From an uncultured Clostridia bacterium (GTDB lineage: Bacteria > Bacillota > Clostridia > Oscillospirales > Acutalibacteraceae): 64,000 nt of DNA. The notes under the pieces were generated by a model, which worked only from the letters and a program-made list of their open reading frames with translations, was not told where the DNA came from and ran no database searches. The stretch lies in assembly GCA_944376655.1 (NCBI GenBank), contig CALWDJ010000002.1, positions 30,664-94,663 of the forward strand. The letters are read 5' to 3'. Positions 1-64,000 of the stretch are shown here, piece after piece. The translations under genes were made by a program, and so were the position numbers. How positions within the stretch are numbered: the first letter of the stretch is position 1; every line of letters starts with the position of its first letter.

Positions 1-809
1 GCGGCAGTATCCTTTGCCGTGAACGATATTTTTCTTGAGTATCCCTTTTTGATCCAGTCCTTGGCTGCGTTGTACCAGTCGTTCGCGGAGGTGGAACGGA
101 CGGGCTTTGTAAGCGAGGAGGTATCTATCCCCGCTACATTGGGAAGATAATTGAAATACACATAGGAAACATAAGAGGCGCAGACAAGACCGTGCTTTTC
201 AAAATATGAAATGTCCGGTTTTCCGTTCTTTGTCTCGTATCCTGTTGACCCGCCGCCGTAGGTTATATCTGACAGATATCCGAGACCGCGTTTTTGTGAG
301 GCAAGTATATATTTCCACATATTGCCGTCTGCTCTGTGCTTCTCTATATTATAGCCGGTATAAATCATCGCGTCGAAAAACACGTTATCCTCGATATCAA
401 GATTTGTGTTGTATTTAAACCCGCCCGACTGTGAGGGCTTGCCCGCACCTGACGGAGCGTCTGTCGAGGCAGCGTGTGAGGAGCTGCTCTGCGGCTTTGA
501 TGAGGAAACGGTATTTTGCTTTGGAACCTCAGATACGGTTTCGCTCACTTCTGACGGCTTGGCAGGCTCTTCGGATTCGGTTGAAACATCAGCCGGCTGA
601 TATTTCGATACGGTTTCCGAGGTCAGACTGCTTACGTTATCCGGGGCGTCATTATTTGCCGAATAGTATACCGCGGTGACGGTTATACATAAAGCTACGG
701 CTACCGCTGTTATAACGGTCGCGATTTTGCGCTTTTTTACGAAAGAGTAAATATCAGTTACTATTTTGTTAAAACCGCCTTTTTGCGGTATATTATCCTG
801 CTGATCCAC
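1..809 (-). CDS. membrane-anchored NlpC/P60-like protein, 3' end outside window
   Basis: The reading frame is open from a GTG at 809 to the window edge, about 269 codons, so the C-terminus is missing. The GTG is preceded by AGGAGA at good spacing. The protein begins with a short charged cytoplasmic tail, then one membrane segment at about residues 28-48 (KIATVITAVAVALCITVTAV). A Ser/Pro/Glu-rich linker follows, to about residue 125, and then a folded domain containing GLVCASYVSYVYFNYLPN. That stretch resembles the catalytic-cysteine helix of NlpC/P60 peptidoglycan endopeptidases and CHAP-like amidases. A role in cell-wall remodelling outside the membrane is inferred from this. The catalytic His lies beyond the window and could not be checked, so the family call is moderate. 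It is transcribed away from the rubredoxin gene. Confidence 0.6.
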   Translation of the reverse strand, partial: MDQQDNIPQKGGFNKIVTDIYSFVKKRKIATVITAVAVALCITVTAVYYSANNDAPDNVSSLTSETVSKYQPADVSTESEEPAKPSEVSETVSEVPKQNTVSSSKPQSSSSHAASTDAPSGAGKPSQSGGFKYNTNLDIEDNVFFDAMIYTGYNIEKHRADGNMWKYILASQKRGLGYLSDITYGGGSTGYETKNGKPDISYFEKHGLVCASYVSYVYFNYLPNVAGIDTSSLTKPVRSTSANDWYNAAKDWIKKGYSRKISFTAKDTA

Positions 810-1037
810 TTTATCTCTCCTGTAAATATGATATGCTCGTTTATTTTATACCAATAATCCTTATATGTCAACAATTTTTGCCTATGTGTAACAATTATTT
901 GAATTTTTTTATGTTTTATTGATTTTATTAATTGCTTGTGTTACAATAACTCTATAACGCGGTGGTAAAATATTTACCCTTAGTTGCCGGCTGAAAAATT
1001 CGGTTGGATTTATTAAAAATAAAAAGGAGTGTTTATA

Positions 1038-1190
1038 ATGAAATATGTTTGCCCTTGCGGATATATTTATGATCCCGAAGTAGGCGACGAGGAAAACGGC
1101 ATAGCGCCCGGAACTGCTTGGGAGGATCTTCCCGAGGATTGGGTATGCCCGGTCTGCGGTCTTGACAAGGACGCTTTTGAAGCCGAATAA
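1038..1190 (+). CDS. rubredoxin
   Basis: This 50-residue protein has the full rubredoxin iron-binding pattern: CPCGYIYDP near the N-terminus and [11 protein letters not shown] near the C-terminus, giving two CxxC pairs that bind one Fe in a tetrathiolate site. The intervening acidic stretch and the [13 protein letters not shown] signature are typical. Rubredoxins are small cytoplasmic one-electron carriers, used in anaerobes for oxygen and peroxide detoxification with partners such as rubrerythrin. No partner gene is adjacent here. The ATG has an AAGGAGTG ribosome binding site 5 to 7 bases upstream. A hairpin terminator follows directly, so it is probably monocistronic. Confidence 0.95.
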
Positions 1191-1213
1191 TATAAAGTGA
1201 ATAAGCGTTTTTT

Positions 1214-1247
1214 AAAGCACATTTAATTGTTTTAAGTGTGCTTTTTT
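1214..1247 (+). terminator. rho-independent terminator after rubredoxin
   Basis: The inverted repeat AAAGCACA / TGTGCTTT (8 bp stem, arms 1214-1221 and 1237-1244) is followed by a T run. It lies 24 bases after the rubredoxin stop codon. Confidence 0.8.
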
Positions 1248-1324
1248 ATATGTGACTGTGAGATGAAAAAACAAAATCGTATATAGAGGGCAAAAATCTT
1301 GGCAAATACTATGTTGACCTGTAT

Positions 1325-1549
1325 ATGAATAAGTGCGTCGGCGATATAACCGATGACAGTTCTGCCGATGAGCTTGATGCCATGATAGCGGAAATAACGG
1401 AAACACTTGACAGAAGCGAAGATGTAATAGATTTTCTTATCGAAAATAAGGACAGCTGGCAGATAAGCGGAGAGAGCATAGCCTTCAGGAACGACAGCCT
1501 TACGGCTGAATACGACAGGCTCATATCGCTTATCGGGCAGGAGAAATAG
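1325..1549 (+). CDS. hypothetical acidic protein, probably a gene remnant
   Basis: This frame encodes 74 residues from the first ATG but is open from 1262, and the upstream part (GKNLGKYYVDLY) also reads like protein. There is no ribosome binding site before the ATG, so the 5' part of a longer gene may be lost. The product is acidic, helical and rich in Asp/Glu, with SADELDAMIAEITETLDRS and DSWQISGESIAFRNDSL. I recognise no family. Antisense frames in the same stretch are open too, so coding status is uncertain. A terminator follows at 1659-1699. Confidence 0.35.
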   Translation: MNKCVGDITDDSSADELDAMIAEITETLDRSEDVIDFLIENKDSWQISGESIAFRNDSLTAEYDRLISLIGQEK

Positions 1550-1658
1550 GACAGATTCCGGTAAAAACTGCTGTGCCGGTTTTTGTGATGTGAAAACGGT
1601 GATTTTCATTTTACGTTTTTAACAACTTTTAAATTTGCATAAACGGTATAAAAATATT

Positions 1659-1699
1659 AAAAGCACACCTGAAATTCCGAAAATTTCAGGTGTGCTTTT
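1659..1699. terminator. bidirectional terminator
   Basis: A long near-perfect inverted repeat, AAGCACACCTGAAATT / AATTTCAGGTGTGCTT, is flanked by A-rich and T-rich tracts. It lies between the rightward small frame and the leftward MATE gene and could end transcripts from both sides. Confidence 0.85.
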
Positions 1700-1740
1700 A
1701 TGCGTCTGAAACATTAAACTGCAAGCGTATTAAATTTTTG

Positions 1741-3093
1741 TCAGACTTGTTTTATGTCTGTCCGGAAGTGTTTGCCCGCGAATGTTCGGCTGTAAAATAC
1801 AATGGACAGAACGGTAGCCACGCACCAGCCGACAGGCCACGCGCACCAGATTCCGGTGGCTCCGAGAGCCGTTTCGGAAAACAGGAAGGCAAGCACGACA
1901 CGGAGTATCAGGTCTGTAAAGGTGGCCAGCATAAATTTTTTCATCATTCCGGTGCCTCTTAAAATGCCGTCTGCCGTCAATTTGGCGGACACAACAAAAT
2001 AGAACGGGGAAAGTATCTTCAGATATGTGATTCCGGTTTGTATGGCAAGCTCTGTCGGCTCGTCCATAAACAGCTTCAGAACTATTCCGCCGCCGAAGAA
2101 ATAAAGCAGGAAAAGCGGAAGGTTCAGCATCCACACGAGCTTTACGCCTGCCCTGAAGCCCTGTTTTATGCGCTCGGGCTTTTGAGCACCGAGATTTTGC
2201 GCCGTATAGTTTGAAATACCGTTTCCGAGCGTGGTAAACGAGGTCACAACCAGATTGTTGAGCTTTACCGCCGCCGAATAGCCTGCCATAACCGCAGCGC
2301 CGAAGCCGTTTATTATGCTTTGTATGGCGATATTTCCGAGTGAGATAAAGCTCTGCTGCAATATGCTCGGAACGGCAATTATCACAATCTGCTTTAACAG
2401 GCGGCCGTCAAAAAGAGGGATTTTTTCCTTTATTCCCATTTTAACAAGCCTGCGGAATATAACCGTCATGGCAAGGATACAGCTTATACCCTGACAGATA
2501 AAGGTTGCCCACGCGACGCCGGCGACTCCCATGTTGAAGGCTTTTACGAACCATATATCAACGGCAATATTTGAGAGCGACGAGGCGGCGAGGAAGAAGA
2601 AAGGCGTTTTCGAGTCGCCGAGCGCCGAAAAAATACCGGTTGCTATGTTGTAGAAGAAAACAAAGGGAAGACCCCATACATAAATATCAAGATAAAGCTC
2701 CGAATCCGCGAATACCTCGTCCGGCGTTCTGATAAGCCTGAGCAGCGCGCTTGAAGAGGTTATTCCGATAATCATCAGAGCCGCGCAGACCAAAGCGCTG
2801 AAAATACAGGCGGTATACACCGCTGTTTTCATTCCTTTGTAATTTTTCGCGCCGAAAAGCTTTGAAACGACGACTGAGCAGCCCATATTGCAGCCGAACG
2901 CGAAAGCAATGAAAATCAGCGTTATTTCGTAACTGTTTCCGACGGCGGCAAGAGCGTTTTCGCCGACAAATTTCCCCGCAACAAAGCTGTCGGCTATATT
3001 GTAAAGCTGCTGAAAGATGATGCTTCCGAACAGCGGCATGCAGAATCTCCACAGCACTGACTGCGGATTGCCCGAAGTAAGGTCCTTATTCAT
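1741..3093 (-). CDS. MATE family multidrug/sodium antiporter
   Basis: This 450-residue protein has about twelve hydrophobic segments and starts MNKDLTSGNPQSVLWRFCMP, the usual short N-terminus of MatE-family exporters in Clostridia. The PLFGSIIFQQLYNIADSFVAG stretch is the conserved first membrane helix, with a second MatE repeat from about residue 230 (AVPSILQQSFISLGNIAIQS). Family members expel cationic drugs or metabolites using a Na+ or H+ gradient. It overlaps the end of the cytidylate-kinase-like gene by 8 bases, so the two are translationally coupled in one leftward unit. The substrate cannot be told from sequence. Confidence 0.9.
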   Translation of the reverse strand: MNKDLTSGNPQSVLWRFCMPLFGSIIFQQLYNIADSFVAGKFVGENALAAVGNSYEITLIFIAFAFGCNMGCSVVVSKLFGAKNYKGMKTAVYTACIFSALVCAALMIIGITSSSALLRLIRTPDEVFADSELYLDIYVWGLPFVFFYNIATGIFSALGDSKTPFFFLAASSLSNIAVDIWFVKAFNMGVAGVAWATFICQGISCILAMTVIFRRLVKMGIKEKIPLFDGRLLKQIVIIAVPSILQQSFISLGNIAIQSIINGFGAAVMAGYSAAVKLNNLVVTSFTTLGNGISNYTAQNLGAQKPERIKQGFRAGVKLVWMLNLPLFLLYFFGGGIVLKLFMDEPTELAIQTGITYLKILSPFYFVVSAKLTADGILRGTGMMKKFMLATFTDLILRVVLAFLFSETALGATGIWCAWPVGWCVATVLSIVFYSRTFAGKHFRTDIKQV

Positions 3094-3706
3094 TTACGGG
3101 CGCCTCCATGCTTCTTATACTGTTGAGAAGAATATTCACGCAGCCGTCAATTCCAAAATGACTGCTTGAAAGCATTATGTCGTAGCTTTCGGGCTGTCCC
3201 CACGGGGTTTCGGAATAGAAATCGAAAAACTGCCGTCTCATTCTGTCCACACGTCTGATACGGCCTGCGGCGTCCTTTTCGCTTATGCCGTTTCTTAATG
3301 AAACACGGTTTATTTTATCTGCCTTGCCGGCATAAATAAATACCGAAAGCCTTTTATCTTCCGGAAGTATGCCTGAGGCGCAGCGTCCTACAATAACTCC
3401 GCAGCCTTCGGCGCCAATCTGCTCGATCACCTTTTTTTCGGCGTTGTATGTTATCTGACTTTCCAAATAAAATGTATTGTTCATTACCGCCATATCTGCG
3501 TAAAGGTTGCCGCTTAAAAACTGAAAATTTTTAACGGGCGATTCCTCGGTTCTCGCTATATATTCTTCGCTCAGTCCCGATTCAAGCGCCGTTTTTTTGA
3601 TAAGCAGCTTGTCGTAATAGGGAACACCGAGCGCCGCCGCGAGCTTTTCCCCGATTTCTCTGCCTCCGCTGCCGTATTCCCTTCCAATACAGATTATTTT
3701 TTTCAT
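3086..3706 (-). CDS. cytidylate-kinase-like family protein
   Basis: The call starts at the ATG at 3706 (MKKIICIGREYGSGGREIG), which has AGAGGT upstream; the frame extends 31 codons further but that part lacks family character. GREYGSGGREIGEKLA is the P-loop form typical of the cytidylate-kinase-like family (Cytidylate_kin2), a P-loop kinase group common in Firmicutes beside MATE or regulatory genes. Further conserved pieces are VPYYDKLLI, GVIVGRCASGIL and RVSLRNGISEKDA. It is about 206 residues long. The true substrate of this subfamily is not established, so I do not call it cmk. It is cotranscribed with the MATE exporter and divergent from the LysR gene. Confidence 0.85.
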   Translation of the reverse strand: MKKIICIGREYGSGGREIGEKLAAALGVPYYDKLLIKKTALESGLSEEYIARTEESPVKNFQFLSGNLYADMAVMNNTFYLESQITYNAEKKVIEQIGAEGCGVIVGRCASGILPEDKRLSVFIYAGKADKINRVSLRNGISEKDAAGRIRRVDRMRRQFFDFYSETPWGQPESYDIMLSSSHFGIDGCVNILLNSIRSMEAPVNE

Positions 3707-3834
3707 ACGATTACCTCTGTCCGTCATATAAGTCTTGCTTTTTTTAACCTTACATATTATAATCTGTTTTATGATATATGTAAAATGCTTTGATTGCAAT
3801 TAAGATATATTAAATTGATATAAGAGGCTACGCT

Positions 3835-4743
3835 ATGAATATAAGCTATGATTACTATAAAATATTTTATTATGTGGCAAAATACAAGAGCTTTACGGGT
3901 GCTGCCGACGCGCTTCTCAATAACCAGCCGAATATAACCAGAATGATGAAAAAGCTGGAAAATGAGCTCGGGTGCACTCTTTTTGTAAGGCAGAGACACG
4001 GCGTCAGCCTTACGGCGGAGGGGGAGAGGCTGTACGGCCATATTTCCGCCGCCATCGGTCATATTCTGCGCGGTGAAGAGGAAATTGCGGCGGATAAAAG
4101 TCTGAAATACGGGGTAGTGACGGTTGCCGCGAGTGAAATAGCGCTGCACTGCGTGCTTCTTCCTGTGCTTAAAAAATTCCGCAAAACCTATCCAGGGGTC
4201 AAAATACGGATACTTAATTATTCGACTCCGCAGGCTGTCGATACGGTGAAAAAGGGACTCGCCGATTTTGCGATTGTCACCGAGCCGTTTGAGACAGCGT
4301 CAGGACTTCAGTCCTTTGTTCTGCGCAGCATCAGGGAGGTGCCTGTGTGCAGCAATACTTTCGCGGAGCAGGAGGGTTCGATTAAAACTTACAGACAGCT
4401 TGAAAAATACCCGCTTATAGGTTTCGGCAGAAATACCGCGTCCTACGGATTTTATTCGGATTTTTTCAAGAAAATGGGACTTTCGTTTGAGTCGGACGTC
4501 GAAGCGGCGACCGCCGACCAGATTCTGCCTATGATAAGGTCTGATTTAGGGATAGGCTTTGTTCCTCTTGATTTTCTCGGGAAAACAGATAACGGAAGTC
4601 TTAAAGTTCTTGATATCAGTCCGGCAGTACCCGCAAGGAATATCTGTCTTTTAAAGCGCAAAGGGATTTCTGCGGGAATAGCCGCCGGGGAAATCGAGAA
4701 AATGATTAGGGCAAATATAAAAAGCGCGGAGGACACAGAGTGA
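3835..4743 (+). CDS. LysR-family transcriptional regulator
   Basis: This 302-residue protein has a winged helix-turn-helix at residues 5-65 (YYKIFYYVAKYKSFTGAADAL, then QPNITRMMKKLENELG) with the LysR hallmark LFVRQRHGVSLTAEGERL. A LysR substrate-binding domain follows from about residue 90. It is divergent from the kinase/MATE pair across about 130 bases. That is the classic LysR layout, so it probably controls that pair; this is inference from position. The inducer is unknown. Confidence 0.88.
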   Translation: MNISYDYYKIFYYVAKYKSFTGAADALLNNQPNITRMMKKLENELGCTLFVRQRHGVSLTAEGERLYGHISAAIGHILRGEEEIAADKSLKYGVVTVAASEIALHCVLLPVLKKFRKTYPGVKIRILNYSTPQAVDTVKKGLADFAIVTEPFETASGLQSFVLRSIREVPVCSNTFAEQEGSIKTYRQLEKYPLIGFGRNTASYGFYSDFFKKMGLSFESDVEAATADQILPMIRSDLGIGFVPLDFLGKTDNGSLKVLDISPAVPARNICLLKRKGISAGIAAGEIEKMIRANIKSAEDTE

Positions 4744-4768
4744 TTTTCATCACTTGAAGTCCGGGCTT

Positions 4769-4906
4769 TTAACTGTTTTGTCCGCGGCATACGGAAAGCG
4801 TAAGCAGATTAACTGACTTGCTGTCAATAATATCTGAAATTTCTTGTGTTGAATATCTTTTCCCGGAAAGATTGAATTGATTTGTTCTTTGAGTAAGATT
4901 TTTCAT
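4769..4906 (-). pseudogene. fragment of an FkbH-like HAD protein
   Basis: A leftward frame of 45 residues begins MKNLTQRTNQFNLSGKRYS and continues with TQEISDIIDSKSVNLLTLSV. TQRTNQFNL followed by a KRYS-type turn is characteristic of the C-terminal half of FkbH-like proteins, HAD-superfamily enzymes of several hundred residues linked to polyketide and O-glycan assembly. Only this short segment remains; the frame is closed on both sides. I read it as a degraded fragment, not a working gene. Confidence 0.5.
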
Positions 4907-4926
4907 AATACTATAACATTTATGAA

Positions 4927-5382
4927 GTGGATACTGCTCCTGTCACGCACAGTATGATGGACGCCGCAACGATTGGTGAACATTCTGTATTTATCAGTAA
5001 ATGCGCTGTAACAGAAGATTTGGAGGACAAAGAAAAAGACGGCGTACTGCAAAATTTTGGGAAGTGGCTCAAAAAGGAAAATCTCGGTACAATGAAGAAA
5101 TCCGTCTTTGTTCTCAATGAAGACGCGGCATCCGGCAGACATTTTGCCGACCGTTACGGAAGGTTTCATCAGCTGGCCCGTTCCCTTGCCGCTGTAACTG
5201 AGGACGATTATCTGTATCGCTTTCACGATATCCGCAATCTCACTTCGGATCTGATGAAAGCAATCGTTGATGATGACGATGATTATGTGATAAGCCGCAA
5301 GACTAAAATTAAAAATGAGCGCAAAACCCAATCCTTTTCAAAATTTTTATTAAAAAAGCTTATTCGTGCTGCTTGTTTTTGA
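4927..5382 (+). CDS. hypothetical protein, possibly a gene fragment
   Basis: The frame runs 151 codons from a GTG and is open back to 4909. The product is soluble and mixed in charge, with YEVDTAPVTHSMMDAATIG near its start, SGRHFADRYGRFHQLARSL in the middle, an acidic run of five Asp (DDDDDY), and a basic tail. There is no clear ribosome binding site. I recognise no family. Its position between an FkbH fragment and another short frame suggests it belongs to an eroded stretch from 4744 to 5690. Confidence 0.4.
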   Translation: MDTAPVTHSMMDAATIGEHSVFISKCAVTEDLEDKEKDGVLQNFGKWLKKENLGTMKKSVFVLNEDAASGRHFADRYGRFHQLARSLAAVTEDDYLYRFHDIRNLTSDLMKAIVDDDDDYVISRKTKIKNERKTQSFSKFLLKKLIRAACF

Positions 5383-5544
5383 CAATAGCAATATCTTGTA
5401 AGAACCATACTTTTCTTTGCCGGATTGCTTGTAATTTCTTTGCAACAATGATATAATAGCATCAATAAAACAGGTTTGGTATATCCATTTGCAACATAAT
5501 ACCGATTATGTTGCGCAATAAATTTGAGGAGGATGAGAAAAAAC

Positions 5545-5691
5545 GTGAAAGAAACTATGTTGAATAAATCATTCGCCGGTGGATACGGTTCGGTCAGCGA
5601 AGATGAACATACGCAGGAAATTATGGATTTGCTTCAAACGGATGACAGGGATTACAATAAAATTATAATATTTTATAGAATATGGAGATAA
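5545..5691 (+). CDS. small hypothetical protein (48 aa)
   Basis: A short frame starts at GTG 5545 (or ATG 5533 in the same frame), with GAGGAGG just upstream at 5526-5532, a good ribosome binding site for the GTG. The product contains MLNKSFAGGYGSVSEDEHTQ and ends NKIIIFYRIWR. It stops 5 bases before the AraC start, so it may be a leader frame cotranscribed with the regulator. The C-terminus looks truncated or random. No family recognised. Confidence 0.35.
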   Translation: MKETMLNKSFAGGYGSVSEDEHTQEIMDLLQTDDRDYNKIIIFYRIWR

Positions 5692-5696
5692 TATAG

Positions 5697-6560
5697 TTGA
5701 TTAGATATAAATTCAGTGAATTGCCGAGTCAAAACGGAGTTGAATATGCCGCTGATTGTGATATAAAAGTCAACAGCCACTATTACGCTATGGCGGAACC
5801 GCTGCACAATCACGATTATTATGAGTTGGAATATATTTATGAAGGAAGCGGCATACAGATCATAAACGGTGTTTCCTATCCCGTCGAAACCGGAAGTATA
5901 ATTATTTTGAGCCCAAAAGATATACATTCTTATTACTCAATCAAGGATATGAAATTATATAATGTCTGTTTTTGCTCTCCGGATAAGCTGATGAACTATT
6001 TTGACATTTCAAAGCCGACAGTTCTTGCCCTTGATGATTTTTTTAAAATAGAAATCGAACAGTTGATATATTTGCTTGAGAGTGAGCTTAACCAAAAGAG
6101 AAATATGTATTTGGAGACGGCGTGGAAAATACTTGATCTTATCATTATGACGGTTTCAAGGAGCCGCTCCAATAAAATATATTCCGACCCGGTGTGGGGA
6201 AAGATATTTACATATATATCGGAGAATATAGGTGATATTTCACTTAAAGATGTTTCACAGGCAATGAGGGTATCTGAAAGCTATTTTTGCCGTGCCTTTA
6301 AAAAGAATTTCTCGGTGACATTCCATCAGTATGTAGTTAATGTAAGGATGCAAATGGCAAAGAACTATTTGCTGTATTCCCGGAAGAACATTTCTGAAAT
6401 TGCCGCAGATGTAGGTTATAAAAGCGAATGCTGTTTTTTTCAGGATTTCAAAAAAAGCGTCGGAGCAACTCCAAAGGAATTCCGGAAGAAATTCGCAGGA
6501 AACAATAATAAAGGGTCTGCCGCTACGATTATTGACAATAATAGGTTGATTACATCATAG
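5697..6560 (+). CDS. AraC-family transcriptional regulator with cupin sensor
   Basis: This 287-residue regulator starts at TTG with GGAG 8 bases upstream. The N-terminal half is a cupin-type sugar-sensing domain (PLHNHDYYELEYIYEGSG, then SIIILSPKDIHSYYS). The C-terminal 100 residues hold two helix-turn-helix motifs: ISLKDVSQAMRVSESYFCRAF and the second ISEIAADVGYKSECCFFQDF, followed by the canonical GATPKEFRKK. Proteins of this build usually activate sugar-uptake and glycosidase genes. The large downstream carbohydrate cluster on the same strand is a natural target, but no operator was identified. Confidence 0.88.
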   Translation: MIRYKFSELPSQNGVEYAADCDIKVNSHYYAMAEPLHNHDYYELEYIYEGSGIQIINGVSYPVETGSIIILSPKDIHSYYSIKDMKLYNVCFCSPDKLMNYFDISKPTVLALDDFFKIEIEQLIYLLESELNQKRNMYLETAWKILDLIIMTVSRSRSNKIYSDPVWGKIFTYISENIGDISLKDVSQAMRVSESYFCRAFKKNFSVTFHQYVVNVRMQMAKNYLLYSRKNISEIAADVGYKSECCFFQDFKKSVGATPKEFRKKFAGNNNKGSAATIIDNNRLITS

Positions 6561-6926
6561 ACAATATAGCTGTTAAGGCTGTGATAAGTAAAAAAAGTAT
6601 AGTAATTTGTTCAACAACAGCTGTTTTTACTGCTTAGAATTGAAATGTGAGAAATTGATTTTGAACATCGAATTAAATTCGATGTTCTTTTTATTTATAA
6701 AAAAGCGATAAATTAAATTAAAGATTTAGTCGGTTACAAAGCATTAAAAATAAATTTAACATAAGTTTAACATTACTTTAAATAAATGGGAAAATAAAAG
6801 GGAAAAATTGACGGAAGACGAACGCTTGGTTCAATATTACATAGTAATTGGATAATATATCATATTGAAAACAAAAATTCATATTTGTAAAATATAAATA
6901 ATCAACAAGGAAATGGGTGGTTTATA
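6561..6926 (+). other. intergenic region before the surface cluster
   Basis: 366 bases, strongly A+T-rich. It contains a clear terminator at 6663-6692 and then about 230 bases of AT-rich sequence leading to the lipoprotein gene. No coding frame was seen. A promoter for the cluster must lie here or read through, but no -35/-10 pair with good spacing was convincing. Confidence 0.6.
6663..6692 (+). terminator. rho-independent terminator after the AraC gene
   Basis: GAACATCGAAT and ATTCGATGTTC form an 11-bp perfect stem (arms 6663-6673 and 6677-6687) followed by a T run. It lies about 100 bases after the AraC stop codon. Confidence 0.85.
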
Positions 6927-7967
6927 ATGACAAAACGTATAATCCCGTTTATGACGGCATTCTGCATTTTGATTTCATTTGTTTTCGCAGGCTGCGGCGG
7001 GACAGGAACTTCAAGCAGCTCTGATGTAAATTCCGAGCTTACGTCGGATACTTTTGTCTCGTTTGATGTTTCTTCAGATACTGCTTCAGAGGATAAGGCT
7101 TCCGAAACGTCTGACCAGAGCGCTTCACAGTCTCCGTCAAGCCAGACGCCGGCATCCGAGCCCACGCAGAATACGGATTCAAGTCCGGATACAGACCCGA
7201 GTTCGCAGAGCCCCTCCTCCGATGCAGGCAGTGATCGCCAGCAGATCAGGGTTTATGCGCACAATGTTTGTTCGCACGGTGATCCTTCTCCGGGAGACGG
7301 GGGAGAAACAGGACAGAATCCTCAAAGACTTCCTGGCATTTGCAGCGTAATAGCCGAAAACGCACCTAATGTAGTGGTTCTGACAGAATGTAATTCTTTA
7401 TGGGCAAAAAGCGTTGCGAAAAAATGCGGGTATGAAATAGCAGAAAATAAAAGAACCGGTCTTTCGGAAATCCAGGTTCTTTATAATGCCGGAGAATTCA
7501 ATCTGATTGAAAACAGTGTGGATGATTCCGAGCGGTCTGCATATCACTGGGTGATTCTTGAATCTAAAAAAACCTCACAAAGATTTATTGTTTACGGTTA
7601 TCACGGAACGGTCACAGGCAGCGATTCGGAAACGGCGAGAAAGAATGAAATAAACACTGCGATAGCTTTGATACAGCAAAAGAATCTCCCTGCGATTTTC
7701 ACGGGTGATTTCAATACGACCCGCGAAAGCGAGGAATATGCTCTTACCGAGACGCTGTTTGCCAATGCCGCTCTTACCGCGCAGAGCAGATATGACGGTC
7801 CTACTCATCCTGGCTGGAACAGCGCTTCAAGAAGCATTATAGACCATTTGCTTTACAGCAAAAATAAATTTACGGCAAAGACTTTCATGGCGCTTGATCA
7901 GTACGATTCAAACGGAACGATACTTTCGGATCACTGCGCGTTATTCGCAGAGCTTGAAATGAACTGA
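6927..7967 (+). CDS. lipoprotein with endonuclease/exonuclease/phosphatase (EEP) domain
   Basis: 346 residues. A lipoprotein signal peptide ends in the lipobox FVFAGC (Cys about 22). A Ser/Thr/Asp/Pro-rich tether runs to about residue 105, then an EEP (DNase I-like) domain fills the rest. Catalytic-type motifs are visible: VYAHNVCSHGD, VVLTEC (metal-binding Glu), YGYHG, TGDFN, SIIDHLLY and the terminal LSDHCALF. EEP enzymes cut phosphodiester or phosphomonoester bonds in nucleic acids, phospholipids or inositol phosphates; the substrate is unknown. It should sit on the outer face of the membrane. Two paralogous EEP domains follow at once, so this is a small amplified family. Confidence 0.85.
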   Translation: MTKRIIPFMTAFCILISFVFAGCGGTGTSSSSDVNSELTSDTFVSFDVSSDTASEDKASETSDQSASQSPSSQTPASEPTQNTDSSPDTDPSSQSPSSDAGSDRQQIRVYAHNVCSHGDPSPGDGGETGQNPQRLPGICSVIAENAPNVVVLTECNSLWAKSVAKKCGYEIAENKRTGLSEIQVLYNAGEFNLIENSVDDSERSAYHWVILESKKTSQRFIVYGYHGTVTGSDSETARKNEINTAIALIQQKNLPAIFTGDFNTTRESEEYALTETLFANAALTAQSRYDGPTHPGWNSASRSIIDHLLYSKNKFTAKTFMALDQYDSNGTILSDHCALFAELEMN

Positions 7968-8058
7968 TACCTTATATATCTTTTCGGCAAGTTATGGTTT
8001 GGATATTATTGCAAAACCAGTCTCTGCCGTGTGATAAAAATAAAAAGGAGGCATCTCA

Positions 8059-10326
8059 ATGGGCAAAAAAAGCAAATACAGATTATTATCCCTGGCAACG
8101 GCGCTCAGCATTATTCTGACAGGTTTGGGCGGAGCGTCGGTCATTTCCGCCGCGGAAACGGAAAGCTATGGCGGCGGCAGCGGTACAGAATTGGATCCGT
8201 ATATAATTTCGTCAGCCGAGCATATGGCACAGCTTGACGCTGACACTGTTGCCGGAAATACAGACGGCAAGTATTATAAGCTGACTGCTGATCTGACTGT
8301 TGATAATATATCCATCGGACAAAACAGGGGCGCTGATGAACTTTTTGTTTCGGGAACGCAAACGCTCCCGGACGCTAAACCCTTTGAAGGTACATTTGAC
8401 GGCAACCATCATAAAATCAATTATACATACAATGTAAACTATGCATTGGGCGGACTTTTCACAGGTCTTAAGAAAGCCACTGTTAAAAACTTAACAGTTA
8501 TGGGTAAGGCTGAGGCTCCGAACGTTATTTTTGGTTCTATTGCCGCTATTGCTCAGAACTCCGTTATTGATAACTGTGTAAGCGAGGTAGAAATCACCCG
8601 CGCAAGACAGTGGACCGGCGGCATCGTAGCTATTATGGACGGTACAACAATCACTAACACGGAAAACCGCGGAAATATCACTACCGATATTCACACCTCT
8701 GCTATTGCTTCTGCTGATATACAGACTTATCTTAGCAATGCGTATGGAATTGCGAACACTTATTTAAAATATGAACATGTTATTACAGGCGGTATTGCGG
8801 CTGTATCTGTTGGCAAAACAGTTTTCACTAATGTTTTGAATACAGGTAATGTAACAAGCAAATTAAACGCTCAGTCAGAAGTCGGCGGTATTTTAGGTAT
8901 CAATAAGACTCCTGACTCTCCTAACTCTAATAATAATAATAATTTAATCATGTCAGCTGTAGGTAATACAGGTAATGTGACTTCGACTCCTGAAATATCG
9001 ACCAATCGTGACACTGACCGTATCGGCGGTATCTACGGAAGACTTGAAGGCGCAAACTATTACCTCAATGTTGTATGGAACACAGGAACCGTTAAAGCCA
9101 CTCATAATACAGACAGTCAGAAGGGCAGTATCGGCGGTTCGGTAAGCGGCGCATGTCGTGCACATCCTTCCGTTACCAACGAGACTCCTCATAAAATTTA
9201 TGCTAAGATTGGTACAGTAATCGGTTACTCCGGAACGGGATGTCAGGCAGAGTTTTTAGGAAATGGCGGAACAATCCACAGTACAAGTTGGATTTACTAT
9301 TACGGCGACGCTTATGAAAGCACAAACGGCTCATATCGTGATATGACATCAAATGCAAAGTTTTTCACCGATTTAGGGGACGGCTGGCGTAAGGTGGATT
9401 ATGAATATCCGACTCTTGCTTACCACTACACTATAGGCGACTTTAATAACGATGGCGTTTTCGATATCCTTGATTTTGTTTCCGTAAAGAAGTATAGCGT
9501 AAATGCAAACACAAGCTCCGACATTATAATCGATACCTGCGATTTTGATGAGAACGGTGATGTTGACGCAACCGATCTCGCTTCAGTTAGAAAGCTTTTA
9601 TTAGGCAACGAGCTTCAAGATGTTCTGGTTTCCCAAAACACGGTTTTAAGGGTATACTCACAGAATGTCTGCTCTCACGGTGATAACGGTGCGGCGGGTA
9701 CTGCAGGCAGGCTGTCTCCTTTAGCAAACAGATTGGCACAGAGAAATCCGAATATAGTCGTTTTAACAGAATGTTCAAAAGAATGGGCGGCTTATGTTGC
9801 CGCTAAGGGCAGCTATGAGGTTGCGGCAAACACAAGAGACGGATCATCTGAAATTCAGATACTATACAAAGCAGATGAATTTGAGCTTGTGAAAAATACG
9901 GTTGACAATTCAAAGCGTTCCGCATTCCATTGGGTAGTTTTAAAGTCTAAGAAAACCGGAAAGAAATTTATGGTTTATGGCTATCACGGTGATTCTAAGG
10001 ATGCAAACACCAGAGCTACTGAAATTGCTGCAATGAATGAGACGGTTTCCGCCAATGCTCTTCCGACAGTTGTAGCGGGTGATTTTAATGCAGAGTATTC
10101 CGCCTTTAGCGATACGCTTTCCGGCTTGACCAGAACTGCTGAAGGCAGCGCATATGATAAGTGCACACATTTAGGTTGGAATTCTGCCGACAACAAAACA
10201 ATTGACCACATACTCTACAGCACGGATAGCTTTGACGCAAGATCCTTCTATGTTCTCGGTCAGAAGGTCGGCAATACTATCCTTTCGGATCACTGCGCGC
10301 TTCTTGCCGAGCTTGAAATTAAATAA
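8059..10326 (+). CDS. secreted multidomain protein: repeat module, type I dockerin, EEP domain
   Basis: 755 residues, with AAGGAGG before the ATG. A signal peptide (residues 1-33, ending around VISAAE) is followed by a repetitive beta module starting YGGGSGTELDPYIISSAEH, similar to GLUG-type surface repeats, to about residue 455. A type I dockerin follows at about 458-518. Its two calcium loops are DFNNDGVFDILDF and DFDENGDVDATDL, each with the expected helix after it (SVKKY, SVRKLLLGN). An EEP domain closes the protein (about 527-755: LTECSKEW, YGYHGD, AGDFNAEYS, TIDHILYS, LSDHCALLAELE). A dockerin implies docking to a cohesin on a scaffold or on the cell surface; none is in the window. Order and similarity suggest duplication from the preceding gene with module gain. 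Confidence 0.85.
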   Translation: MGKKSKYRLLSLATALSIILTGLGGASVISAAETESYGGGSGTELDPYIISSAEHMAQLDADTVAGNTDGKYYKLTADLTVDNISIGQNRGADELFVSGTQTLPDAKPFEGTFDGNHHKINYTYNVNYALGGLFTGLKKATVKNLTVMGKAEAPNVIFGSIAAIAQNSVIDNCVSEVEITRARQWTGGIVAIMDGTTITNTENRGNITTDIHTSAIASADIQTYLSNAYGIANTYLKYEHVITGGIAAVSVGKTVFTNVLNTGNVTSKLNAQSEVGGILGINKTPDSPNSNNNNNLIMSAVGNTGNVTSTPEISTNRDTDRIGGIYGRLEGANYYLNVVWNTGTVKATHNTDSQKGSIGGSVSGACRAHPSVTNETPHKIYAKIGTVIGYSGTGCQAEFLGNGGTIHSTSWIYYYGDAYESTNGSYRDMTSNAKFFTDLGDGWRKVDYEYPTLAYHYTIGDFNNDGVFDILDFVSVKKYSVNANTSSDIIIDTCDFDENGDVDATDLASVRKLLLGNELQDVLVSQNTVLRVYSQNVCSHGDNGAAGTAGRLSPLANRLAQRNPNIVVLTECSKEWAAYVAAKGSYEVAANTRDGSSEIQILYKADEFELVKNTVDNSKRSAFHWVVLKSKKTGKKFMVYGYHGDSKDANTRATEIAAMNETVSANALPTVVAGDFNAEYSAFSDTLSGLTRTAEGSAYDKCTHLGWNSADNKTIDHILYSTDSFDARSFYVLGQKVGNTILSDHCALLAELEIK

Positions 10327-10356
10327 GTCTTTTACTGCGCTTAATGGGTGATTATA

Positions 10357-11088
10357 ATGTCAGAGCAGAGTATTTCCTTTAAATTATACGAGCACAATAT
10401 ATGCACGCACGGCGATGCTCCGCCGGGGCAGGGCGGCGCTGCGGGCAGAAATCCGGAACGCCTGCCCGCACTTATCCGCAGGATAAAGTCGGTTGACTCA
10501 GATATCGTGGTTCTCTGCGAGTCGAACGGTGATTTTGCTGCTTCGGCAGCGGCAAAATGCGGGTATAAAAAGGTTTTTAATCCTAAGACGGGAATCTCCG
10601 AGCTTCAGATTTTATTTAAGCCATCTATGTTTGAAGAAATCAAATCAGAGGCTCACAATATTCCGGGAGTCCGCAGTCATTATCTCTGGGTCTTACTAAG
10701 ACCGCTCGGAACAGATAAACGGCTGCTTATATACGCTTATCACGGAAGTCTTGACAAGAGAACCGAGGAGCTTAGGGAAATGTCGGAAATCTCAGACAGG
10801 ATGGGATGTCCGACAATATTCGCCGGGGATTTTAATTTTTCTCCCGAAGCGATAGAATATCCTGCAATTACCGCTAAATATTCAGACGCCTCGGTTGAGG
10901 CTGCTTCCTCTGAGCGCGGCTCAACATGGAGGGGCTGGGATACGAAGGGCGGCGGTATTATAGATTACTGTTTCGTAACCCGAGGCGATTTCAGGGTCAA
11001 TTCTTATAGGGTGACGCAGCAGGTATCTGACGGTGTTATTTTGTCTGACCATTGCGGAATTCTGACAGAATACACGTTGATGAAGTAA
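10357..11088 (+). CDS. EEP-domain protein without signal peptide
   Basis: About 243 residues from the ATG at 10357, preceded by GGGTG at good spacing; a GTG 9 bases upstream is an alternative. It is a bare EEP domain with the same markers as its two neighbours: YEHNICTHGDAPPGQGG, VVLCESNGD, YAYHGS, AGDFNFSPE, IIDYCFVT and LSDHCGILTEY. There is no signal peptide or membrane segment, so it should be cytoplasmic or leaderless. It ends 17 bases before the giant surface protein gene and is probably cotranscribed. Substrate unknown. The variant IIDYC in place of IIDHL is a small difference in the second metal/substrate loop. Confidence 0.8.
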   Translation: MSEQSISFKLYEHNICTHGDAPPGQGGAAGRNPERLPALIRRIKSVDSDIVVLCESNGDFAASAAAKCGYKKVFNPKTGISELQILFKPSMFEEIKSEAHNIPGVRSHYLWVLLRPLGTDKRLLIYAYHGSLDKRTEELREMSEISDRMGCPTIFAGDFNFSPEAIEYPAITAKYSDASVEAASSERGSTWRGWDTKGGGIIDYCFVTRGDFRVNSYRVTQQVSDGVILSDHCGILTEYTLMK

Positions 11089-11105
11089 AAAAAGGAGTAT
11101 ATCAT

Positions 11106-14100
11106 ATGAGTAAGAAAGTATTTTCAAGGTTTCTTTCCGTACTGCTTTCGGTCAGCGTTTTGGTAACAGCGATATACACGGGTATTTCGGTGTTTGCCGA
11201 TACGCAGGAGTATTCCGGCGGCAGCGGTACAGAATCGGATCCGTATCTTATCTCGTCTGCCGAAGATTTAGCTCAGCTTGATGCAGATACCGTGGCAGGT
11301 AAAACAGTCGGTAAGCACTATAAGCTTACTCAGGATATTACCGTAAATAATGCCACTATCGGACAGAACAGAAGCGCTGAGCCGCTTAAGACAGGCGGTT
11401 CGGGTGACGCTACTGAATATGTCCCAGATGCAGTACCCTTTGAGGGCACCTTTGACGGAAACTATCATACCGTAACCTACAGATATGATATTCCCTATGC
11501 CTTCGGCGGACTTTTTTCAATTATTAAAAACGCAACCGTTAAGAATTTAACTGTTGACGGCGTTGCTGAAAATCCCAGCATTATATTCGGTTCTATCGCC
11601 GCTGTTGCTATGGATTCTACTATAGAAAACTGCGTAAGCAAGGTTGCCGTTTCAGGCGGCAGACAGTTCACCGCAGGTGTTGTAGCAATGCTGCAGAACA
11701 GTACGTTACGACTTGTTGAAAACCGTGGAAACGTTTCTTCCGGAACCGATTTGACTCCCCTTTCGGGAAGCGGTACTAACGACGTTATTCAGCCCAAATA
11801 TGATTTTACCATCAGCTATTCTACTACCTCATTATATGTTTCCGGCATTGTTGCCGCCTCTAACGGCAATGTTCTTCTTGAGAATGTTTTGAATACAGGT
11901 GATGTTACTAACAAGCTTGAACGGCCGACCTCTAATACATACGACGTTGCTCATACTGCGGGTGTTCTTGCCGCAAACCCAAATACCGGCACCGAACTCA
12001 ATAACCTTGTTATGAACTCTGTCGGAAACATAGGCAATATTACAACTGCCGACAGAACCGATCAGGGTAATGACCGTATCGGCGGTGTTTTTGGCAGAAT
12101 TGATAGAGCTAAATATACTCTCAACAAGATCTGGTCTACAGGAACTGTTACTCCTTCTAAAAAGGACAACAATGCAATAAATAAGACTCAGGCAGGTACC
12201 GTCGGCGGCAGTATAGACGGTGCTTCCCAAAGAGAGGGTAATATTATCGTTTACGGTGTTCTTGGTAAAATAATTACTACCAATGATGAGGTTTACGTAC
12301 AGCCCGATAAAAAATGCCGCAGCGAATTTTTCGGAACTCCTAACGGCTTCGGTGATGCAACCAACACTACCGTATATTATGACGGCGACTTATATGAGCC
12401 TGTAGACGGTAATGTAACTCCCGTAAAGCTTGATTTAAAATCTGCTGATTTTGCGGCTCAGTTAGGTACCTGCTGGCAGACAACAGCGGGTGGTTATCCC
12501 TCTTTGAGACATAACCTCTACGGCGGCGGCAGCGGTACTGAAGAGGATCCTTATATCATTTCCAACGCAGAACATTTGGCACAGCTTGACGCTGATACTG
12601 TTGCTGTTAATACTGCGGGCAAGTATTATAAGCTGACTGCCGATATTGAGGTAACAAATCTGACTATCGGACAGAACGTAGCTGCTGAAGCTCTTTCTAC
12701 GGCAGGAAACGGCGAAAAAGTTCCTCACGCTGTACCTTTTGAGGGTACTTTCGACGGTAATTTCCATACAATTACCTATACATACAATATACTATACGGT
12801 TTAGGTGGTTTGTTCTCATTTATCGACAACGCAACTGTTAAGAATTTGACTGTTGCGGGTACTGCAGAAAACCCGAGTGTAATTTTCGGTTCTGTTGCGG
12901 CTATCGCTCGTAATTCTGTTATCGAAAACTGTATAAGCAAGGTTAATGTTTCAGGCGGTAAGCAGATGACCGCAGGTGTCGTTGCTTTCTTAGAAGACAG
13001 TACTTTGCGTAATGTCGAGAACCACGGTAATATCGTTACCGCTGCAAGCTTATCGGGACTTTCAGGCGAAGGTACCAACAATGCGCTCCGGAGTGCTTAT
13101 GCTCTCAAAATCGCATATGCTACAACCGCTTTAAATACTGCGGGTGTTGTTGCTATGGGCGGCGGTAATGTCATCTTAGAAAATGTTTTCAATACAGGTA
13201 ATGTTACTAACAATCTTAACCGAGATAATCAGTATGACGCTACTCACACTGCGGGTGTTCTCGCTACAAATCAGGGCGGTTCTGTAATCGTAATGAACTC
13301 TGTCGGTAATACAGGTAATATTACAACATCCGACAGAACAACATCTGCTGCCGACCGTATCGGCGGTATTTACGCTAGACTTGAAGGCGCTACCTTTACA
13401 TTAAATAAAGTTTGGGCAACAGGACTTATCACTCCCGCCAAGAAAAACAATAACTTTGACAAGGGTCAAACCGGCGTAATAGGCGGTAGTAACAGCGGTG
13501 CTTGCGTCAGATCTGGGGATATAATTCTTTACGGCTTACAGGGTAAAATCAAGGATTACACCAAGGATGACCATAAGGTCCGCGGCGAATTTATCGGAAC
13601 TCCTAACGGGTTTGGTGACGCAACCAATACCTTTATTTACTATGACGGCGACGTTTACGATGCTGTTGACACTAATGCAAAAGCTGAAAAGCTTGATTTA
13701 AAATCTGCTGCCTTCGTTGAGCAATTAGGTTCTGATTGGCAGTATGTTGAGAACGGTTATCCGATTTTAAGAACAGGCGCAAAAATCACTGATCTTACTG
13801 TCGGCAAACCCGGCACCGACCGCACAGTAGAGCTCACCCCGAGCTTTGATCCTAACGTATATAAATACACCGCTAAGGTTGTAAATGCAAATGATAAGGT
13901 TATTTTCAACTTTACCAGAGCTACAGGTGATGTAACAGGCGATGTCGGTGAAAAATCACTTGAAGTCGGCAGAAACGAATTCACCCTAACAGTTACTTCT
14001 GCTGACGGTGCTGAGAGAGATTATCATTTCACAATCACCCGTACAAACGAGGTAGTAAGCTCTGATTCAACCCTTAAGAGCTTGTCTGTTTCGGGGGCTG

Positions 14101-16382
14101 AATTGAACGAAACATTCTCTAAGGATACAACCGATTATACGGTAAATGCAGTATGGAAGCTTAAGAAGGTTACCATAAACGCAGAAGCTTCTGACGGTAG
14201 TGCTGAAGTTAGAGGCGCAGGCGAGAAAGAGCTTGAAATAGGTTTGAATACCTTTGAAATCAAGGTTATTGCCGAGGACGATTCTGAAACAACATATACC
14301 TTGAAGATTACAAGGGAGCCGCTCTTCAAGGCGGGTAGCGGTACTAAGGATGATCCTTACCAGATTCGCAATGAAGAGGATTTACGCAATTTGTCAATCG
14401 CTTCCAACGAATCGGTCGGCAAGAAATTTGACGGCGTTTACTTCAAGCAGACCGCCGATATAGATTTACGCGGCGAGCAGTGGACTCCTATTTGTTCATC
14501 AAACACTAACGCTTTTGCAGGTCATTATGACGGTAACGGTTTCACAATCAAGAACCTCAAAATCGATATTAACGATGATAATCTGAACACATTTGAAACA
14601 GTTACAGGTATTACTGCTTTAGGACTTTTCGGTAATATGAACGCAGGAGACGGTTACACTTGTTCTATTAAAAATGTTACTGCAGAAGTATCAATTAACA
14701 ACGATCTTACTACTTCTGCTCCCTCTGCTGCAGGTATTATAGGCAGCGTTTATACATCATACCAGGCAACCGAAGTTCCGCTTATTGAGAATTGCGTTGT
14801 TAAGGGCTCTGTAACCTGCCGCAAATCTATGGCGGGCGGTATCTTAGGTTGTGCCGATAATGCGTCTCTTAAGATTATCGATTGCACAAACTATGCAACC
14901 CTTAAGGTTCCGACAGACGGATTTACTCCTCAGAAAGAGGATCAGCTTCGTTATGTAGGCGGTATCGCAGCGGCGATATTTGTTCACGATCAGGAAACTG
15001 TGATTAGCGGTTGCGTCAACTACGGTGATTTGACAGGCTACTGTTATGTCGGCGGTATTTTAGGCCGTTTAAGTCAGTCGGCTTCAAGCGACAGAAACAA
15101 CGGTATCACGGCGGAAAACGGTTATCAGGCAACCATTGAATACTGTGCAAACTACGGTGATATTAATTTAGGTACGCATGATATAAAAGAAAAAGGCAAT
15201 ATAGGCGGCATAATCGGCGCTATAACCGACGGTGCGCATGAGGTTAAGCATGAAGCTAAGGTCAAGCTCAGTAATCTGTACAATGCCGGGACTCTGACCG
15301 TTATGAATTATTATGATTCTTATATCGGTGCTGTTGTTGGTACCCACAATCTTTTAGGCGAAATCGAAAACTGCTATAACGCAGGTCTGATAGCGGTCTC
15401 CGAGGAACGCGCTCTCACCGCCGGAATGATCGGCGTCCTCGCGCTGCGCGACAACGGCGGGCAGGCCACTATGGAGAACTGCTATTATTGGGCTCAGAAC
15501 GGTATTGATCTGGAAGGTGTTCCGGTAGGCTTCACGGGTGATCAGGACGGTGTTGTGGAATCGGTCACATGGCAGCAGGTAAGCAACGGCGAGTTGGCTT
15601 ATATGCTTGACAACGGGGATTCCGCAAGCCGTACATATAATTGGACTATGGATACCGAAAGGGGTATCCCCGTATTCGGAAGCGGCGAGCAGGCAGCGAT
15701 CTTCAAGGCTGCCGGCGGGTATACAATCGGAAGAAACGGTGCGCTCATTACTGCAACTGAGCCGCCTGCTTTGGATAATACCGACACCGGAGACGGCTCC
15801 GACGAGGGAAATGATCCCGGCGCAGGGGATAATACCGATGCGGACAATACCTCTGATACGGGAAATAATAATTCCAATACGGACAACACTTCAAATTCGG
15901 GAAGCGGAAGCAACAATTCCGACGGCACGGCAGCGGATAATAATTCAGATTTGCCGGGCGATTCCAATTCGCAAAACGAAGAGATTACATACAGTCTGTC
16001 GATCGATAAGAGTAAGCTTGATGCCAGACTGGATGTAAAAAATCATCGTGTGATTCTTTTAAGAGAAAAGGTTTCTATACGTGAATTGAGTGAAGCGCTG
16101 GTGCTTAAAAATGCTACGGTTGCTTTTTATGATGCCGCCGGCTCTGAAATTACCGACGACAGCTATATACTGACCGAAGATACGGTTATGAAGGTGTTTA
16201 ATCCGGACGGTGAGGTTATCGGAACCTTCGCGGTTATTTACAGCATTTCTTCTACGGGCGGTGACAGCAGCAGCGGTCTAAGTCCTCTTGTGATAGTCTT
16301 AATCATTATAGCGGCCGTTTGTGTACTCGGCTGTGTGCTTGGCTTTGTAATATATCGCAGAAAAAAACAGTCGGGCAAATAA
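11106..16382 (+). CDS. giant membrane-anchored surface protein with repeated modules
   Basis: 1758 residues from the ATG at 11106, which has AAGGAG upstream; the longer frame from 11052 has no such site. A signal peptide (to about residue 33) precedes two large homologous modules, each opening with a GGGSGTE-DPY(L/I)IS motif (residues about 36-470 and 473-895). They match the repeat module of the dockerin protein two genes upstream. Next are two cadherin-like beta-sandwich units (about 896-1075; the repeated ends FTITR and LKITR mark them) and a third, more divergent GSGTKDDPYQI module to about 1550. A Asp/Asn/Thr/Ser-rich linker follows, then a short globular domain, one membrane helix (LVIVLIIIAAVCVLGCVLG) and a basic RRKKQSGK tail. 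It is probably a wall-spanning adhesin or glycan-binding protein. Confidence 0.85.
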   Translation: MSKKVFSRFLSVLLSVSVLVTAIYTGISVFADTQEYSGGSGTESDPYLISSAEDLAQLDADTVAGKTVGKHYKLTQDITVNNATIGQNRSAEPLKTGGSGDATEYVPDAVPFEGTFDGNYHTVTYRYDIPYAFGGLFSIIKNATVKNLTVDGVAENPSIIFGSIAAVAMDSTIENCVSKVAVSGGRQFTAGVVAMLQNSTLRLVENRGNVSSGTDLTPLSGSGTNDVIQPKYDFTISYSTTSLYVSGIVAASNGNVLLENVLNTGDVTNKLERPTSNTYDVAHTAGVLAANPNTGTELNNLVMNSVGNIGNITTADRTDQGNDRIGGVFGRIDRAKYTLNKIWSTGTVTPSKKDNNAINKTQAGTVGGSIDGASQREGNIIVYGVLGKIITTNDEVYVQPDKKCRSEFFGTPNGFGDATNTTVYYDGDLYEPVDGNVTPVKLDLKSADFAAQLGTCWQTTAGGYPSLRHNLYGGGSGTEEDPYIISNAEHLAQLDADTVAVNTAGKYYKLTADIEVTNLTIGQNVAAEALSTAGNGEKVPHAVPFEGTFDGNFHTITYTYNILYGLGGLFSFIDNATVKNLTVAGTAENPSVIFGSVAAIARNSVIENCISKVNVSGGKQMTAGVVAFLEDSTLRNVENHGNIVTAASLSGLSGEGTNNALRSAYALKIAYATTALNTAGVVAMGGGNVILENVFNTGNVTNNLNRDNQYDATHTAGVLATNQGGSVIVMNSVGNTGNITTSDRTTSAADRIGGIYARLEGATFTLNKVWATGLITPAKKNNNFDKGQTGVIGGSNSGACVRSGDIILYGLQGKIKDYTKDDHKVRGEFIGTPNGFGDATNTFIYYDGDVYDAVDTNAKAEKLDLKSAAFVEQLGSDWQYVENGYPILRTGAKITDLTVGKPGTDRTVELTPSFDPNVYKYTAKVVNANDKVIFNFTRATGDVTGDVGEKSLEVGRNEFTLTVTSADGAERDYHFTITRTNEVVSSDSTLKSLSVSGAELNETFSKDTTDYTVNAVWKLKKVTINAEASDGSAEVRGAGEKELEIGLNTFEIKVIAEDDSETTYTLKITREPLFKAGSGTKDDPYQIRNEEDLRNLSIASNESVGKKFDGVYFKQTADIDLRGEQWTPICSSNTNAFAGHYDGNGFTIKNLKIDINDDNLNTFETVTGITALGLFGNMNAGDGYTCSIKNVTAEVSINNDLTTSAPSAAGIIGSVYTSYQATEVPLIENCVVKGSVTCRKSMAGGILGCADNASLKIIDCTNYATLKVPTDGFTPQKEDQLRYVGGIAAAIFVHDQETVISGCVNYGDLTGYCYVGGILGRLSQSASSDRNNGITAENGYQATIEYCANYGDINLGTHDIKEKGNIGGIIGAITDGAHEVKHEAKVKLSNLYNAGTLTVMNYYDSYIGAVVGTHNLLGEIENCYNAGLIAVSEERALTAGMIGVLALRDNGGQATMENCYYWAQNGIDLEGVPVGFTGDQDGVVESVTWQQVSNGELAYMLDNGDSASRTYNWTMDTERGIPVFGSGEQAAIFKAAGGYTIGRNGALITATEPPALDNTDTGDGSDEGNDPGAGDNTDADNTSDTGNNNSNTDNTSNSGSGSNNSDGTAADNNSDLPGDSNSQNEEITYSLSIDKSKLDARLDVKNHRVILLREKVSIRELSEALVLKNATVAFYDAAGSEITDDSYILTEDTVMKVFNPDGEVIGTFAVIYSISSTGGDSSSGLSPLVIVLIIIAAVCVLGCVLGFVIYRRKKQSGK

Positions 16383-16410
16383 ATATCGGCAGCGGTAAAT
16401 TATATTTTCC

Positions 16411-16440
16411 CCGCACCTGCCTGGAAAACGGCAGGTGCGG
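16411..16440. other. strong intercistronic hairpin
   Basis: CCGCACCTGCC / GGCAGGTGCGG forms an 11-bp perfect stem with a 8-base loop between the giant surface gene and the binding-protein gene. No T run follows on the + strand, so it is more likely an mRNA processing or stability element than a terminator. Confidence 0.55.
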
Positions 16441-16473
16441 GCGGTCTAAGTCTATAAAAGGAGTATAACCTAA

Positions 16474-19377
16474 ATGAAGGCTCTGAAACGGATAGAAGCA
16501 GTTTCGCTCGCGATTATGTTATGTCTGTGTTCTATACCATGTATTGCTTTTGCAGAAGAAGCTTCCGAGGAACAAGCTGAAGGCAGCAAATATGTTTTTA
16601 CAGGCGACAGCGACTCGTATCTTTCATATTTTACGGAATATTGTGATGAAGATTACGGCAGTAATATTACTGTCGGTCTTGATGCGCTTTCTGCTGCTCA
16701 GAATTCCATAATTCGCAGTGAATCCGGTAAGCAGGGCGTTTTGGTCGGAGAAAGCAATGAATGGGCGGAATTTACAGTAAATATTACACAATCTGCTGTT
16801 TATGCCGTTAATGTTAGTTATTTTAATTTAAAGGGTTCGGATCGGTCTATAGAATTTGCACTTTCGGTCGACGGCGAATATCCGTATTCTGAGCTTGAGG
16901 CTCTTTCTCTCCCGAGAATATGGCGCGATGTTGCCGACCAAGAAACCGGTGAAACCATTATTCAGGACAGTATGGGCAATGACAGGCTTCCGGATACCGA
17001 AGAAGTAAACCGGTGGAATGAAATCTGGCTTTGGGATTCCCAAGGCTACTACGAGGAGCCGTATTTCATATACCTGACCGAGGGAAGGCATACCATCCGT
17101 TTCACAACGGTGATCGGTGATTTTTTGCTGGGCGGTTTTGAGCTTGGCAGAGATGAACAGTCCGTAAGCTATGCCGAATATTCTGAAGCCAATAAAAATA
17201 AACCTGACAATGCGGAAAATACTGATTACTGGCAGGCAGAAAATTATTCAGTAAAGAATTCGGCGCAGATTTACTCGGGAAGTGAAAAAAGCAGCGCGGC
17301 TACTATGCCGTCAAGTCCTGTTAGAAAGAGAATCAATATTGTCGGAGGCTCAAACTGGAAATACTCCGGTCAGTCTTTAACATGGGAAATAGAGATTGAG
17401 GAAAGTGGCTTTTATGAGCTAGCGTTCCGATACAGACAAGACGTAAATCAGGGTATGACAAGCTATCGAAGGCTTTTGGTCGATGACAAGCTGCTTTTCA
17501 ACGAATTGAAGAATATCCCTTTTGAATATACGCTTGACTGGAAAATCAAAACAGTCGGAGACGATGAACCGTACCTGTTCTATTTTGAAAAAGGCAGGCA
17601 TACGGTAACACTTTCCGTATCACCGGGTGAGCTTTGCGGAGTGCTGCGCGATGTGAAGAAGGCGGTATTGGATCTGACGCAGATTTACCGTTCAATTGTA
17701 ATGGTTACAGGCAGCTCGCCGGATATTTATCGTGATTATTCGCTGGAAAAACAGATACCCGGTCTTAAAGATGGTTTGGCAGATATTAAAAACAGGCTTG
17801 TTGAATTGTCAAATGATATTGCGGAGGTTACCGGCACTTCCGGAACGATTGCATCCGGTATCGATGAAACTGCAGTGTTTCTTGGTGAGCTTATCGATAA
17901 GTCTTATGAAATTCCCGAACGTATATCTCGCTTCAGTGATCTTATAACGAGTATAGGCTCTTTATTGCTTCAATTAAGCGAGCAGCCGCTGGAGCTTGAT
18001 TATTTTGCCACAGTGGCCGGTGAGGGCGAGCGTCCGCAAGCCGAAGCAGGATTTTTTGAGTCTCTCGGTTTCGGATTAAAGAGATTTCTTTCCTCGTATG
18101 CAGGCGACTATAATAACATAAGCAGTGCGGGGGGCTACGAAAAAGAAATTTTGGTTTGGGTGTCCTGCGGCCGTGATCAGGCGCAGGTGCTTGAAAGCCT
18201 TATCACTGATGATTTTTCGCCTAATTACGGCATCGGAGTGAATTTAAGCCTTGTAAACACCGGTACTGTTTTGATACAGGCTACTTTAGCGGGCAAGGGA
18301 CCGGATATCGCTCTTATGGTAACACATGATTTGCCGGTTAATTTGGCGATGCGGGGTGCTTTGGTGGATTTGTCGCAGTTTGATCTTACAAAACTCAATG
18401 ATGAAATTCAGCCGAATGCATGGAATTCATACATCTACAACGGCGGGATCTATGCTGTTCCGGAGACGCAGATATTTGACATGCTTTTCTACCGTACCGA
18501 TATTTTTGAAAGTCTCGGCATTACTCCTCCGGATACCTGGGAACAGTTTTATGATGTTCTGACTGTTCTGCAGCAAAATAATCTTCAGGTGGCAATTCCG
18601 GAAACCAGTTCTGCAACACCGGGTATTTCGGTTGGTATAACTACCTTTGATAAATTTCTTTATCAGTCAGGCGGAAAATATTTTAACGATGATTTATCGG
18701 CTACGCTTTTTGATACTAATATTGCTGCAGATGCTTTTATAAAATGGACCGAGCTTTATACAAAATACGGTCTTGAGCGCGAAGTGAATTTTTACAACCG
18801 CTTCAGGACGGGAGAAGTGGCTATGGGGATACAAACCTATAATATGTATAATCAGCTGACTGCGGCGGCTCCGGAGCTTAAAGGACTGTGGGAAATGGCT
18901 CTTATTCCGGGGACTCCTAAGGAAGACGGGAGCATTGACCGTTCTCAAACCTCAACCGGAACCGCCGCCATTATGCTCAACTCCTGTCTTGAAAAGGGCA
19001 TAGAAAATGAAGCCTTTGAATTTATAGAGTGGTGGACCGGCAGCGAAACCCAGGCAGTCTATGGCAACAGGCTTGAATCAATAATGGGTGTAGCCGCCCG
19101 TTATACTCCGGCAAACACCGTTGCTATGGAAAGTCTCGGATGGACTGGAAATGAGTATAAGATTCTGACCGAGCAGTGGAAAAGCGTTACTGCAGTTGAG
19201 CAGATCCCGGGCAGCTATGTCATCAGCCGTTCACTTACTAGCGCATTCAGGACATCTGTTGACGAGGATCTTGATGCGCGCAGACAATTACTGATATACA
19301 ACAATGACATGAATTCGGAAATTTCCAGAAAACGCAGGGAATTCCATTTGGATGAACATTCAGGAGGTGCAAAATGA
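16474..19377 (+). CDS. ABC sugar-binding protein fused to N-terminal carbohydrate-binding-like domains
   Basis: 967 residues, about twice the usual length. A signal peptide ends near CIAFAEE. Residues about 35-235 and 240-385 form two beta-rich modules resembling CBM35/CBM6-like folds; each ends in an F..GRHT motif (LTEGRHTIRFT and FEKGRHTVTLS). A helical spacer follows (about 390-510), and then a family 1 extracellular solute-binding domain from about 555 to the end (EILVWVSCGRDQAQVLESL; KGPDIALMVTHDLPVNLAMRG; GGIYAVPETQIFDMLFYR). It should capture an oligosaccharide outside the cell for the two permeases that follow. Its stop overlaps the first permease start (ATGA). No lipobox is visible, so how it is retained at the surface is unclear. 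Confidence 0.85.
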   Translation: MKALKRIEAVSLAIMLCLCSIPCIAFAEEASEEQAEGSKYVFTGDSDSYLSYFTEYCDEDYGSNITVGLDALSAAQNSIIRSESGKQGVLVGESNEWAEFTVNITQSAVYAVNVSYFNLKGSDRSIEFALSVDGEYPYSELEALSLPRIWRDVADQETGETIIQDSMGNDRLPDTEEVNRWNEIWLWDSQGYYEEPYFIYLTEGRHTIRFTTVIGDFLLGGFELGRDEQSVSYAEYSEANKNKPDNAENTDYWQAENYSVKNSAQIYSGSEKSSAATMPSSPVRKRINIVGGSNWKYSGQSLTWEIEIEESGFYELAFRYRQDVNQGMTSYRRLLVDDKLLFNELKNIPFEYTLDWKIKTVGDDEPYLFYFEKGRHTVTLSVSPGELCGVLRDVKKAVLDLTQIYRSIVMVTGSSPDIYRDYSLEKQIPGLKDGLADIKNRLVELSNDIAEVTGTSGTIASGIDETAVFLGELIDKSYEIPERISRFSDLITSIGSLLLQLSEQPLELDYFATVAGEGERPQAEAGFFESLGFGLKRFLSSYAGDYNNISSAGGYEKEILVWVSCGRDQAQVLESLITDDFSPNYGIGVNLSLVNTGTVLIQATLAGKGPDIALMVTHDLPVNLAMRGALVDLSQFDLTKLNDEIQPNAWNSYIYNGGIYAVPETQIFDMLFYRTDIFESLGITPPDTWEQFYDVLTVLQQNNLQVAIPETSSATPGISVGITTFDKFLYQSGGKYFNDDLSATLFDTNIAADAFIKWTELYTKYGLEREVNFYNRFRTGEVAMGIQTYNMYNQLTAAAPELKGLWEMALIPGTPKEDGSIDRSQTSTGTAAIMLNSCLEKGIENEAFEFIEWWTGSETQAVYGNRLESIMGVAARYTPANTVAMESLGWTGNEYKILTEQWKSVTAVEQIPGSYVISRSLTSAFRTSVDEDLDARRQLLIYNNDMNSEISRKRREFHLDEHSGGAK

Positions 19378-20285
19378 AAAAGAACAGTAATGTACCTCTG
19401 GCGAGAAGAATTAAGAAAAACAGTGTATATTATGTTATGATTGCACCTTTTTTTCTTATTTTCTTCCTGTTTATATTTATACCGGTTATTTCTGCGGTTG
19501 TTTTAAGTTTTACCTCCTTTGATATGGTTCAGCTCCCTGAATTTACCGGATTTGACAATTACATACGCCTTTTGTTCGATGATGAGATTTTCCTCAAAGC
19601 ACTTCAGAACACTTTGATTTTTGCTGTTGTTACAGGTCCTGTCGGATTTTTGCTCAGTTTTGTTGTGGCATGGCTTATTAACGAGCTGAATCCTGCGTTA
19701 AGAAAGTTTATAACACTTGTTATGTATGCACCTACACTGGCGGGCAATATTTATTTTATTTGGCAGTTTATTTTTGCCAGTGATTCCAAAGGACTTGCGA
19801 ACTCAGTTCTTTCTTCGCTCGGTATACTTCAGGATCCTGTCAACTGGCTTACCGACGCGAAATACAGCTTTGCGGTTGTAATCATTGTTTTGATTTGGAT
19901 GAGTCTGGGTACGGGCTTTTTATCGTTTGTTGCGGGTTTGCAGTCGCTTGACCGTTCGTATTTTGAAGCGGCGGCGATCGACGGTATAAAAAACCGTTGG
20001 CAGGAGCTGTTCTATGTCACACTTCCTCAAATGGGTCCGCAGCTTATGTTCGGTGCTGTAATGCAGATTTCCACGGCTTTTGCGGTCGGTTCGGTCAACC
20101 AGGCGCTTACGGGCTTTCCCAGTTCAAACTATTCCACACATACACTGCTTTTGCATATGCTTGATTATGGGACGGTAAGGTTCGAAATGGGATATTCCTC
20201 AGCTATCGCGGTCGTGCTGTTTATATTGATGATGGCATCATGGCTGCTTGTTAATAAGGTCTTGAAGAAATATTCGGAGAATTGA
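19374..20285 (+). CDS. carbohydrate ABC transporter permease (MalF/UgpA type)
   Basis: 303 residues with six membrane segments and the BPD_transp_1 EAA loop, seen as YFEAAAIDGIKNRWQELFYV followed by TLPQMGP. This is the MalF/LacF-like half of a heterodimeric sugar importer (CUT1). It overlaps the binding-protein stop by 4 bases and precedes its partner permease by 11 bases. No ATPase is encoded anywhere nearby; CUT1 systems of Firmicutes often borrow a shared MsmX-type ATPase. Confidence 0.9.
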   Translation: MKKNSNVPLARRIKKNSVYYVMIAPFFLIFFLFIFIPVISAVVLSFTSFDMVQLPEFTGFDNYIRLLFDDEIFLKALQNTLIFAVVTGPVGFLLSFVVAWLINELNPALRKFITLVMYAPTLAGNIYFIWQFIFASDSKGLANSVLSSLGILQDPVNWLTDAKYSFAVVIIVLIWMSLGTGFLSFVAGLQSLDRSYFEAAAIDGIKNRWQELFYVTLPQMGPQLMFGAVMQISTAFAVGSVNQALTGFPSSNYSTHTLLLHMLDYGTVRFEMGYSSAIAVVLFILMMASWLLVNKVLKKYSEN

Positions 20286-20296
20286 GGTGACAGCTG

Positions 20297-21196
20297 ATGC
20301 CTGAAAAGCAAAATTTTATAAAAAAACAAATTTTAGAATATAAAAGCCGCAAAAGGGTGAGGCTGTCGCGTTCGCTCGGCGGTACAATAATGATTTTTAT
20401 TTTTTTAGCTGTTGTGGGTGCGTTTATGATACTGCCTATTTTATACAGTATTGTTCAGTCGCTTAAGCCGATAAATGAAATATTTGCATATCCGCCGAAA
20501 TTTTTTGTGCGTAACCCTACGTTTGATAATTTCAGACAGGTGCTCAGACTTACAGATAACCTTTATGTGCCTTTTACGCGCTACCTTGCAAACAGTGTCG
20601 GTATTTCGGTAATCGGAACGGCGGTATATGTCGTCATTGCTTCACTTACGGCTTATCCGCTTGCAAAAGTCAATTTTCCGGGAGTTGTTGTTCTTTCCCA
20701 GATTATTGTCTGGACTCTTTTGTTCAGACAGGAGGTTACAGCGATTCCGCAGTATATTGTAATTGCTAAGCTCGGAATGGTTGATACCTATTGGGCTATT
20801 CTGCTGCCGGCAATGTCGGGAACTATGGGTGTATTTCTGATGAAGCAGTTTATAATTACCGCGATTCCGGATGCGACACTCGAGGCTGCAAGAATTGACG
20901 GAGCAGGTGAGTTCAGAATTTTTTTCAGAATTGTTATGCCTGCGGTGAAGCCGGCGATAATGACTCTTGTTATTTTTACCTTTCAGTCAATGTGGAATGC
21001 TACCGGCGTTCAGTATGTTTACAGCGAGCAGCTTAAAATGCTTCCGTCCGTGTTGCAGACCCTTGCAGCAGGCGGTATTGCAAGAACCGGTGCAGGAAGC
21101 GCTGTGGGCGTAATTCTTATGATACCGCCGATACTGGTATTTATAATTTCACAAAGCTCTGTTATGGAAACTATGTCACATTCCGGACTGAAATGA
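20297..21196 (+). CDS. carbohydrate ABC transporter permease (MalG/UgpE type)
   Basis: 299 residues, with GAGGTG before the ATG. It has the usual six membrane helices of MalG-like proteins and the EAA motif LEAARIDGAGEFRIFFRIV followed by MPAVKPA. It partners the preceding permease. The N-terminal basic stretch (KSRKRVRLSRSLGG) and the C-terminal QSSVMETMSHSGLK tail are typical of the family. Confidence 0.9.
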   Translation: MPEKQNFIKKQILEYKSRKRVRLSRSLGGTIMIFIFLAVVGAFMILPILYSIVQSLKPINEIFAYPPKFFVRNPTFDNFRQVLRLTDNLYVPFTRYLANSVGISVIGTAVYVVIASLTAYPLAKVNFPGVVVLSQIIVWTLLFRQEVTAIPQYIVIAKLGMVDTYWAILLPAMSGTMGVFLMKQFIITAIPDATLEAARIDGAGEFRIFFRIVMPAVKPAIMTLVIFTFQSMWNATGVQYVYSEQLKMLPSVLQTLAAGGIARTGAGSAVGVILMIPPILVFIISQSSVMETMSHSGLK

Positions 21197-21221
21197 TCGG
21201 GCTGACGGTGGAGGAAAAGCG

Positions 21222-23324
21222 ATGAAGAAAAAAATTCGGCAAAGCATAGCAATATTGCTTTTAACCGTTTTGTTGGGCGGAGTTTTTGCAACCGGCGTAT
21301 CAGCCCTGAAAAGCAGCTCTGTTCCTTATAATACATATGAATATAATTATGCCGATGAATCGGTCAGCGCGCCCGCAGGATATACTGTTGATACCGTTTT
21401 ATACGGTACGGATTTGGGTCTTGAGAAAGGAAGCGTGCTTCAGGATATTTATTGTATAGAGGACGGAAGAATCCTATTGCTTGATTCCGGCAATGGTGTG
21501 GTTTATGTTTACAATAACGATTTGGTGCAGATAGATAAGCTTGATAATTTCACTGCGGCAGACGGCAGTCCGCTCAATATTGCCGGAGCGCAAGGGATAA
21601 CTTACCATAACGATAGGCTTTACATAGCCGATACCGAAAATCAGCGTGTTTTACGTGTCGGAATGGATGGTGTTGCTGATTTGATTATAAATAAACCGGA
21701 TACAGCTGTTCTTGACGAAAAAACCGCGTGTAATTTTGTCAAGGTGATTGTCGATCCTCAAAACCGCATATACGCAATAGCAAACGATGTCAATTTAGGC
21801 GCTTTGGTTTTTGATGAGGACGGGAATTTTTTGACCTTGTTCGGCAGTACGAATGTACGGACGACCGCTGAAGTAATATTAAGATATATCCGCAGGAAAT
21901 TTATGTCCGAGGAACAGCGTAAGAATGATTATTCATATACTCCTGTAACTTTGACGAGCTTTGATATAGATAAAGACGGTTTTATTTATACAGTTGCAAA
22001 ATCCTCTGATTATTCGGATATAGAAGGCAAGGTACGTTCGCTGAATGCGCTTGGCGAAGATATTTATGATTCGGCTGCGTTCGGGGACATTGAATGGGAT
22101 AGGCTTAAAAGCAATTCGGGAACGCAGTTTATTGATGTGGACGTTGCCGACGATGAAAGTCTAGCGTTGCTTGACAGTGCAAGGAGTCGTGTATTTGTTT
22201 ACTCGAAAAATAACGATTTAATAGCTGTTTTTGGAAGCTACGGTGAGCAGAAGGGAAATTTCCTTCAGCCTGCTGCCGTTGAAACAGTCGGAGAAAATAT
22301 ATATGTGATTGACGCACTTGCCAATACCTTGCAGATTTTCAGACCGAATGATTATGTCAGGGCAATAAAAAAAGCGGATCTGCAAATGGAAAACGGTGAT
22401 TATTCTGCAGCAATAGATACTTGGGAAAGAGTTGTTGCGTATAATACAAACAGCACTCAGGCTTATGTAGGGATAGGTAATTGCTATGACTATCTGGGCG
22501 AATACGAGCTGGCGATGGAAGCTTATAAAAAAGGTTATGCAAATCAGGAATATTCCGTTTCTTTCAGTGAATACCGAAAAGAATACCTGAAAGATAATTT
22601 TGTACTGATTTTATTTATTGCATTGGCGGCTTTGGCAATCCTTATTGTTTTAGCTGTAAAGGTAAGCAAAATGCTGAGGCCGGTAGAAGGTTCAGCGTTT
22701 TGTCAGCTCGAAACCAAAAAATATCTTCCGGTATATATGCTTTTCCATCCGTCCTCTGCTTCCGAACAAATCCGTCCGAGAGGTTTTGCGTCACCTTTAA
22801 AAGCGGCAATAATAGTTGCTGTCTGGTTTATAGCGGTAATGCTCAGTTATTTTTTTACAGGTTTTTCGTTCAATGAGAACAGAGCGGTTGACTTTAATGT
22901 GTTTTATACTTTACTTCAAACGGCAGGATTATTTCTGGTTTTTGTTATTGCCAATTACGGTCTGGCAAGCTTTATGACAGGCAAGGGCAAGTTCAGTGAA
23001 ATTGTAACGGTTACGGCATATTCTCTGACACCATATATTGCATCAATTTTAATCAATACGGCGTTTTCCAATATTCTGACCCAAGACGAGGGTATGTTCA
23101 TGAGCATTATCACCGCAGTAGGTCTCCTCTGGACATTCTTTATGCTCTTCGCGGGTCTTATGACGATCCATCAATATTCTGTCGGCAAGACGGTTCTTTC
23201 ATTTTTGATAACAATGTTCGGAATGTTGGTTATAATTTTTCTTGCGGTATTGTTTATCACTCTGTACGCTCAGGTGCTTTCATTTGTGGATTCAATAGCT
23301 CGGGAGGTGTCGATCCGTCAATGA
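21222..23324 (+). CDS. NHL/beta-propeller, TPR and YIP1-domain membrane protein
   Basis: 700 residues with a signal peptide or first membrane helix (residues 7-28). Residues about 50-380 hold NHL-type propeller blades (GITYHNDRLYIADTENQRVLRVG; FLQPAAVETVGENIYVID). A tetratricopeptide pair lies at about 390-445 (ENGDYSAAIDTWERVVAYN; LGEYELAMEAYKKGYANQ). One membrane helix at about 462 is followed by a C-terminal five-helix Yip1 domain. Proteins of this build occur between sugar ABC permease genes in Clostridia and Bacilli; their role is not established. The propeller and TPR would lie outside the membrane. It is coupled to the next gene by an ATGA overlap. Confidence 0.75.
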   Translation: MKKKIRQSIAILLLTVLLGGVFATGVSALKSSSVPYNTYEYNYADESVSAPAGYTVDTVLYGTDLGLEKGSVLQDIYCIEDGRILLLDSGNGVVYVYNNDLVQIDKLDNFTAADGSPLNIAGAQGITYHNDRLYIADTENQRVLRVGMDGVADLIINKPDTAVLDEKTACNFVKVIVDPQNRIYAIANDVNLGALVFDEDGNFLTLFGSTNVRTTAEVILRYIRRKFMSEEQRKNDYSYTPVTLTSFDIDKDGFIYTVAKSSDYSDIEGKVRSLNALGEDIYDSAAFGDIEWDRLKSNSGTQFIDVDVADDESLALLDSARSRVFVYSKNNDLIAVFGSYGEQKGNFLQPAAVETVGENIYVIDALANTLQIFRPNDYVRAIKKADLQMENGDYSAAIDTWERVVAYNTNSTQAYVGIGNCYDYLGEYELAMEAYKKGYANQEYSVSFSEYRKEYLKDNFVLILFIALAALAILIVLAVKVSKMLRPVEGSAFCQLETKKYLPVYMLFHPSSASEQIRPRGFASPLKAAIIVAVWFIAVMLSYFFTGFSFNENRAVDFNVFYTLLQTAGLFLVFVIANYGLASFMTGKGKFSEIVTVTAYSLTPYIASILINTAFSNILTQDEGMFMSIITAVGLLWTFFMLFAGLMTIHQYSVGKTVLSFLITMFGMLVIIFLAVLFITLYAQVLSFVDSIAREVSIRQ

Positions 23325-25561
23325 AAAAAAAGATATTTTCAATTTTGGTCTGCTTAATCCTTTTTATATTGCCTTTAAATTTATCGATATCAGGGATATC
23401 GGCACAAAGCGATGAACTTCAGAAACCGACAAGGCTCGGTATTGATGAAGAAACCTCCGATGAATACACCGCGGACTATACCTTGGCGGCACAAAACGAC
23501 AATCTGCTGTTCTATGCGGATATGGAAAAAGGTTGGTTTGCACTTCAAAACCGCAGAAGCGGTAAGATTTGGTACAGTAACCCGAACGATGCTGTTTTGG
23601 ATGATGTAACAACCGGTATCAGCCGTACGGATATATTTTCGGATTATATTTTCGAGTATTATGACAACAGCACCGTCGGAGAAGCAAGCGCCCTGACATT
23701 TAACAGTCATACTACCGCAGTCCGCCAGAAAAACGTCAGTGTAGAAAAAGTTGCAAGCGGAATAAAGGTAACATACCGTTTTGATACATTCGGTTTCACG
23801 GTGCCGGTCATTTACAGCCTGCTTGAAAACAGTCTTGAAGTTAAAGTATGTGTTGATGAAATTGAAGAAAGCGGTAATTATTCTATTCTGTCTATCCGGG
23901 TTCTGCCTAATTTCGGAGCTGCCAATTCCGATACCGACGGCTGGATGCTTATACCGGACGGTTCCGGCGCAATAGCTTCATTCGGAAACGGGAGATACAA
24001 TATTGACGGTTATGAAACTCTTGTCTACGGACGCGAATATGCCGAGGAGAAAACTAAAATTTCGGCAGCCGACAATCAGAATATCCGTCTTCCTGTTTTC
24101 GGTATCACCGAAGGAAGTAACGCCTTGTTTGCGGCAATAACCGAGGGTGAGGCTTCGGCTGCTGTCAGAGCTGAATTTTCAAGCGACAGCTTTGGCTATA
24201 ACAATATTTCTTCAAAGCTTATTCTGAGAACCGTGTCAACTATTGAAGTAAATGCACAAAATGCGACCAGGCTGTCCGATTGTAATTATTCGGGCGATTA
24301 TACTGTAAGATACTGGTGCTTGGACGGAGACAACGCAAGCTATTCCGGAATGGCTGTGGCCTACCGCAACTATTTGATTGAGGAAAAAGGCCTGAAAAAG
24401 ACCGAGCTTTCGCCTGCACTTAACCTTAATATTTACGGTGCGATAGATGTTAAGGCTAACTTCCTTGGAATACCTTACAAAAAGCTGAAAAGCCTCACAT
24501 CTTTTTCGGAGGCTGCTGAGATGACCGCCTATCTTTCGGAGAACGGAGTCGGCGGGTTGTCTGTCCGATACGAAGGATGGACAAACAACGGCTTTTTTAA
24601 TAAGAAAATACCTAAAAACGCCAAACCTTTGTCTGTTTTGGGCGGGAAGAAAGACTTTAAGGCTTTAAACGATTATTTAACGGAAATCGACGCGCAGTTT
24701 TATCCGGATGCGGATTTCTTAAGGTTTACCTCAAGCGGCAACGGAGTTTCTAAAAATAAGGATTCCGTAAAAAATACTTTCGGTGAGATCGTAGAGCAGT
24801 ATGATTATATGCTTTCGGTTGATGTGGAAAAAATCGACGGAAATAATTATTACCTTTTAAGCGCAGATAAGGTTGGTACGGTTATCAGTAATTTTATGAA
24901 AAAATATTCTGCACTGAAAGCTTCCGGCATTTCATTAGGAACTATGGGCTCTTATGTTTACGCCGACTTGAATACCGAAGACGGTTTCAATCGGACGGAG
25001 CTCGTAAGCTCGTTTGAAGATGTATTTAAGGCTTTGGGCAATTACAGTATAGCGGTGGAAGGCGGAAATATGGTATCAGCCGTATATGCCGATAAGGTTT
25101 TCGATGCTCCGCTCAGAAGCAGCGGAAACAATCTTTTCGAGAATGATGTGCCCTTTTATCAGATCGTATTCCACGGTTATACGGTTCTGACCACTTCCCC
25201 GCTGAATAAAACCGCCGATGACAGGCTGCTGTTCCTCAACGCGGTCGAAACAGGCACTGAGTTGCTGTTTGACGGTATATACGGTGATGCCTCTGCTTTG
25301 AACGAAACTCCTTATAACAGTCTTTACAGTACAACCTTTGATCTTTGGAAAACGAAGGCCGTAGATTATGATAAAGAATATCGTCCGCTGCTTGAAAAGA
25401 TTTACGACAAGGCAATAATTAGGCATACGGAAGTATCAGACGGCGTTTATGAAACCGTTTATGAGGACGGCACTGCCGTGTATGTAAATTATAACGATTC
25501 CGAACAAACCGTTTTGGGTATTAAGATAGGAGGAATGGATTTTGAAACCGTCAGTAGATAA
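23321..25561 (+). CDS. DUF5696-like exported protein
   Basis: 746 residues with a signal peptide (residues about 5-28, ending ISA-QS). The body is mixed alpha/beta without membrane segments; it includes FFADMEKGWFALQNR-like text (read as LLFYADMEKGWFALQNR), GWMLIPDGSGAIASFGNG and RYWCLDGDNASYSG. The LIPDGSGA motif, the length and the place between a YIP1 protein and ABC permeases match the DUF5696 family as I recall it. The middle section, with alternating strands and helices, resembles a TIM-barrel hydrolase (ADLNTEDGFNR; SIAVEGGNMVSAVYADKVFD), so a cell-surface glycosidase is possible but unproven. It overlaps the next permease start. Confidence 0.65.
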   Translation: MKKKIFSILVCLILFILPLNLSISGISAQSDELQKPTRLGIDEETSDEYTADYTLAAQNDNLLFYADMEKGWFALQNRRSGKIWYSNPNDAVLDDVTTGISRTDIFSDYIFEYYDNSTVGEASALTFNSHTTAVRQKNVSVEKVASGIKVTYRFDTFGFTVPVIYSLLENSLEVKVCVDEIEESGNYSILSIRVLPNFGAANSDTDGWMLIPDGSGAIASFGNGRYNIDGYETLVYGREYAEEKTKISAADNQNIRLPVFGITEGSNALFAAITEGEASAAVRAEFSSDSFGYNNISSKLILRTVSTIEVNAQNATRLSDCNYSGDYTVRYWCLDGDNASYSGMAVAYRNYLIEEKGLKKTELSPALNLNIYGAIDVKANFLGIPYKKLKSLTSFSEAAEMTAYLSENGVGGLSVRYEGWTNNGFFNKKIPKNAKPLSVLGGKKDFKALNDYLTEIDAQFYPDADFLRFTSSGNGVSKNKDSVKNTFGEIVEQYDYMLSVDVEKIDGNNYYLLSADKVGTVISNFMKKYSALKASGISLGTMGSYVYADLNTEDGFNRTELVSSFEDVFKALGNYSIAVEGGNMVSAVYADKVFDAPLRSSGNNLFENDVPFYQIVFHGYTVLTTSPLNKTADDRLLFLNAVETGTELLFDGIYGDASALNETPYNSLYSTTFDLWKTKAVDYDKEYRPLLEKIYDKAIIRHTEVSDGVYETVYEDGTAVYVNYNDSEQTVLGIKIGGMDFETVSR

Positions 25562-26474
25562 ATTGAAATCCAGACGTCTTTCGCTGACAGGAAAAAATTC
25601 ATTGACCGGCTTTTTATTTACATTGCCGTTCTGTATCGGCTTGCTGCTATTCTTTTTGCCGAATTTTATGCAGGGAGTTGTATTTGCGTTCAATCAGGTA
25701 GGCTTTGAACCGGGCGCCTTTACTTTGACATATGTCGGGTGGGATAATTTTTACTATGCTTTCAGAACGGATTTGGATTACGGCAATAACCTCATTTCAT
25801 CGGTATCTTCACTTTTGTACCAGGTTCCGGTAATAGTTGTAAGCAGTATTTTCTTCGCGACTATTTTGAACAGAAAGTTTTTCGGCCGTATGTTTGTGCG
25901 AGGTGTGTTCTTTCTGCCCGTAATAATCGCTACCGGTGTCGTAATGAAATATTTCCAGCTTGACAGCGTTACTTACGGTGTTTTGAGAGGAAACACAGAG
26001 ACATCGGCGATTTTCAGCAGCAGTGCGATTGAGGAAATTCTTATAAATTCAGGCTTAAATGACGGATTGGTTGAAGTGTTTGTCACCATTTCGACAAATA
26101 TTTTTGATCTTATGTGGCGTACAGGTATACAGACACTGATTCTGCTTGCCGGAATTCAGAGTGTGCCGGCTTCGCTATATGAGGCTTCATCGATAGAAGG
26201 GGCTTCCGCCTGGGATAATTACTGGTATATCACAATACCGATGCTTTCTCCGATGATATTTGTTTCGCTTGTTTATACCGTAGTCGATACCTTCTCAGAC
26301 GCAACAAATCCTGTTATGTCGCAAATACAGACGTTGGTTACTTCGCTTGATAACGGCAAGGCTTCGGCAATGGCGATTCCGTTTATGCTCATTATTCTTT
26401 TGGTATTGGCGCTGATATTCGGTGTATTCGCATTGATTAACAGGAATTCCAAGCCTGAAAAAGCAAGGAGGTGA
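25542..26474 (+). CDS. carbohydrate ABC transporter permease (second importer, MalF-like)
   Basis: 310 residues. The TTG start at 25542 lies inside the end of the DUF5696-like gene and has GGAGGA 9 bases upstream. Six membrane helices are present, and the EAA loop reads LYEASSIEGASAWDNYWYIT followed by IPMLSP. There is an extended periplasmic-side loop (SSAIEEILINSGLNDGLVEVF) compared with the first importer. It pairs with the next gene. Confidence 0.88.
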   Translation: MKPSVDKLKSRRLSLTGKNSLTGFLFTLPFCIGLLLFFLPNFMQGVVFAFNQVGFEPGAFTLTYVGWDNFYYAFRTDLDYGNNLISSVSSLLYQVPVIVVSSIFFATILNRKFFGRMFVRGVFFLPVIIATGVVMKYFQLDSVTYGVLRGNTETSAIFSSSAIEEILINSGLNDGLVEVFVTISTNIFDLMWRTGIQTLILLAGIQSVPASLYEASSIEGASAWDNYWYITIPMLSPMIFVSLVYTVVDTFSDATNPVMSQIQTLVTSLDNGKASAMAIPFMLIILLVLALIFGVFALINRNSKPEKARR

Positions 26475-26480
26475 GCCGAA

Positions 26481-27443
26481 ATGAACATTTATAACATTCG
26501 GAAAAAAGCCGGTTCCTTTGGTTTCAATTTGTTTTTTGTGCTTCTTCTTATCGGTTTGATTTACATATTCATTTTTCCGCTTTTGACGATAATTATTACG
26601 GCAATCAGCTCGCCTGAGTCGTCAGCGGATCCTACTGTTTTGTGGGTACCGAAAAAGGTGTCGGCGGTGGGAATAAAAACCGCGATGGAGCTTATGAATT
26701 TCCTGCCGTCTTTAGGTCTGACTGCTGAAATATCTGTTTTGGCAACGTTGGCAAGCTGCATTGCCTGTTCACTTGCAGGCTACGGTCTTGCAAGATTCAA
26801 ATTTCCGGGCAAAAACCTGATTTTTGCTTTTGTGGTACTTACAATAGTAGTTCCGCCGATCTTTCTTACTAACCCGTCTTTTGTAAGCTTCAGATATTTT
26901 GATCCGCTGAATATATTTTCGCTTACAGAACCCGTGACAGGATTTTCCAGCATCAATCTGCTTGATACTGTTTGGACCTTTGTGTTTCCCGCTATATTAG
27001 GCGTGGGACTTCGGGGCGGATTATTTATTTTCATTTTCCGTCAGTCCTTCTTAGGTATGCCTAAGGATTTGGAGGAAGCGGCAAAAATTGACGGCTGCGG
27101 TGCCTTTAAGACTTATGTAAGAATAATTGTTCCGCTGGCAGTTCCTACTTTCGTTACCGTTATCCTGTTTTCGTTTATATGGCACTGGAATGATTTTTAT
27201 TATTCTGCTGCTTACTTTATGAACGATACGCGCCCGCTGACAGTTGAGCTCAGCGCTATTGCTGAAACTATGTACAGTAGCGGAATGACCGGATCGATTA
27301 TGGGGACTTCCGGGACCGTAACTGCTTACCGTACATATATTATGGCAGGCTGCCTACTTACAATATTTGTTCCTTTAGTGCTATACCTGTTTCTGCAGCG
27401 CTTTTTTATCGAAAGCGTAGAGCGTACAGGCATAGTGGGATAA
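26481..27443 (+). CDS. carbohydrate ABC transporter permease (second importer, MalG-like)
   Basis: 320 residues, with AGGAGGTGAG upstream of the ATG. The EAA motif reads LEEAAKIDGCGAFKTYVRII followed by VPLAVP. Other family marks are CSLAGYGLARFKFPGKN and WHWNDFYYSAAYF. It partners the preceding permease; the matching binding protein follows after about 225 bases that hold only a weak hairpin near 27443-27470. Confidence 0.9.
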   Translation: MNIYNIRKKAGSFGFNLFFVLLLIGLIYIFIFPLLTIIITAISSPESSADPTVLWVPKKVSAVGIKTAMELMNFLPSLGLTAEISVLATLASCIACSLAGYGLARFKFPGKNLIFAFVVLTIVVPPIFLTNPSFVSFRYFDPLNIFSLTEPVTGFSSINLLDTVWTFVFPAILGVGLRGGLFIFIFRQSFLGMPKDLEEAAKIDGCGAFKTYVRIIVPLAVPTFVTVILFSFIWHWNDFYYSAAYFMNDTRPLTVELSAIAETMYSSGMTGSIMGTSGTVTAYRTYIMAGCLLTIFVPLVLYLFLQRFFIESVERTGIVG

Positions 27444-27669
27444 AGTATTTATTTGATTGAATATACTTTGACGGCGATGAGCCTTAGCCGACTCAGTATT
27501 TCATCTGAAAATCTCTTGCTTTGCAGCATTTTCCAGTTTCCGTTGATTTTAAAAACTAATTATTGCCGGTTTGTTTGAGTCTTGCAACGTGAATACAGTA
27601 TTAAGACTGAAGGTATCGCGGCTTAAAGTACCTTTCAAGGCAAAACATTATAAAAAAGGAAGATGGAAT

Positions 27670-29169
27670 ATGAAAAAACTTTTTTCGCTGTTCATGGCTG
27701 TTATGCTGCTTATTTCGCTGTCCGCCTGCAAGGTCAATACGACTTCGAGCGAAAACGGATTGACAAGCGACTTTTCTGACGGTGAATTTTTGGTCGAGGG
27801 AACCGGAAATGCTTCGGAAGACGACGCAGCTTCAAACGACGGAGCCGGCGGTCAGTCGGGTTCCGGCTCAGGAGGCGCCGACGGCACGGTTTCGACACCG
27901 GTCAAGCCTAATGAGGGTACTGTCTCTATGTTGGAGGGGCTTGATTTCGGAGGGAAAACATTTACATTTGCCTATCGCTCCGATAATGCTCCTGATGATG
28001 ATGAAAAAGCAAGACTTAAAGCATTCGGCAAGGAGTTTAACTGCACGGTAAAGGCGACTGTAATTCCGTTCGACACATATATGGACGCGGTCGCAAAAAA
28101 AATTGTGGCGGATCAGCCGTACGACGTTGTGTTTCTGCACGGCTCTCATATGCCGTCATGCATTATCAACGACCTTGTAGTGCCTCTTGACGATTATTTT
28201 ACTACTGCAGATGTAGCAGATTCCACTCATCCTGAAAAAGGCGGTATATCTTTAGTTATTTCCGAGTATTTCAAGGGCAAGGACGGTAAGCTTTACGGCG
28301 TGTCCGACGGAGTGAATTGCAGTGTTGGCTATTATAATAAGCAGGCTTTGGCTGATGCCGGATACAGCGGAAACAAGGATCCTTATTATTTATGGACGCA
28401 GGGCAAATGGACGTGGGACGCTTTTGAAGAAATGGCAAAAGCAATGAGTAATCCTTCAAAGGGAATATACTTTACTCCGACGGTCAGTGAAAGCCTGGTT
28501 GCCACCACAGGTCATTCGCATATTTCACGTACCGGAAATGCTTCTTACAGTATTAATTTAGGACTTCCCGAGGTTTTCACCGCAATGTCAAGGCTGCAGA
28601 AATGGGCGGTCACAGATAAGATTATTGACGCAAGCTTAGAAACCTGCCAGGATTCATACGACGATTTTGCAAACGGTAAGTTTGCAATGCTGGCGGAGAC
28701 CCCCGACAATCATATTTCAACAATTAAGGAAGCCATAGCTACCAAGAAATCCGCTGCTTGGAACGGCGGAGATCTTTCCCTGCTCGGTTTGGTTCCCGTT
28801 CCTCAGCAGAAGGAAGGAACTACGTATATTCCGGCAACCTGGCCCTGCGCCATCGGCGCTTCCAAGGGCGCTAAGGAGCCGAAGGTGGCTGTTGCTTATG
28901 CAATTTATAAGAGTATTCCTTCCAATCAATCTTATACCGATACATATGCTTTGACCGAGTCTGAACAGGAATTCTTTAATAGTCTGTATTCGGATTATGA
29001 CTTGGTATTTGACTATTACGGCTTCAGGAATTCTACTACCACCGGATATACAGAGCTGCACAATATGCGCAAAGAGATCAGAAACGGAGCCGATGTCAAA
29101 TCTACGCTGGATAAATATCAGTCGGTTTTAGAAGGCCTGCGCGATGGTGCTCTTAAGGACTGGAAATAA
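27670..29169 (+). CDS. ABC sugar-binding lipoprotein (second importer)
   Basis: About 499 residues from the ATG at 27670, chosen because AAAAGGAAG lies just upstream and the signal peptide MKKLFSLFMAVMLLISLSAC begins there; the upstream 33 codons are not signal-like. The lipobox LSAC gives Cys20. A Ser/Gly/Asp-rich tether leads to a family 1 solute-binding domain (DDDEKARLKAFGKEFNCTVK; KIVADQPYDVVFLHGSHMP; DGKLYGVSDGVNCSVGYYN; WTWDAFEEMAKAMSNPSKG). It is anchored outside and delivers sugar to the permease pair just upstream. It ends the transport operon at a strong terminator. Confidence 0.88.
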   Translation: MKKLFSLFMAVMLLISLSACKVNTTSSENGLTSDFSDGEFLVEGTGNASEDDAASNDGAGGQSGSGSGGADGTVSTPVKPNEGTVSMLEGLDFGGKTFTFAYRSDNAPDDDEKARLKAFGKEFNCTVKATVIPFDTYMDAVAKKIVADQPYDVVFLHGSHMPSCIINDLVVPLDDYFTTADVADSTHPEKGGISLVISEYFKGKDGKLYGVSDGVNCSVGYYNKQALADAGYSGNKDPYYLWTQGKWTWDAFEEMAKAMSNPSKGIYFTPTVSESLVATTGHSHISRTGNASYSINLGLPEVFTAMSRLQKWAVTDKIIDASLETCQDSYDDFANGKFAMLAETPDNHISTIKEAIATKKSAAWNGGDLSLLGLVPVPQQKEGTTYIPATWPCAIGASKGAKEPKVAVAYAIYKSIPSNQSYTDTYALTESEQEFFNSLYSDYDLVFDYYGFRNSTTTGYTELHNMRKEIRNGADVKSTLDKYQSVLEGLRDGALKDWK

Positions 29170-29209
29170 TTTGAAGAGTAAGTTGTTGTATTTTTCAAAT
29201 TGATAATAA

Positions 29210-29248
29210 GCCTAAAACGACAAGGCCAGATTGCCGTTTTAGGCTTTT
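29210..29248 (+). terminator. rho-independent terminator after the transport operon
   Basis: GCCTAAAACG / CGTTTTAGGC is a perfect 10-bp stem (29210-29219 and 29235-29244) followed by TTTT. It separates the transport genes from the glycosidase unit. Confidence 0.85.
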
Positions 29249-29271
29249 GCAAACTTATATGAAATCATTCG

Positions 29272-29335
29272 TTTGAGAGCGCTTGACTGTGTGATCGAAG
29301 CATTTGACAATAAAAAAATTTTTTACGGATAAAAT
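29272..29335 (+). promoter_or_regulatory. probable promoter with cre/LacI-like operator before GH78 gene
   Basis: A palindromic core TGAGAGCGCTTGAC (29274-29287) resembles the catabolite-responsive element or another LacI-family operator. Seventeen bases on, TTGACA (29304-29309) could be a -35; TAAAAT at 29330-29335 is 20 bases further, rather long, and TACGGA is an alternative -10. Sugar-responsive repression of the glycosidase unit would fit but is inferred. Confidence 0.45.
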
Positions 29336-29361
29336 AGACCATATGCAGGAGGAATATAATT

Positions 29362-31614
29362 ATGGAATACCCTATTAAATTCATAGGCGCTGGACTTAAT
29401 ATGAATGATATTGATAAATCTGTTGCGGCGCCTTATCTGCGCCGGACTTTTGAAATCAGCGATATACCTGCGACAGCACAGCTCGAAATCGCGGTTTCCG
29501 GTTTTTACGAACTGTTTATAAACGGGAAAAATATCACAAACGGCTATTTGGCGCCTTTTGTCAGCAACCCCGATCATTTTTTATATGTTGATACATATGA
29601 TATATCTCGCTATCTTTTGAAGGGCAAAAACGCCATCTGCATATTGCTTGGAAACGGTATTGCAAATGCGCCGAGTGCTGTTGAATCAAAGCTACACATA
29701 GCTCGTTTTCGTATGGCGCCTGCTATGGCACTCCGTCTTGAAATGGGAGAACAGATTATAGAATCTGATGAAATCTTTAAAACTTCTCCCTCGGCAATTC
29801 TTTCGGATGATTACCGTGCGGGAGTAGTTTATGACGCCCGCTGCCGAAATGATGCTGTGTTACTGCCTGAATTTGACGACAGTGGGTGGAGAAGCGCGTC
29901 TGTTGTACCTGCTCCGAGGGGGGATTTTGTTCCGAACCGGGCTAATCCTATATCAGAACGGGGAAGAATGCAGCCAGTCTCCATTAAAGAAAAGGACGGT
30001 GTTTATACATATAATTTCCCGAAAAACAGTTCAGGAATTTATAAATTGAATTTGAAAAATACAGTTGCGGGTCAAAAAATAACCCTTAGCTTTTTTGAAA
30101 ACCTTTGGCCGAACGGATTATCCGGGGAAAATAAGCAATATGAAACGCCGGATCTGGATTTCGGTCAGACAGATATTTATATTTGCAAAGGCGGGGCATC
30201 GGAGGAATGGATTCCTTCATTCACATATCACGGATTCGAATATGTAAAGGTCAAAGGAATAACCGAGGAGCAGGCGACTGCGGATTTACTGACTTATATT
30301 GAGCTTTCTACTCAAATGAACGACAGAGGAAAATTTAATTGTTCTGACGAGCGCGCAAATAAGATATTTGCTATGGCTCTTAATTCGGCACTCTCGAATT
30401 TTCAGCATATTCTTACAGACTGTCCGCACCGTGAAAAAAACGGTTGGACGGCAGACGCAGCATTGTCTGCCGAGCATACTTTACTGTTTTTGGAGCCCGA
30501 AAATAATTTCCGTCAGTGGATGCAGATGCTGAGAAGAGCACAGGCAGACGACGGACGGTTGCCAGGTATAATCCCAACAGGTGATCATACTTATGACTGC
30601 CTTAACGGTCCTGCCTGGGATAGAGCGGTAATACTGATACCCTATTATATTTGGAAATACAGAAATGATACTAAAATTATTGAGGAAAACTCACACGCGA
30701 TAATCCGGTATTTGGATTATCTTTCAAACAAAATCAGAAATGACGGTCTGATCTGTTACGGCTTAGGCGATTGGAGTCACGTTGGCAGAGGCGCATGGAG
30801 ATATAAAGCGCCGCTTGAGATGACAGATACGGCAGTTTCCGTTGATATGTGTGAAAAGGCCGTAAGAATGTTTAAGGCAATAAATAAGCCTATTCAGTCG
30901 GATTTTGCTTCGGCACTTAAAGAACAGCTCAAAGGCGCTGCAAGAGAAAGGCTGCTTGATTTAAATACTATGACAGCCTTGGGAAATTGCCAGACCTCAC
31001 AGGCGATGGCAATAGCCTATAATATATTTGAACCTGGAGAAGAAAGCACGGCATTTTCCCGCTTGCTTCAAATTATTCAGCGTGACGGCGGCGTTATGGA
31101 TGTCGGTGTGCATGGGGCAAGAGTATTGTTCCATGTATTAGCCGCCTTCGGTTATGCAGATCTTGCATATAAAATGATAACGCAGCCGAAATTCCCGTCA
31201 TTCGGCTGGCTTTTGGATATGGGCGCGACTGCGCTTTGGGAAAATTTTATGAAGCCTGAAACCAAATGGGTTGATTCACGGAACCATCAGTTCTGGGGGG
31301 ATGTAAGTCATTGGTTCCACCGCTGGCTTGCCGGAATTGATTACTTTGCACCCGAAAAAAGGCTGAACATTGCGCCGCAGTTTGTTGACGGAATTGATTT
31401 TGCCGATGGCAGCTTCAAGGCAAACGAGGGTGAAATCAGAGTTTTTTGGAAAAAGGCAGAAGAAAATGTTCGGTTAGAGGTTTCTGCGCCTGAGACCTTG
31501 AGCGGATTTATCCGACTTCCTATAAACTATACCTTCAAGGATGAGGAGCTTGGTATAGGCTCATCTGTAAAGAAGCTTGAAAGCGGCATTTATGATGTAA
31601 TTAAATATAAATAA
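29362..31614 (+). CDS. alpha-L-rhamnosidase, GH78
   Basis: 750 residues with no signal peptide, so it is cytoplasmic and acts on imported oligosaccharides. The N-terminal beta-sandwich (residues 1-300) shows the GH78 hallmarks APYLRRTFEI, SGFYELFINGKNI and LLGNGI. The (alpha/alpha)6 catalytic domain begins near residue 310. The signature DCPHREKNGWTADAALSAE carries the conserved Asp and Glu used in inverting hydrolysis, and further family pieces include NGPAWDRAVILIPYYIW and WLLDMGATALWENF. It releases terminal L-rhamnose from pectic rhamnogalacturonan, gums or flavonoid glycosides. With rhamnose mutarotase nearby, L-rhamnose use is well supported. Confidence 0.92.
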   Translation: MEYPIKFIGAGLNMNDIDKSVAAPYLRRTFEISDIPATAQLEIAVSGFYELFINGKNITNGYLAPFVSNPDHFLYVDTYDISRYLLKGKNAICILLGNGIANAPSAVESKLHIARFRMAPAMALRLEMGEQIIESDEIFKTSPSAILSDDYRAGVVYDARCRNDAVLLPEFDDSGWRSASVVPAPRGDFVPNRANPISERGRMQPVSIKEKDGVYTYNFPKNSSGIYKLNLKNTVAGQKITLSFFENLWPNGLSGENKQYETPDLDFGQTDIYICKGGASEEWIPSFTYHGFEYVKVKGITEEQATADLLTYIELSTQMNDRGKFNCSDERANKIFAMALNSALSNFQHILTDCPHREKNGWTADAALSAEHTLLFLEPENNFRQWMQMLRRAQADDGRLPGIIPTGDHTYDCLNGPAWDRAVILIPYYIWKYRNDTKIIEENSHAIIRYLDYLSNKIRNDGLICYGLGDWSHVGRGAWRYKAPLEMTDTAVSVDMCEKAVRMFKAINKPIQSDFASALKEQLKGAARERLLDLNTMTALGNCQTSQAMAIAYNIFEPGEESTAFSRLLQIIQRDGGVMDVGVHGARVLFHVLAAFGYADLAYKMITQPKFPSFGWLLDMGATALWENFMKPETKWVDSRNHQFWGDVSHWFHRWLAGIDYFAPEKRLNIAPQFVDGIDFADGSFKANEGEIRVFWKKAEENVRLEVSAPETLSGFIRLPINYTFKDEELGIGSSVKKLESGIYDVIKYK

Positions 31615-31666
31615 TATTGAATTACTGCTGTGAATTAGGCGGTTATATACGGAGGCAAAACGTTAG

Positions 31667-32944
31667 ATGACATATTATGTTGACGCAGGGTGTAAAATTG
31701 CCGGTAACGATGGGTTGACGCAGGAAAACCCTTTACATAGTATCGATAAAATTAAATTAAACGCAGGCGATACCGTTCTTTTTAAAAGAGGAACTGTTAT
31801 CAGAACACCGCTTTTTCTGCAAAGCGGTGAATCAGGTAAGCCTATAACTTACGGCGCTTACGGCGAAGGCGCAAATCCGGTTGTCAATACTTCTGTCCAA
31901 GCCTGTGATTCGGAACAATGGCAGGAGGAATATCCGAATATATGGCGGTTTACCGGCGAGCTTCCGAGCGAAATATGCAATATAGTTTTTGACGACGGCA
32001 TATGCTTCGGTAATCTGCGCTGGGAAATGGAAAGTCTTAAGAAACAGGGAGAATGGACTTGCGATACTTTAGGATACAGTATGCGGAAGTTACCTCATAA
32101 CGGAAACGGAACGGTATATCTTTTCTCAAAGGAAAATCCTGCAAAAATATACAATTCCATAGAGCTTGTTTTTTGGGGAAAAATGAAAATAGTAACTGCA
32201 CAGCACGATGTGATTATAGAAAACATAACCTTTGAAAAAGGAGGCGTGCATGGCTTTGCTGCTACCAATCCCGAAAGAATACATATTATAAACTGCAGAT
32301 TCAGATGTATTGGAGGAGGCATTTTTGATCTTGAAAATAAAATAAGACTCGGCAACGCGGTAGAATTCTGGAACGGAGCAAGAGATTGCCTTGTCGAACG
32401 ATGTATATTCGAAGATATATATGACTCAGGAGTTACTCATCAGGGAAACAGCTGTGAACATATACCTAAACGTATAATATTCAGGCAAAACACATTCATT
32501 CGCTGCGGGCTTGCAGCCTATGAGTGGAGAGGACCTGTTTCAAAGGATGTCGTTTTTGAAAAAAACAGATGTATGGAGGCGGGCGGAGCCTTTACGTTGC
32601 AGGGAGAAGGCAATCCGCGGAGAACCGAAAAAATTGAAAATATCAGTGCCTGTGTTTTTGTTCTGATATGGTACAAGGAAGAGGATCTGGCAGAGAATGC
32701 AGTTTATTGTACTATACGCAATAATCAGTTTTATTTGGGAAGCGGCTCTAACGCGGCAATATGGTCAACACTGAAAAAGAAAGATTACAGGCATTTTATC
32801 ATAGACCATAATGAATACTACCAGCAGCCTGCGCAGGCGATGACGCATATTGACGACAGAACCTATGTCGCCGAGGAATATAGAAGATATCAAGAAGAAA
32901 CAAAGCTCGACAAGTCAAGCAATTTTATTGTTTTAAATGAATAA
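31667..32944 (+). CDS. right-handed beta-helix protein (pectin-lyase-like fold)
   Basis: 425 residues without a signal peptide. It opens MTYYVDAGCKIAGNDGLTQE, then SLHSIDKI-type text and GDTVLFKRGTVIRTPLFL, the common start of parallel beta-helix proteins (DUF1565/Beta_helix). Repeating rungs follow: DVIIENITFEKGGVHGF, ERIHIINCRFRCIGGG, DCLVERCIFEDIYDSG, RIIFRQNTFIRCG. Such folds include pectate lyases, polygalacturonases and epimerases. Catalytic residues cannot be assigned by eye, and its cytoplasmic location argues for action on small oligosaccharides. It lies between GH78 and RhaM in the same orientation. GGAGG lies 11 bases before the ATG. Confidence 0.75.
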   Translation: MTYYVDAGCKIAGNDGLTQENPLHSIDKIKLNAGDTVLFKRGTVIRTPLFLQSGESGKPITYGAYGEGANPVVNTSVQACDSEQWQEEYPNIWRFTGELPSEICNIVFDDGICFGNLRWEMESLKKQGEWTCDTLGYSMRKLPHNGNGTVYLFSKENPAKIYNSIELVFWGKMKIVTAQHDVIIENITFEKGGVHGFAATNPERIHIINCRFRCIGGGIFDLENKIRLGNAVEFWNGARDCLVERCIFEDIYDSGVTHQGNSCEHIPKRIIFRQNTFIRCGLAAYEWRGPVSKDVVFEKNRCMEAGGAFTLQGEGNPRRTEKIENISACVFVLIWYKEEDLAENAVYCTIRNNQFYLGSGSNAAIWSTLKKKDYRHFIIDHNEYYQQPAQAMTHIDDRTYVAEEYRRYQEETKLDKSSNFIVLNE

Positions 32945-33375
32945 ATATTAATGAGAAAATGTATTTGTGAAATACGGATATTTATTTCGGCACCGAAAAA
33001 ATATGAGATAAAGTCTTCCTAAACCCCGTATCCGCGGATAAATCAGCTTGAAAAAATTTTTTCGGATAATTTTTGATACCGGCTGAGACTATTGTTCAGA
33101 TATGTGTACAGCGGAAGGGTACAGGAAAGTAAGATATAGCAGTGAAGCTGAGGCATCGCATTAGCAGATCTTAATAGCAGAAAAGCGGGCAGATACTGTT
33201 TTGGGATAAAACAGCGCAAAAATCACATCAAATACATTATAAAGGCGATCTTAGACTCGCTTTTTATGCAAATGAAAGGCAGATTTTAAATATATAAGTT
33301 TGATTTATGTCGGTTGCTGTCGGAGATTTTATAACTTATTTGTGCTGATGCTTCAGCGGCAGAAGGGAGTTTATT
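32945..33375 (+). other. intergenic stretch within the glycosidase unit
   Basis: 431 bases with no convincing coding frame. A hairpin near 33243-33268 (GGCGA..TCGC followed by a T run) may be a weak terminator, and short inverted repeats occur around 33040-33090. The last 15 bases hold the ribosome binding site of the mutarotase gene (AAGGGAG). A promoter for the rhaM part of the unit probably lies here but could not be placed. Confidence 0.5.
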
Positions 33376-33693
33376 ATGGAAAAATATGCGTGGAAAGCTA
33401 TGATTATAGAAGGCAAGCTTTCGGAATATCAAAGACGGCATAATGAGATATGGCCTGAAATGCTTGAGGTATTAAAAAAGTCAGGAATAAAAAATTATAC
33501 AATCTGGAATACCGGGAATGAACTGTTCGGATATTATGAATGCGAAAAGGGTGTGGAATTTGCCGCAAGAGTTCAAAAAGAAAGCCCGGTTGTCGAACGC
33601 TGGAATGAATATATGAAGGACGTGACGGTTATGGAAACCGATCCTGATACCGGTGTTCAGCCGCAGCTCAAAAAAATATTTACTTTTGAATAA
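33376..33693 (+). CDS. rhaM: L-rhamnose mutarotase
   Basis: 105 residues, the normal length. The family pattern is clear: KAMIIEGKLSEYQRRHNEIWPEM near the start is split here as EGKLSEYQRRHNEIWPEML (with the catalytic His), then KNYTIWNTGNELFGYYEC and WNEYMKDVTV close to the end. RhaM interconverts the alpha and beta anomers of L-rhamnose so that the sugar freed by GH78 can enter the isomerase pathway. It is cytoplasmic. No rhaA, rhaB or rhaD is in the window. Confidence 0.92.
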   Translation: MEKYAWKAMIIEGKLSEYQRRHNEIWPEMLEVLKKSGIKNYTIWNTGNELFGYYECEKGVEFAARVQKESPVVERWNEYMKDVTVMETDPDTGVQPQLKKIFTFE

Positions 33694-33796
33694 AGAAGAT
33701 AACTGAAATGGTTTCGCTAATTGGCAAATAAGGACTTCTTATAAAATTTACTTACGGGTAATTATTTAGAATATATGATTATTTTTGGTGATTTTT

Positions 33797-34486
33797 TTGA
33801 AAGATATTCTACAGCAGCTATTTATTCAGTTTAACGAAGTATCTGTGGTTATACGTCTGTTCGCCGCGGCGATTATGGGAGGAATAATAGGCTCCGAACG
33901 CGGAAGACACGGGAGAGCGGCGGGACTTCGCACTCATATATTAGTTTGTGTAGGAGCCGCAACGACTTCACTTACGAGTCTTTTTCTTAACAACATATTG
34001 GGTTCGCAGGGCGATTTGGCCAGACTTTCCGCACAGGTTATATCAGGAATAGGATTTCTCGGCGCAGGTACAATATTGATAAGAAACAGCACAGTAATAA
34101 CAGGACTTACTACCGCCGCGGGAATGTGGGCCACTGCAGCAACGGGAATTGCTATCGGATACGGTTTTTATTCGTGTGCGATTACGGCAACCGTCATAGC
34201 TTTTTTCAGTGTTACTTTTTTGAACAGGCTTGAAAGAAAGAGAAAAAATCTAAATAACCTGTATATTGAGCTGAGCAATATAGGAGATGTCGAATCCGTT
34301 CTTGATATTTTGAAAAAAGCAGAGGGTTTTCTTGTTAATTATGATATTGTTCCGCCGAAAAGCGGACACAGCGAAAACGTGGGGATCATTTGTACGGTCA
34401 AGGGTTCATGTGATTATTCCGAAATAAAGAAAAATATCTTCGAAAAGTGCCGCGTTGCAATTATAATTTGTGATGTCAATGGTTAA
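33797..34486 (+). CDS. MgtC/SapB-family membrane protein
   Basis: About 229 residues. The start is uncertain: TTG at 33797 has GGTGA 5 bases upstream, and TTG 33785 or GTG 33788 are alternatives in frame. Four to five membrane helices cover residues 15-145, with the MgtC signature RLFAAAIMGGIIGSERGRHG, then GLRTHILVCVGAATTSL and ISGIGFLGAGTI. A small C-terminal ACT-like cytoplasmic domain follows. MgtC proteins are linked to growth at low magnesium and to ATP synthase control. It is unusual inside a sugar unit. Its stop overlaps the upstream frame of the isomerase gene. Confidence 0.85.
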   Translation: MKDILQQLFIQFNEVSVVIRLFAAAIMGGIIGSERGRHGRAAGLRTHILVCVGAATTSLTSLFLNNILGSQGDLARLSAQVISGIGFLGAGTILIRNSTVITGLTTAAGMWATAATGIAIGYGFYSCAITATVIAFFSVTFLNRLERKRKNLNNLYIELSNIGDVESVLDILKKAEGFLVNYDIVPPKSGHSENVGIICTVKGSCDYSEIKKNIFEKCRVAIIICDVNG

Positions 34487-34514
34487 GGCACTGCAATGGA
34501 AAGGGAGAGATTCT

Positions 34515-35372
34515 GTGAAAATATCAACCGAAATAGGGTCTGCGGCGGTCGTAACAGGCGAGGAAAGAGCAGTAGAGCTTGTTGCCAAAGCAGGATTTGA
34601 CGCTTGGGATTTTTCGATGATGCCAATGTGCAGATATGATTGGAACAGAAAGGTACTTGTTGAAAACTATCATCCGCTTGCATCAAATAATTATCTTGCT
34701 TTTGCACGAAGACTAAAGAAAATAGGAAATGATAACGGCATTGAATGTAATCAATCTCATGCGCCGTTTCCTTCTTCAAGTCCGGACATTCGTTCATATT
34801 ATAAACGCGCCGTAGAATGTACTGCGGAAGCAGGCGGTAAAATTTGCGTGATTCATCCCGATAATAATAAATCCGCTGAAGAAAATGCGGAAATGTATAT
34901 GGAAGTGCTGCCTTTTGCAAGAGCCTGCGGAATTAAAATAGCCGCTGAAAATATGTGGAATTGGGATGATGTAAAAAACGAGGCTTCTTTTGCAGCCTGC
35001 TCAACTTCAGAAAGCTTTATTGAACATATCGACGCTGTTAACGACGAATGTTTCGTGGCATGCCTGGATATAGGACATGCAGAAATGCGGGGCGCGGGAT
35101 CCGGAGCTGGCGCAATGATTTATGCATTAAAAGACAGATTGCAGGCTTTACACATTCATGATAACGACAGGTGGCATGATTTGCATCAAATTCCGTTTTC
35201 TATGTCAATTGATTTCAATGCAGTTGTAAAAGCCTTGAAGGATATCGGTTATCAGGGGTATTTAACACTGGAAGCTGACCAATATTTGCAAAAATATTCG
35301 GAAGACAGCATTTTTAAAGGCATTAAAAATTTAGCATCGGCAGCCGGGAGATTAGCGGAAATGTTCAAATGA
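34515..35372 (+). CDS. sugar phosphate isomerase/epimerase family TIM-barrel protein
   Basis: 285 residues from the GTG at 34515, which has AAGGGAGAGA upstream; an ATG 15 codons earlier lies inside the MgtC-like gene and is less likely. Xylose-isomerase-like TIM-barrel (AP_endonuc_2) motifs: AGFDAWDFSMMPM, QSHAPFPS, ICVIHPDNN, IAAENMWNW (metal-binding Glu), ACLDIGHAEMRG (Asp and His) and LHIHDNDRWHDLH. YLTLEADQY near the end supplies the last metal ligand. Family members isomerise or epimerise sugars or inositols. The exact substrate is unknown; the setting suggests a sugar freed by the neighbouring glycosidases. Confidence 0.82.
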   Translation: MKISTEIGSAAVVTGEERAVELVAKAGFDAWDFSMMPMCRYDWNRKVLVENYHPLASNNYLAFARRLKKIGNDNGIECNQSHAPFPSSSPDIRSYYKRAVECTAEAGGKICVIHPDNNKSAEENAEMYMEVLPFARACGIKIAAENMWNWDDVKNEASFAACSTSESFIEHIDAVNDECFVACLDIGHAEMRGAGSGAGAMIYALKDRLQALHIHDNDRWHDLHQIPFSMSIDFNAVVKALKDIGYQGYLTLEADQYLQKYSEDSIFKGIKNLASAAGRLAEMFK

Positions 35373-35474
35373 CATTTACGTAATGGAGGATTTAACCTAT
35401 TAGCTGTTTTTTCTTCAACAAAAACTGACGATTGATCGATCAAAAAATAAGAAATGTCTTAAAGAAGGTGTAAT

Positions 35475-36716
35475 ATGATAAATTATGAGAATACGGTTTA
35501 TTCATTTATTAAGGGAAACTATAATAAAATACTACGTGAACCGGTTGGACAGCTTAAACATAAATTTATAGTTCCGGGAGCGGTTTATTCAAAAGAACTT
35601 TGGGACTGGGATTCCTGGCTTACGGACATAGCAATTACGCAGGTGGCAGAGAACGAAGGCACTCTCAACGACGTTTACCCATATCAAAAGGGGTGTGTTG
35701 AAAATTTTGCCGATTGTGCCGATAAGGAAACCGGCAGAATTTATATTATGGTAAGCGACAGTAATTCGTTTCCCGATGCTTCCTTAAAAGGCGCGGTAAA
35801 CTGCAGTAAGCCTGTATTAATTCAGCACGCGCTTTTTATAGCGATGACTCATAACGATTATGAATGGCTTCGTCCGCTTTATGCAACCTTGGCGGGGCAT
35901 CTTTCCTATTACGATAATTACTGCTGTCATGAAAGCGGATTGTATTATTTTGTAGACGACACCGCAATAGGGGTGGATAATGATCCTTGCACCTTTTACA
36001 GACCACGCTGCAGTTCAGGCTCAATATTTTTAAACTGCCTGATGTATAAGGAAAAATCTGCAATGGCGAAGCTGTCCGAAAAACTGGGAATGAAGAGCGA
36101 GGCGGAAAAATACCGGGCAGCTGCCGAAACACTTAAAAAAACTATCCGCGAGCTTTGCTATGACGAACGTAACGGCTTTTATTACAGTGTTGACTTAAAT
36201 CTCTTGCCAGTAGATCCTAATCAAACGCTGCACAGCGGCTGTCCGCGAAACTGGAATACACTTATTCAGCGTATAGACGTCTGGTCTGGATTTATGGCTA
36301 TGTGGGCGGGCATAGCAACAAAGGAGCAGGCAGAGCGAATGGTCAAGGAAAACTATCTTGACGAAAGACTGTTTTATGCTCCTTGGGGAGTCCGCACACT
36401 TTCCAAATGTGAAAAAATGTATCAGATTGTAAAAAGCAGTAATCCCTCGTGCTGGCTTGGCCCTGTATGGGGAGTATCAAATTATATTACATTCAGAGCC
36501 CTGCTGAAATACGGGTATGACGGGCTTGCAAAAGAGCTTGCGGATAAGACTGTAATGCTTTTCGGTCAGGATATAGCTGAGTGCGGAGAGATGCACGAAT
36601 ATTACGATCCGGAAACGGGACGAGGAGTAAATAATCAGGGTTTCCAGAGCTGGAATTTACTATGTGCAAATATCATTTCTTGGAAGAAAAAAGGAATGGC
36701 AGTCTGTGAAGTATAG
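35475..36716 (+). CDS. GH37/GH63-like (alpha/alpha)6 glycoside hydrolase
   Basis: 413 residues without a signal peptide. It looks like the trehalase / mannosylglycerate-hydrolase-like clan GH-G fold: YSKELWDWDSWLTDIA near the start, WSGFMAMWAGIATKEQAERM and GPVWGVSNYITFRALLKYGY in the second half, and EYYDPETGRGVNNQGFQSWN near the end. The Asp of WDWDSW and the Glu of the EYYDPE region are in the positions expected for the acid and base. The substrate is not readable; a short gluco- or manno-oligosaccharide is plausible. The next gene is an alpha-galactosidase, so both probably finish digestion of imported side chains. Confidence 0.75.
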   Translation: MINYENTVYSFIKGNYNKILREPVGQLKHKFIVPGAVYSKELWDWDSWLTDIAITQVAENEGTLNDVYPYQKGCVENFADCADKETGRIYIMVSDSNSFPDASLKGAVNCSKPVLIQHALFIAMTHNDYEWLRPLYATLAGHLSYYDNYCCHESGLYYFVDDTAIGVDNDPCTFYRPRCSSGSIFLNCLMYKEKSAMAKLSEKLGMKSEAEKYRAAAETLKKTIRELCYDERNGFYYSVDLNLLPVDPNQTLHSGCPRNWNTLIQRIDVWSGFMAMWAGIATKEQAERMVKENYLDERLFYAPWGVRTLSKCEKMYQIVKSSNPSCWLGPVWGVSNYITFRALLKYGYDGLAKELADKTVMLFGQDIAECGEMHEYYDPETGRGVNNQGFQSWNLLCANIISWKKKGMAVCEV

Positions 36717-36819
36717 TAAAAGGATTGTTGCTTGAAAAGCGTATTACTGTTTGCAAACCGGTTGATAGCCGCTTGCGGATAAAAGAACCCGAATTTCTCA
36801 TTTGCTTATGGAGGTAAAT

Positions 36820-39000
36820 ATGCCGATATTTTATGACGAAAAAACCAAAACCTTTAAGCTTGATACCGACAATTCAAGCTATATAGTAGCTGTTTATGAT
36901 GAAAACTATATTTTAAATCTGTATTACGGAGCATATATTCCTGAAAGCTATGTGCCGGACAGAGAGAAGCGAACGACAAATGCTTCCTTCAGTCCCGTTA
37001 ATCCGGTGATAGGTGAGAACGGCTTTTCCCCAGATACCGCGCCTATTGAATACGGCACATACGGAGCGGGAGATTTCAGGATTTCCGCACTTGAAATTAT
37101 AAATAAAAACGGCGACAGCATTACCGATATACGCTATACGGGATATAAAATATATAACGGGAAAAAAGAAATACAGGGAATGCCGTCAACTTATGTTAAC
37201 AATGAAAGTGAGGCACAGACACTTGAGATTTATACAGAGGATTTTGTTACGGGAGCGGAGATCACACTTTATTATACCGTTTTTCCAGAATATGACGTTA
37301 TAACAAGACATACAAAGGTTAAAAATGTCTCTTCAGATAAAATGCGAATCGAAAGAGTGATGAGTTTGTGCCTCGATTTGCCTGATATGGATTACGATAT
37401 GATCACTCTTTACGGCTGTCACGCAAAGGAAAGAAATATCGAGCGGCGCAGACTTGCCCACGGAGTTCAGGGGGTTGAGAGCAGACGCGGGTCTTCAAGC
37501 AATACTCAGAATCCATTCGTCGCGCTGGCACAAAGGGGCTCCGATGAGGAACACGGTGATGTTTACGGCTTCAATCTTGTATATTCCGGCAACTTTTCAG
37601 CGCTTGCGGAATGTGATTTTAACTGCACCACAAGGTTTGTTATGGGAATCGAACCGCAGACATTCTCGTGGCTGCTTAACAGCGGCGAAAGCTTTTATGC
37701 CCCTGAGGCAGTAATGGTGTTTACTATGGGCGGTATAGGAGAAATGAGCCGTAAGCTGCACAGATTTTATAACAATAATTTAACACGGGGACGTTATAAA
37801 ACCGAAAAAAGACCTCTGTTGATTAACAGCTGGGAAGCCGCCTATTTTGATTTTGATGAAGATAAGCTCATAAGCTTTGCAAGGGAAGCCAAAAAATTAG
37901 GCGTGGAACTGCTTGTTATGGACGACGGCTGGTTTGGTCACAGAGATGACGATACTTCCTCGCTCGGTGACTGGTATGTAAACAAAAATAAACTGCCGGG
38001 CGGACTTAATAAGCTTATAGAGCGTATCAATGCCGAGGGGCTGAAGTTCGGTATTTGGTTTGAACCGGAAATGATTTCACCCGATTCCGATTTGTTCCGC
38101 GCTCACCCCGATTGGTGTGTCAAAGTGTCAGGCAGAGAGCCTATGCTCGGAAGAAACCAGTATGTGATAGATATTTCTCGCGAGGACATAAGAGATAACA
38201 TATGGAAACAGATGTATTCGGTACTGTCACAAAATAATATCGAATATCTGAAATGGGATTTCAACAGAAATATTACCGATGCCGACTCTGTACTCTTGCC
38301 TCCGGAGCGGAAAAAGGAGTTTTTTCATCGATTTGTGCTTGGAACATACGACCTGATGAACCGGCTTGTAACAAGTTTTCCGAATATTCTTTTTGAGAAC
38401 TGCTCGGGTGGCGGTGCACGCTTCGACCCGGCGATGCTTTGTTATTCGCCGCAAATTTGGGCGAGCGATAATACTGACCCGATAGAAAGGTTGTATATCC
38501 AGTTCGGAACTTCAATGTGCTATCCTGCCTCGACTATGGGGTCGCATGCCTCGGCAACAAACAGGACTGGCTATGAAACTAAATGCAGGGTTGCAAGGTG
38601 GGGTACTTTTGGGTTGGAGCTTGATCCGACCAGGCTCAACGATGAAGAAATAAAAATTATCCGTCGGCAAGTAGAGGAATATCACAAGGATTATGAACTT
38701 ATTAACAGGGGAGATCTATATAGGCTGATTTCTCCGTTTGAAAATCCGTACAGAGCGGCATGGCAGTTTGTGTCACCCGACAAATCAAAGGCTATGATTA
38801 CACTTGTTACAATGCGGTGGGAATGTCATCAGCATTTGATAATAAGACTTCGTGGACTTGAAGCAAAGGCTTATTATAAAGATATAGAAACGGGCGAAGT
38901 ATTTTCCGGCGCAATGCTGATGAATGCAGGGATAGTTTTTACCAATATGGCTCAAGGCACAGGAGAAAGTGTTGTAATACATTTAGAAAAAGTGTTATAA
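36820..39000 (+). CDS. alpha-galactosidase, GH36
   Basis: 726 residues from the ATG at 36820, which has GGAGGTAAAT directly upstream; the frame extends 6 codons further without such a site. It is a complete GH36: N-terminal beta-supersandwich, then a TIM barrel from about residue 330 with LLVMDDGWFG, FGIWFEPEMISPDSDL, and the nucleophile in YLKWDFNRNITD. The acid/base region is ENCSGGGARFDPAML then WASDNTDPIERL. It removes alpha-1,6-galactose from raffinose-type or galactomannan oligosaccharides in the cytoplasm. It is the last gene of the carbohydrate cluster. No strong terminator follows before the uvrB promoter at 39167. Confidence 0.93.
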   Translation: MPIFYDEKTKTFKLDTDNSSYIVAVYDENYILNLYYGAYIPESYVPDREKRTTNASFSPVNPVIGENGFSPDTAPIEYGTYGAGDFRISALEIINKNGDSITDIRYTGYKIYNGKKEIQGMPSTYVNNESEAQTLEIYTEDFVTGAEITLYYTVFPEYDVITRHTKVKNVSSDKMRIERVMSLCLDLPDMDYDMITLYGCHAKERNIERRRLAHGVQGVESRRGSSSNTQNPFVALAQRGSDEEHGDVYGFNLVYSGNFSALAECDFNCTTRFVMGIEPQTFSWLLNSGESFYAPEAVMVFTMGGIGEMSRKLHRFYNNNLTRGRYKTEKRPLLINSWEAAYFDFDEDKLISFAREAKKLGVELLVMDDGWFGHRDDDTSSLGDWYVNKNKLPGGLNKLIERINAEGLKFGIWFEPEMISPDSDLFRAHPDWCVKVSGREPMLGRNQYVIDISREDIRDNIWKQMYSVLSQNNIEYLKWDFNRNITDADSVLLPPERKKEFFHRFVLGTYDLMNRLVTSFPNILFENCSGGGARFDPAMLCYSPQIWASDNTDPIERLYIQFGTSMCYPASTMGSHASATNRTGYETKCRVARWGTFGLELDPTRLNDEEIKIIRRQVEEYHKDYELINRGDLYRLISPFENPYRAAWQFVSPDKSKAMITLVTMRWECHQHLIIRLRGLEAKAYYKDIETGEVFSGAMLMNAGIVFTNMAQGTGESVVIHLEKVL

Positions 39001-39166
39001 AAAATATTTGCTGTGCATAACAGTAATTGGGTAGCAAGAGACGCTTGAATATGCAGCGCATTTTATCAAGTTTGTCCGATATGCTTCAGCGGAACAGATT
39101 TTATCCTTATTTATCCAGCCTTGTTGTGCTTATGTAATCCCTCTTTTATTTTTCGTGTTTTTATGG

Positions 39167-39350
39167 TATAATACAACGTTGGCATATTGTGTAGTTCGAT
39201 AAGTTCGTACAGTTCGCAAATTTTAAAAAAGTGACCTAATTCGTCAAACGGCAGTTTTTAACCGTTTTTCAAAAAAAGCAGAGTATGCAGTCTTGACGAA
39301 TTTGTGGCCTATAGGCGCACTTTTTACTACGAAAAAAGGAGGTTTTTGCT
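39167..39350 (+). promoter_or_regulatory. original uvrB promoter and 5' leader
   Basis: An extended -10, TGGTATAAT (TATAAT at 39167-39172), is followed just after the expected start by three copies of AGTTCG at 39193, 39202 and 39211 (9-base period). The leader then has GTGACCTAATTCGTCAA (39231-39247), whose second half is complementary to TTGACGAATT at 39294-39303. AAGGAGG precedes the GTG at 39351. The same leader pattern recurs before the intact uvrB. Confidence 0.6.
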
Positions 39351-39677
39351 GTGGATCATTTCGAATTGGTTGCCCCTTATGCGCCGACCGGAGACCAGCC
39401 GGAGGCAATCGCAAAACTAACCGTTGGTATCGAAAAAGGCTTTAAGGAGCAGGTTTTATTGGGTGTTACGGGTTCGGGCAAAACCTTCACGATGGCGAAT
39501 ATCATCGCCAATATAAACCGTCCTACGCTCGTCCTGGCGCACAATAAAACCCTGGCGGCTCAATTGTGCAGTGAATTTCGAGAGTTCTTCCCAAACAATG
39601 CAGTAGAGTATTTTGTCTCCTATGAGACCCGATATATCAAAAATCCTTTATTTATGCGGGTTTGCGGGACATCGTAA
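39351..39677 (+). pseudogene. uvrB: 5' fragment of uvrB left at the element boundary
   Basis: A GTG start with AAGGAGG opens a 108-residue frame. Its first 91 residues match UvrB, including the Walker A region [13 protein letters not shown] and [20 protein letters not shown]; after VEYFVSY the protein switches to unrelated sequence ([10 protein letters not shown]) and stops. Over the 80 residues shared with the intact uvrB at 50878 I count 6 differences, so this is a divergent homologous copy, not a recent duplication. The break coincides with the 21-bp repeat at 39603-39623. Promoter and ribosome site are intact, so a short UvrB N-terminal peptide may be made. Confidence 0.9.
39603..39623 (+). 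repeat. left attachment site (attL) of the integrative element
   Basis: This 21-base stretch of uvrB, beginning GTAGAGTATTTTGTC and ending CTCCTAT, is identical to 51133-51153. The sequence to its left matches uvrB imperfectly in both copies, and to its right the two copies share nothing. That is the pattern left by site-specific recombination at a short core. Confidence 0.8.
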
Positions 39678-39700
39678 CACGAAAAAACACATCGTAAAAC
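39669..39700 (+). repeat. direct repeats, possible integrase arm sites
   Basis: ACATCGTAACAC (39669-39680) and ACATCGTAAAAC (39689-39700) repeat with a 20-base period, two helical turns, 46 bases inside the left end. This is where tyrosine-recombinase or excisionase arm sites would be expected. Assignment is by position only. Confidence 0.4.
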
Positions 39701-39714
39701 AGCATAATTCAGAT

Positions 39715-39829
39715 AAAATTGTGACCTAAATTCGTGTAAATAAGTAATCGTAAGAAAATTTCTGAAAAATCGGTCCAAGTGTTCGAAATATCAAAAGAAC
39801 CATTTGATAAATGGCTTGCTAATCAGTAA
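39715..39829 (+). pseudogene. scar: piece of uvrB leader plus excisionase C-terminal remnant
   Basis: At 39719-39739 the motif GTGACCTAAATTCGTGTAAA repeats the start of both uvrB leaders but without the complementary half. It is followed at once by a frame open from 39740 to a TAA at 39827-39829 whose last residues read SVQVFEISKEPFDKWLANQ. That ending resembles the C-terminus of excisionase-type HTH proteins; compare SIRVPKVSFDNWLNG in the intact gene at 47879. Both pieces are truncated. They look like leftovers of an earlier element at the same site. Confidence 0.6.
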
Positions 39830-39836
39830 TGGAGTG

Positions 39837-39872
39837 AAAAAGGCAACAAGAATTTACTTGTGTTGCCTTTTT
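39837..39872 (+). terminator. terminator after the excisionase remnant
   Basis: AAAAAGGCAACA / TGTTGCCTTTTT is a perfect 12-bp inverted repeat ending in a T run, 7 bases after the remnant's stop codon. Confidence 0.85.
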
Positions 39873-40016
39873 CTTGTTTTAAATAATAGAACTACCTTGT
39901 GTTTGGTGTTATTATATTTTACATAGTAATTTAAACTTAAAGGAGCAACCTGCATGATAGAATGGATATGGGATGGTGAGATGAATTGTGGTTGTTAGAG
40001 TTTAGCTGCCTTTTAA

Positions 40017-40211
40017 AAAAATTGTGCTGTACATATACAAATATTAAACAAATACGATATTTTAATTAGTACAGATCATGAGGACACTAGCGTGGAAGAT
40101 ATTATAGATTATGGCGAAGATGATTATTTAGGATATCAAGCAGATGCTGCTGAAGTATACTATAAATTAATTATAACTTATAACAATATGGCCAAGGATG
40201 GCACAATATAG
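40017..40211 (+). pseudogene. short coding remnant of unknown family
   Basis: The + strand is open from 40017 to a TAG at 40211 and reads like real protein (YDILISTDHEDTSVEDIIDY, then GEDDYLGYQADAAEVYYKL) but has no start codon or ribosome site until a Met near the end. It is probably the tail of a lost accessory gene. It lies just beyond the 3' end of the leftward helicase gene. The remaining gap from 39880 to 40017 holds nothing recognisable. Confidence 0.35.
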
Positions 40212-40256
40212 AATAAAGATATGGACAAGATATTTCGCCTTGTGAATCTCTTTATG

Positions 40257-42206
40257 TCACTCTTGATATTTACAAAAGCCTAACGCTTCGACTTTTTTGC
40301 GTTGTTCGTCATTTAGTTGTGGCAATGCCCAGCAGAGTAGATGCTTTGGCCGTGTAGAGGCGACATATGCTATTCGGGTTATTTCTTGTTTGTCGTTTAG
40401 CCAGTTTTCCCAGTAACCTGCTTTTCCCGACGCATTTTGCGTTGAGACTAACATAACCGCTTCATAACTACAGCCCTTAGTGGCGTGTATAGTCTGTACT
40501 TTTACATTACTACATTCACAAAGGGTAATAATCTCGATGCGTAGATTTGCAGTGCCATTTGGAGTACGAAATGAAGCAGTTGAGGTGATATCATTTTTAA
40601 AAACATTTTGTGTGTGGTTGTAAATGATTTCGAGTACAAGTTTTTTCGCAGATTGATACCAAGAGGAATATGTTATATTTTCAAAATTGCTTACTGTGGT
40701 GTCAGCACATAAATCGTTTAGAATATCACGAAGTATTAAACGCCATTGATAAGCAGTGCATAATTCGCTTGGACAATAATACCTATCAGATCTTCCGGAT
40801 ACTTTTGACCACTTTTGAATTTGGTATCCGATAAATTGCAATGCCTTCATTTGATTACTTGGATTTCGTGTTCTCCACAATTGTATAGCATAAATAACAG
40901 GATGCTTAGAATAATCAACGGATTTGCTAGTGGAGAGTAGATTCTTATGATTGGAATTCCTAGTCAAAACAATTGCCGCCCCTAAATCAATATTAACTTT
41001 TTTCAGATATTCCTCAAAACATTGTATTACGTCACATTCGTTGTCATACTCAAAATACAGTGCATCATTTTCATTAAATAAACTATTTTCATTTCCGGTT
41101 AGTGGTGTTGATATACCTTGAAGCGTGCGGGATACATCGACAATTTTTTGCGTGCTTCTAAAATTATTACTTAGTCGCAGCGTTACAAAACTGTTTTCTT
41201 GAATATGCTTAGTTAATACTTCAGGAAGTGCATCCTTAAAGGAATAAATTGCTTGATTGAGATCGCCAATCAAATGAATACAGCTACCACCTTGTTGGAG
41301 CAATTTTAATATGCGAAGTTCCATCGCAGACAAATCTTGACATTCATCAATAAGGATCAAAGGAAATCTTTTTGCAATTTTGTTACGGATAGTTTCATTC
41401 CCTAAGCAACATACTGCTATAAAATTCATATCTTCAAATGTAGCAAATCCGTCATTCCAAAAAGACTTTTTGCATATTAAAACTTTATCAAGCAAATAAT
41501 TAAATTGAAATAAACCTGAATTTTTCTTTTTTTGTCTAAGTTCTTTAATTAATTGCTGCACATCTGGTTGTTTATAGAATTCAAGCAGCGAGATAGTACG
41601 CTCTCCTGAATGTATATGCCAAGATTTGGTACTAAGGTGAAAAGATAATTGATTTGCATAAATCTTTTTGGCTGGTGGCATTGGAAAGTTAACAGTGTAA
41701 TTATTGAGCCATTGGTTGTCGTATATATTTATGTTAGTATCTATAATTCTAAACGAAAGATCTTTGTTTGTATTTGTTTTATGATATACTGCAGAGCCAA
41801 ACTTCTGAGCAATGTATCCATGAACAAAACTGGTGAAAGTTCCAATGAAGTGGTTGTATGATAGTTGGTGCGGGTAAAAAAGAGCTACTCTGTCAAAAAT
41901 TGTTGCAGCGGCTTCGTTCGTAAAAGTCAAAACGGCTGTACCTGAATCTTTGTGTCTCCAATTACAAATTTCATATGCTGATTTCATGCCAAGAGCTTCA
42001 GTTTTTCCGCTACCTGCACAAGCCTCAAGATATGTGCACTGGTTGTTCGAAGATAAGATATAGTTTAGTTGTTCATCTGTTTTTTCTCTAATCTTACAAG
42101 TGTGAAACCTTTTGCATATATCATCTTTAAAATAAGGACAGTGCGCTATATCGTCAACATTGCAAAGTGTCTTCGATAATTTAGTTTGTTTCTCAGTTAT
42201 GATCAT
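40257..42206 (-). CDS. gajB: UvrD/PcrA-like superfamily 1 helicase, GajB of a Gabija-type system
   Basis: About 649 residues from the ATG at 42206 (GGGGGA upstream; a GTG 5 codons earlier is possible). SF1 helicase motifs appear in order: CTYLEACAGSGKTEALGM (Walker A), AVLTFTNEAAATIFDRV (Ia), LILIDECQDLSAMELRIL (Walker B), IHLIGDLNQAIYSF (III), LRLSNNFRSTQKIV (IV), VQTIHATKGCSYEAVML (V) and IAYVASTRPKHLLCW (VI). The start overlaps the end of the OLD nuclease gene by 14 bases, the usual gajA-gajB coupling. In Gabija, GajB is thought to act with the GajA nuclease complex against phage. The N-terminus has an extra Cys cluster (CPYFKDDICKRFHTC), which I do not know from GajB. It is longer than the roughly 500-residue Bacillus cereus GajB. 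Confidence 0.8.
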   Translation of the reverse strand: MIITEKQTKLSKTLCNVDDIAHCPYFKDDICKRFHTCKIREKTDEQLNYILSSNNQCTYLEACAGSGKTEALGMKSAYEICNWRHKDSGTAVLTFTNEAAATIFDRVALFYPHQLSYNHFIGTFTSFVHGYIAQKFGSAVYHKTNTNKDLSFRIIDTNINIYDNQWLNNYTVNFPMPPAKKIYANQLSFHLSTKSWHIHSGERTISLLEFYKQPDVQQLIKELRQKKKNSGLFQFNYLLDKVLICKKSFWNDGFATFEDMNFIAVCCLGNETIRNKIAKRFPLILIDECQDLSAMELRILKLLQQGGSCIHLIGDLNQAIYSFKDALPEVLTKHIQENSFVTLRLSNNFRSTQKIVDVSRTLQGISTPLTGNENSLFNENDALYFEYDNECDVIQCFEEYLKKVNIDLGAAIVLTRNSNHKNLLSTSKSVDYSKHPVIYAIQLWRTRNPSNQMKALQFIGYQIQKWSKVSGRSDRYYCPSELCTAYQWRLILRDILNDLCADTTVSNFENITYSSWYQSAKKLVLEIIYNHTQNVFKNDITSTASFRTPNGTANLRIEIITLCECSNVKVQTIHATKGCSYEAVMLVSTQNASGKAGYWENWLNDKQEITRIAYVASTRPKHLLCWALPQLNDEQRKKVEALGFCKYQE

Positions 42207-44031
42207 ATAATATTCCCCCACAAGCCCACAATACGGCTTCTTTTATGTATCTAGGGACAGTAAAATTATCATTGATATTTTGGGATAAGGCATAAGAAAA
42301 GATGCCTTTTCCTACTACTTCAATATGTTCATAAATAAATTGGCTATCTTTAGATAAATCTTCATCGTTTTCGTATTCACCATTTTTATCAATAATCTTT
42401 GTTAATTTTGTCAGTACAGTACCAGTTTTTTTTGGCCATATGCTTTTTAAAGCTGTTGCAAGAGCGACTGTATTATCAATTCCCAAGTCATATTCAAATG
42501 TTTTTAGTGGCGATATGTATAACTTGGTATATTCATTTTGATTTATCTCATCAAGATAACTTTTCATCGGGTTATGACAGGTCGGTGTAGAGTCTTTGGT
42601 TGGGAAAATATCCTTACCGGGATCCCGGTCGGTTAATCCGGCGCAGTAAATAGGAATATTAGAACCAGAAGACCCATCAAAATTGGCAAACAGTTTCATA
42701 AAATGCATAAAATTTATACCATTAATATTTATTACAGAAACACCCATTTCGTCTAATGAATCTCCAATGGCGGGCTTGCCGTTTTCTACAGCATACTTGT
42801 TGTGGTTTTTCAATACGATTTCTGCCAAATGAGGTATAAGCATAGCTTCAGCAATACCTTCAACAAGGATGATACCACGAGAAAATAGCATTGTAGACTT
42901 TGTAACATCAAGCCACCGATTAATATAGTCTAATGTGACGGTATTCCCGAAAATCTTATCATACATAGCGGTAGCAACAATTCTATCTGATTTCTCCGTA
43001 AGATGTATTAAGCGATTGATATTTACAGAAGATGCGAGAACTGGTGAATGAGTGGAAACTATAATTTGTGCATTTGATAGAGATTCAGAAAGAGATTGAA
43101 GGTATTTAACAAACTTAATTTGTAGCTGTGGATGTAAATGCGCTTCAGGTTCTTCAATCAACAAAACAGTGAAAATATTGGAATCTTTAATCAATTCCAA
43201 CTCAGAAAAAACGGTAGCAATATACAACAAATTGTTATAACCTAAGCTATTTGTGGCTAAGTCGCGGAACTTTTCAATATTGGTTTCGCCACTATGCGGA
43301 AAAAAGACCATGCGAATATTCTCGATAATTTTATTAAATGTTATTTCAGAAAACTGTAAGTTTATGCTCTGTCCAAGCTGAGAGCCAAGTGCATCTTTGA
43401 TTTTAGTGTTGATTGTTGATTTGATCATATCAATTTCTTTGTACTGCCCATCAGCGTTTTCTGTAATTCGATTATTAAAGTTTCTAAAACTATCTACTAG
43501 GGAATCTGCATTGTTACCATATTGTTTTTTTAATAGAAGTGCGAGGCGGGATCGCTTGCCGTTTGAAAGTTTTGACTCGGCATCACGTAGAGGAGGTAAG
43601 TAAATACACTCAACACGATCAAAAGCGTCTTCCTCAAATATGCTGGCAGTAGAATTTCCACCCCAATATTTTCTTTTGAAATACCCAGGACGAGAAATGT
43701 TTTCTGATATGGATAAGTGTAAATGAGCATTGAAATTAGCATCACACCATGTAAGAAAAGTAATAGTTTCATTGTCTGTTAGTTCGGAAAAATCAGCATC
43801 AATTTCTATTTCGCTATCCTTATAAGATTTATCTAGAGAACAATAAAAATCGTCTGTATTAAGAGAAGAGTAAGATTCGTTTTCACGTAAAATCAATCTT
43901 AAAGCATTTATTATGGTCGTTTTACCACAACCATTTTCACCAAGAAGAATATTAAGTCCACGTTGCAGTGGAATCTCAGAAAGATTATGTGAGTTTTTAT
44001 ATCCCTTAAGGGAAAGCTTTGAAATATACAA
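42193..44031 (-). CDS. gajA: OLD-family ATPase-TOPRIM endonuclease, GajA of a Gabija-type system
   Basis: 612 residues. The N-terminal ABC-type ATPase has MYISKLSLKGYKNSHN, Walker A GLNILLGENGCGKTTIIN, and the signature/Walker B stretch LLIEEPEAHLHPQLQIKF with IVSTHSPVLASS after it. The C-terminal TOPRIM nuclease domain starts near residue 375 with SRGIILVEGIAEAMLIPHL (metal-binding Glu) and carries TDRDPGKD (the DxD pair). This is the class 2 OLD layout, in which the nuclease gene is followed by a UvrD-like helicase, and that pairing defines Gabija. GajA nicks DNA when nucleotide levels fall during infection. It is the third gene of a four-gene leftward operon, 16 bases after the small partner gene. 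Confidence 0.85.
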   Translation of the reverse strand: MYISKLSLKGYKNSHNLSEIPLQRGLNILLGENGCGKTTIINALRLILRENESYSSLNTDDFYCSLDKSYKDSEIEIDADFSELTDNETITFLTWCDANFNAHLHLSISENISRPGYFKRKYWGGNSTASIFEEDAFDRVECIYLPPLRDAESKLSNGKRSRLALLLKKQYGNNADSLVDSFRNFNNRITENADGQYKEIDMIKSTINTKIKDALGSQLGQSINLQFSEITFNKIIENIRMVFFPHSGETNIEKFRDLATNSLGYNNLLYIATVFSELELIKDSNIFTVLLIEEPEAHLHPQLQIKFVKYLQSLSESLSNAQIIVSTHSPVLASSVNINRLIHLTEKSDRIVATAMYDKIFGNTVTLDYINRWLDVTKSTMLFSRGIILVEGIAEAMLIPHLAEIVLKNHNKYAVENGKPAIGDSLDEMGVSVININGINFMHFMKLFANFDGSSGSNIPIYCAGLTDRDPGKDIFPTKDSTPTCHNPMKSYLDEINQNEYTKLYISPLKTFEYDLGIDNTVALATALKSIWPKKTGTVLTKLTKIIDKNGEYENDEDLSKDSQFIYEHIEVVGKGIFSYALSQNINDNFTVPRYIKEAVLWACGGILYDHN

Positions 44032-44047
44032 TTTAATTTCTCCCTTG

Positions 44048-44470
44048 TTAATTTTTCCTTTTATAGATCTCTTTTAAATCATCGATAGCCATATTAACAC
44101 TTAAAGTGTGAAATCCAAGCCAGCTTTGATTCATCATTTCAGGGCTAGCTATTTTGTATATTTCTTTACTTGACTCGCCGGTATAATAATGCCAATAGCG
44201 ATAGGTATAACCTGTCCAATACATGACTTCATTGTGATAGGTTTGACCTGCAGGAGGCAGCCCCCCAACTTCGTCGTTGAGCTCTTCCAGTATATATTCC
44301 TCGCCGGCCCATTGAAGTCGGTCATAGGTGTCATCTAAAGCAAGTGCAACATTGCTGTTCATAAATGCTTTGATAAACTCCGGGGAATCGTAGCCATTTT
44401 TTAATGCCAGTTCAAATAAGCGCCCTTGTATATCACACATTTGAAGTTGTAATTTATTAAGTTTGCTCAT
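44048..44470 (-). CDS. small partner of the DUF3990 protein, candidate antitoxin
   Basis: 140 residues. It contains SPEFIKAFMNSNVALALDD and YDRLQWAGEEYILEELNDE, which resembles the YD.LH..GEEYI..DI pattern of DUF3791, the usual neighbour of DUF3990. The rest is aromatic-rich (MYWTGYTYRYWHYYTGESSK; MNQSWLGFHTLSVNMAIDDL). The gene begins 2 bases after the end of the HTH-DUF3990 gene and ends 16 bases before gajA, so it is translated from the same message. An antitoxin role is inferred from pairing. I am not certain that it belongs to DUF3791 proper. Confidence 0.6.
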   Translation of the reverse strand: MSKLNKLQLQMCDIQGRLFELALKNGYDSPEFIKAFMNSNVALALDDTYDRLQWAGEEYILEELNDEVGGLPPAGQTYHNEVMYWTGYTYRYWHYYTGESSKEIYKIASPEMMNQSWLGFHTLSVNMAIDDLKEIYKRKN

Positions 44471-44472
44471 GG

Positions 44473-45321
44473 TTATTCACCAGCCTTTATAATTTCATCG
44501 AAAAATAAACCTTCCCGACGATATTTTATACAAATTTCGTTTGCTAATGCGATTCCTTTAGTTCTATTATCTTCGCTAGTACTTTTTAAGGTTTTACGAT
44601 CTTTATCGCTGAGCGTTTTCGCTTCAATAATTTCAATTTGTTTACATGCCTTTTCAGTTAAAGCTACATATTGTTTGCCTAACTTAAGTGCAGATAAGCT
44701 GTTAATTAATGCAATATCGGTAATTTCACCGTTAAAGAATCTATCCAGTACTACAAACATTCTGTCATTGGCGATAAAACCTATGATCATATCACAGTCT
44801 TTTGACATTTCAGCAATTCGATTATAAATTGCTGTACCTTTTGCAGATTCTATTTTCCCACGGTTAAAGGCAACCAGTAATGCCCAATCAATACCAACTT
44901 CAATATCCAGTATTTTAAGCCCAGTTAAATCAACTTTAATGGTATATAACTTGGCATCAGGATAATTGCAGATAAGAGTCAATGGCTGGGTTTTATCTGT
45001 CCCCATATAAAAGCCTTTACCAAAGTCGCATCTATCTCGGCTTTTGGGTTCTATCGTTCCGTTAATGCCGGATTTTGAACCATGATAAAGGGTAATGGAG
45101 CCGTTACCAATGATATAGTGGTTACCTTCAAATTGAGCAAAGTCAATCTTATTATGATCACATAATCTTTTTATTGCTTTCAAAGCGATCTGAGAAGGCT
45201 CGCAGTGTCCTTTTTCCCAACGGTTAACCGTAGCAAAACTAACGCCCAGTTTTTCTGCGAGTTGAGATTGACTTATATTCAATTTTACACGAATAGATTT
45301 TATAATATCCGAATTTTTCAT
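44473..45321 (-). CDS. HTH-DUF3990 protein, ADP-ribosyltransferase-like candidate toxin
   Basis: 282 residues from the ATG at 45321, which has GAGGTG 5 bases upstream; the frame extends 4 codons further. Residues 1-57 are an Xre-type helix-turn-helix (KLNISQSQLAEKLGVSFATVNRWEKG). From about residue 75 it is DUF3990: ITLYHGSKSGI, CDFGKGFYMGTDKTQPL, WALLVAFNRGK, CDMIIGFIANDRMFVVLDRF and QYVALTEKACKQIEI. LYHGS and DFGKGFY match the NAD-binding motifs of this ADP-ribosyltransferase-like family. Here the DNA-binding domain is on the catalytic protein, so it may repress its own operon. It is the first gene of the operon that continues into gajAB. Confidence 0.8.
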   Translation of the reverse strand: MKNSDIIKSIRVKLNISQSQLAEKLGVSFATVNRWEKGHCEPSQIALKAIKRLCDHNKIDFAQFEGNHYIIGNGSITLYHGSKSGINGTIEPKSRDRCDFGKGFYMGTDKTQPLTLICNYPDAKLYTIKVDLTGLKILDIEVGIDWALLVAFNRGKIESAKGTAIYNRIAEMSKDCDMIIGFIANDRMFVVLDRFFNGEITDIALINSLSALKLGKQYVALTEKACKQIEIIEAKTLSDKDRKTLKSTSEDNRTKGIALANEICIKYRREGLFFDEIIKAGE

Positions 45322-45349
45322 AAAACACCTCATTTAACAATTATAACAT

Positions 45350-45390
45350 TTGTGTGCTTAAATTATAACATAGTTTATTTTGCAATTCAA
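45350..45390 (-). promoter_or_regulatory. promoter of the toxin-Gabija operon with repeat element
   Basis: On the minus strand TTGAAT (45385-45390) and TATAAT (45362-45367) are 17 bases apart, a near-ideal pair. Immediately downstream is TAAGCACACAA (45350-45360), which recurs at 45879-45889 and, inverted, at 45960-45970. A second GTTATAAT follows at about 45340-45347. The repeats overlap the start of transcription and could be an operator for the HTH protein. Confidence 0.65.
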
Positions 45391-45447
45391 TAAGAATTAA
45401 TAAATTTAATTTAGTTAAGCATTAAAAATATTGTCGATGATTTAAAT

Positions 45448-45493
45448 AAGAAATGCGGAGTTTGATTTGTAAAAATCAGGCTCCGCATTTCTT
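45448..45493. terminator. terminator-like hairpin between divergent units
   Basis: AAGAAATGCGGAG / CTCCGCATTTCTT is a perfect 13-bp stem with a 20-base loop; TTTT follows within two bases on the + strand. It lies between the leftward toxin-Gabija promoter and the structured region to its right, and could end an antisense or leftward transcript. Confidence 0.65.
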
Positions 45494-45504
45494 TTCATTT
45501 AGGT

Positions 45505-45990
45505 GAGAAAAAATTTTTGAAAAAATTTTTTTAAAACTATGCATATTTTTCCCGATTTTTGACGTTAGGTGAGGAAAGTAATTTCCGAGAACTTTTAAAA
45601 CTGAATATACATCACACAGGCACATTACCTGTAATCCGAGCCGTAAAGCGGGTGCGCCGGGATCTTCCGAAAGGAATGTAGCGATAAACACCTTCACTTT
45701 GTTATTTGTCGGCAGACAAAGAGGCGATGACGGTTACAGGGGATAATGATACTTCCGTAATTCGCGGTCGGTCCATAAAGAAGGAGCGAGGGTGAGACTC
45801 CCATGGAGCTGTTTGCATCAGCCACCTGTGTTGTTCCCGTTACATCCGGGGTGTTGAGGACAAATAGGATGTACTGCCTAAGCACACAATTGATTGTAAA
45901 ACTTGTGTGCCATTGATTAAAAGTAAAGCGAAACACCTGGTTCCGTCAATGTTGGTTGATTGTGTGCTTAGGTGGTAATACGAAAAAGGT
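45505..45990 (+). ncRNA. candidate large structured RNA upstream of the ParB-like gene
   Basis: About 480 bases without a credible coding frame on the + strand but rich in hairpins. GGAAA-GTAA-TTTCC (about 45573-45586) and TTCC-GAAA-GGAA (45665-45676) both carry GNRA-type tetraloops readable only on the + strand. TTTGTC-GGCA-GACAAA (about 45705-45720) is a perfect 6-bp hairpin. ACAGG/CCTGT, a GGG..CTCCC hairpin near 45790-45803 and a long-range 14-bp repeat (45877-45890 with 45959-45972) add to it. No intron splice landmarks or known riboswitch consensus were recognised. It may be a free RNA or a long regulatory leader. Confidence 0.5.
45877..45972 (+). repeat. 14-bp inverted repeat before the ParB-like gene
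   Basis: CCTAAGCACACAAT at 45877-45890 and ATTGTGTGCTTAGG at 45959-45972 are perfect inverse complements. A shorter copy TTGTGTGC at 45904-45910 can compete for the left arm. That allows two alternative pairings just upstream of the gene at 45995, as in attenuators. The core also occurs at the toxin-Gabija promoter. Confidence 0.75.
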
Positions 45991-45994
45991 GGTA

Positions 45995-46918
45995 ATGATG
46001 TTGGAATATGAACTGAAGATAAATCCGGAGTTCGAGGAGATTATTCCTCCTATCAGTCCGGATGAATTTACACAACTGGAGGATAACATTGTTGCCGAAG
46101 GTGAATTGCTGATGCCCATTATCATCTGGAAAGGCTTCATTATTGACGGACACAGCAGATATAAGATTTTACAAAAGCATCCGGAAATAGAATGTAAGAT
46201 TATTGAAAAGCATTTTGAGGACAAATATGAGGCGATCGCATGGATATGCAAAAATCAAATTGGAGGCCGAAACCTTTCTGAAAGATATATAAAATATCTC
46301 CGTGGAAAGCAATACGAAGCCGAGAAAAAGAGCTGTAAATTTCACGGAAACCAGTACACTTTAGCTAAAGAAAGTGGTCTGGGTTATTTTAACCCAGACC
46401 ACAATATACACGGAACACGTACAGCATTAGCAGAGAAAAACGGAGTTTCTGAAAGTATGATACGCTATTCGCAGGAATTCAGCCGAGGGCTTGACGCTGC
46501 GGAAGAAGTGCTTCCGGGAATCAGAAAAGAAGTGCTTAACGGCACGATAAATCCGACTGACCAGGCAATCAAAGGAATTGCCAGGCTGCCGATGGAAAAA
46601 AGAAAAGATGCAGCGGAAAGACTTCGTACTCTGACGGATAGGCGAAGTTTGCCCCGTAACAAAATAAAGGTGCAAAGCGTAGACCGCATTGCTCCGGATA
46701 CAGAAGCGGATTCGGTTTCCTGTGTAAATGAGGAGGACATTATCAACTCAATAGGAGCCGCAGTCGGCGATCTGATTGATCTTTGCAACAATTATTTTAC
46801 GCGGTTTCCTAAATTGCTTTCTGATGAGCGGTATCAGCGAAAAACAATGGAAGCTCTTAATGAGTTTCGGATATATATATCAAAAATAGAGAGGAAGAAC
46901 ACATATGACAGCAACTAA
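45995..46918 (+). CDS. ParB-like nuclease-domain protein of mobile-element type
   Basis: About 307 residues from ATG 45995 (or the adjacent ATG 45998) after AAGGTGG. The N-terminus ELKINPEFEEIIPPISPDEF then QLEDNIVAEGELLMPIIIW and GFIIDGHSRYKI is the ParB N-terminal domain as found in integrative elements and plasmids of Clostridia. GGRNLSERYIKYL and a central HTH-like part follow (RTALAEKNGVSESMIRYS). It probably binds element DNA and regulates element genes; a partition role would need a ParA, and none is present. It overlaps the next gene by 14 bases. Confidence 0.8.
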   Translation: MMLEYELKINPEFEEIIPPISPDEFTQLEDNIVAEGELLMPIIIWKGFIIDGHSRYKILQKHPEIECKIIEKHFEDKYEAIAWICKNQIGGRNLSERYIKYLRGKQYEAEKKSCKFHGNQYTLAKESGLGYFNPDHNIHGTRTALAEKNGVSESMIRYSQEFSRGLDAAEEVLPGIRKEVLNGTINPTDQAIKGIARLPMEKRKDAAERLRTLTDRRSLPRNKIKVQSVDRIAPDTEADSVSCVNEEDIINSIGAAVGDLIDLCNNYFTRFPKLLSDERYQRKTMEALNEFRIYISKIERKNTYDSN

Positions 46919-47453
46919 AAATTCAGTATATAAGCTTGAAACCATAGACAGCAGCAAAATTTTAACTGCTATTTCACAGTATCAGAGACAAACAGATTCA
47001 ACAAGAGCAAATGACATTGCTGCGCATTTCGATGAAAGAATAGCCAACGAGCCTAAAGTAAGCTTCCGCGACGGAAAATACTTTGTTTTTGACGGTCAGC
47101 ATACAATTCTTGCAAGAATTAAGCTTAACGGCGGCAAGCACCTTCCTGTTCTGTGCAAGGTCTATTACGATCTTTCAGCGGAAGACGAAGCGTTTCTTTT
47201 TGCGGCGCAGACGGGATTATCGAGCAAATTGACATCAGGTGAAAAACTTCGTGCAAAGGCTTTTTCAAATGACCGAACTGCCATTGATTTTATTGAGGCA
47301 AACAGCAAGGCAGGAATTGATGTGAGCTTGTCAAATAGTGTAGGGAAATACCGCCTGCGCTGTGTTTCAACCGCGTTTGACGAGTTTCAGAGGCTTGGAT
47401 ATAAAAAGTACATTAATGAGCGCTCAATTTATTTTAAACATAGCGAGGAATAA
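46905..47453 (+). CDS. DUF6551-like ParB-fold protein, probably truncated
   Basis: 182 residues. It shows ISQYQRQTDSTRANDIAAHFD, then FDGQHTILARIKLNGGKHLP and FLFAAQTGLSSKLTSGEKLR, matching DUF6551-type proteins that accompany the ParB-like gene in such elements. Relatives are longer as I recall them. Here the frame ends just after YKKYINERSIYFKHSEE, and a different frame continues with an unrelated HTH segment, so a deletion may have removed the C-terminus. It is coupled to the ParB-like gene by overlap. Confidence 0.65.
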   Translation: MTATKNSVYKLETIDSSKILTAISQYQRQTDSTRANDIAAHFDERIANEPKVSFRDGKYFVFDGQHTILARIKLNGGKHLPVLCKVYYDLSAEDEAFLFAAQTGLSSKLTSGEKLRAKAFSNDRTAIDFIEANSKAGIDVSLSNSVGKYRLRCVSTAFDEFQRLGYKKYINERSIYFKHSEE

Positions 47454-47640
47454 ACTCTCAGACATTCAATTAAGAAGATTTTTAAGCCACTATGTTGGCG
47501 GAAAAAAAGAAGAAGAAATTGCAAAAGATGAGGGTGTTTGTCAAAGCACAATTTCAAGGTCAATATCAGGCGCTGAAAATAAAATCAAGAAAATTATCAG
47601 AAAACTATGCATAAAAAACGATATTTTTGACGTTATATAG
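47416..47640 (+). CDS. sigma-70 region 4-like HTH protein, N-terminally truncated
   Basis: The frame overlaps the end of the DUF6551-like gene. The C-terminal 60 residues read as a helix-turn-helix of sigma region 4 type: SHYVGGKKEEEIAKDEGVCQ followed by STISRSISGAENKIKKII. The part before about 47440 belongs to DNA shared with the preceding gene and no ribosome site precedes the ATG at 47416. It looks like the distal end of a small sigma-factor-like gene fused by deletion to its neighbour. It may be inactive. Confidence 0.45.
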   Translation: MSAQFILNIARNKLSDIQLRRFLSHYVGGKKEEEIAKDEGVCQSTISRSISGAENKIKKIIRKLCIKNDIFDVI

Positions 47641-47666
47641 AGAACCGTTTGAGAGGAATGAAAGAA

Positions 47667-47864
47667 ATGATATTGACATTATGCCATAAATGCTTGAACA
47701 ATTTTCTGTCAAGACCTAAGACAAAAGTGCACAGAACAGATTATCTTCAAATAGAAAAAGAGCCATGCTGTTATTGTCAGGTTCGTCTCGGATTTGATTA
47801 TGAAATAGAAGATAACGTTTTGTCAAGTGTGCGAAATGTTGGCTTGCACAATGGAAAAATATAA
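47667..47864 (+). CDS. small cysteine-rich protein of mobile elements
   Basis: 65 residues from ATG 47667 (MILTLCHKCLNNFLS); upstream TTG and ATG codons are possible but crowd the AGAGG site. Four Cys in two pairs (CHKC near the start and CCYC in the middle), then VRLGFDYEIED, suggest a zinc-binding fold. Similar small proteins with CxxC...EPC.YC patterns sit beside ParB-like and integrase genes in Clostridia elements. Function unknown. The stop overlaps the next gene's possible ATG (TAATG). Confidence 0.6.
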   Translation: MILTLCHKCLNNFLSRPKTKVHRTDYLQIEKEPCCYCQVRLGFDYEIEDNVLSSVRNVGLHNGKI

Positions 47865-47878
47865 TGGAGTGTAATAGT

Positions 47879-48109
47879 ATGAATACGCCGAATAAAGAGT
47901 GTATGTTGAACGATGAAACAAATAAAATGGTTTACAATGTTGAGGATATACAAAAGCTGTTGTCACTTGGAAGGAACAGTACATACGCTTTACTTGATAA
48001 GGTATACAAAGAACAGAAGCCTTTTAAGGTGTTGAAATTCGGGAAATCGATTCGTGTGCCGAAAGTATCTTTTGATAATTGGTTGAACGGAAAGGATGAT
48101 AACATATGA
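47879..48109 (+). CDS. xis: excisionase-type helix-turn-helix protein
   Basis: 76 residues from ATG 47879, which has GGAG 9 bases upstream; ATG 47864 is in frame. The core MVYNVEDIQKLLSLGRNSTY then ALLDK and FKVLKFGKSIRVPKVSFDNWL is a MerR-like winged HTH of the excisionase/HTH_17 type. It overlaps the first recombinase gene by 4 bases, the usual xis-int arrangement, and should direct excision of the element. Compare the degraded C-terminus at 39740-39829, which ends in a similar FDKWL motif. Confidence 0.78.
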   Translation: MNTPNKECMLNDETNKMVYNVEDIQKLLSLGRNSTYALLDKVYKEQKPFKVLKFGKSIRVPKVSFDNWLNGKDDNI

Positions 48110-49332
48110 GGGCATATGACAATTACAAGCTTAAAGAAAGTGTTTCAAATCGCAAACCGAAAAAGCACAGTGTGGCATTTTTTGAGCGAGGTTCATGGTA
48201 TCATCGAACAAAATCCATTGATGGTAACGGCAAAATAAAATACGGCAAGAAAGGCGGTTTTGCATCACAAAAAGAGGCTGAAGAAAATTATTGGCGGTGT
48301 CTTGAGGAGTTTGAAAAAAGCTGCTTGTCGATGGCAGAAAGAAACAGCGGAAATATCACATTGGGTAATTATTTGAAAATTTGGTTTGAAAAGGACTTTT
48401 CACCTTTGATACGGAATACCACGAGAATGGTAATGGCTCATATGATATATGATATTATACTGAAAAATATTCAAAATGAAATTAAGCTTTCGCTTGTAAA
48501 CGTTGATTATCTTGATGCACTCCTGCTTCAGTGCTCCAAAAGTTCTCCGTCAGCCGGTAACAAATGCCGAGAGGTTCTCAGTATTGCCTTCAAGCACGCA
48601 CTCGTGGAAGGATATATAAAATCAAATCCTATGCCGGGCACCAGACCTTACAAGCGTAATAAACCTAAAATTACTATATATAATAAGGCAGAGGTTAAAC
48701 AATTCCTTTTATTTGCCAAAGAAAATTCATGGTATTTGGAGATATTGCTGGCGTTGTTTTGCGGACTGAGAAAAGGAGAGATTTTAGGCTTAAAATTCAA
48801 TGATTTCAACACCGAAGATGAAACAGTTACAATTAAGCGCCAGCTTGCCGCTAACCCTATAATACCTCCTGAAAGCGGAAGCAAAATCACTAAATATGAA
48901 TTGACGGAACGCCCGCCTAAAACTCCTAACAGTCTTCGCAAATTGAAAATTCCGAAGGTAATCATTGATGAATTAGTACGAAGAAAAGAAAGAATAGAAA
49001 ACAATAAGGCGAAATATAAGGATAAGTACAACGATTTCAATTATATAAGTTGTCAGGAAAACGGAAGCCCTCATAGTATGAGTGCTTTTAATACTGCTTT
49101 GAATAAGCTTTGTAAAAAGGCGTCCTTACCAGCAATTTCCGTTCACGGATTAAGGCATATGTATGCTACTATATTGATTGAAAACGGAGCAAGCTTATCG
49201 AAGATATCGGCCTTGCTGGGTCATAGTTCAATAAATACAACCTTTGAATACTACTGCGATATATCAGATGAAAGCGATAATATTAAAGCATTTTTGGATA
49301 ACACATTTATTCCGGAGGAGGAAGTTAATTGA
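48106..49332 (+). CDS. tyrosine recombinase (integrase 1)
   Basis: 408 residues. An N-terminal AP2-like arm-binding part (KHSVAFFERGSWYHRTKSID) and a core-binding domain (LGNYLKIWFEKDFSPLIRNT) precede the catalytic domain from about residue 200. Catalytic residues seen: Arg in LFCGLRKGEILGLKF, HGLRHMYA (HxxR), GHSSINTTFEYYC (His and the nucleophile Tyr). All five look intact. It overlaps both xis and the second recombinase gene (ATGA at its start). Together with uvrB-targeted junctions it is a candidate for the enzyme that moves the element. Confidence 0.88.
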   Translation: MRAYDNYKLKESVSNRKPKKHSVAFFERGSWYHRTKSIDGNGKIKYGKKGGFASQKEAEENYWRCLEEFEKSCLSMAERNSGNITLGNYLKIWFEKDFSPLIRNTTRMVMAHMIYDIILKNIQNEIKLSLVNVDYLDALLLQCSKSSPSAGNKCREVLSIAFKHALVEGYIKSNPMPGTRPYKRNKPKITIYNKAEVKQFLLFAKENSWYLEILLALFCGLRKGEILGLKFNDFNTEDETVTIKRQLAANPIIPPESGSKITKYELTERPPKTPNSLRKLKIPKVIIDELVRRKERIENNKAKYKDKYNDFNYISCQENGSPHSMSAFNTALNKLCKKASLPAISVHGLRHMYATILIENGASLSKISALLGHSSINTTFEYYCDISDESDNIKAFLDNTFIPEEEVN

Positions 49333-50618
49333 CAGAAGCAAAAAACATAATTGAACATAAGGTTTATAATATTATCAAAGTAAAGAAGAAATACGGATTT
49401 CGAGTTTTGCTGCGCTTTGATGATGGTACAGAAGAAATAAGACAGTTTTCCGGCTTTGCAACAAAGAAGGATGCAAACAGTGAACGGGAAAAAACAATTG
49501 CACAGCTAGTTACAAAGACATTTATTGTTCCAAAGAAGCAATCTGTATCAAACTTTTTAGCAGAATGGCTTGAAACAGATATAAAGGTTCGGACAACGGC
49601 AAATACCTATTACTCCTATAAAAATGCAATAAAGAATCATATTTTGCCCATCCTGGGCAAAATGTACATAACAGACCTGACGCGTGTACATATTAAAAAT
49701 ATGTATATTGCTATTGCAGAAAAATCTCATACTATGGCGCAAGTCGTCAAAAATATAATGAACATCTCTATGCAATATGCAGTTAACAAAGGCTTTGTTT
49801 TTGATAATCCAGCCAAAGGTGTTCCATTGCCGAAGAGTGTTGCTCAAGATCTTTATCATACAAGAACAATTAAGGAAAGCAACACATTAAACTTAGAGCA
49901 GATTGTTATTCTGATAAATGCAAGCCGAGGTACGGGAATTTATATGCAAGTGCTTTTTGCAGTGCTTATGGGCTTACGCAGAGGAGAAATAAACGGGCTG
50001 AAATACAGTGATGTTGACTTTGTTCGCCAAAAGCTTCACGTTTCAAGACAATTGGGAAGAGCAGCGAATTCAGAAGATACCGTGGTTGCGCCAAAAACAA
50101 GAACAAAGCAGGAAATCAAACTTAAAACAAAGTCAAGCAACAGAATACTTGATATACCTGATTTTGTTTTTGAGGAAATATTAAAATCCCGGGAGCAGTA
50201 CGAAAGAAATAGAAGCAGACGAAGCAATTTATTTCAGGACTTGGATTATATATGCTGTTCGAGCTATGGGCGGCCTCGCAGTATGCAATATCATTTTGAA
50301 TCTTTTAAGGAGATTTTGAAAAAAAGCGGTCTGCCGAATATCAGATGGCATGATTTGAGACACAGTTATGCAACGCTGCTTATGAAAAATGACTTTAATT
50401 TAAAGGCAATTTCCAAGATACTCGGTCACGCAAAAGAAATAGTGACAGCTGATATCTATGTAGATAATCAGGAAATCATTGCAGACGGAGTAAGTGAACT
50501 CAGCGAATATATGAATGAAGTAATACCGGAAAAATCCGTCGATTTCAATGAAAAGGAAAATGTATTTGATTACAGTTATATTGATGTGACTGCTGCGTTC
50601 GACAGTTTAACAACATAA
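49329..50618 (+). CDS. tyrosine recombinase (integrase 2)
   Basis: 429 residues starting at TTG 49329, with GGAGGAAG placed 5 bases upstream and a TTGA overlap with integrase 1. It has an arm-binding region (KKYGFRVLLRFDDGTEEIRQ), a core-binding region (VSNFLAEWLETDIKVRTTAN) and an intact catalytic set: MGLRRGEINGLKY, WHDLRHSYATLL, GHAKEIVTADIYVD. It is related to integrase 1 in plan but clearly divergent. Two overlapping recombinases may act together, or one may be a passenger. It is the last gene before the element-borne uvrB promoter. Confidence 0.88.
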   Translation: MTEAKNIIEHKVYNIIKVKKKYGFRVLLRFDDGTEEIRQFSGFATKKDANSEREKTIAQLVTKTFIVPKKQSVSNFLAEWLETDIKVRTTANTYYSYKNAIKNHILPILGKMYITDLTRVHIKNMYIAIAEKSHTMAQVVKNIMNISMQYAVNKGFVFDNPAKGVPLPKSVAQDLYHTRTIKESNTLNLEQIVILINASRGTGIYMQVLFAVLMGLRRGEINGLKYSDVDFVRQKLHVSRQLGRAANSEDTVVAPKTRTKQEIKLKTKSSNRILDIPDFVFEEILKSREQYERNRSRRSNLFQDLDYICCSSYGRPRSMQYHFESFKEILKKSGLPNIRWHDLRHSYATLLMKNDFNLKAISKILGHAKEIVTADIYVDNQEIIADGVSELSEYMNEVIPEKSVDFNEKENVFDYSYIDVTAAFDSLTT

Positions 50619-50628
50619 GTATATTAGC

Positions 50629-50654
50629 GGGGCAGCACAGAAAACGCTGCTCCC
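50629..50654. terminator. hairpin after the recombinase genes
   Basis: GGGGCAGC / GCTGCTCC makes an 8-bp stem (one G-T pair) 11 bases after the integrase 2 stop. No T run follows on the + strand, so termination may be weak. Confidence 0.45.
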
Positions 50655-50660
50655 GATATA

Positions 50661-50877
50661 TTTACAATTTAATTTTTTTATGCTAAAATAATTTAACGAA
50701 CATTATACTGTTTTATTGTGTATTACGGTGTTGGAATTTCCCATTAAAGCATAAATTTGTGACCAAAATTCGTGTAATACCATATAGGACAGATTTCAGA
50801 GCCGATTTTAAAGAAATAATTACACGAATTTTTTCTGTGTTATTGGCCTATATTGATCATATTAAGAGGATGAGAAT
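50661..50877 (+). promoter_or_regulatory. element-borne uvrB promoter and structured leader
   Basis: TTTACA (50661-50666) and TAAAAT (50684-50689) are 17 bases apart. Further on GTGACCAAAATTCGTGTAAT (50760-50779) is complementary over its last 14 bases to ATTACACGAATTTT at about 50820-50833, then TTGGCCTATA follows as GTGGCCTATA does in the left copy. The leader therefore keeps the same fold as the leader at 39231-39310 with different paired bases. The ATG at 50878 is preceded by GAGGATGAGAAT. Confidence 0.6.
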
Positions 50878-52839
50878 ATGCCGGACAAGTTTATTTTACA
50901 TTCAAATTATAAGCCTACGGGCGACCAGCCGGAGGCAATTCAAAAACTCACCGAAGGGGTTGAAAAAGGCTTTACAGAGCAGGTTTTACTGGGTGTTACA
51001 GGTTCGGGAAAAACTTTTACAATGGCAAATATTATCGCCAATGTCAACCGCCCGACGCTTGTTCTCGCTCACAACAAAACACTCGCCGCACAACTTTGCA
51101 GTGAGTTCAGAGAATTCTTCCCTGAGAATGCGGTAGAGTATTTTGTCTCCTATTATGATTACTATCAGCCTGAAGCCTATATACCGGGAACCGACACATA
51201 TATCGAAAAGGATTCGGCGATAAACGATGAAATCGATAAGCTGCGCCATTCCGCCACCTGCGCTCTCTCTGAACGGCGCGACGTTATAATTGTGGCGAGC
51301 GTGTCCTGCATTTATTCGCTCGGAGATCCTATCGATTATAAGAATATGGTAATATCGCTGCGCACCGGAATGGAAAAAAGCCGTGACGAGCTGCTTGCGA
51401 AGCTCGTTGACCTTCAGTACGAGAGAAACGATATAAATTTTGTGCGGAACAAATTCAGAGTCAGGGGAGACACGGTAGAGATTTTTCCGGCAAACGCCTA
51501 CGAAAACGCCGTCCGTGTAGAATTTTTCGGTGACGAGATAGACCGCATAAGCGAGATAAACACGGTAACGGGAGAAATCAAGGCGATTCTATCGCATACG
51601 GCTATATATCCGGCGTCGCATTATATCGTGTCGCATGATAAGCTGGAGGAGGCGATAAAGGAAATAAAGGACGAGCTTGAGGAACGTGTCGCGTATTTTA
51701 CCGAAAACGGACAGCTTATTGAGGCTCAGCGCATACGTCAGCGAACCGAATACGATATTGAGATGCTGCGTGAAATAGGCACCTGCAAGGGCGTTGAGAA
51801 TTACTCAAGAGTGCTGTCGCGCAGAAAACCCGGAAGCGTTCCGTCCACCTTGCTTGATTACTTTCCGGACGATTTTCTGCTTTTTGTCGATGAGTCGCAC
51901 GTTACGCTGCCGCAGGTGAGGGGAATGTATGGCGGAGACCGGGCGCGCAAGGAAAACCTTGTGAAATACGGATTCAGACTGCCGTCGGCTTTTGATAACA
52001 GACCGCTTAATTTTGAGGAGTTTTACAGTCATATAAATCAGGCGGTTTTCGTCTCGGCAACGCCGGGAGATTTCGAGAAGCAGCACGCGGCGCAGATTGT
52101 CGAGCAGGTAATTCGCCCGACCGGACTGCTTGACCCGAAGATTTCGGTAAGACCGAGCGAGGGGCAGATCGACGATCTCGTTTCCGAAATAAATATACGC
52201 ACCGGCAGGGGAGAACGCGTGCTGGTCACTACGCTTACCAAAAAAATGGCGGAGGATCTAACCGAGTATCTCGGAGGGCTTTCTGTTAAGGTAAGGTATA
52301 TGCATTACGATATTGACACTATGGAGCGTATGGAGATAATACGTGATCTGCGCCTCGGCGAATTTGACGTTCTTGTGGGAATCAACCTTCTGCGTGAGGG
52401 CCTCGATATTCCGGAGGTTTCGCTTGTGGTCATACTTGATGCCGACAAGGAAGGCTTCCTGCGCAGCGAGACGTCGCTTGTTCAGACGGTGGGACGCGCG
52501 GCGAGAAACGCAGAGGGCGAGGTTATAATGTATGCTGACAGCGTTACTCCGTCAATGGAAAGGGCGATAACCGAAACCGAGAGAAGACGCTCCATTCAGG
52601 AAAAATACAATAAAGAACACGGAATAGTTCCGAAAACCGTAATAAAAGACGTGAGGGATATTATTGAGATAGGCACAAAGGTGAAAAACGAGAAGCCTGT
52701 ATCAAAGATGTCAAGACTTGAGCGTGAGGCTGAAATCAAGCGCCTGACCGCCGAAATGAAGCAGGCGGCAAAGATACTTGAGTTTGAGCACGCGGCGTAT
52801 TTGAGGGATAAAATCAACAAATTAAGAGAAGGAAAATAA
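50878..52839 (+). CDS. uvrB: UvrB, excinuclease ABC subunit B
   Basis: 653 residues, full length. It has [12 protein letters not shown], Walker [34 protein letters not shown] (beta-hairpin that clamps DNA), [20 protein letters not shown] (DExH-like), [38 protein letters not shown] and QTVGRAARN, and a C-terminal UVR domain ([20 protein letters not shown]). UvrB verifies damage delivered by UvrA and recruits UvrC in nucleotide excision repair. Codons 1-92 lie on the element side of the attR junction at 51133-51153, so the present gene is a chimera of element-borne 5' end and original 3' part, with uninterrupted reading frame. No uvrA or uvrC lies nearby. Confidence 0.97.
51133..51153 (+). repeat. 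right attachment site (attR) of the integrative element
   Basis: Identical over 21 bases to 39603-39623 and situated at codons 86-92 of uvrB, in the sequence encoding VEYFVSY. Rightwards the native uvrB continues (YDYYQPEAY). The element is bounded by these repeats, about 11.5 kb apart. Confidence 0.8.
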
Positions 52840-52854
52840 TTTTATATAGAAAGC

Positions 52855-52911
52855 GGCCGCAGGCATTACCGGGATAATTTTCCCCGATAACGCCTGCGGC
52901 TTTGCTTTTTT
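52855..52911. terminator. terminator after uvrB, convergent with hydrolase gene
   Basis: GCCGCAGGC / GCCTGCGGC with further pairing inside (TTACCGGG / CCCCGATAA region) forms a long stem followed by a T-rich tract (TTTGCTTTTTT). The hydrolase gene converges on it from the right. Confidence 0.85.
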
Positions 52912-52914
52912 AAG

Positions 52915-53886
52915 TTACAGATATTTTTTATAAAACGATACTATTTTGTTAAACGGTATTATATCCATGCGGTCGTACAAATCCGTGTGACACGCTCCGG
53001 GAATCAGCAGCAGCTCCTTGTTTGCGCCCTTTAGGGCGGCGAAAGCGTCTTTGCTGAAATAGCAGGAATGGGCGTCGTCGCCGTGTATCATAAGCACGGC
53101 TGAGCGTATCTCACCGCTGTATGTCAGAATAGGCATATTCAGAAGCGAAATCGAGGAAGTGATATTCCAGCCGCCGTTTGAGTTGAGGGAGCGCGGGTGG
53201 TAGCCGCGCGGAGTTTTGTAGTAGGCAAAATAATCCTTGAGAAACTGCGGGGCACTGTCCGGCACGCTTTCGGGCAGACCGCCGGCAAGAGCGCAGCTGC
53301 CGTTTTTATAATCCTGCGTCCGCTGGCGGGATATGACGTCCCTTTTGGCGAAGCGGGCTTCCTCGCTGTCTTCTCCGTCAAAATAACCTTTGGCGGTAAC
53401 TCTTGTCATATCGTACATTGTGGAGGTTACGGTTGCTTTTATGCGCGTGTCGGCCGCCGCTGCGTTTAAGGCCATTCCGCCCCAGCCGCATATACCGAGT
53501 ATGCCGATTTTTTCCGGGTCGGCTTTTTCGCAGACCGAAAGGAAATCCACCGCGGCGCAGAAGTCTTCCGTGTTTATATCGGGCGATGCCACATATCTCG
53601 GCTTGCCGCCGCTTTCACCGGTGAAGGACGGGTCAAAGGCAAGGGTCAGAAATCCTCTTTCAGCCAGTTCATTTGCGTAAAGTCCGGAGCTTTGCTCCTT
53701 TACCGCTCCGAACGGTCCGCAGACCGCCACTGCCGGCAGCCTGCCCGAAGCTCCCGACGGAGCGTAAAGATCCGCGGCAAGGGTTATTCCGTATCGGTTT
53801 ATGAAGGTGACTTTTGAATGGTCAGTTTTGTCACTTTTAGGGAAAACTTTATCCCATTCTTCTGTTAGCTTCAATTTTTCTGACAT
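52915..53886 (-). CDS. alpha/beta hydrolase, YcjY/dienelactone-hydrolase-like
   Basis: 323 residues without a signal peptide. The fold is seen in KVTFINRYGITLAADLYAP, LTLAFDPSFTGESGGKPR and the nucleophile elbow KIGILGICGWGGMALNAAA. The elbow has Cys where most have Ser (GxCxG), as in dienelactone hydrolases. The acid is probably Asp in MIHGDDAHSCYFSKDA and the base His in IPGACHTDLYD. The substrate is unknown; relatives are esterases or peptidase-like hydrolases. It precedes nothing on its strand before the terminator and follows the lipoprotein gene by 17 bases, so the two may form one unit. Confidence 0.8.
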   Translation of the reverse strand: MSEKLKLTEEWDKVFPKSDKTDHSKVTFINRYGITLAADLYAPSGASGRLPAVAVCGPFGAVKEQSSGLYANELAERGFLTLAFDPSFTGESGGKPRYVASPDINTEDFCAAVDFLSVCEKADPEKIGILGICGWGGMALNAAAADTRIKATVTSTMYDMTRVTAKGYFDGEDSEEARFAKRDVISRQRTQDYKNGSCALAGGLPESVPDSAPQFLKDYFAYYKTPRGYHPRSLNSNGGWNITSSISLLNMPILTYSGEIRSAVLMIHGDDAHSCYFSKDAFAALKGANKELLLIPGACHTDLYDRMDIIPFNKIVSFYKKYL

Positions 53887-53903
53887 ATGCGGTTTCTCCT
53901 TTT

Positions 53904-54413
53904 TTAATAATCTGTCAGCCTGAATATAACGGTCACATTATTTTCTCCGAGAAGCTCTTTAAGCTCTTCGCCTGTAATATCCGTTATTCTGCCGAGCCGC
54001 GTAAAATTATATGTGTTGTAACCGTAATATACGGTCACCGTTTTTCCCTGATAAAGAATAATATCTCCGGGTTCTGCCGTTATCGAGCTGTCGTTTCTTA
54101 CGAGCGGTTCGGGAAGCTCTCCCGTTTTTTCAAAATTGCCGTAGTCACTCATTGATAATGTCAGAGGTCCGTTCTCAAGAAGAGCGGCAAACGCGTCGGC
54201 TGAAGAATTATTCTCAAGAACGGCGGTAAGCACCTGTGAATTTATCACAAGCTCTATTTTTGTATTGACCGAAGCGGCAGAACTGTCATTGCTTTCATTT
54301 ATAATGCTGTACGCTTCGCTTTCGGAGGAATAAGCCGGAGTATTATTATCGGCGCACGATACAAGGCAAAGTGACAGCAGTGAAAAAAGCGTCAGCAAAA
54401 AAACGGTTCTCAT
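53904..54413 (-). CDS. lipoprotein with cyclophilin-like fold
   Basis: 169 residues from the ATG at 54413, chosen because AGGAGG lies 8 bases upstream and the signal peptide MRTVFLLTLFSLLSLCLVSC starts there. The lipobox LVSC gives the anchor Cys20. The mature part after an Asn/Ser linker reads KIELVINSQVLTAVLENNSS, LLENGPLTLSMSDYGNFEK and PGDIILYQGKTVTVYYGYNT. This matches the small cyclophilin-like family often found beside flavodoxins and alpha/beta hydrolases. No isomerase activity is established for that family. Confidence 0.78.
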   Translation of the reverse strand: MRTVFLLTLFSLLSLCLVSCADNNTPAYSSESEAYSIINESNDSSAASVNTKIELVINSQVLTAVLENNSSADAFAALLENGPLTLSMSDYGNFEKTGELPEPLVRNDSSITAEPGDIILYQGKTVTVYYGYNTYNFTRLGRITDITGEELKELLGENNVTVIFRLTDY

Positions 54414-54429
54414 TTTATGTCCTCCTATT

Positions 54430-54597
54430 TCAGACTGTATAAAAGATAATCGGGACAGGCAGATTTCTTTGTCCCGTATGCGGCTTCCCAAGCAGCTTTT
54501 TTCCGGCGTTCAGCAGGTTCTCTATTCCGCAGGCGGCGGTTCTGCCGCATCCGGCGTCTGAAAGAGTCTGACTTACCGTACTTTTAACCGTTTTCAA
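54430..54597 (-). CDS. small hypothetical protein with paired cysteines (55 aa)
   Basis: A leftward frame begins at TTG 54597, with AAAGGAG 11 bases upstream, and stops 16 bases before the lipoprotein start, so it would be the first gene of that unit. The product begins MKTVKSTVSQTLSDAGCG and continues RTAACGIENLLNAGKKLLG. Two Cys lie in a G-C-G...A-C-G arrangement. No family recognised. Another frame here is open in part, so coding is uncertain. Confidence 0.4.
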   Translation of the reverse strand: MKTVKSTVSQTLSDAGCGRTAACGIENLLNAGKKLLGKPHTGQRNLPVPIIFYTV

Positions 54598-54732
54598 AGT
54601 TTGCCCGTCTCCTTTCTTTTAATTATATAATAACGGTTGGTATATAAAATATCAAATACATATATTATATTTATTTACATACTTGAAAAGTATTGGAAAC
54701 TTGTATATAATCAGAGCAGGGAAGTGATACAT

Positions 54733-55671
54733 TTGGATATACGCACACTTGAATATTTTTTAGCCGTGGCACGTGAGGAAAACATAACCCGCGCTGCAAA
54801 GGCGCTTAATATGACCCAGCCTCCGCTGTCGAGGGAGATAAAGGCGCTTGAGGAGGAACTTGGAAAACAGCTTTTTGTAAGGGGAAGCCGGAAGGTCACC
54901 CTCACAGAGGAAGGAATGATATTAAGAAGGCGCGCGGAAGAGCTTGTCATGCTTATGGAAAAAACAAAATCAGAGGTAGCCGCTTCAAACGATCAGGTGT
55001 CAGGCGACCTGCATATCGGCGGGGGAGAAACCTACGGAATGGAATTTACAGCTGAAACGCTGTGCAGGCTTTACCGCCGTTATCCCGGCATACGTGTGCA
55101 TCTGCACAGCGGAAACGCTTACGACCTTTTTGAAAAGCTCGAAAACGGTATACTTGATTTTGCCCTTGTGATAGAGCCGGCCGATTTATCAAAGTATGAT
55201 TATATACGTATGCCTTATAAGGATATTTGGGGGCTTCTTATGAGGAAGGACCACCCGCTTGCCTTGAAGGAAGCGGTAACTCCGGATGATCTTGACGGGC
55301 TTGAGCTTCTTGTATCACGTCAGTCACTTATGCGTGACGGTCTTGAAAGCAGGTTCAGGGCAAAACGCGGAGGTCCCGTTATCACGGCGACATATAATCT
55401 TATATTCAACGCGTCGCTGCTTGTAAAAAGCGGTATGGGCTGCGCCTTATGCCTTGAAAGACTGGTGCCGGAATATGAGGAAAGTCTGCTTACTTTCCGC
55501 CCGTTCACGCCCCGCACCGAATCGGGAGTTAGCGTTATTTGGAAAAAATATCAGGTGTTCAGCAAGCCGGCGGCAAAATTTCTTGAGCTATTGCAGGAGG
55601 TGCTGTCCGAAGCGCCGGATATAGACAGAGAACAGCAGCCGCAAAGCGGTTCGCCGCATTATCCGCCTTAA
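54733..55671 (+). CDS. LysR-family transcriptional regulator
   Basis: 312 residues from TTG 54733 (reads MDIRTLEYFLAVAREENITR); GGGAAGTGA lies upstream, and the 32 codons before it are not typical of the family. The HTH is AAKALNMTQPPLSREIKALE then ELGKQLFVRGSRKVTLTEEG. The ligand domain starts near residue 92 (GDLHIGGGETYGMEF). It is divergent from the small-ORF/lipoprotein/hydrolase unit and probably regulates it. Confidence 0.88.
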   Translation: MDIRTLEYFLAVAREENITRAAKALNMTQPPLSREIKALEEELGKQLFVRGSRKVTLTEEGMILRRRAEELVMLMEKTKSEVAASNDQVSGDLHIGGGETYGMEFTAETLCRLYRRYPGIRVHLHSGNAYDLFEKLENGILDFALVIEPADLSKYDYIRMPYKDIWGLLMRKDHPLALKEAVTPDDLDGLELLVSRQSLMRDGLESRFRAKRGGPVITATYNLIFNASLLVKSGMGCALCLERLVPEYEESLLTFRPFTPRTESGVSVIWKKYQVFSKPAAKFLELLQEVLSEAPDIDREQQPQSGSPHYPP

Positions 55672-55691
55672 TCCCGCCGGCGGAGCCGCGT

Positions 55692-55721
55692 AAAAAAACA
55701 GCGCCGTCTGAACGACGCTGT
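55692..55721 (-). terminator. second terminator of the liv operon
   Basis: On the minus strand ACAGCG-TCG / CGG-CGCTGT type stem (arms 55698-55708 and 55711-55721) is followed by a run of T (the A run at 55692-55698 on +). It lies beyond the first terminator at 55791-55820 and just after the convergent LysR stop. Confidence 0.65.
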
Positions 55722-55790
55722 CGCCGTGCTTCGGCAAACGTTTTATAATGCCAAGCCGGATATGTGATTTTTAATATTGAGTAAAAAGTA

Positions 55791-55820
55791 TAAAAAAAGC
55801 AACCGCATAAGCGGCTGCTT
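55791..55820 (-). terminator. rho-independent terminator of the liv operon
   Basis: On the minus strand AAGCAGCCGC-TTAT-GCGGTTGCTT forms a stem with one mismatch followed by TTTTTT. It lies about 60 bases after the livF stop codon. Confidence 0.8.
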
Positions 55821-55878
55821 GAGAGTGTCAATAAATCATTGTTTTAAATTTATTTTCTGCTTTGACCTGTCCCGGAAA

Positions 55879-56577
55879 TCAGCCTCCGAGATAGGCTTTT
55901 TTGATTGAATCGCTCTGCGCGAGCTCTTTTCCTGTTCCGGAAATTGTTATGCGCCCCGATTCAAGCACATAAGCGCGGTCGGCTATACGAAGCGCCATTT
56001 CGGCGTTTTGCTCAACTAAAAGAATGGTCGTGCCGGCTGCGTGCAGCTCCTTGATAATATCAAAAATCTGCTGCACGAGTATGGGAGCCAGCCCCATAGA
56101 CGGCTCGTCAAGCATAAGTAGCTTCGGTTTGCTCATAAGCGCTCTGCCCATCGCGAGCATTTGCTGTTCGCCGCCTGACAGCGTTCCGGCTATCTGGTTT
56201 TTACGGTGCTTAAGGCGGGGGAAGCGCTCGAATACGTCTTTGATACCGTCTTTTACGTATCCCGGCTGAGTGTAAGCGCCCATTTCAAGATTTTCAAGCA
56301 CTGTCATCTGAAGAAATATGCGTCTGCCCTCGGGTACATGCGCAAGACCCTTTGATACCAGCTTGTGCGCGTCGGTATGGGAAATATCCTCGTCCATAAG
56401 GGTGATACTGCCGGTTTTTGTGCGCATAAGGCCTGAAATGGTCTTAAGGGTAGTGGATTTTCCGGCGCCGTTGGCTCCTATCAGAGCGACAATTTCATCT
56501 GTGTGCACCTCAAGCGAAATATCTTTAAGGGCATGGATATTGCCGTAATAAACATTTATATCGTTAACCTTCAGCAC
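55879..56577 (-). CDS. livF: branched-chain amino acid ABC transporter ATPase LivF
   Basis: 232 residues. Walker A LIGANGAGKSTTLKTISGL, LivF-type text VPEGRRIFLQMTVLENLEMG, signature LSGGEQQMLAMGRALMSKPK and Walker B LLMLDEPSMGLAP. The protein forms the cytoplasmic ATPase dimer with LivG. Its start overlaps the livG end by 14 bases. It is the last gene of the livJHMGF unit. Confidence 0.95.
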   Translation of the reverse strand: MLKVNDINVYYGNIHALKDISLEVHTDEIVALIGANGAGKSTTLKTISGLMRTKTGSITLMDEDISHTDAHKLVSKGLAHVPEGRRIFLQMTVLENLEMGAYTQPGYVKDGIKDVFERFPRLKHRKNQIAGTLSGGEQQMLAMGRALMSKPKLLMLDEPSMGLAPILVQQIFDIIKELHAAGTTILLVEQNAEMALRIADRAYVLESGRITISGTGKELAQSDSIKKAYLGG

Positions 56578-57412
56578 TATCTTCCGCCTCCTTTTTCTTT
56601 CCGAGGTACGCTTCTATAACCGCCGGATTGGATTTGATTTCGTCCGGCGTGCCTTTGGCGATTATCTTGCCGTGGTCAAGCACACAGATACCCTCGCAGA
56701 TGTTCATTACAAGGTTCATATCGTGTTCGATAAGCATTACCGAAATCTGGAAAGTGTCTCTTATTCTGCGGATATTTTCCATAAGCTCGGCAGTTTCCGA
56801 AGGATTCATGCCCGCCGCCGGCTCATCGAGCAGTATAATGCCGGGGTTGGTAGCAAGCGCTCTTACAATCTCAAGCCGTCTCTGCGCGCCGTAGGGAAGG
56901 GAGCCTGCCTGAACCTTGGCAAGGTCTGCCATCGAGAAGAAGTCGAGCAGTTCCAATGCGCGTTCGGTTGATGTTTTCTCTGCCTTTCTGTAACCGAAAA
57001 GATGGGTTACAGACGGGATAAAGCCTTCTTTTATGGAATTGTGAAGTCCGACCTTTACATTGTCAAGCACCGACATATTGGAAAAAAGCCGTATATTCTG
57101 AAAGGTTCTGGCTATGCCCATACGGTTGACCTGCGCCGTGGTTTTTCCGGCGGTCGGCTTGCCGTCGAGCAGTATAGTTCCCCTTGTCGGCTGGTAAACA
57201 TTTGTGAGCATATTGAAAACAGTGGTCTTTCCGGCGCCGTTGGGGCCTATAAGGCCGCATATTTCCGTGCGCCCGACAGTGAGCGAAAATTCGTCAACCG
57301 CGGTAAGGCCGCCGAAATCAATTCCTAAATGATGAGTCTCAAGTATCGGCTTTTTGTCGAGGTCACGCTCCGGCACGATAGCGCCGCTCGGATAGGGTAC
57401 CATTTTATCCAT
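56564..57412 (-). CDS. livG: branched-chain amino acid ABC transporter ATPase LivG
   Basis: 282 residues from ATG 57412, which has GGGAGG about 9 bases upstream and overlaps the livM stop by 8 bases; the frame extends 21 codons further inside livM. Walker A GLIGPNGAGKTTVFNMLTNV, then GIARTFQNIRLFSNMSVLDN and the signature SLPYGAQRRLEIVRALATNP, with Walker B IILLDEPAAGMNPSE. The A/T-rich LSYG-type signature (LPYGAQRR) and the C-terminal AYLGKKKE ending are typical of LivG. An N-terminal extension of about 25 residues precedes the ABC domain. Confidence 0.94.
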   Translation of the reverse strand: MDKMVPYPSGAIVPERDLDKKPILETHHLGIDFGGLTAVDEFSLTVGRTEICGLIGPNGAGKTTVFNMLTNVYQPTRGTILLDGKPTAGKTTAQVNRMGIARTFQNIRLFSNMSVLDNVKVGLHNSIKEGFIPSVTHLFGYRKAEKTSTERALELLDFFSMADLAKVQAGSLPYGAQRRLEIVRALATNPGIILLDEPAAGMNPSETAELMENIRRIRDTFQISVMLIEHDMNLVMNICEGICVLDHGKIIAKGTPDEIKSNPAVIEAYLGKKKEAEDSAEG

Positions 57413-58493
57413 TGTCAGTGACCTCCCCGCTGCCGTTTTTGTTTTTACGTAAAATATTTTTGATTTTTGTTTCAAGGCTGACAGCCATCTGCTTCGCCCT
57501 GCTGCTGTTTGTAAGAAGCATTACGAGTATAAGCACTATTGCGTATATCAGCATGCGGTAATCGCCTATCTCGCGCAGCATTTCGGGCAGTATATAAAGC
57601 ACCGTCGTGGCAATAATTGAGCCTAAAATATTGCCCATTCCGCCGAGTACAACAAACACAAGAATCAGAATGGAAGTGTTGAAATCAAACTTTTTTGCCG
57701 CTATCGTGGAGAAATTCATGGCATACAGCGCGCCCGCCATTCCGGCAAGGGCGGCAGAGGTGATAAAGGCGGTCAGCTTGTATTTGGTTATACTGATACC
57801 GACCGATTCCGCGGCAATGCGGTTGTCCCGAATTGCGGTTATCGCGCGTCCCGAACGGCTGTATATAAGATTTATTACTATAAAAAGGGTGAAGAGTATG
57901 AGCACAAAGCCGGCGGTAAACGAGGCAATTTTCGTGATGCCCACAGCGCCCTGAGGTCCGTTGAGGATTATCCGTCCGCCCGACATTCCGAGCGAGGACG
58001 TGTTTTTTACGCTGAAATGAAGACCGCTTCCGTCAATACCGACATAAAGACAGTTGATTATGTTCTTGATTATTTCGCCGAAAGCGAGGGTGACTATCGC
58101 GAGATAGTCGCCGCGCAGCCGCAGCACCGGTATTCCGATAAGCAGACCCGCAATTCCGGCAAAAATTCCGCCGGTAATTATTACGAAAACAAGTCTCAGC
58201 GGTTCAAAGGAGACAGCGTCCTGAAGCGAAGCGGCGGCAATGACCCCGCTGAACGCTCCGACGCTCATAAAGCCGGCGTGACCGAGACTTAATTCGCCGG
58301 AAATGCCCACCGTGAGGTTAAGTGAAATCGCCAGAACAATATATACGCATATCGGTATAAGCTGACCGTTCAGCGAGTTTGAGAGCATGCCTGCCGACTG
58401 GAGCGGGAACAGTATCGCGAACGCGATTATTACAAGACCGTAGGCTTTTAAATTCGTGCGGGCGTATTTGCTTAAATCTCTGTATTTCTTCAT
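57405..58493 (-). CDS. livM: branched-chain amino acid ABC transporter permease LivM
   Basis: 362 residues from ATG 58493, 6 bases after a GAGGTG site; a GTG 9 bases earlier overlaps that site and is less likely. Eight or more membrane helices with LSLGHAGFMSVGAFSGV and the conserved LRLRGDYLAIVTLAFGEI loop followed by later MGMGG-type text (VLGGMGNILGSIIAT). It pairs with LivH in the membrane. It ends in a charged tail (KIKNILRKNKNG). Confidence 0.93.
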   Translation of the reverse strand: MKKYRDLSKYARTNLKAYGLVIIAFAILFPLQSAGMLSNSLNGQLIPICVYIVLAISLNLTVGISGELSLGHAGFMSVGAFSGVIAAASLQDAVSFEPLRLVFVIITGGIFAGIAGLLIGIPVLRLRGDYLAIVTLAFGEIIKNIINCLYVGIDGSGLHFSVKNTSSLGMSGGRIILNGPQGAVGITKIASFTAGFVLILFTLFIVINLIYSRSGRAITAIRDNRIAAESVGISITKYKLTAFITSAALAGMAGALYAMNFSTIAAKKFDFNTSILILVFVVLGGMGNILGSIIATTVLYILPEMLREIGDYRMLIYAIVLILVMLLTNSSRAKQMAVSLETKIKNILRKNKNGSGEVTDNG

Positions 58494-58503
58494 TTTGAGC
58501 ACC

Positions 58504-59385
58504 TCACACTTTCTCTTTTACGGCTTTGCCGAGCAGTCCGGTAGGCTTTACAAGCAAAACGATTATAAGTATCGCGAAAAGAATCGCGTCGGAAAGCTGG
58601 GAGGAAATATAAGATGTCGCAAATATTTCGATAACACCGAGCAGAATACCGCCGAGCATGGCGCCGGGTATTGAGCCGATTCCTCCGAAAACCGCCGCCG
58701 TAAAGGCTTTGATACCCGGCATTGAGCCGATTGTCGGGGTCAGCGTCGGGTAGGCGGAGCAGAGCAGTACGCCCGCGACCGCGGCGAGCGCGCTGCCGAT
58801 CGCGAATGTCATTGAAATAGTAAAGTTAGTGTTTATGCCCATAAGCTGAGCCGCGTCCTTGTCCTCGGAAACCGCGCGCATCGCCTTACCCATTTTTCCT
58901 TTTTTGGTAAAAAGATTAAGCAGTATCATTATAACGATGCAGGTGATGACAGTAACAATCGCTTCGGAGGTAATGATCAGGTCTCCGCCGAAAAGGGAAA
59001 TCGAGTCAAACGGTACGATCGACGAGAAGCTCTTAGGAGCGCTGCCCCAGATAAGCAGGGCGGCGTTCTGTAAAAAGTAGCTTACGCCGATAGCGGTAAT
59101 AAGCACCGCCAGCGAGGACGCTTTTCTTAAAGGACGGTAAGCAAGCCCCTCAATAACCACGCCTAAAACCGTGCATACTGCCATCGCGATAAGTACAGAA
59201 AGCAGCGGCGGAACATTAAGGGCGGTGGTTGAAAGATAGGAAATATAAGCTCCTACCATTATTACGTCGCCGTGCGCAAAGTTCAGCATTTTCGCAATGC
59301 CGTACACCATTGTGTATCCGAGTGCGATTATGGCGTAAACGCTGCCCAGGCTTATTCCGTTTATCAAGTTAGAAATCAGAGTCAT
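58504..59385 (-). CDS. livH: branched-chain amino acid ABC transporter permease LivH
   Basis: 293 residues. LINGISLGSVYAIIALGYTM then VYGIAKMLNFAHGDVIMVGA is the LivH signature, with EGLAYRPLRKASSLAVLITA and FTAAVFGGIGSIPGAMLGG further on. It has about eight membrane helices. It lies 10 bases before livM and 67 bases after livJ in the transcription direction; GAGGTG precedes its ATG. Confidence 0.94.
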   Translation of the reverse strand: MTLISNLINGISLGSVYAIIALGYTMVYGIAKMLNFAHGDVIMVGAYISYLSTTALNVPPLLSVLIAMAVCTVLGVVIEGLAYRPLRKASSLAVLITAIGVSYFLQNAALLIWGSAPKSFSSIVPFDSISLFGGDLIITSEAIVTVITCIVIMILLNLFTKKGKMGKAMRAVSEDKDAAQLMGINTNFTISMTFAIGSALAAVAGVLLCSAYPTLTPTIGSMPGIKAFTAAVFGGIGSIPGAMLGGILLGVIEIFATSYISSQLSDAILFAILIIVLLVKPTGLLGKAVKEKV

Positions 59386-59452
59386 GCTTACACCTCTTCA
59401 GAATATGGGAAAGTGGGGTAAAAACCCCGCTTTCCTGTTGTTTCTTTTGCTT

Positions 59453-60649
59453 TTACATTCCGACGTATACGCCGTTTTTGATTACCATACCTTTAGGCTC
59501 TTTTGAAACCTCGCCGGTATCCTTCCAGGTGATGTCGGTTCCGGTAAGACCGTTGAATACAAATGATGGATCGGTGAACTGCTCCGTAAGGGCGGTGCAG
59601 ATGTCTTCGGCAGACATATCGGAGGTTATACCCTTGGCCTTGCAGGCTTCGTAAAGCGCATATATGCAGTCATATGCGTCGGCGGCAAACTGATTGGGGG
59701 TATCACCGTATTTTTCCTTGTATTTGGCTACAAAAGATTGTGTCTTCTCATCTTCGGCGTCAGCCGAGAAGGGGGTGAGGAGCATTACGCCCTCGGCAAG
59801 TGAGGTATCGAAGTTATCAACCGTGAGTATTCCGTCCATACCGTCAACGCCGAATATCTTGGGCTCGTATTTCATGCTGTTCGCCTGAGCGAGTATGAGT
59901 GAAGCCGGCGTGTAGTAAATGGGGAGGAACAGAAGGTCGGCTCCCGCGTTTTTAGCGGCGTTGAGCTGTGCTGTAAAGTCCTTGGTGTCATCGCTCGGGA
60001 AAGTGGTTACGCTTACTATATCAAGACCGAGTATCTTGGCTTCGGCGTCAAACTTCTGATAAATTCCGGTGGAATAAGCGTCGCCGTTGTTGTAGATGAC
60101 GGCGATTTTCGTTCCGAGGTTCTGATCCTTGATATAATCCGCGGAAGCGGTTCCCTGGTTCGGGTCGGTAAAGCACATCTGGAACACATTTGATTTGCGC
60201 GGAATCGCGATATTGCCGTCCGCGTCAGGCTGACCGCCTATAACATCGGTAGATGAAGCGGAGGGAGTAAGGGTGAAGATGTTATCCGCGTTTGATTCGG
60301 TTGATACGGCAACGCAGGGGGTGGTGGTAACCGTGCCCATCAGTATCTGCATACCCCAGTCCTTAAGGTTGTTGTAGGCGTTTACTGATTTCTCGGCGTC
60401 GCTTTCGTCATCCTGGAAATTAAATTCAAACTTGATGTCGCTGTCAAGCGCGTTGATTTCCTCAACGGCGATTTCAGCGGCGTTCTTTACCGCCTGACCG
60501 TAAATCGCGTTGCCTCCGGTAGTGGGGCCTATGCTTCCTATTTTAATAGCGGTGGAATCTCCGCCTTCTGACTTGCCGCAGCCGGCAAGCGCTGTAAGAA
60601 CCATAAAAGCCGAAACTATGAGGCTTGCTATTCTTACTGATTTCTTCAT
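59453..60649 (-). CDS. livJ: branched-chain amino acid ABC transporter substrate-binding lipoprotein
   Basis: 398 residues from ATG 60649 (the frame extends to a TTG 3 codons earlier). The lipoprotein signal MKKSVRIASLIVSAFMVLTALAGC is read here as MKKSVRIASLIVSAF plus MVLTALAGC, giving Cys24. The mature protein is a Leu/Ile/Val-binding type I fold: KIGSIGPTTGGNAIYGQAVK, FQDDESDAEKSVNAYNNL, NADNIFTLTPSAS and FAADAYDCIYALYEACK. It delivers branched-chain or related amino acids to LivHM. It is first in the operon after a long leader that holds a small frame and two terminators. Confidence 0.9.
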   Translation of the reverse strand: MKKSVRIASLIVSAFMVLTALAGCGKSEGGDSTAIKIGSIGPTTGGNAIYGQAVKNAAEIAVEEINALDSDIKFEFNFQDDESDAEKSVNAYNNLKDWGMQILMGTVTTTPCVAVSTESNADNIFTLTPSASSTDVIGGQPDADGNIAIPRKSNVFQMCFTDPNQGTASADYIKDQNLGTKIAVIYNNGDAYSTGIYQKFDAEAKILGLDIVSVTTFPSDDTKDFTAQLNAAKNAGADLLFLPIYYTPASLILAQANSMKYEPKIFGVDGMDGILTVDNFDTSLAEGVMLLTPFSADAEDEKTQSFVAKYKEKYGDTPNQFAADAYDCIYALYEACKAKGITSDMSAEDICTALTEQFTDPSFVFNGLTGTDITWKDTGEVSKEPKGMVIKNGVYVGM

Positions 60650-60719
60650 ACAAAACAACTTCTTTCATATAGAGTTATATATTTTCGGCAGTCTTTTAAG
60701 ACCGCAGGAAAAACTTAAT

Positions 60720-60754
60720 AAAAAAGGCTCTGCCTTATATTTTTAAGCAGAGCC
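60720..60754 (-). terminator. leader terminator upstream of livJ
   Basis: On the minus strand GGCTCTGC / GCAGAGCC (perfect 8 bp, 13-base loop) is followed by TTTTTT. It lies between the leader frame stop (60796) and the livJ start (60649), where an attenuator would be expected. Confidence 0.8.
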
Positions 60755-60795
60755 GTTAAAAATTGCGAAAGTTACATTTCAATTTAGTTCCGCGC

Positions 60796-60993
60796 TTATA
60801 CGCGTATCTGCTTAAACTTCATTTTTTGATTTTCCGGACTGCTTAGGAAAAAAACGGTATCAATCAGAAAAAAGGACACTGCAATAAGTACAGTGTCCGC
60901 AATAAGGCAGATTATTTGCGCAAAGGAAGAAGCGGCTGCGCGTGACGCATCCGGGAAACAGGAGTATGAAGTTTTATTTAAAACTTTACACAT
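60796..60993 (-). CDS. liv leader frame, hydrophobic 65-residue peptide
   Basis: The ATG at 60993 has AAGGAAG 8 bases upstream, a good start. The product begins MCKVLNKTSYSCFPDASR and then becomes hydrophobic and rich in Ile, Leu and Val (QIICLIADTVLIAVSFFLID). A perfect hairpin with a T run lies inside the frame at 60868-60898 and a second terminator follows the stop. The arrangement resembles a leader peptide controlling transcription of the branched-chain amino acid operon. It could instead be a small membrane protein. Confidence 0.5.
   Translation of the reverse strand: MCKVLNKTSYSCFPDASRAAASSFAQIICLIADTVLIAVSFFLIDTVFFLSSPENQKMKFKQIRV
60868..60898 (-). terminator. hairpin with T run inside the liv leader frame
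   Basis: On the minus strand GGACACTG / CAGTGTCC (perfect 8 bp, 9-base loop) is followed by TTTTTT. Its arms fall on codons for DTV and AVS in the Ile/Leu/Val-rich part of the leader frame, so a ribosome there would cover it. Confidence 0.75.
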
Positions 60994-61021
60994 TGTTAAC
61001 ACTTCCTTAAATAACGCACTA

Positions 61022-61050
61022 ATTTTATCACAGCCGCAAAAACTTGTCAA
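61022..61050 (-). promoter_or_regulatory. promoter of the liv operon
   Basis: On the minus strand TTGACA (61045-61050) and TAAAAT (61022-61027) are exactly 17 bases apart. Transcription would begin near 61015, giving a leader of about 365 bases before livJ. Confidence 0.75.
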
Positions 61051-61275
61051 GATTTGAGAGGCGTTCACAATCATTTTCCGTTTTTTTAATAAAAATAGAC
61101 TAAAAAAACGCGATAATTTGTAGGATTTGGACTTTTATTATTTTGAAAAATATTATATAATAGGCTGTATCCGAAAATTAGTTTTTCCGCGGCGGTATTA
61201 AAAATGCACAAAAAATCCTTATTGCCGTGAAAGTATTAGTGCGTAGGGTAAAATCGGAAAAAAAATCAAAAAAAT

Positions 61276-61334
61276 ATTGCATATTTATTCAAAGCGTGGT
61301 ATAATTTATGCATACAAATCAATAAATATGCAAA
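61276..61334 (+). promoter_or_regulatory. argG promoter with two ArgR-like boxes
   Basis: TTGCAT (61277-61282) and TATAAT (61300-61305) are 17 bases apart. ATTGCATATTTATTCAAA at 61276-61293 covers the -35, and AATCAATAAATATGCAAA at 61317-61334 lies just past the start point. Both resemble the Bacillus-type ARG box (ATTGCATAWWYATGCAWT). Arginine-dependent repression by ArgR/AhrC is inferred. Confidence 0.65.
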
Positions 61335-61349
61335 AACGGAGGAATAACA

Positions 61350-62579
61350 ATGAATAAAAAGGACATAAAGAAGGTCGTCCTTGCATATTCGGGCGGTCTT
61401 GACACATCTATTATAATACCGTGGCTCAAGGAAAATTACAATAATCCCGAGATTATCGCGGTTTCCGGCAATGTCGGTCAGGCGGGCGAGCTTGAGGGAC
61501 TTGAGGAGAAAGCCATAAAGACAGGTGCCTCGAAGCTCTACATAGAAGACCTCACAAAGGAATTTCTTGAGGATTATGTTTTCCCCTGCGTTCAGGCAGG
61601 CGCTTTATATGAGGATTATATGCTGGGAACGGCGTTTGCACGTCCCCCTATCGCCAAGCGCATAGCTGAAATTGCTATCGCCGAGGGAGCCGACGCTATC
61701 TGCCACGGCTGCACCGGAAAGGGAAACGATCAGGTTCGTTTTGAGCTTGCTATAAAGGCTTTCGCGCCCGATATGCCGATAATCGCCCCGTGGCGTGAGT
61801 GGAATATCAAGTCACGTGAGGAAGAAATAGATTATGCCGAGGCGCATAATGTTCCGCTCAAGATAAACCGTGAGACCAATTACTCAAAGGATAAGAATAT
61901 CTGGCACCTGTCGCACGAGGGTCTTGACCTTGAGGACCCGAAAAACGAGCCGCAGTACAACAAGCCCGGCTTCCTTGAGATGGGAGTTTCCCCCGAAATG
62001 GCACCGGATAAGCCTACTTATGTAACGGTACATTTTGAAAAGGGCGTTCCCACCGCGGTAGACGGCAGGGAAATGGGAGCGGTTGAGCTTGTGGACACAC
62101 TCAATAAGCTCGGCGGCGCCAACGGAATAGGCCTGCTTGACATAGTGGAGAACCGCCTTGTAGGTATGAAGTGCCGCGGCGTGTACGAAACTCCCGGAGG
62201 AGCTATCCTTTACAAGGCGCACAGCGTGCTTGAGTCTATCTGTCTTGACAAGGAGACCGCTCATTACAAGTCTCTTATCGCCCAGAAGCTGGCGGAGCTT
62301 GTATACAACGCCCAGTGGTTCACACCTCTTACCGAGGCTATTCTTTCCTTTGTAAAGACCACCCAGAAGACCGTGACAGGAGATGTCACCTTAAAGCTTT
62401 ACAAGGGCAATATGATAAACGCCGGAGTTACTTCGCCGTACTCACTGTACGACCCCGAAATCGCGACTTTTGACGAGGACGAGGTTTACAATCAGGCGGA
62501 TGCCACCGGATTTATCAACCTTTACGGTTTGCCGACCAAGGTTTACGCTAAAATGAAAGCAAAAAACGGCATTAAATAA
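61350..62579 (+). CDS. argG: argininosuccinate synthase
   Basis: 409 residues, full length, with CGGAGG before the ATG. The ATP-pyrophosphatase loop [20 protein letters not shown] is at the N-terminus, with [20 protein letters not shown] and [19 protein letters not shown] following. [18 protein letters not shown] is the conserved tetramer-interface part. It joins citrulline and aspartate with ATP in arginine synthesis. argH follows after a hairpin terminator, so argH expression is probably lower or partly uncoupled. Confidence 0.97.
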
Positions 62580-62594
62580 TATATGAAGAAAACG

Positions 62595-62624
62595 AAAACC
62601 CGCCTCAGAAAGGCGGGTTTTCGG
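62595..62624 (+). terminator. terminator between argG and argH
   Basis: AAAACCCGCC / GGCGGGTTTT is a perfect 10-bp stem (62595-62604 and 62612-62621) with a 7-base loop ending in TTTT. It lies 16 bases after the argG stop. Confidence 0.85.
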
Positions 62625-62660
62625 AAAAGTTTAAAGAATAGTGGAAACGGAGAAACGCAA

Positions 62661-64000
62661 ATGGATAAAATGTGGGCGGGCAGGTTTCATAAAGCCCTTG
62701 ACAGCACGGCGGACGATTTCAACTCATCGATTCATTTCGACTCGAGAATGTATAAGCAGGATATATCCGGCTCTGTGGTTCACGCAATGATGCTTGCGCG
62801 GCAGGGCATTATAACCGAGGACGAAAAGGAAAAGATAATAAGCGGACTCGGCTCTATCGTCTCGGATATTGACGCGGGACGGCTTGATATTAATATGCAG
62901 GCTGAGGATATACATATGTTTGTGGAGTCCGAGCTTACAAAAAGAATAGGCGACGCCGGAAAGAAGCTGCATACAGCAAGAAGCCGCAACGATCAGGTGG
63001 CGCTTGACATAAGAATGTACCTTTTGTCCGAGTGCGAGGAAATCGGCGGTCTCCTCAAAAAGCTGCTCGGCGCGGTAAGGGATATCGCGGCTGAGCATAA
63101 AAACGATATTATGCCGGGATACACCCATTTGCAGAGAGCGCAGCCTATAACCTTCGCTCACCACGTTCTGGCGTACGGTATGATGTTCAGCCGTGACCTT
63201 GACAGGATAAAGGACGCGGTAAAAAGAATGCTCGCTTCCTGCCCGATAGGCTCCTGCGCCCTTGCCGGTACAACATATAACACCGACCGCGCGTTTGAGG
63301 CGGAGCGGCTCGGCTTTACCGGAATTTCGCTCAACAGTATCGACGGCGTTTCCGACCGTGATTTCTGCGTGGAGCTGATTGACGCGTTCGCCATAATAAT
63401 GATGCACCTTTCGAGATTTTCGGAGGAGATAGTGCTCTGGTCGTCGTGGGAGTTCAAGTTCATAGAGCTTGACGACAGCTATACCACCGGCTCAAGCATT
63501 ATGCCGCAGAAAAAGAACCCCGATATGGCGGAGCTTGTAAGGGGAAAGACCGGCAGGGTATACGGCGACCTTATGGCGCTGCTCACCACCTTAAAGGGTC
63601 TGCCGCTCGCCTACAACAAGGATATGCAGGAGGACAAGGAGGCAGTATTTGACGCGGTAGATACCGTAAAGAAATGCCTTGAGGTATTTATACCGATGAT
63701 AGCCACAATGAAGGTGCTGCCCGATAATATGCGGCTTGCCGCCGGAAAGGGCTTTATAAATGCCACTGACCTTGCGGACTATCTTGTTAAAAAGGGTATG
63801 CCGTTCCGCACCGCCTACAAAAAAGTGGGAGAAATAGTGGCGTACTGCATTGATAACGGACTTATACTTGAAAATATGCCGCTTGAGAAGTACAAAGAGT
63901 TTGACGGCGCGTTTGACGCTGATTTGTATAATGAAATCTCGCTTGACGCCTGCGTTTCAAAGCGCATTTCAGCAGGCGGCACAGGTCCTGACTCGGTTGA
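62661..64000 (+). CDS. argH: argininosuccinate lyase, 3' end outside window
   Basis: The frame is open from ATG 62661 to the window edge, 446 codons; ArgH is normally about 460 residues, so only a few are missing. The start is MDKMWAGRFHKALDSTADDF. Conserved regions are HTARSRNDQVALDIRMYLL, PGYTHLQRAQPITFAHH (catalytic His) and the fumarase/lyase signature GSSIMPQKKNPDMAELVRGK with the catalytic Ser. It splits argininosuccinate into arginine and fumarate, the last step of arginine synthesis, directly after argG. ACGGAG lies 10 bases upstream. Confidence 0.97.
   Translation, partial: MDKMWAGRFHKALDSTADDFNSSIHFDSRMYKQDISGSVVHAMMLARQGIITEDEKEKIISGLGSIVSDIDAGRLDINMQAEDIHMFVESELTKRIGDAGKKLHTARSRNDQVALDIRMYLLSECEEIGGLLKKLLGAVRDIAAEHKNDIMPGYTHLQRAQPITFAHHVLAYGMMFSRDLDRIKDAVKRMLASCPIGSCALAGTTYNTDRAFEAERLGFTGISLNSIDGVSDRDFCVELIDAFAIIMMHLSRFSEEIVLWSSWEFKFIELDDSYTTGSSIMPQKKNPDMAELVRGKTGRVYGDLMALLTTLKGLPLAYNKDMQEDKEAVFDAVDTVKKCLEVFIPMIATMKVLPDNMRLAAGKGFINATDLADYLVKKGMPFRTAYKKVGEIVAYCIDNGLILENMPLEKYKEFDGAFDADLYNEISLDACVSKRISAGGTGPDSV

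Follow-up and report, generated by a model that had tools for sequence, protein, structure and literature searches.

SXT was reportedly placed at the 5' end of prfC by Hochhut and Waldor in 1999. Published accounts describe three kinds of element with a comparable target. The SXT/R391 integrative and conjugative elements integrate at the 5' end of prfC (PMC4344509). For the dusA-specific islands (IMEVchUSA3, which is mobilised by IncC plasmids, and others), expression was tested with a lacZ fusion, and the dusA N-terminus is altered over 35 residues with a junction before codon 40 (PMC8409611). SpyCI of Streptococcus pyogenes is a site-specific element at the 5' end of the DNA-repair gene mutL, which it cuts off from its promoter, leading to a mutator phenotype (PMC3430984).

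The locus described here, in a 64,000-nucleotide stretch of DNA that we call the window, is probably mobile DNA with an anti-phage defence system inside uvrB of a Clostridia bacterium. By analogy, its mode of action would be that of SXT in prfC and of the dusA islands; the target gene, the hosts and the cassette layer look new. Compared with SXT/R391, another gene in another phylum is occupied, two recombinases are present, about 92 codons are involved (as against the shorter N-terminal change in dusA), no conjugation gene was recognised and small relatives without recombinases occupy the same site. Unlike SpyCI, the element has an intact uvrB behind it. More than one tyrosine recombinase is also found in the strand-biased circularizing integrative elements and other multi-recombinase elements; the window element shares this trait with them but differs in its choice of target and in the rebuilding of a gene. 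The initial annotation had called such an integration unusual. This is too strong as to the manner, as the prfC and dusA elements too insert in the 5' part of their gene and provide it with a new promoter and N-terminus, but uvrB does look like a new target, and no report of it as an integration site was found in the open-licence PMC literature searched. The features of the locus are as follows.

39231-39302, no strand: variant arm GTGACCTAATTCGTCAA...TTGACGAATT upstream of the left fragment, resembling the right end of element locus L208
39351-39623, plus strand: uvrB 5' fragment with codons 1 to about 92, on the left side of the element; its amino acid residues 3-92 are 87% identical to the intact copy
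39603-39623, plus strand: proposed attL core, 21 bp identical to 51133-51153
39624-39717, plus strand: left arm containing repeats of the TAACAC type; it can be aligned with related loci and, together with the motif, is 92.5% identical to RUG10806
39718-39740, plus strand: signature motif TTTGTGACCTAAATTCGTGTAAT, left copy, 2 mismatches
40257-42221, minus strand: gajB, UvrD-like helicase of the Gabija system (PADLOC GajB, 2.1e-158)
42193-44031, minus strand: gajA, OLD-family ATPase/TOPRIM of the Gabija system (PADLOC GajA, 4.9e-201)
44048-44470, minus strand: DUF3791 protein (PDC-M42B match, 4.8e-09)
44473-45333, minus strand: HTH and DUF3990 protein
45956-46918, plus strand: protein with no match in Pfam or NCBIfam; weak match to a PHROGs methyltransferase family
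46905-47453, plus strand: DUF6551 protein, ParB-like by PHROGs
47362-47640, plus strand: short sigma/antitermination-Q-like HTH protein, all matches weak
47864-48109, plus strand: excisionase-like HTH_17 gene (6.1e-05, below the Pfam cut-off); its RUG10806 relative, at the same position, is 76% identical
48106-49332, plus strand: int1, tyrosine recombinase with R-H-R-H-Y
49329-50618, plus strand: int2, tyrosine recombinase with R-H-R-H-Y
50661-50689, plus strand: promoter-like site TTTACA-17-TAAAAT in the right end of the element, toward uvrB (10 of 12; shuffles average 2.1 sites)
50756-50778, plus strand: signature motif, right copy, 1 mismatch
50765-50832, no strand: perfect inverted repeat of 14 bp (50765-50778 and 50819-50832); some related right ends have similar ones
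50878-51153, plus strand: uvrB codons 1-92, taken from sequence comparison as element-supplied
51133-51153, plus strand: proposed attR core inside uvrB
51154-52839, plus strand: chromosomal remainder of uvrB

Two copies of uvrB can be read directly in the window, as annotated: a 5' fragment (39351-39623) with a GTG start, whose frame stays open to a stop at 39675-39677, and a complete gene (50878-52839; 653 aa; NCBIfam UvrB equivalog, 1084 bits against a cut-off of 743). The identical 21-bp block was likewise found at 39603-39623 and 51133-51153, and 3' of it only the second copy goes on as uvrB. The two blocks end at codon 92, lie about 11.5 kb apart and form an att-type direct repeat, one inside the intact uvrB and the other ending the truncated start. 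The block is not a chance match, because its 21 bp lie at the end of a region of homology and the junction is found again in other genomes. The 5' ends of both copies align over 247 nt at 81%; an earlier count of 6 differing residues in 80 was too low, since the copies differ over codons 4-88 at 12 of 85 residues and at 60 of 255 nt.

As had been proposed, an excisionase-like gene, recognised by its weak HTH_17 match and its position, and two tyrosine recombinase genes lie inside the element, just within its right end. No conjugation gene was found among the 10 element proteins scanned (Pfam and PADLOC; 8 also against PHROGs), and no structural phage gene among the 8 compared with PHROGs or the 10 compared with Pfam. 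An integron integrase was rejected for both recombinases (int1 43.9 bits and int2 27.6 bits against TIGR02249, cut-off 265). The search for a carrier of int2 found none: 154 plasmid and 1526 phage records match, all below 60% identity, and among the matches listed (8 of the 154 and 8 of the 1526) identity is at most 30.3%. The Gabija genes gajA and gajB, adjacent, overlapping and on the same strand, show nothing unusual and are considered here as cargo only.

We consider it probable, at roughly 0.85, that these 11.5 kb are a tyrosine-recombinase-type integrative element inserted at uvrB codons 86-92, replacing the promoter and start of the gene. The circular form would carry a promoter, the arm region and uvrB codons 1-92 ending in the core, beside the recombinase genes, int1 and int2 being the likely recombinases of this integration. 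Recombination of the core with the chromosomal uvrB would cut off the old start, now a truncated piece on the left, and fuse the element's start, the right-hand one being presumably the import, to the chromosomal remainder; an intact hybrid uvrB would thus be expressed from the element's own promoter, provided that this promoter works. The element is also predicted to excise. The variant arm at 39231-39302 is possibly, judging from its resemblance to another right end, the trace of an earlier insertion.

This reading, which the initial annotation had put forward, is supported by uninterrupted congeners and by a recurrent junction at codon 92. A scan of about 85,000 genomes for the signature motif gave 49 stretches, 46 with a uvrB match (weak in L171, 41.5%; the three without are L132, L161 and L172), and there were 0 matches in viral contigs. 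With up to 2 mismatches the motif is present in 8 of 12 chosen genomes (reversed control, 0 of 12); in G198 it lies on a contig without uvrB. At least two uvrB N-terminal matches occur in 22 of the 37 genomes reached from motif stretches, and 36 of 38 uvrB genes adjoining a fragment, motif or recombinase are intact, the other 2 being cut by a contig or region end. Where both copies span codon 80 (18 loci; the left copy of L069 has a small deletion), they agree at positions 1 and 2 of codon 92 in 17 loci and at position 3 in 5; at codon 94, positions 1, 2 and 3 match in 1, 11 and 3 of the 18. Agreement between left and right copies thus collapses at codon 92. The insertions expected elsewhere at this codon exist in many genomes, the left end starting there and continuing into a related arm. 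An alignment of left arms covered 34 fragments; it is poor for L072 and L185, and the spacing is different in arms of the Lachnospiraceae type. In 7 mapped loci both recombinase genes immediately precede uvrB, and in 6 of the 7 the catalytic residues are present. An uninterrupted uvrB with the block region was found in the same genus (G066, G180). The GH36-uvrB-hydrolase order suggested as a check was not found in the 20 loci compared; in L149 a GH36 match (40%) immediately precedes the uvrB fragment. A uvrA match follows uvrB within 1.5 kb in 24 of the 32 element loci with room; RUG10806 too has uvrA after uvrB, its uvrA being confirmed by Pfam. The codon 92 region of uvrB is a recurrent insertion site in Clostridia, not a one-off.

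Some of these elements carry both recombinases, and many others are cassettes of 0.7-3 kb without them, sometimes in tandem and often with only one or two genes of cargo. The recombinase-free cassettes keep the left arm and motif; nothing in them matches the recombinases of the window, and the right motif is missing from several. CIMEs (cis-mobilizable elements) are att-flanked DNA without a recombinase of its own, in tandem beside related elements. The small cassettes resemble them in having no recombination genes and in their relationship to a complete element at the same site, but differ in that many consist of one or two genes placed before a rebuilt host gene. The cargo set comprises 95 proteins of at least 120 aa (L177 excluded), 76 of which form alignment A1; among the families listed (the first 25 of 65 and the first 25 of 46) are RhuM-type, metabolic and unknown genes.

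In all 6 cassette-sharing pairs, three of which come from one trio, the cargo is 87-97% identical and uvrB codons 46-88 only 72-77%. A host-level uvrB start beside a shared cassette means that cargo also moves without the start; in these pairs the uvrB piece would have stayed behind, or have been replaced later. A two-layer system could be proposed on this basis, tentatively, in which recombinase-bearing elements bring a uvrB start and small cassettes enter and leave a resident platform upstream of uvrB through sites of their own (the GTGACC motif and a core mimic, GAATATTTTGT), somewhat as in integrons, with a recombinase acting in trans, on which the small cassettes may rely. Besides the shared cargo, the one- or two-gene content and the tandem units, the breakpoints point this way: the left break lies near the motif in L070/L174, the right break near the core mimic in L170/L213 and, by eye, in L070/L174, and the core mimic precedes the right motif in small cassettes (for example L065, L070, L073, L125, L170, L175, L189 and L213). 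Homologous recombination via the conserved arms, or a later conversion of the uvrB start, would however produce this pattern too; the mapped loci included no platform free of cargo, and breakpoints are hard to place because the arms are alike between loci whatever their cargo. For the window itself, a two-layer system does not conflict with the preferred explanation. One might speculate, a little more doubtfully still, that uvrB codons 86-92 and the upstream arm are an integron-like chromosomal docking platform in Clostridia, which would collect small, mostly recombinase-free cassettes, exchange them between species at the GTGACC motif or the core mimic with recombinases in trans, and have its uvrB promoter taken over at each entry of a complete element.

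A rival reading is that the insertion copied the host's own first 92 codons, with the left copy decaying and no uvrB coming from the element. In its favour, the two starts are 91-95% alike in 4 of 23 fragments (L067, L125, L181, L189), and cassettes in common do accompany host-level uvrB starts. In the other 19, however, the starts differ by 13-39%, and in the window they differ at 60 of 255 nt with no stop. (This count leaves out L190, which has no full uvrB, and fragments offering fewer than 20 codons for comparison.) Two thirds of the mismatches over all 23 fragments are at third positions (237, 142 and 739 at positions 1, 2 and 3; n = 1118), and 22 of the 23 are stop-free. This pattern suggests that both starts were under selection while diverging, and thus that orthologues were brought together rather than that a duplication decayed, although a selected short peptide from the left fragment may be another route to it. 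Target duplication is therefore improbable. That two uvrB-bearing strains were joined in one contig is scarcely credible: the window does come from a 55-contig draft genome, and the named comparison records are all titled MAG, but independent assemblies from different animals show the same arrangement with the same arm and motif, and recurrence at codon 92 makes a join error unlikely for the family.

Within the preferred reading of an integrative element, the claim that it brings a new start is favoured by single comparisons and by the type of divergence, but not by the group test or by the small cassettes that move without a start. Between the window and RUG10806, int1 and int2 are 79-81% identical in nucleotides, uvrB codons 1-91 87% and the rest of uvrB 78%. 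G168, with the motif upstream, and its congener G049, without it, are 85% identical in the start and 90-96% beyond; the mismatches, 28 in codons 3-42 and 10 in codons 43-82, are not spread evenly up to codon 92. Congener G286 matches the leftmost G132 fragment at 95% over 177 nt and the intact G132 start at 72%; the leftmost remnant, however, extends to codon 247, which the element model does not predict. Other congener comparisons were neutral (G186/G075, G252/G058, G139/G004 and G225). The group tests of uvrB 5' against 3' (pair test and rank correlations, Lachnospiraceae-type loci and five others being set apart in the latter) did not separate genomes with and without elements. Among pairs with a 3' identity of at least 0.78, the start-minus-rest identity did not differ between 16 element-free and 16 element pairs (p = 0.44); extremes of -0.09 or lower, a cut picked post hoc, occurred in 0 of the former and 6 of the latter (Fisher test, 0.018). 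G254 was scored element-free, here and for the LexA-like box below, despite a second uvrB fragment on another contig.

The right-end promoter-like site has TATAAT-like boxes, read by eye, at the equivalent place in several relatives. The left fragment had been annotated with its promoter; a TATAAT does lie upstream of it at 39167-39172, but our scan of 39000-39370 found no sigma-70-like site on the plus strand. The predicted structure of the uvrB leader RNA gave no signal (z 0.25). A LexA-like box (GAACN4GTTC with at most 1 mismatch, none found being exact) precedes uvrB in 8 of 26 element-free entries (expected 2.0) and in 0 of 29 element-bearing ones (expected 1.7). Three genomes are duplicated among the 26 (L009/L080, L012/L081, L016/L082), and by genome the counts are 7 of 23 against 0 of 29 (Fisher test, 0.0018). 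A loss of SOS control in element-bearing loci, which these counts might indicate, is only a lead, because no box was exact and the idea arose after the data.

Rebuilding elements of the prfC and dusA type are known, but this one occupies a core gene of excision repair. Should the model hold, a repair gene comes under the control of mobile DNA, and the exchanged part of uvrB would begin at the start, include the Walker A motif and reach the edge of a conserved stretch. The effect of resident mobile DNA on the damage response would then become testable, as would the tolerance of a heterologous UvrB N-terminus. The uvrB site is also a finder of cargo: Gabija in the window and, among the families listed, the RhuM-type, metabolic and unknown genes elsewhere.

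The window comes from contig 2 of a draft genome (55 contigs, 2.0 Mb) and holds the start of uvrB twice:

39351-39623, uvrB start (fragment)
50878-52839, complete uvrB

The homology common to the two copies ends in an identical 21 bp, codons 86-92. The initial annotation had placed both copies and this block correctly, and had counted too few differing residues (actually 12 of 85). Between the copies lie the Gabija pair gajA and gajB, genes for HTH-DUF3990, DUF3791 and DUF6551/ParB-like proteins and smaller genes, and also a gene for an excisionase-like HTH_17 protein and two genes for tyrosine recombinases (int1 and int2), the end of the second being separated from the uvrB start codon by 259 bp. 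A promoter-like TTTACA-17-TAAAAT is found in this right end at 50661, by count alone no better than in shuffles, and TATAAT-type boxes were seen by eye at the right end in several relatives. The HTH-DUF3990 gene (44473-45333), possibly a maintenance or defence module, is 84% identical in L209 (317-1165), a uvrB locus with more distant recombinases.

Among 300 same-family genomes (the window's genome included), 9 have two or three matches to UvrB residues 1-93 (E <= 1e-20). The fetched regions are built alike. A uvrB fragment that reaches codon ~91 is followed by an arm of ~100 bp and by the motif TTTGTGACCTAAATTCGTGTAAT; after other genes and, in many cases, another copy of the motif comes the complete uvrB. 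The motif (at most 2 mismatches) was present in 8 of 12 chosen genomes and its reversed control in none of the 12; the match in genome G198 is on a contig without uvrB. A scan of ~85,000 species genomes identified 49 motif stretches (48 with Clostridia-type titles and 1 Muribaculaceae) in 43 genomes, an undercount of motif variants, as the scan sought exact pattern matches. A uvrB match lies inside 46 of these 49 stretches, that of L171 being weak; it is absent from L132, L161 and L172, and a full uvrB (L208) lies farther along the same contig as L132. L161 is the stretch titled Muribaculaceae, its contig possibly misbinned. At least two N-terminal uvrB matches (E <= 1e-5) were present in 22 of 37 further genomes from the scan.

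At the junction, in loci that have both copies, left and right still match at the second base of codon 92 in 17 of 18 cases, and at the third base in only 5 of 18. The left arms (34 rows) can be aligned with one another, with TAACAC-type repeats and the motif, except that two rows align poorly and the Lachnospiraceae-type arms differ; by eye, the arm makes a stop codon directly after codon 91 in 21 of the 34. This region is uninterrupted in element-free uvrB genes, including those of the same-genus genomes G066 and G180. Alignment to a solved UvrB indicates that the 21-bp block encodes the conserved VEYFVSY, immediately before YDYYQPEAY, which would explain how one target serves many species. 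In G132, the leftmost uvrB remnant (L069, 6210-6934) does not stop at the usual codon 92 but continues as far as codon 247, and its frame is broken near codon 30. Genome G254, which belongs to the window's genus, has an intact uvrB lacking the motif and, on a second contig, a degenerate uvrB fragment whose arm is different (L071, L072), possibly an old insertion.

Two classes of occupant were distinguished. Both recombinases lie directly upstream of the uvrB start region in 7 mapped loci (the window, the related genomes RUG10806 and RGIG8690, and four more), the catalytic residues being altered in one of them (L180). The second class consists of small cassettes, often 0.7-3 kb, with no match to the window's recombinases and with the following cargo:

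Cargo of the small cassettes
membrane-type proteins
GH5 cellulase-family enzyme (L067)
KDPG-aldolase and DGOK kinase (L069)
leucine-rich-repeat protein (L125, L170, L213)
alpha-L-rhamnosidase (L181)
RhuM-family proteins
genes without a Pfam match

RhuM-like genes recur in Lachnospiraceae-type cassettes (L182, L185, L187, L192, L193). Among 76 scanned cargo proteins, 4 had Pfam RhuM matches and 4 matched the PADLOC candidates PDC-S05 and PDC-S23. The right motif is absent from L066, L069, L181, L185 and L188, in which the cargo reaches the uvrB ribosome-binding site. Some genomes carry tandem units, as in G302, with three uvrB fragments followed by an intact uvrB.

A duplicated, decaying uvrB start would not look like these fragments, of which 22 of 23 are stop-free and whose mismatches with the intact start number 237, 142 and 739 at codon positions 1, 2 and 3. 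It is likely that the uvrB start was instead imported with the element, as initially proposed, and several single comparisons point to this. Between the window and RUG10806, identity is 79-81% for int1/int2, 87% for the uvrB start and 78% for the rest. Between G168 and G049 it is 85% over the start, with the excess difference mainly in codons 3-42, and 90-96% beyond it. Over 177 nt of the start, the leftmost G132 fragment is 95% identical to its congener G286, against 72% for the intact G132 start. A group test against element-free controls was negative (p = 0.44), and the remaining congener comparisons were neutral on import.

The small cassettes shared by six genome pairs (three from one trio) are not explained by a simple import model: they are 87-97% identical, whereas the intact uvrB starts of the same pairs (codons 46-88) are 72-77% identical, about as the rest of uvrB. 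Either cargo is exchanged by homologous recombination through the arms, or the motif and a short sequence that mimics the uvrB core are recombination sites in their own right, the right break lying near such a mimic just before the motif in two cases, or the uvrB start was converted after insertion. The mimic, GAATATTTTGT...TTACGATTAC, directly precedes the right motif in the small cassettes L065, L070, L073, L125, L170, L175, L189 and L213, with a few changes in some. The G139 cassette (L070, near 5200) has, by eye, an inverted left-arm-like copy inside its right end, which suggests an older rearranged end.

The window's uvrB site may also have been used before. A variant arm (39231-39302) lies upstream of its left fragment, and among 243 loci only copies of the window site and L208, which is the right end of a different element locus, contain its pattern; L209 and L183 resemble it by eye.

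The uvrB adjoining a fragment, motif or recombinase is intact in 36 of 38 cases, the other 2 being cut off by the sequence end. A uvrA match lies within 1.5 kb in 24 of 32 such loci with room, the window's uvrB having none. LexA-like boxes (one mismatch) precede 8 of 26 element-free uvrB entries (7 of 23 genomes) and 0 of 29 element-bearing ones; as a lead only, such a box might be lost with insertion. The window element would work like the SXT/R391 elements in prfC and the dusA-specific islands, and our literature search turned up no report of uvrB serving as an integration site of this kind. The principle is already known; the uvrB target looks new and is functionally sensitive.
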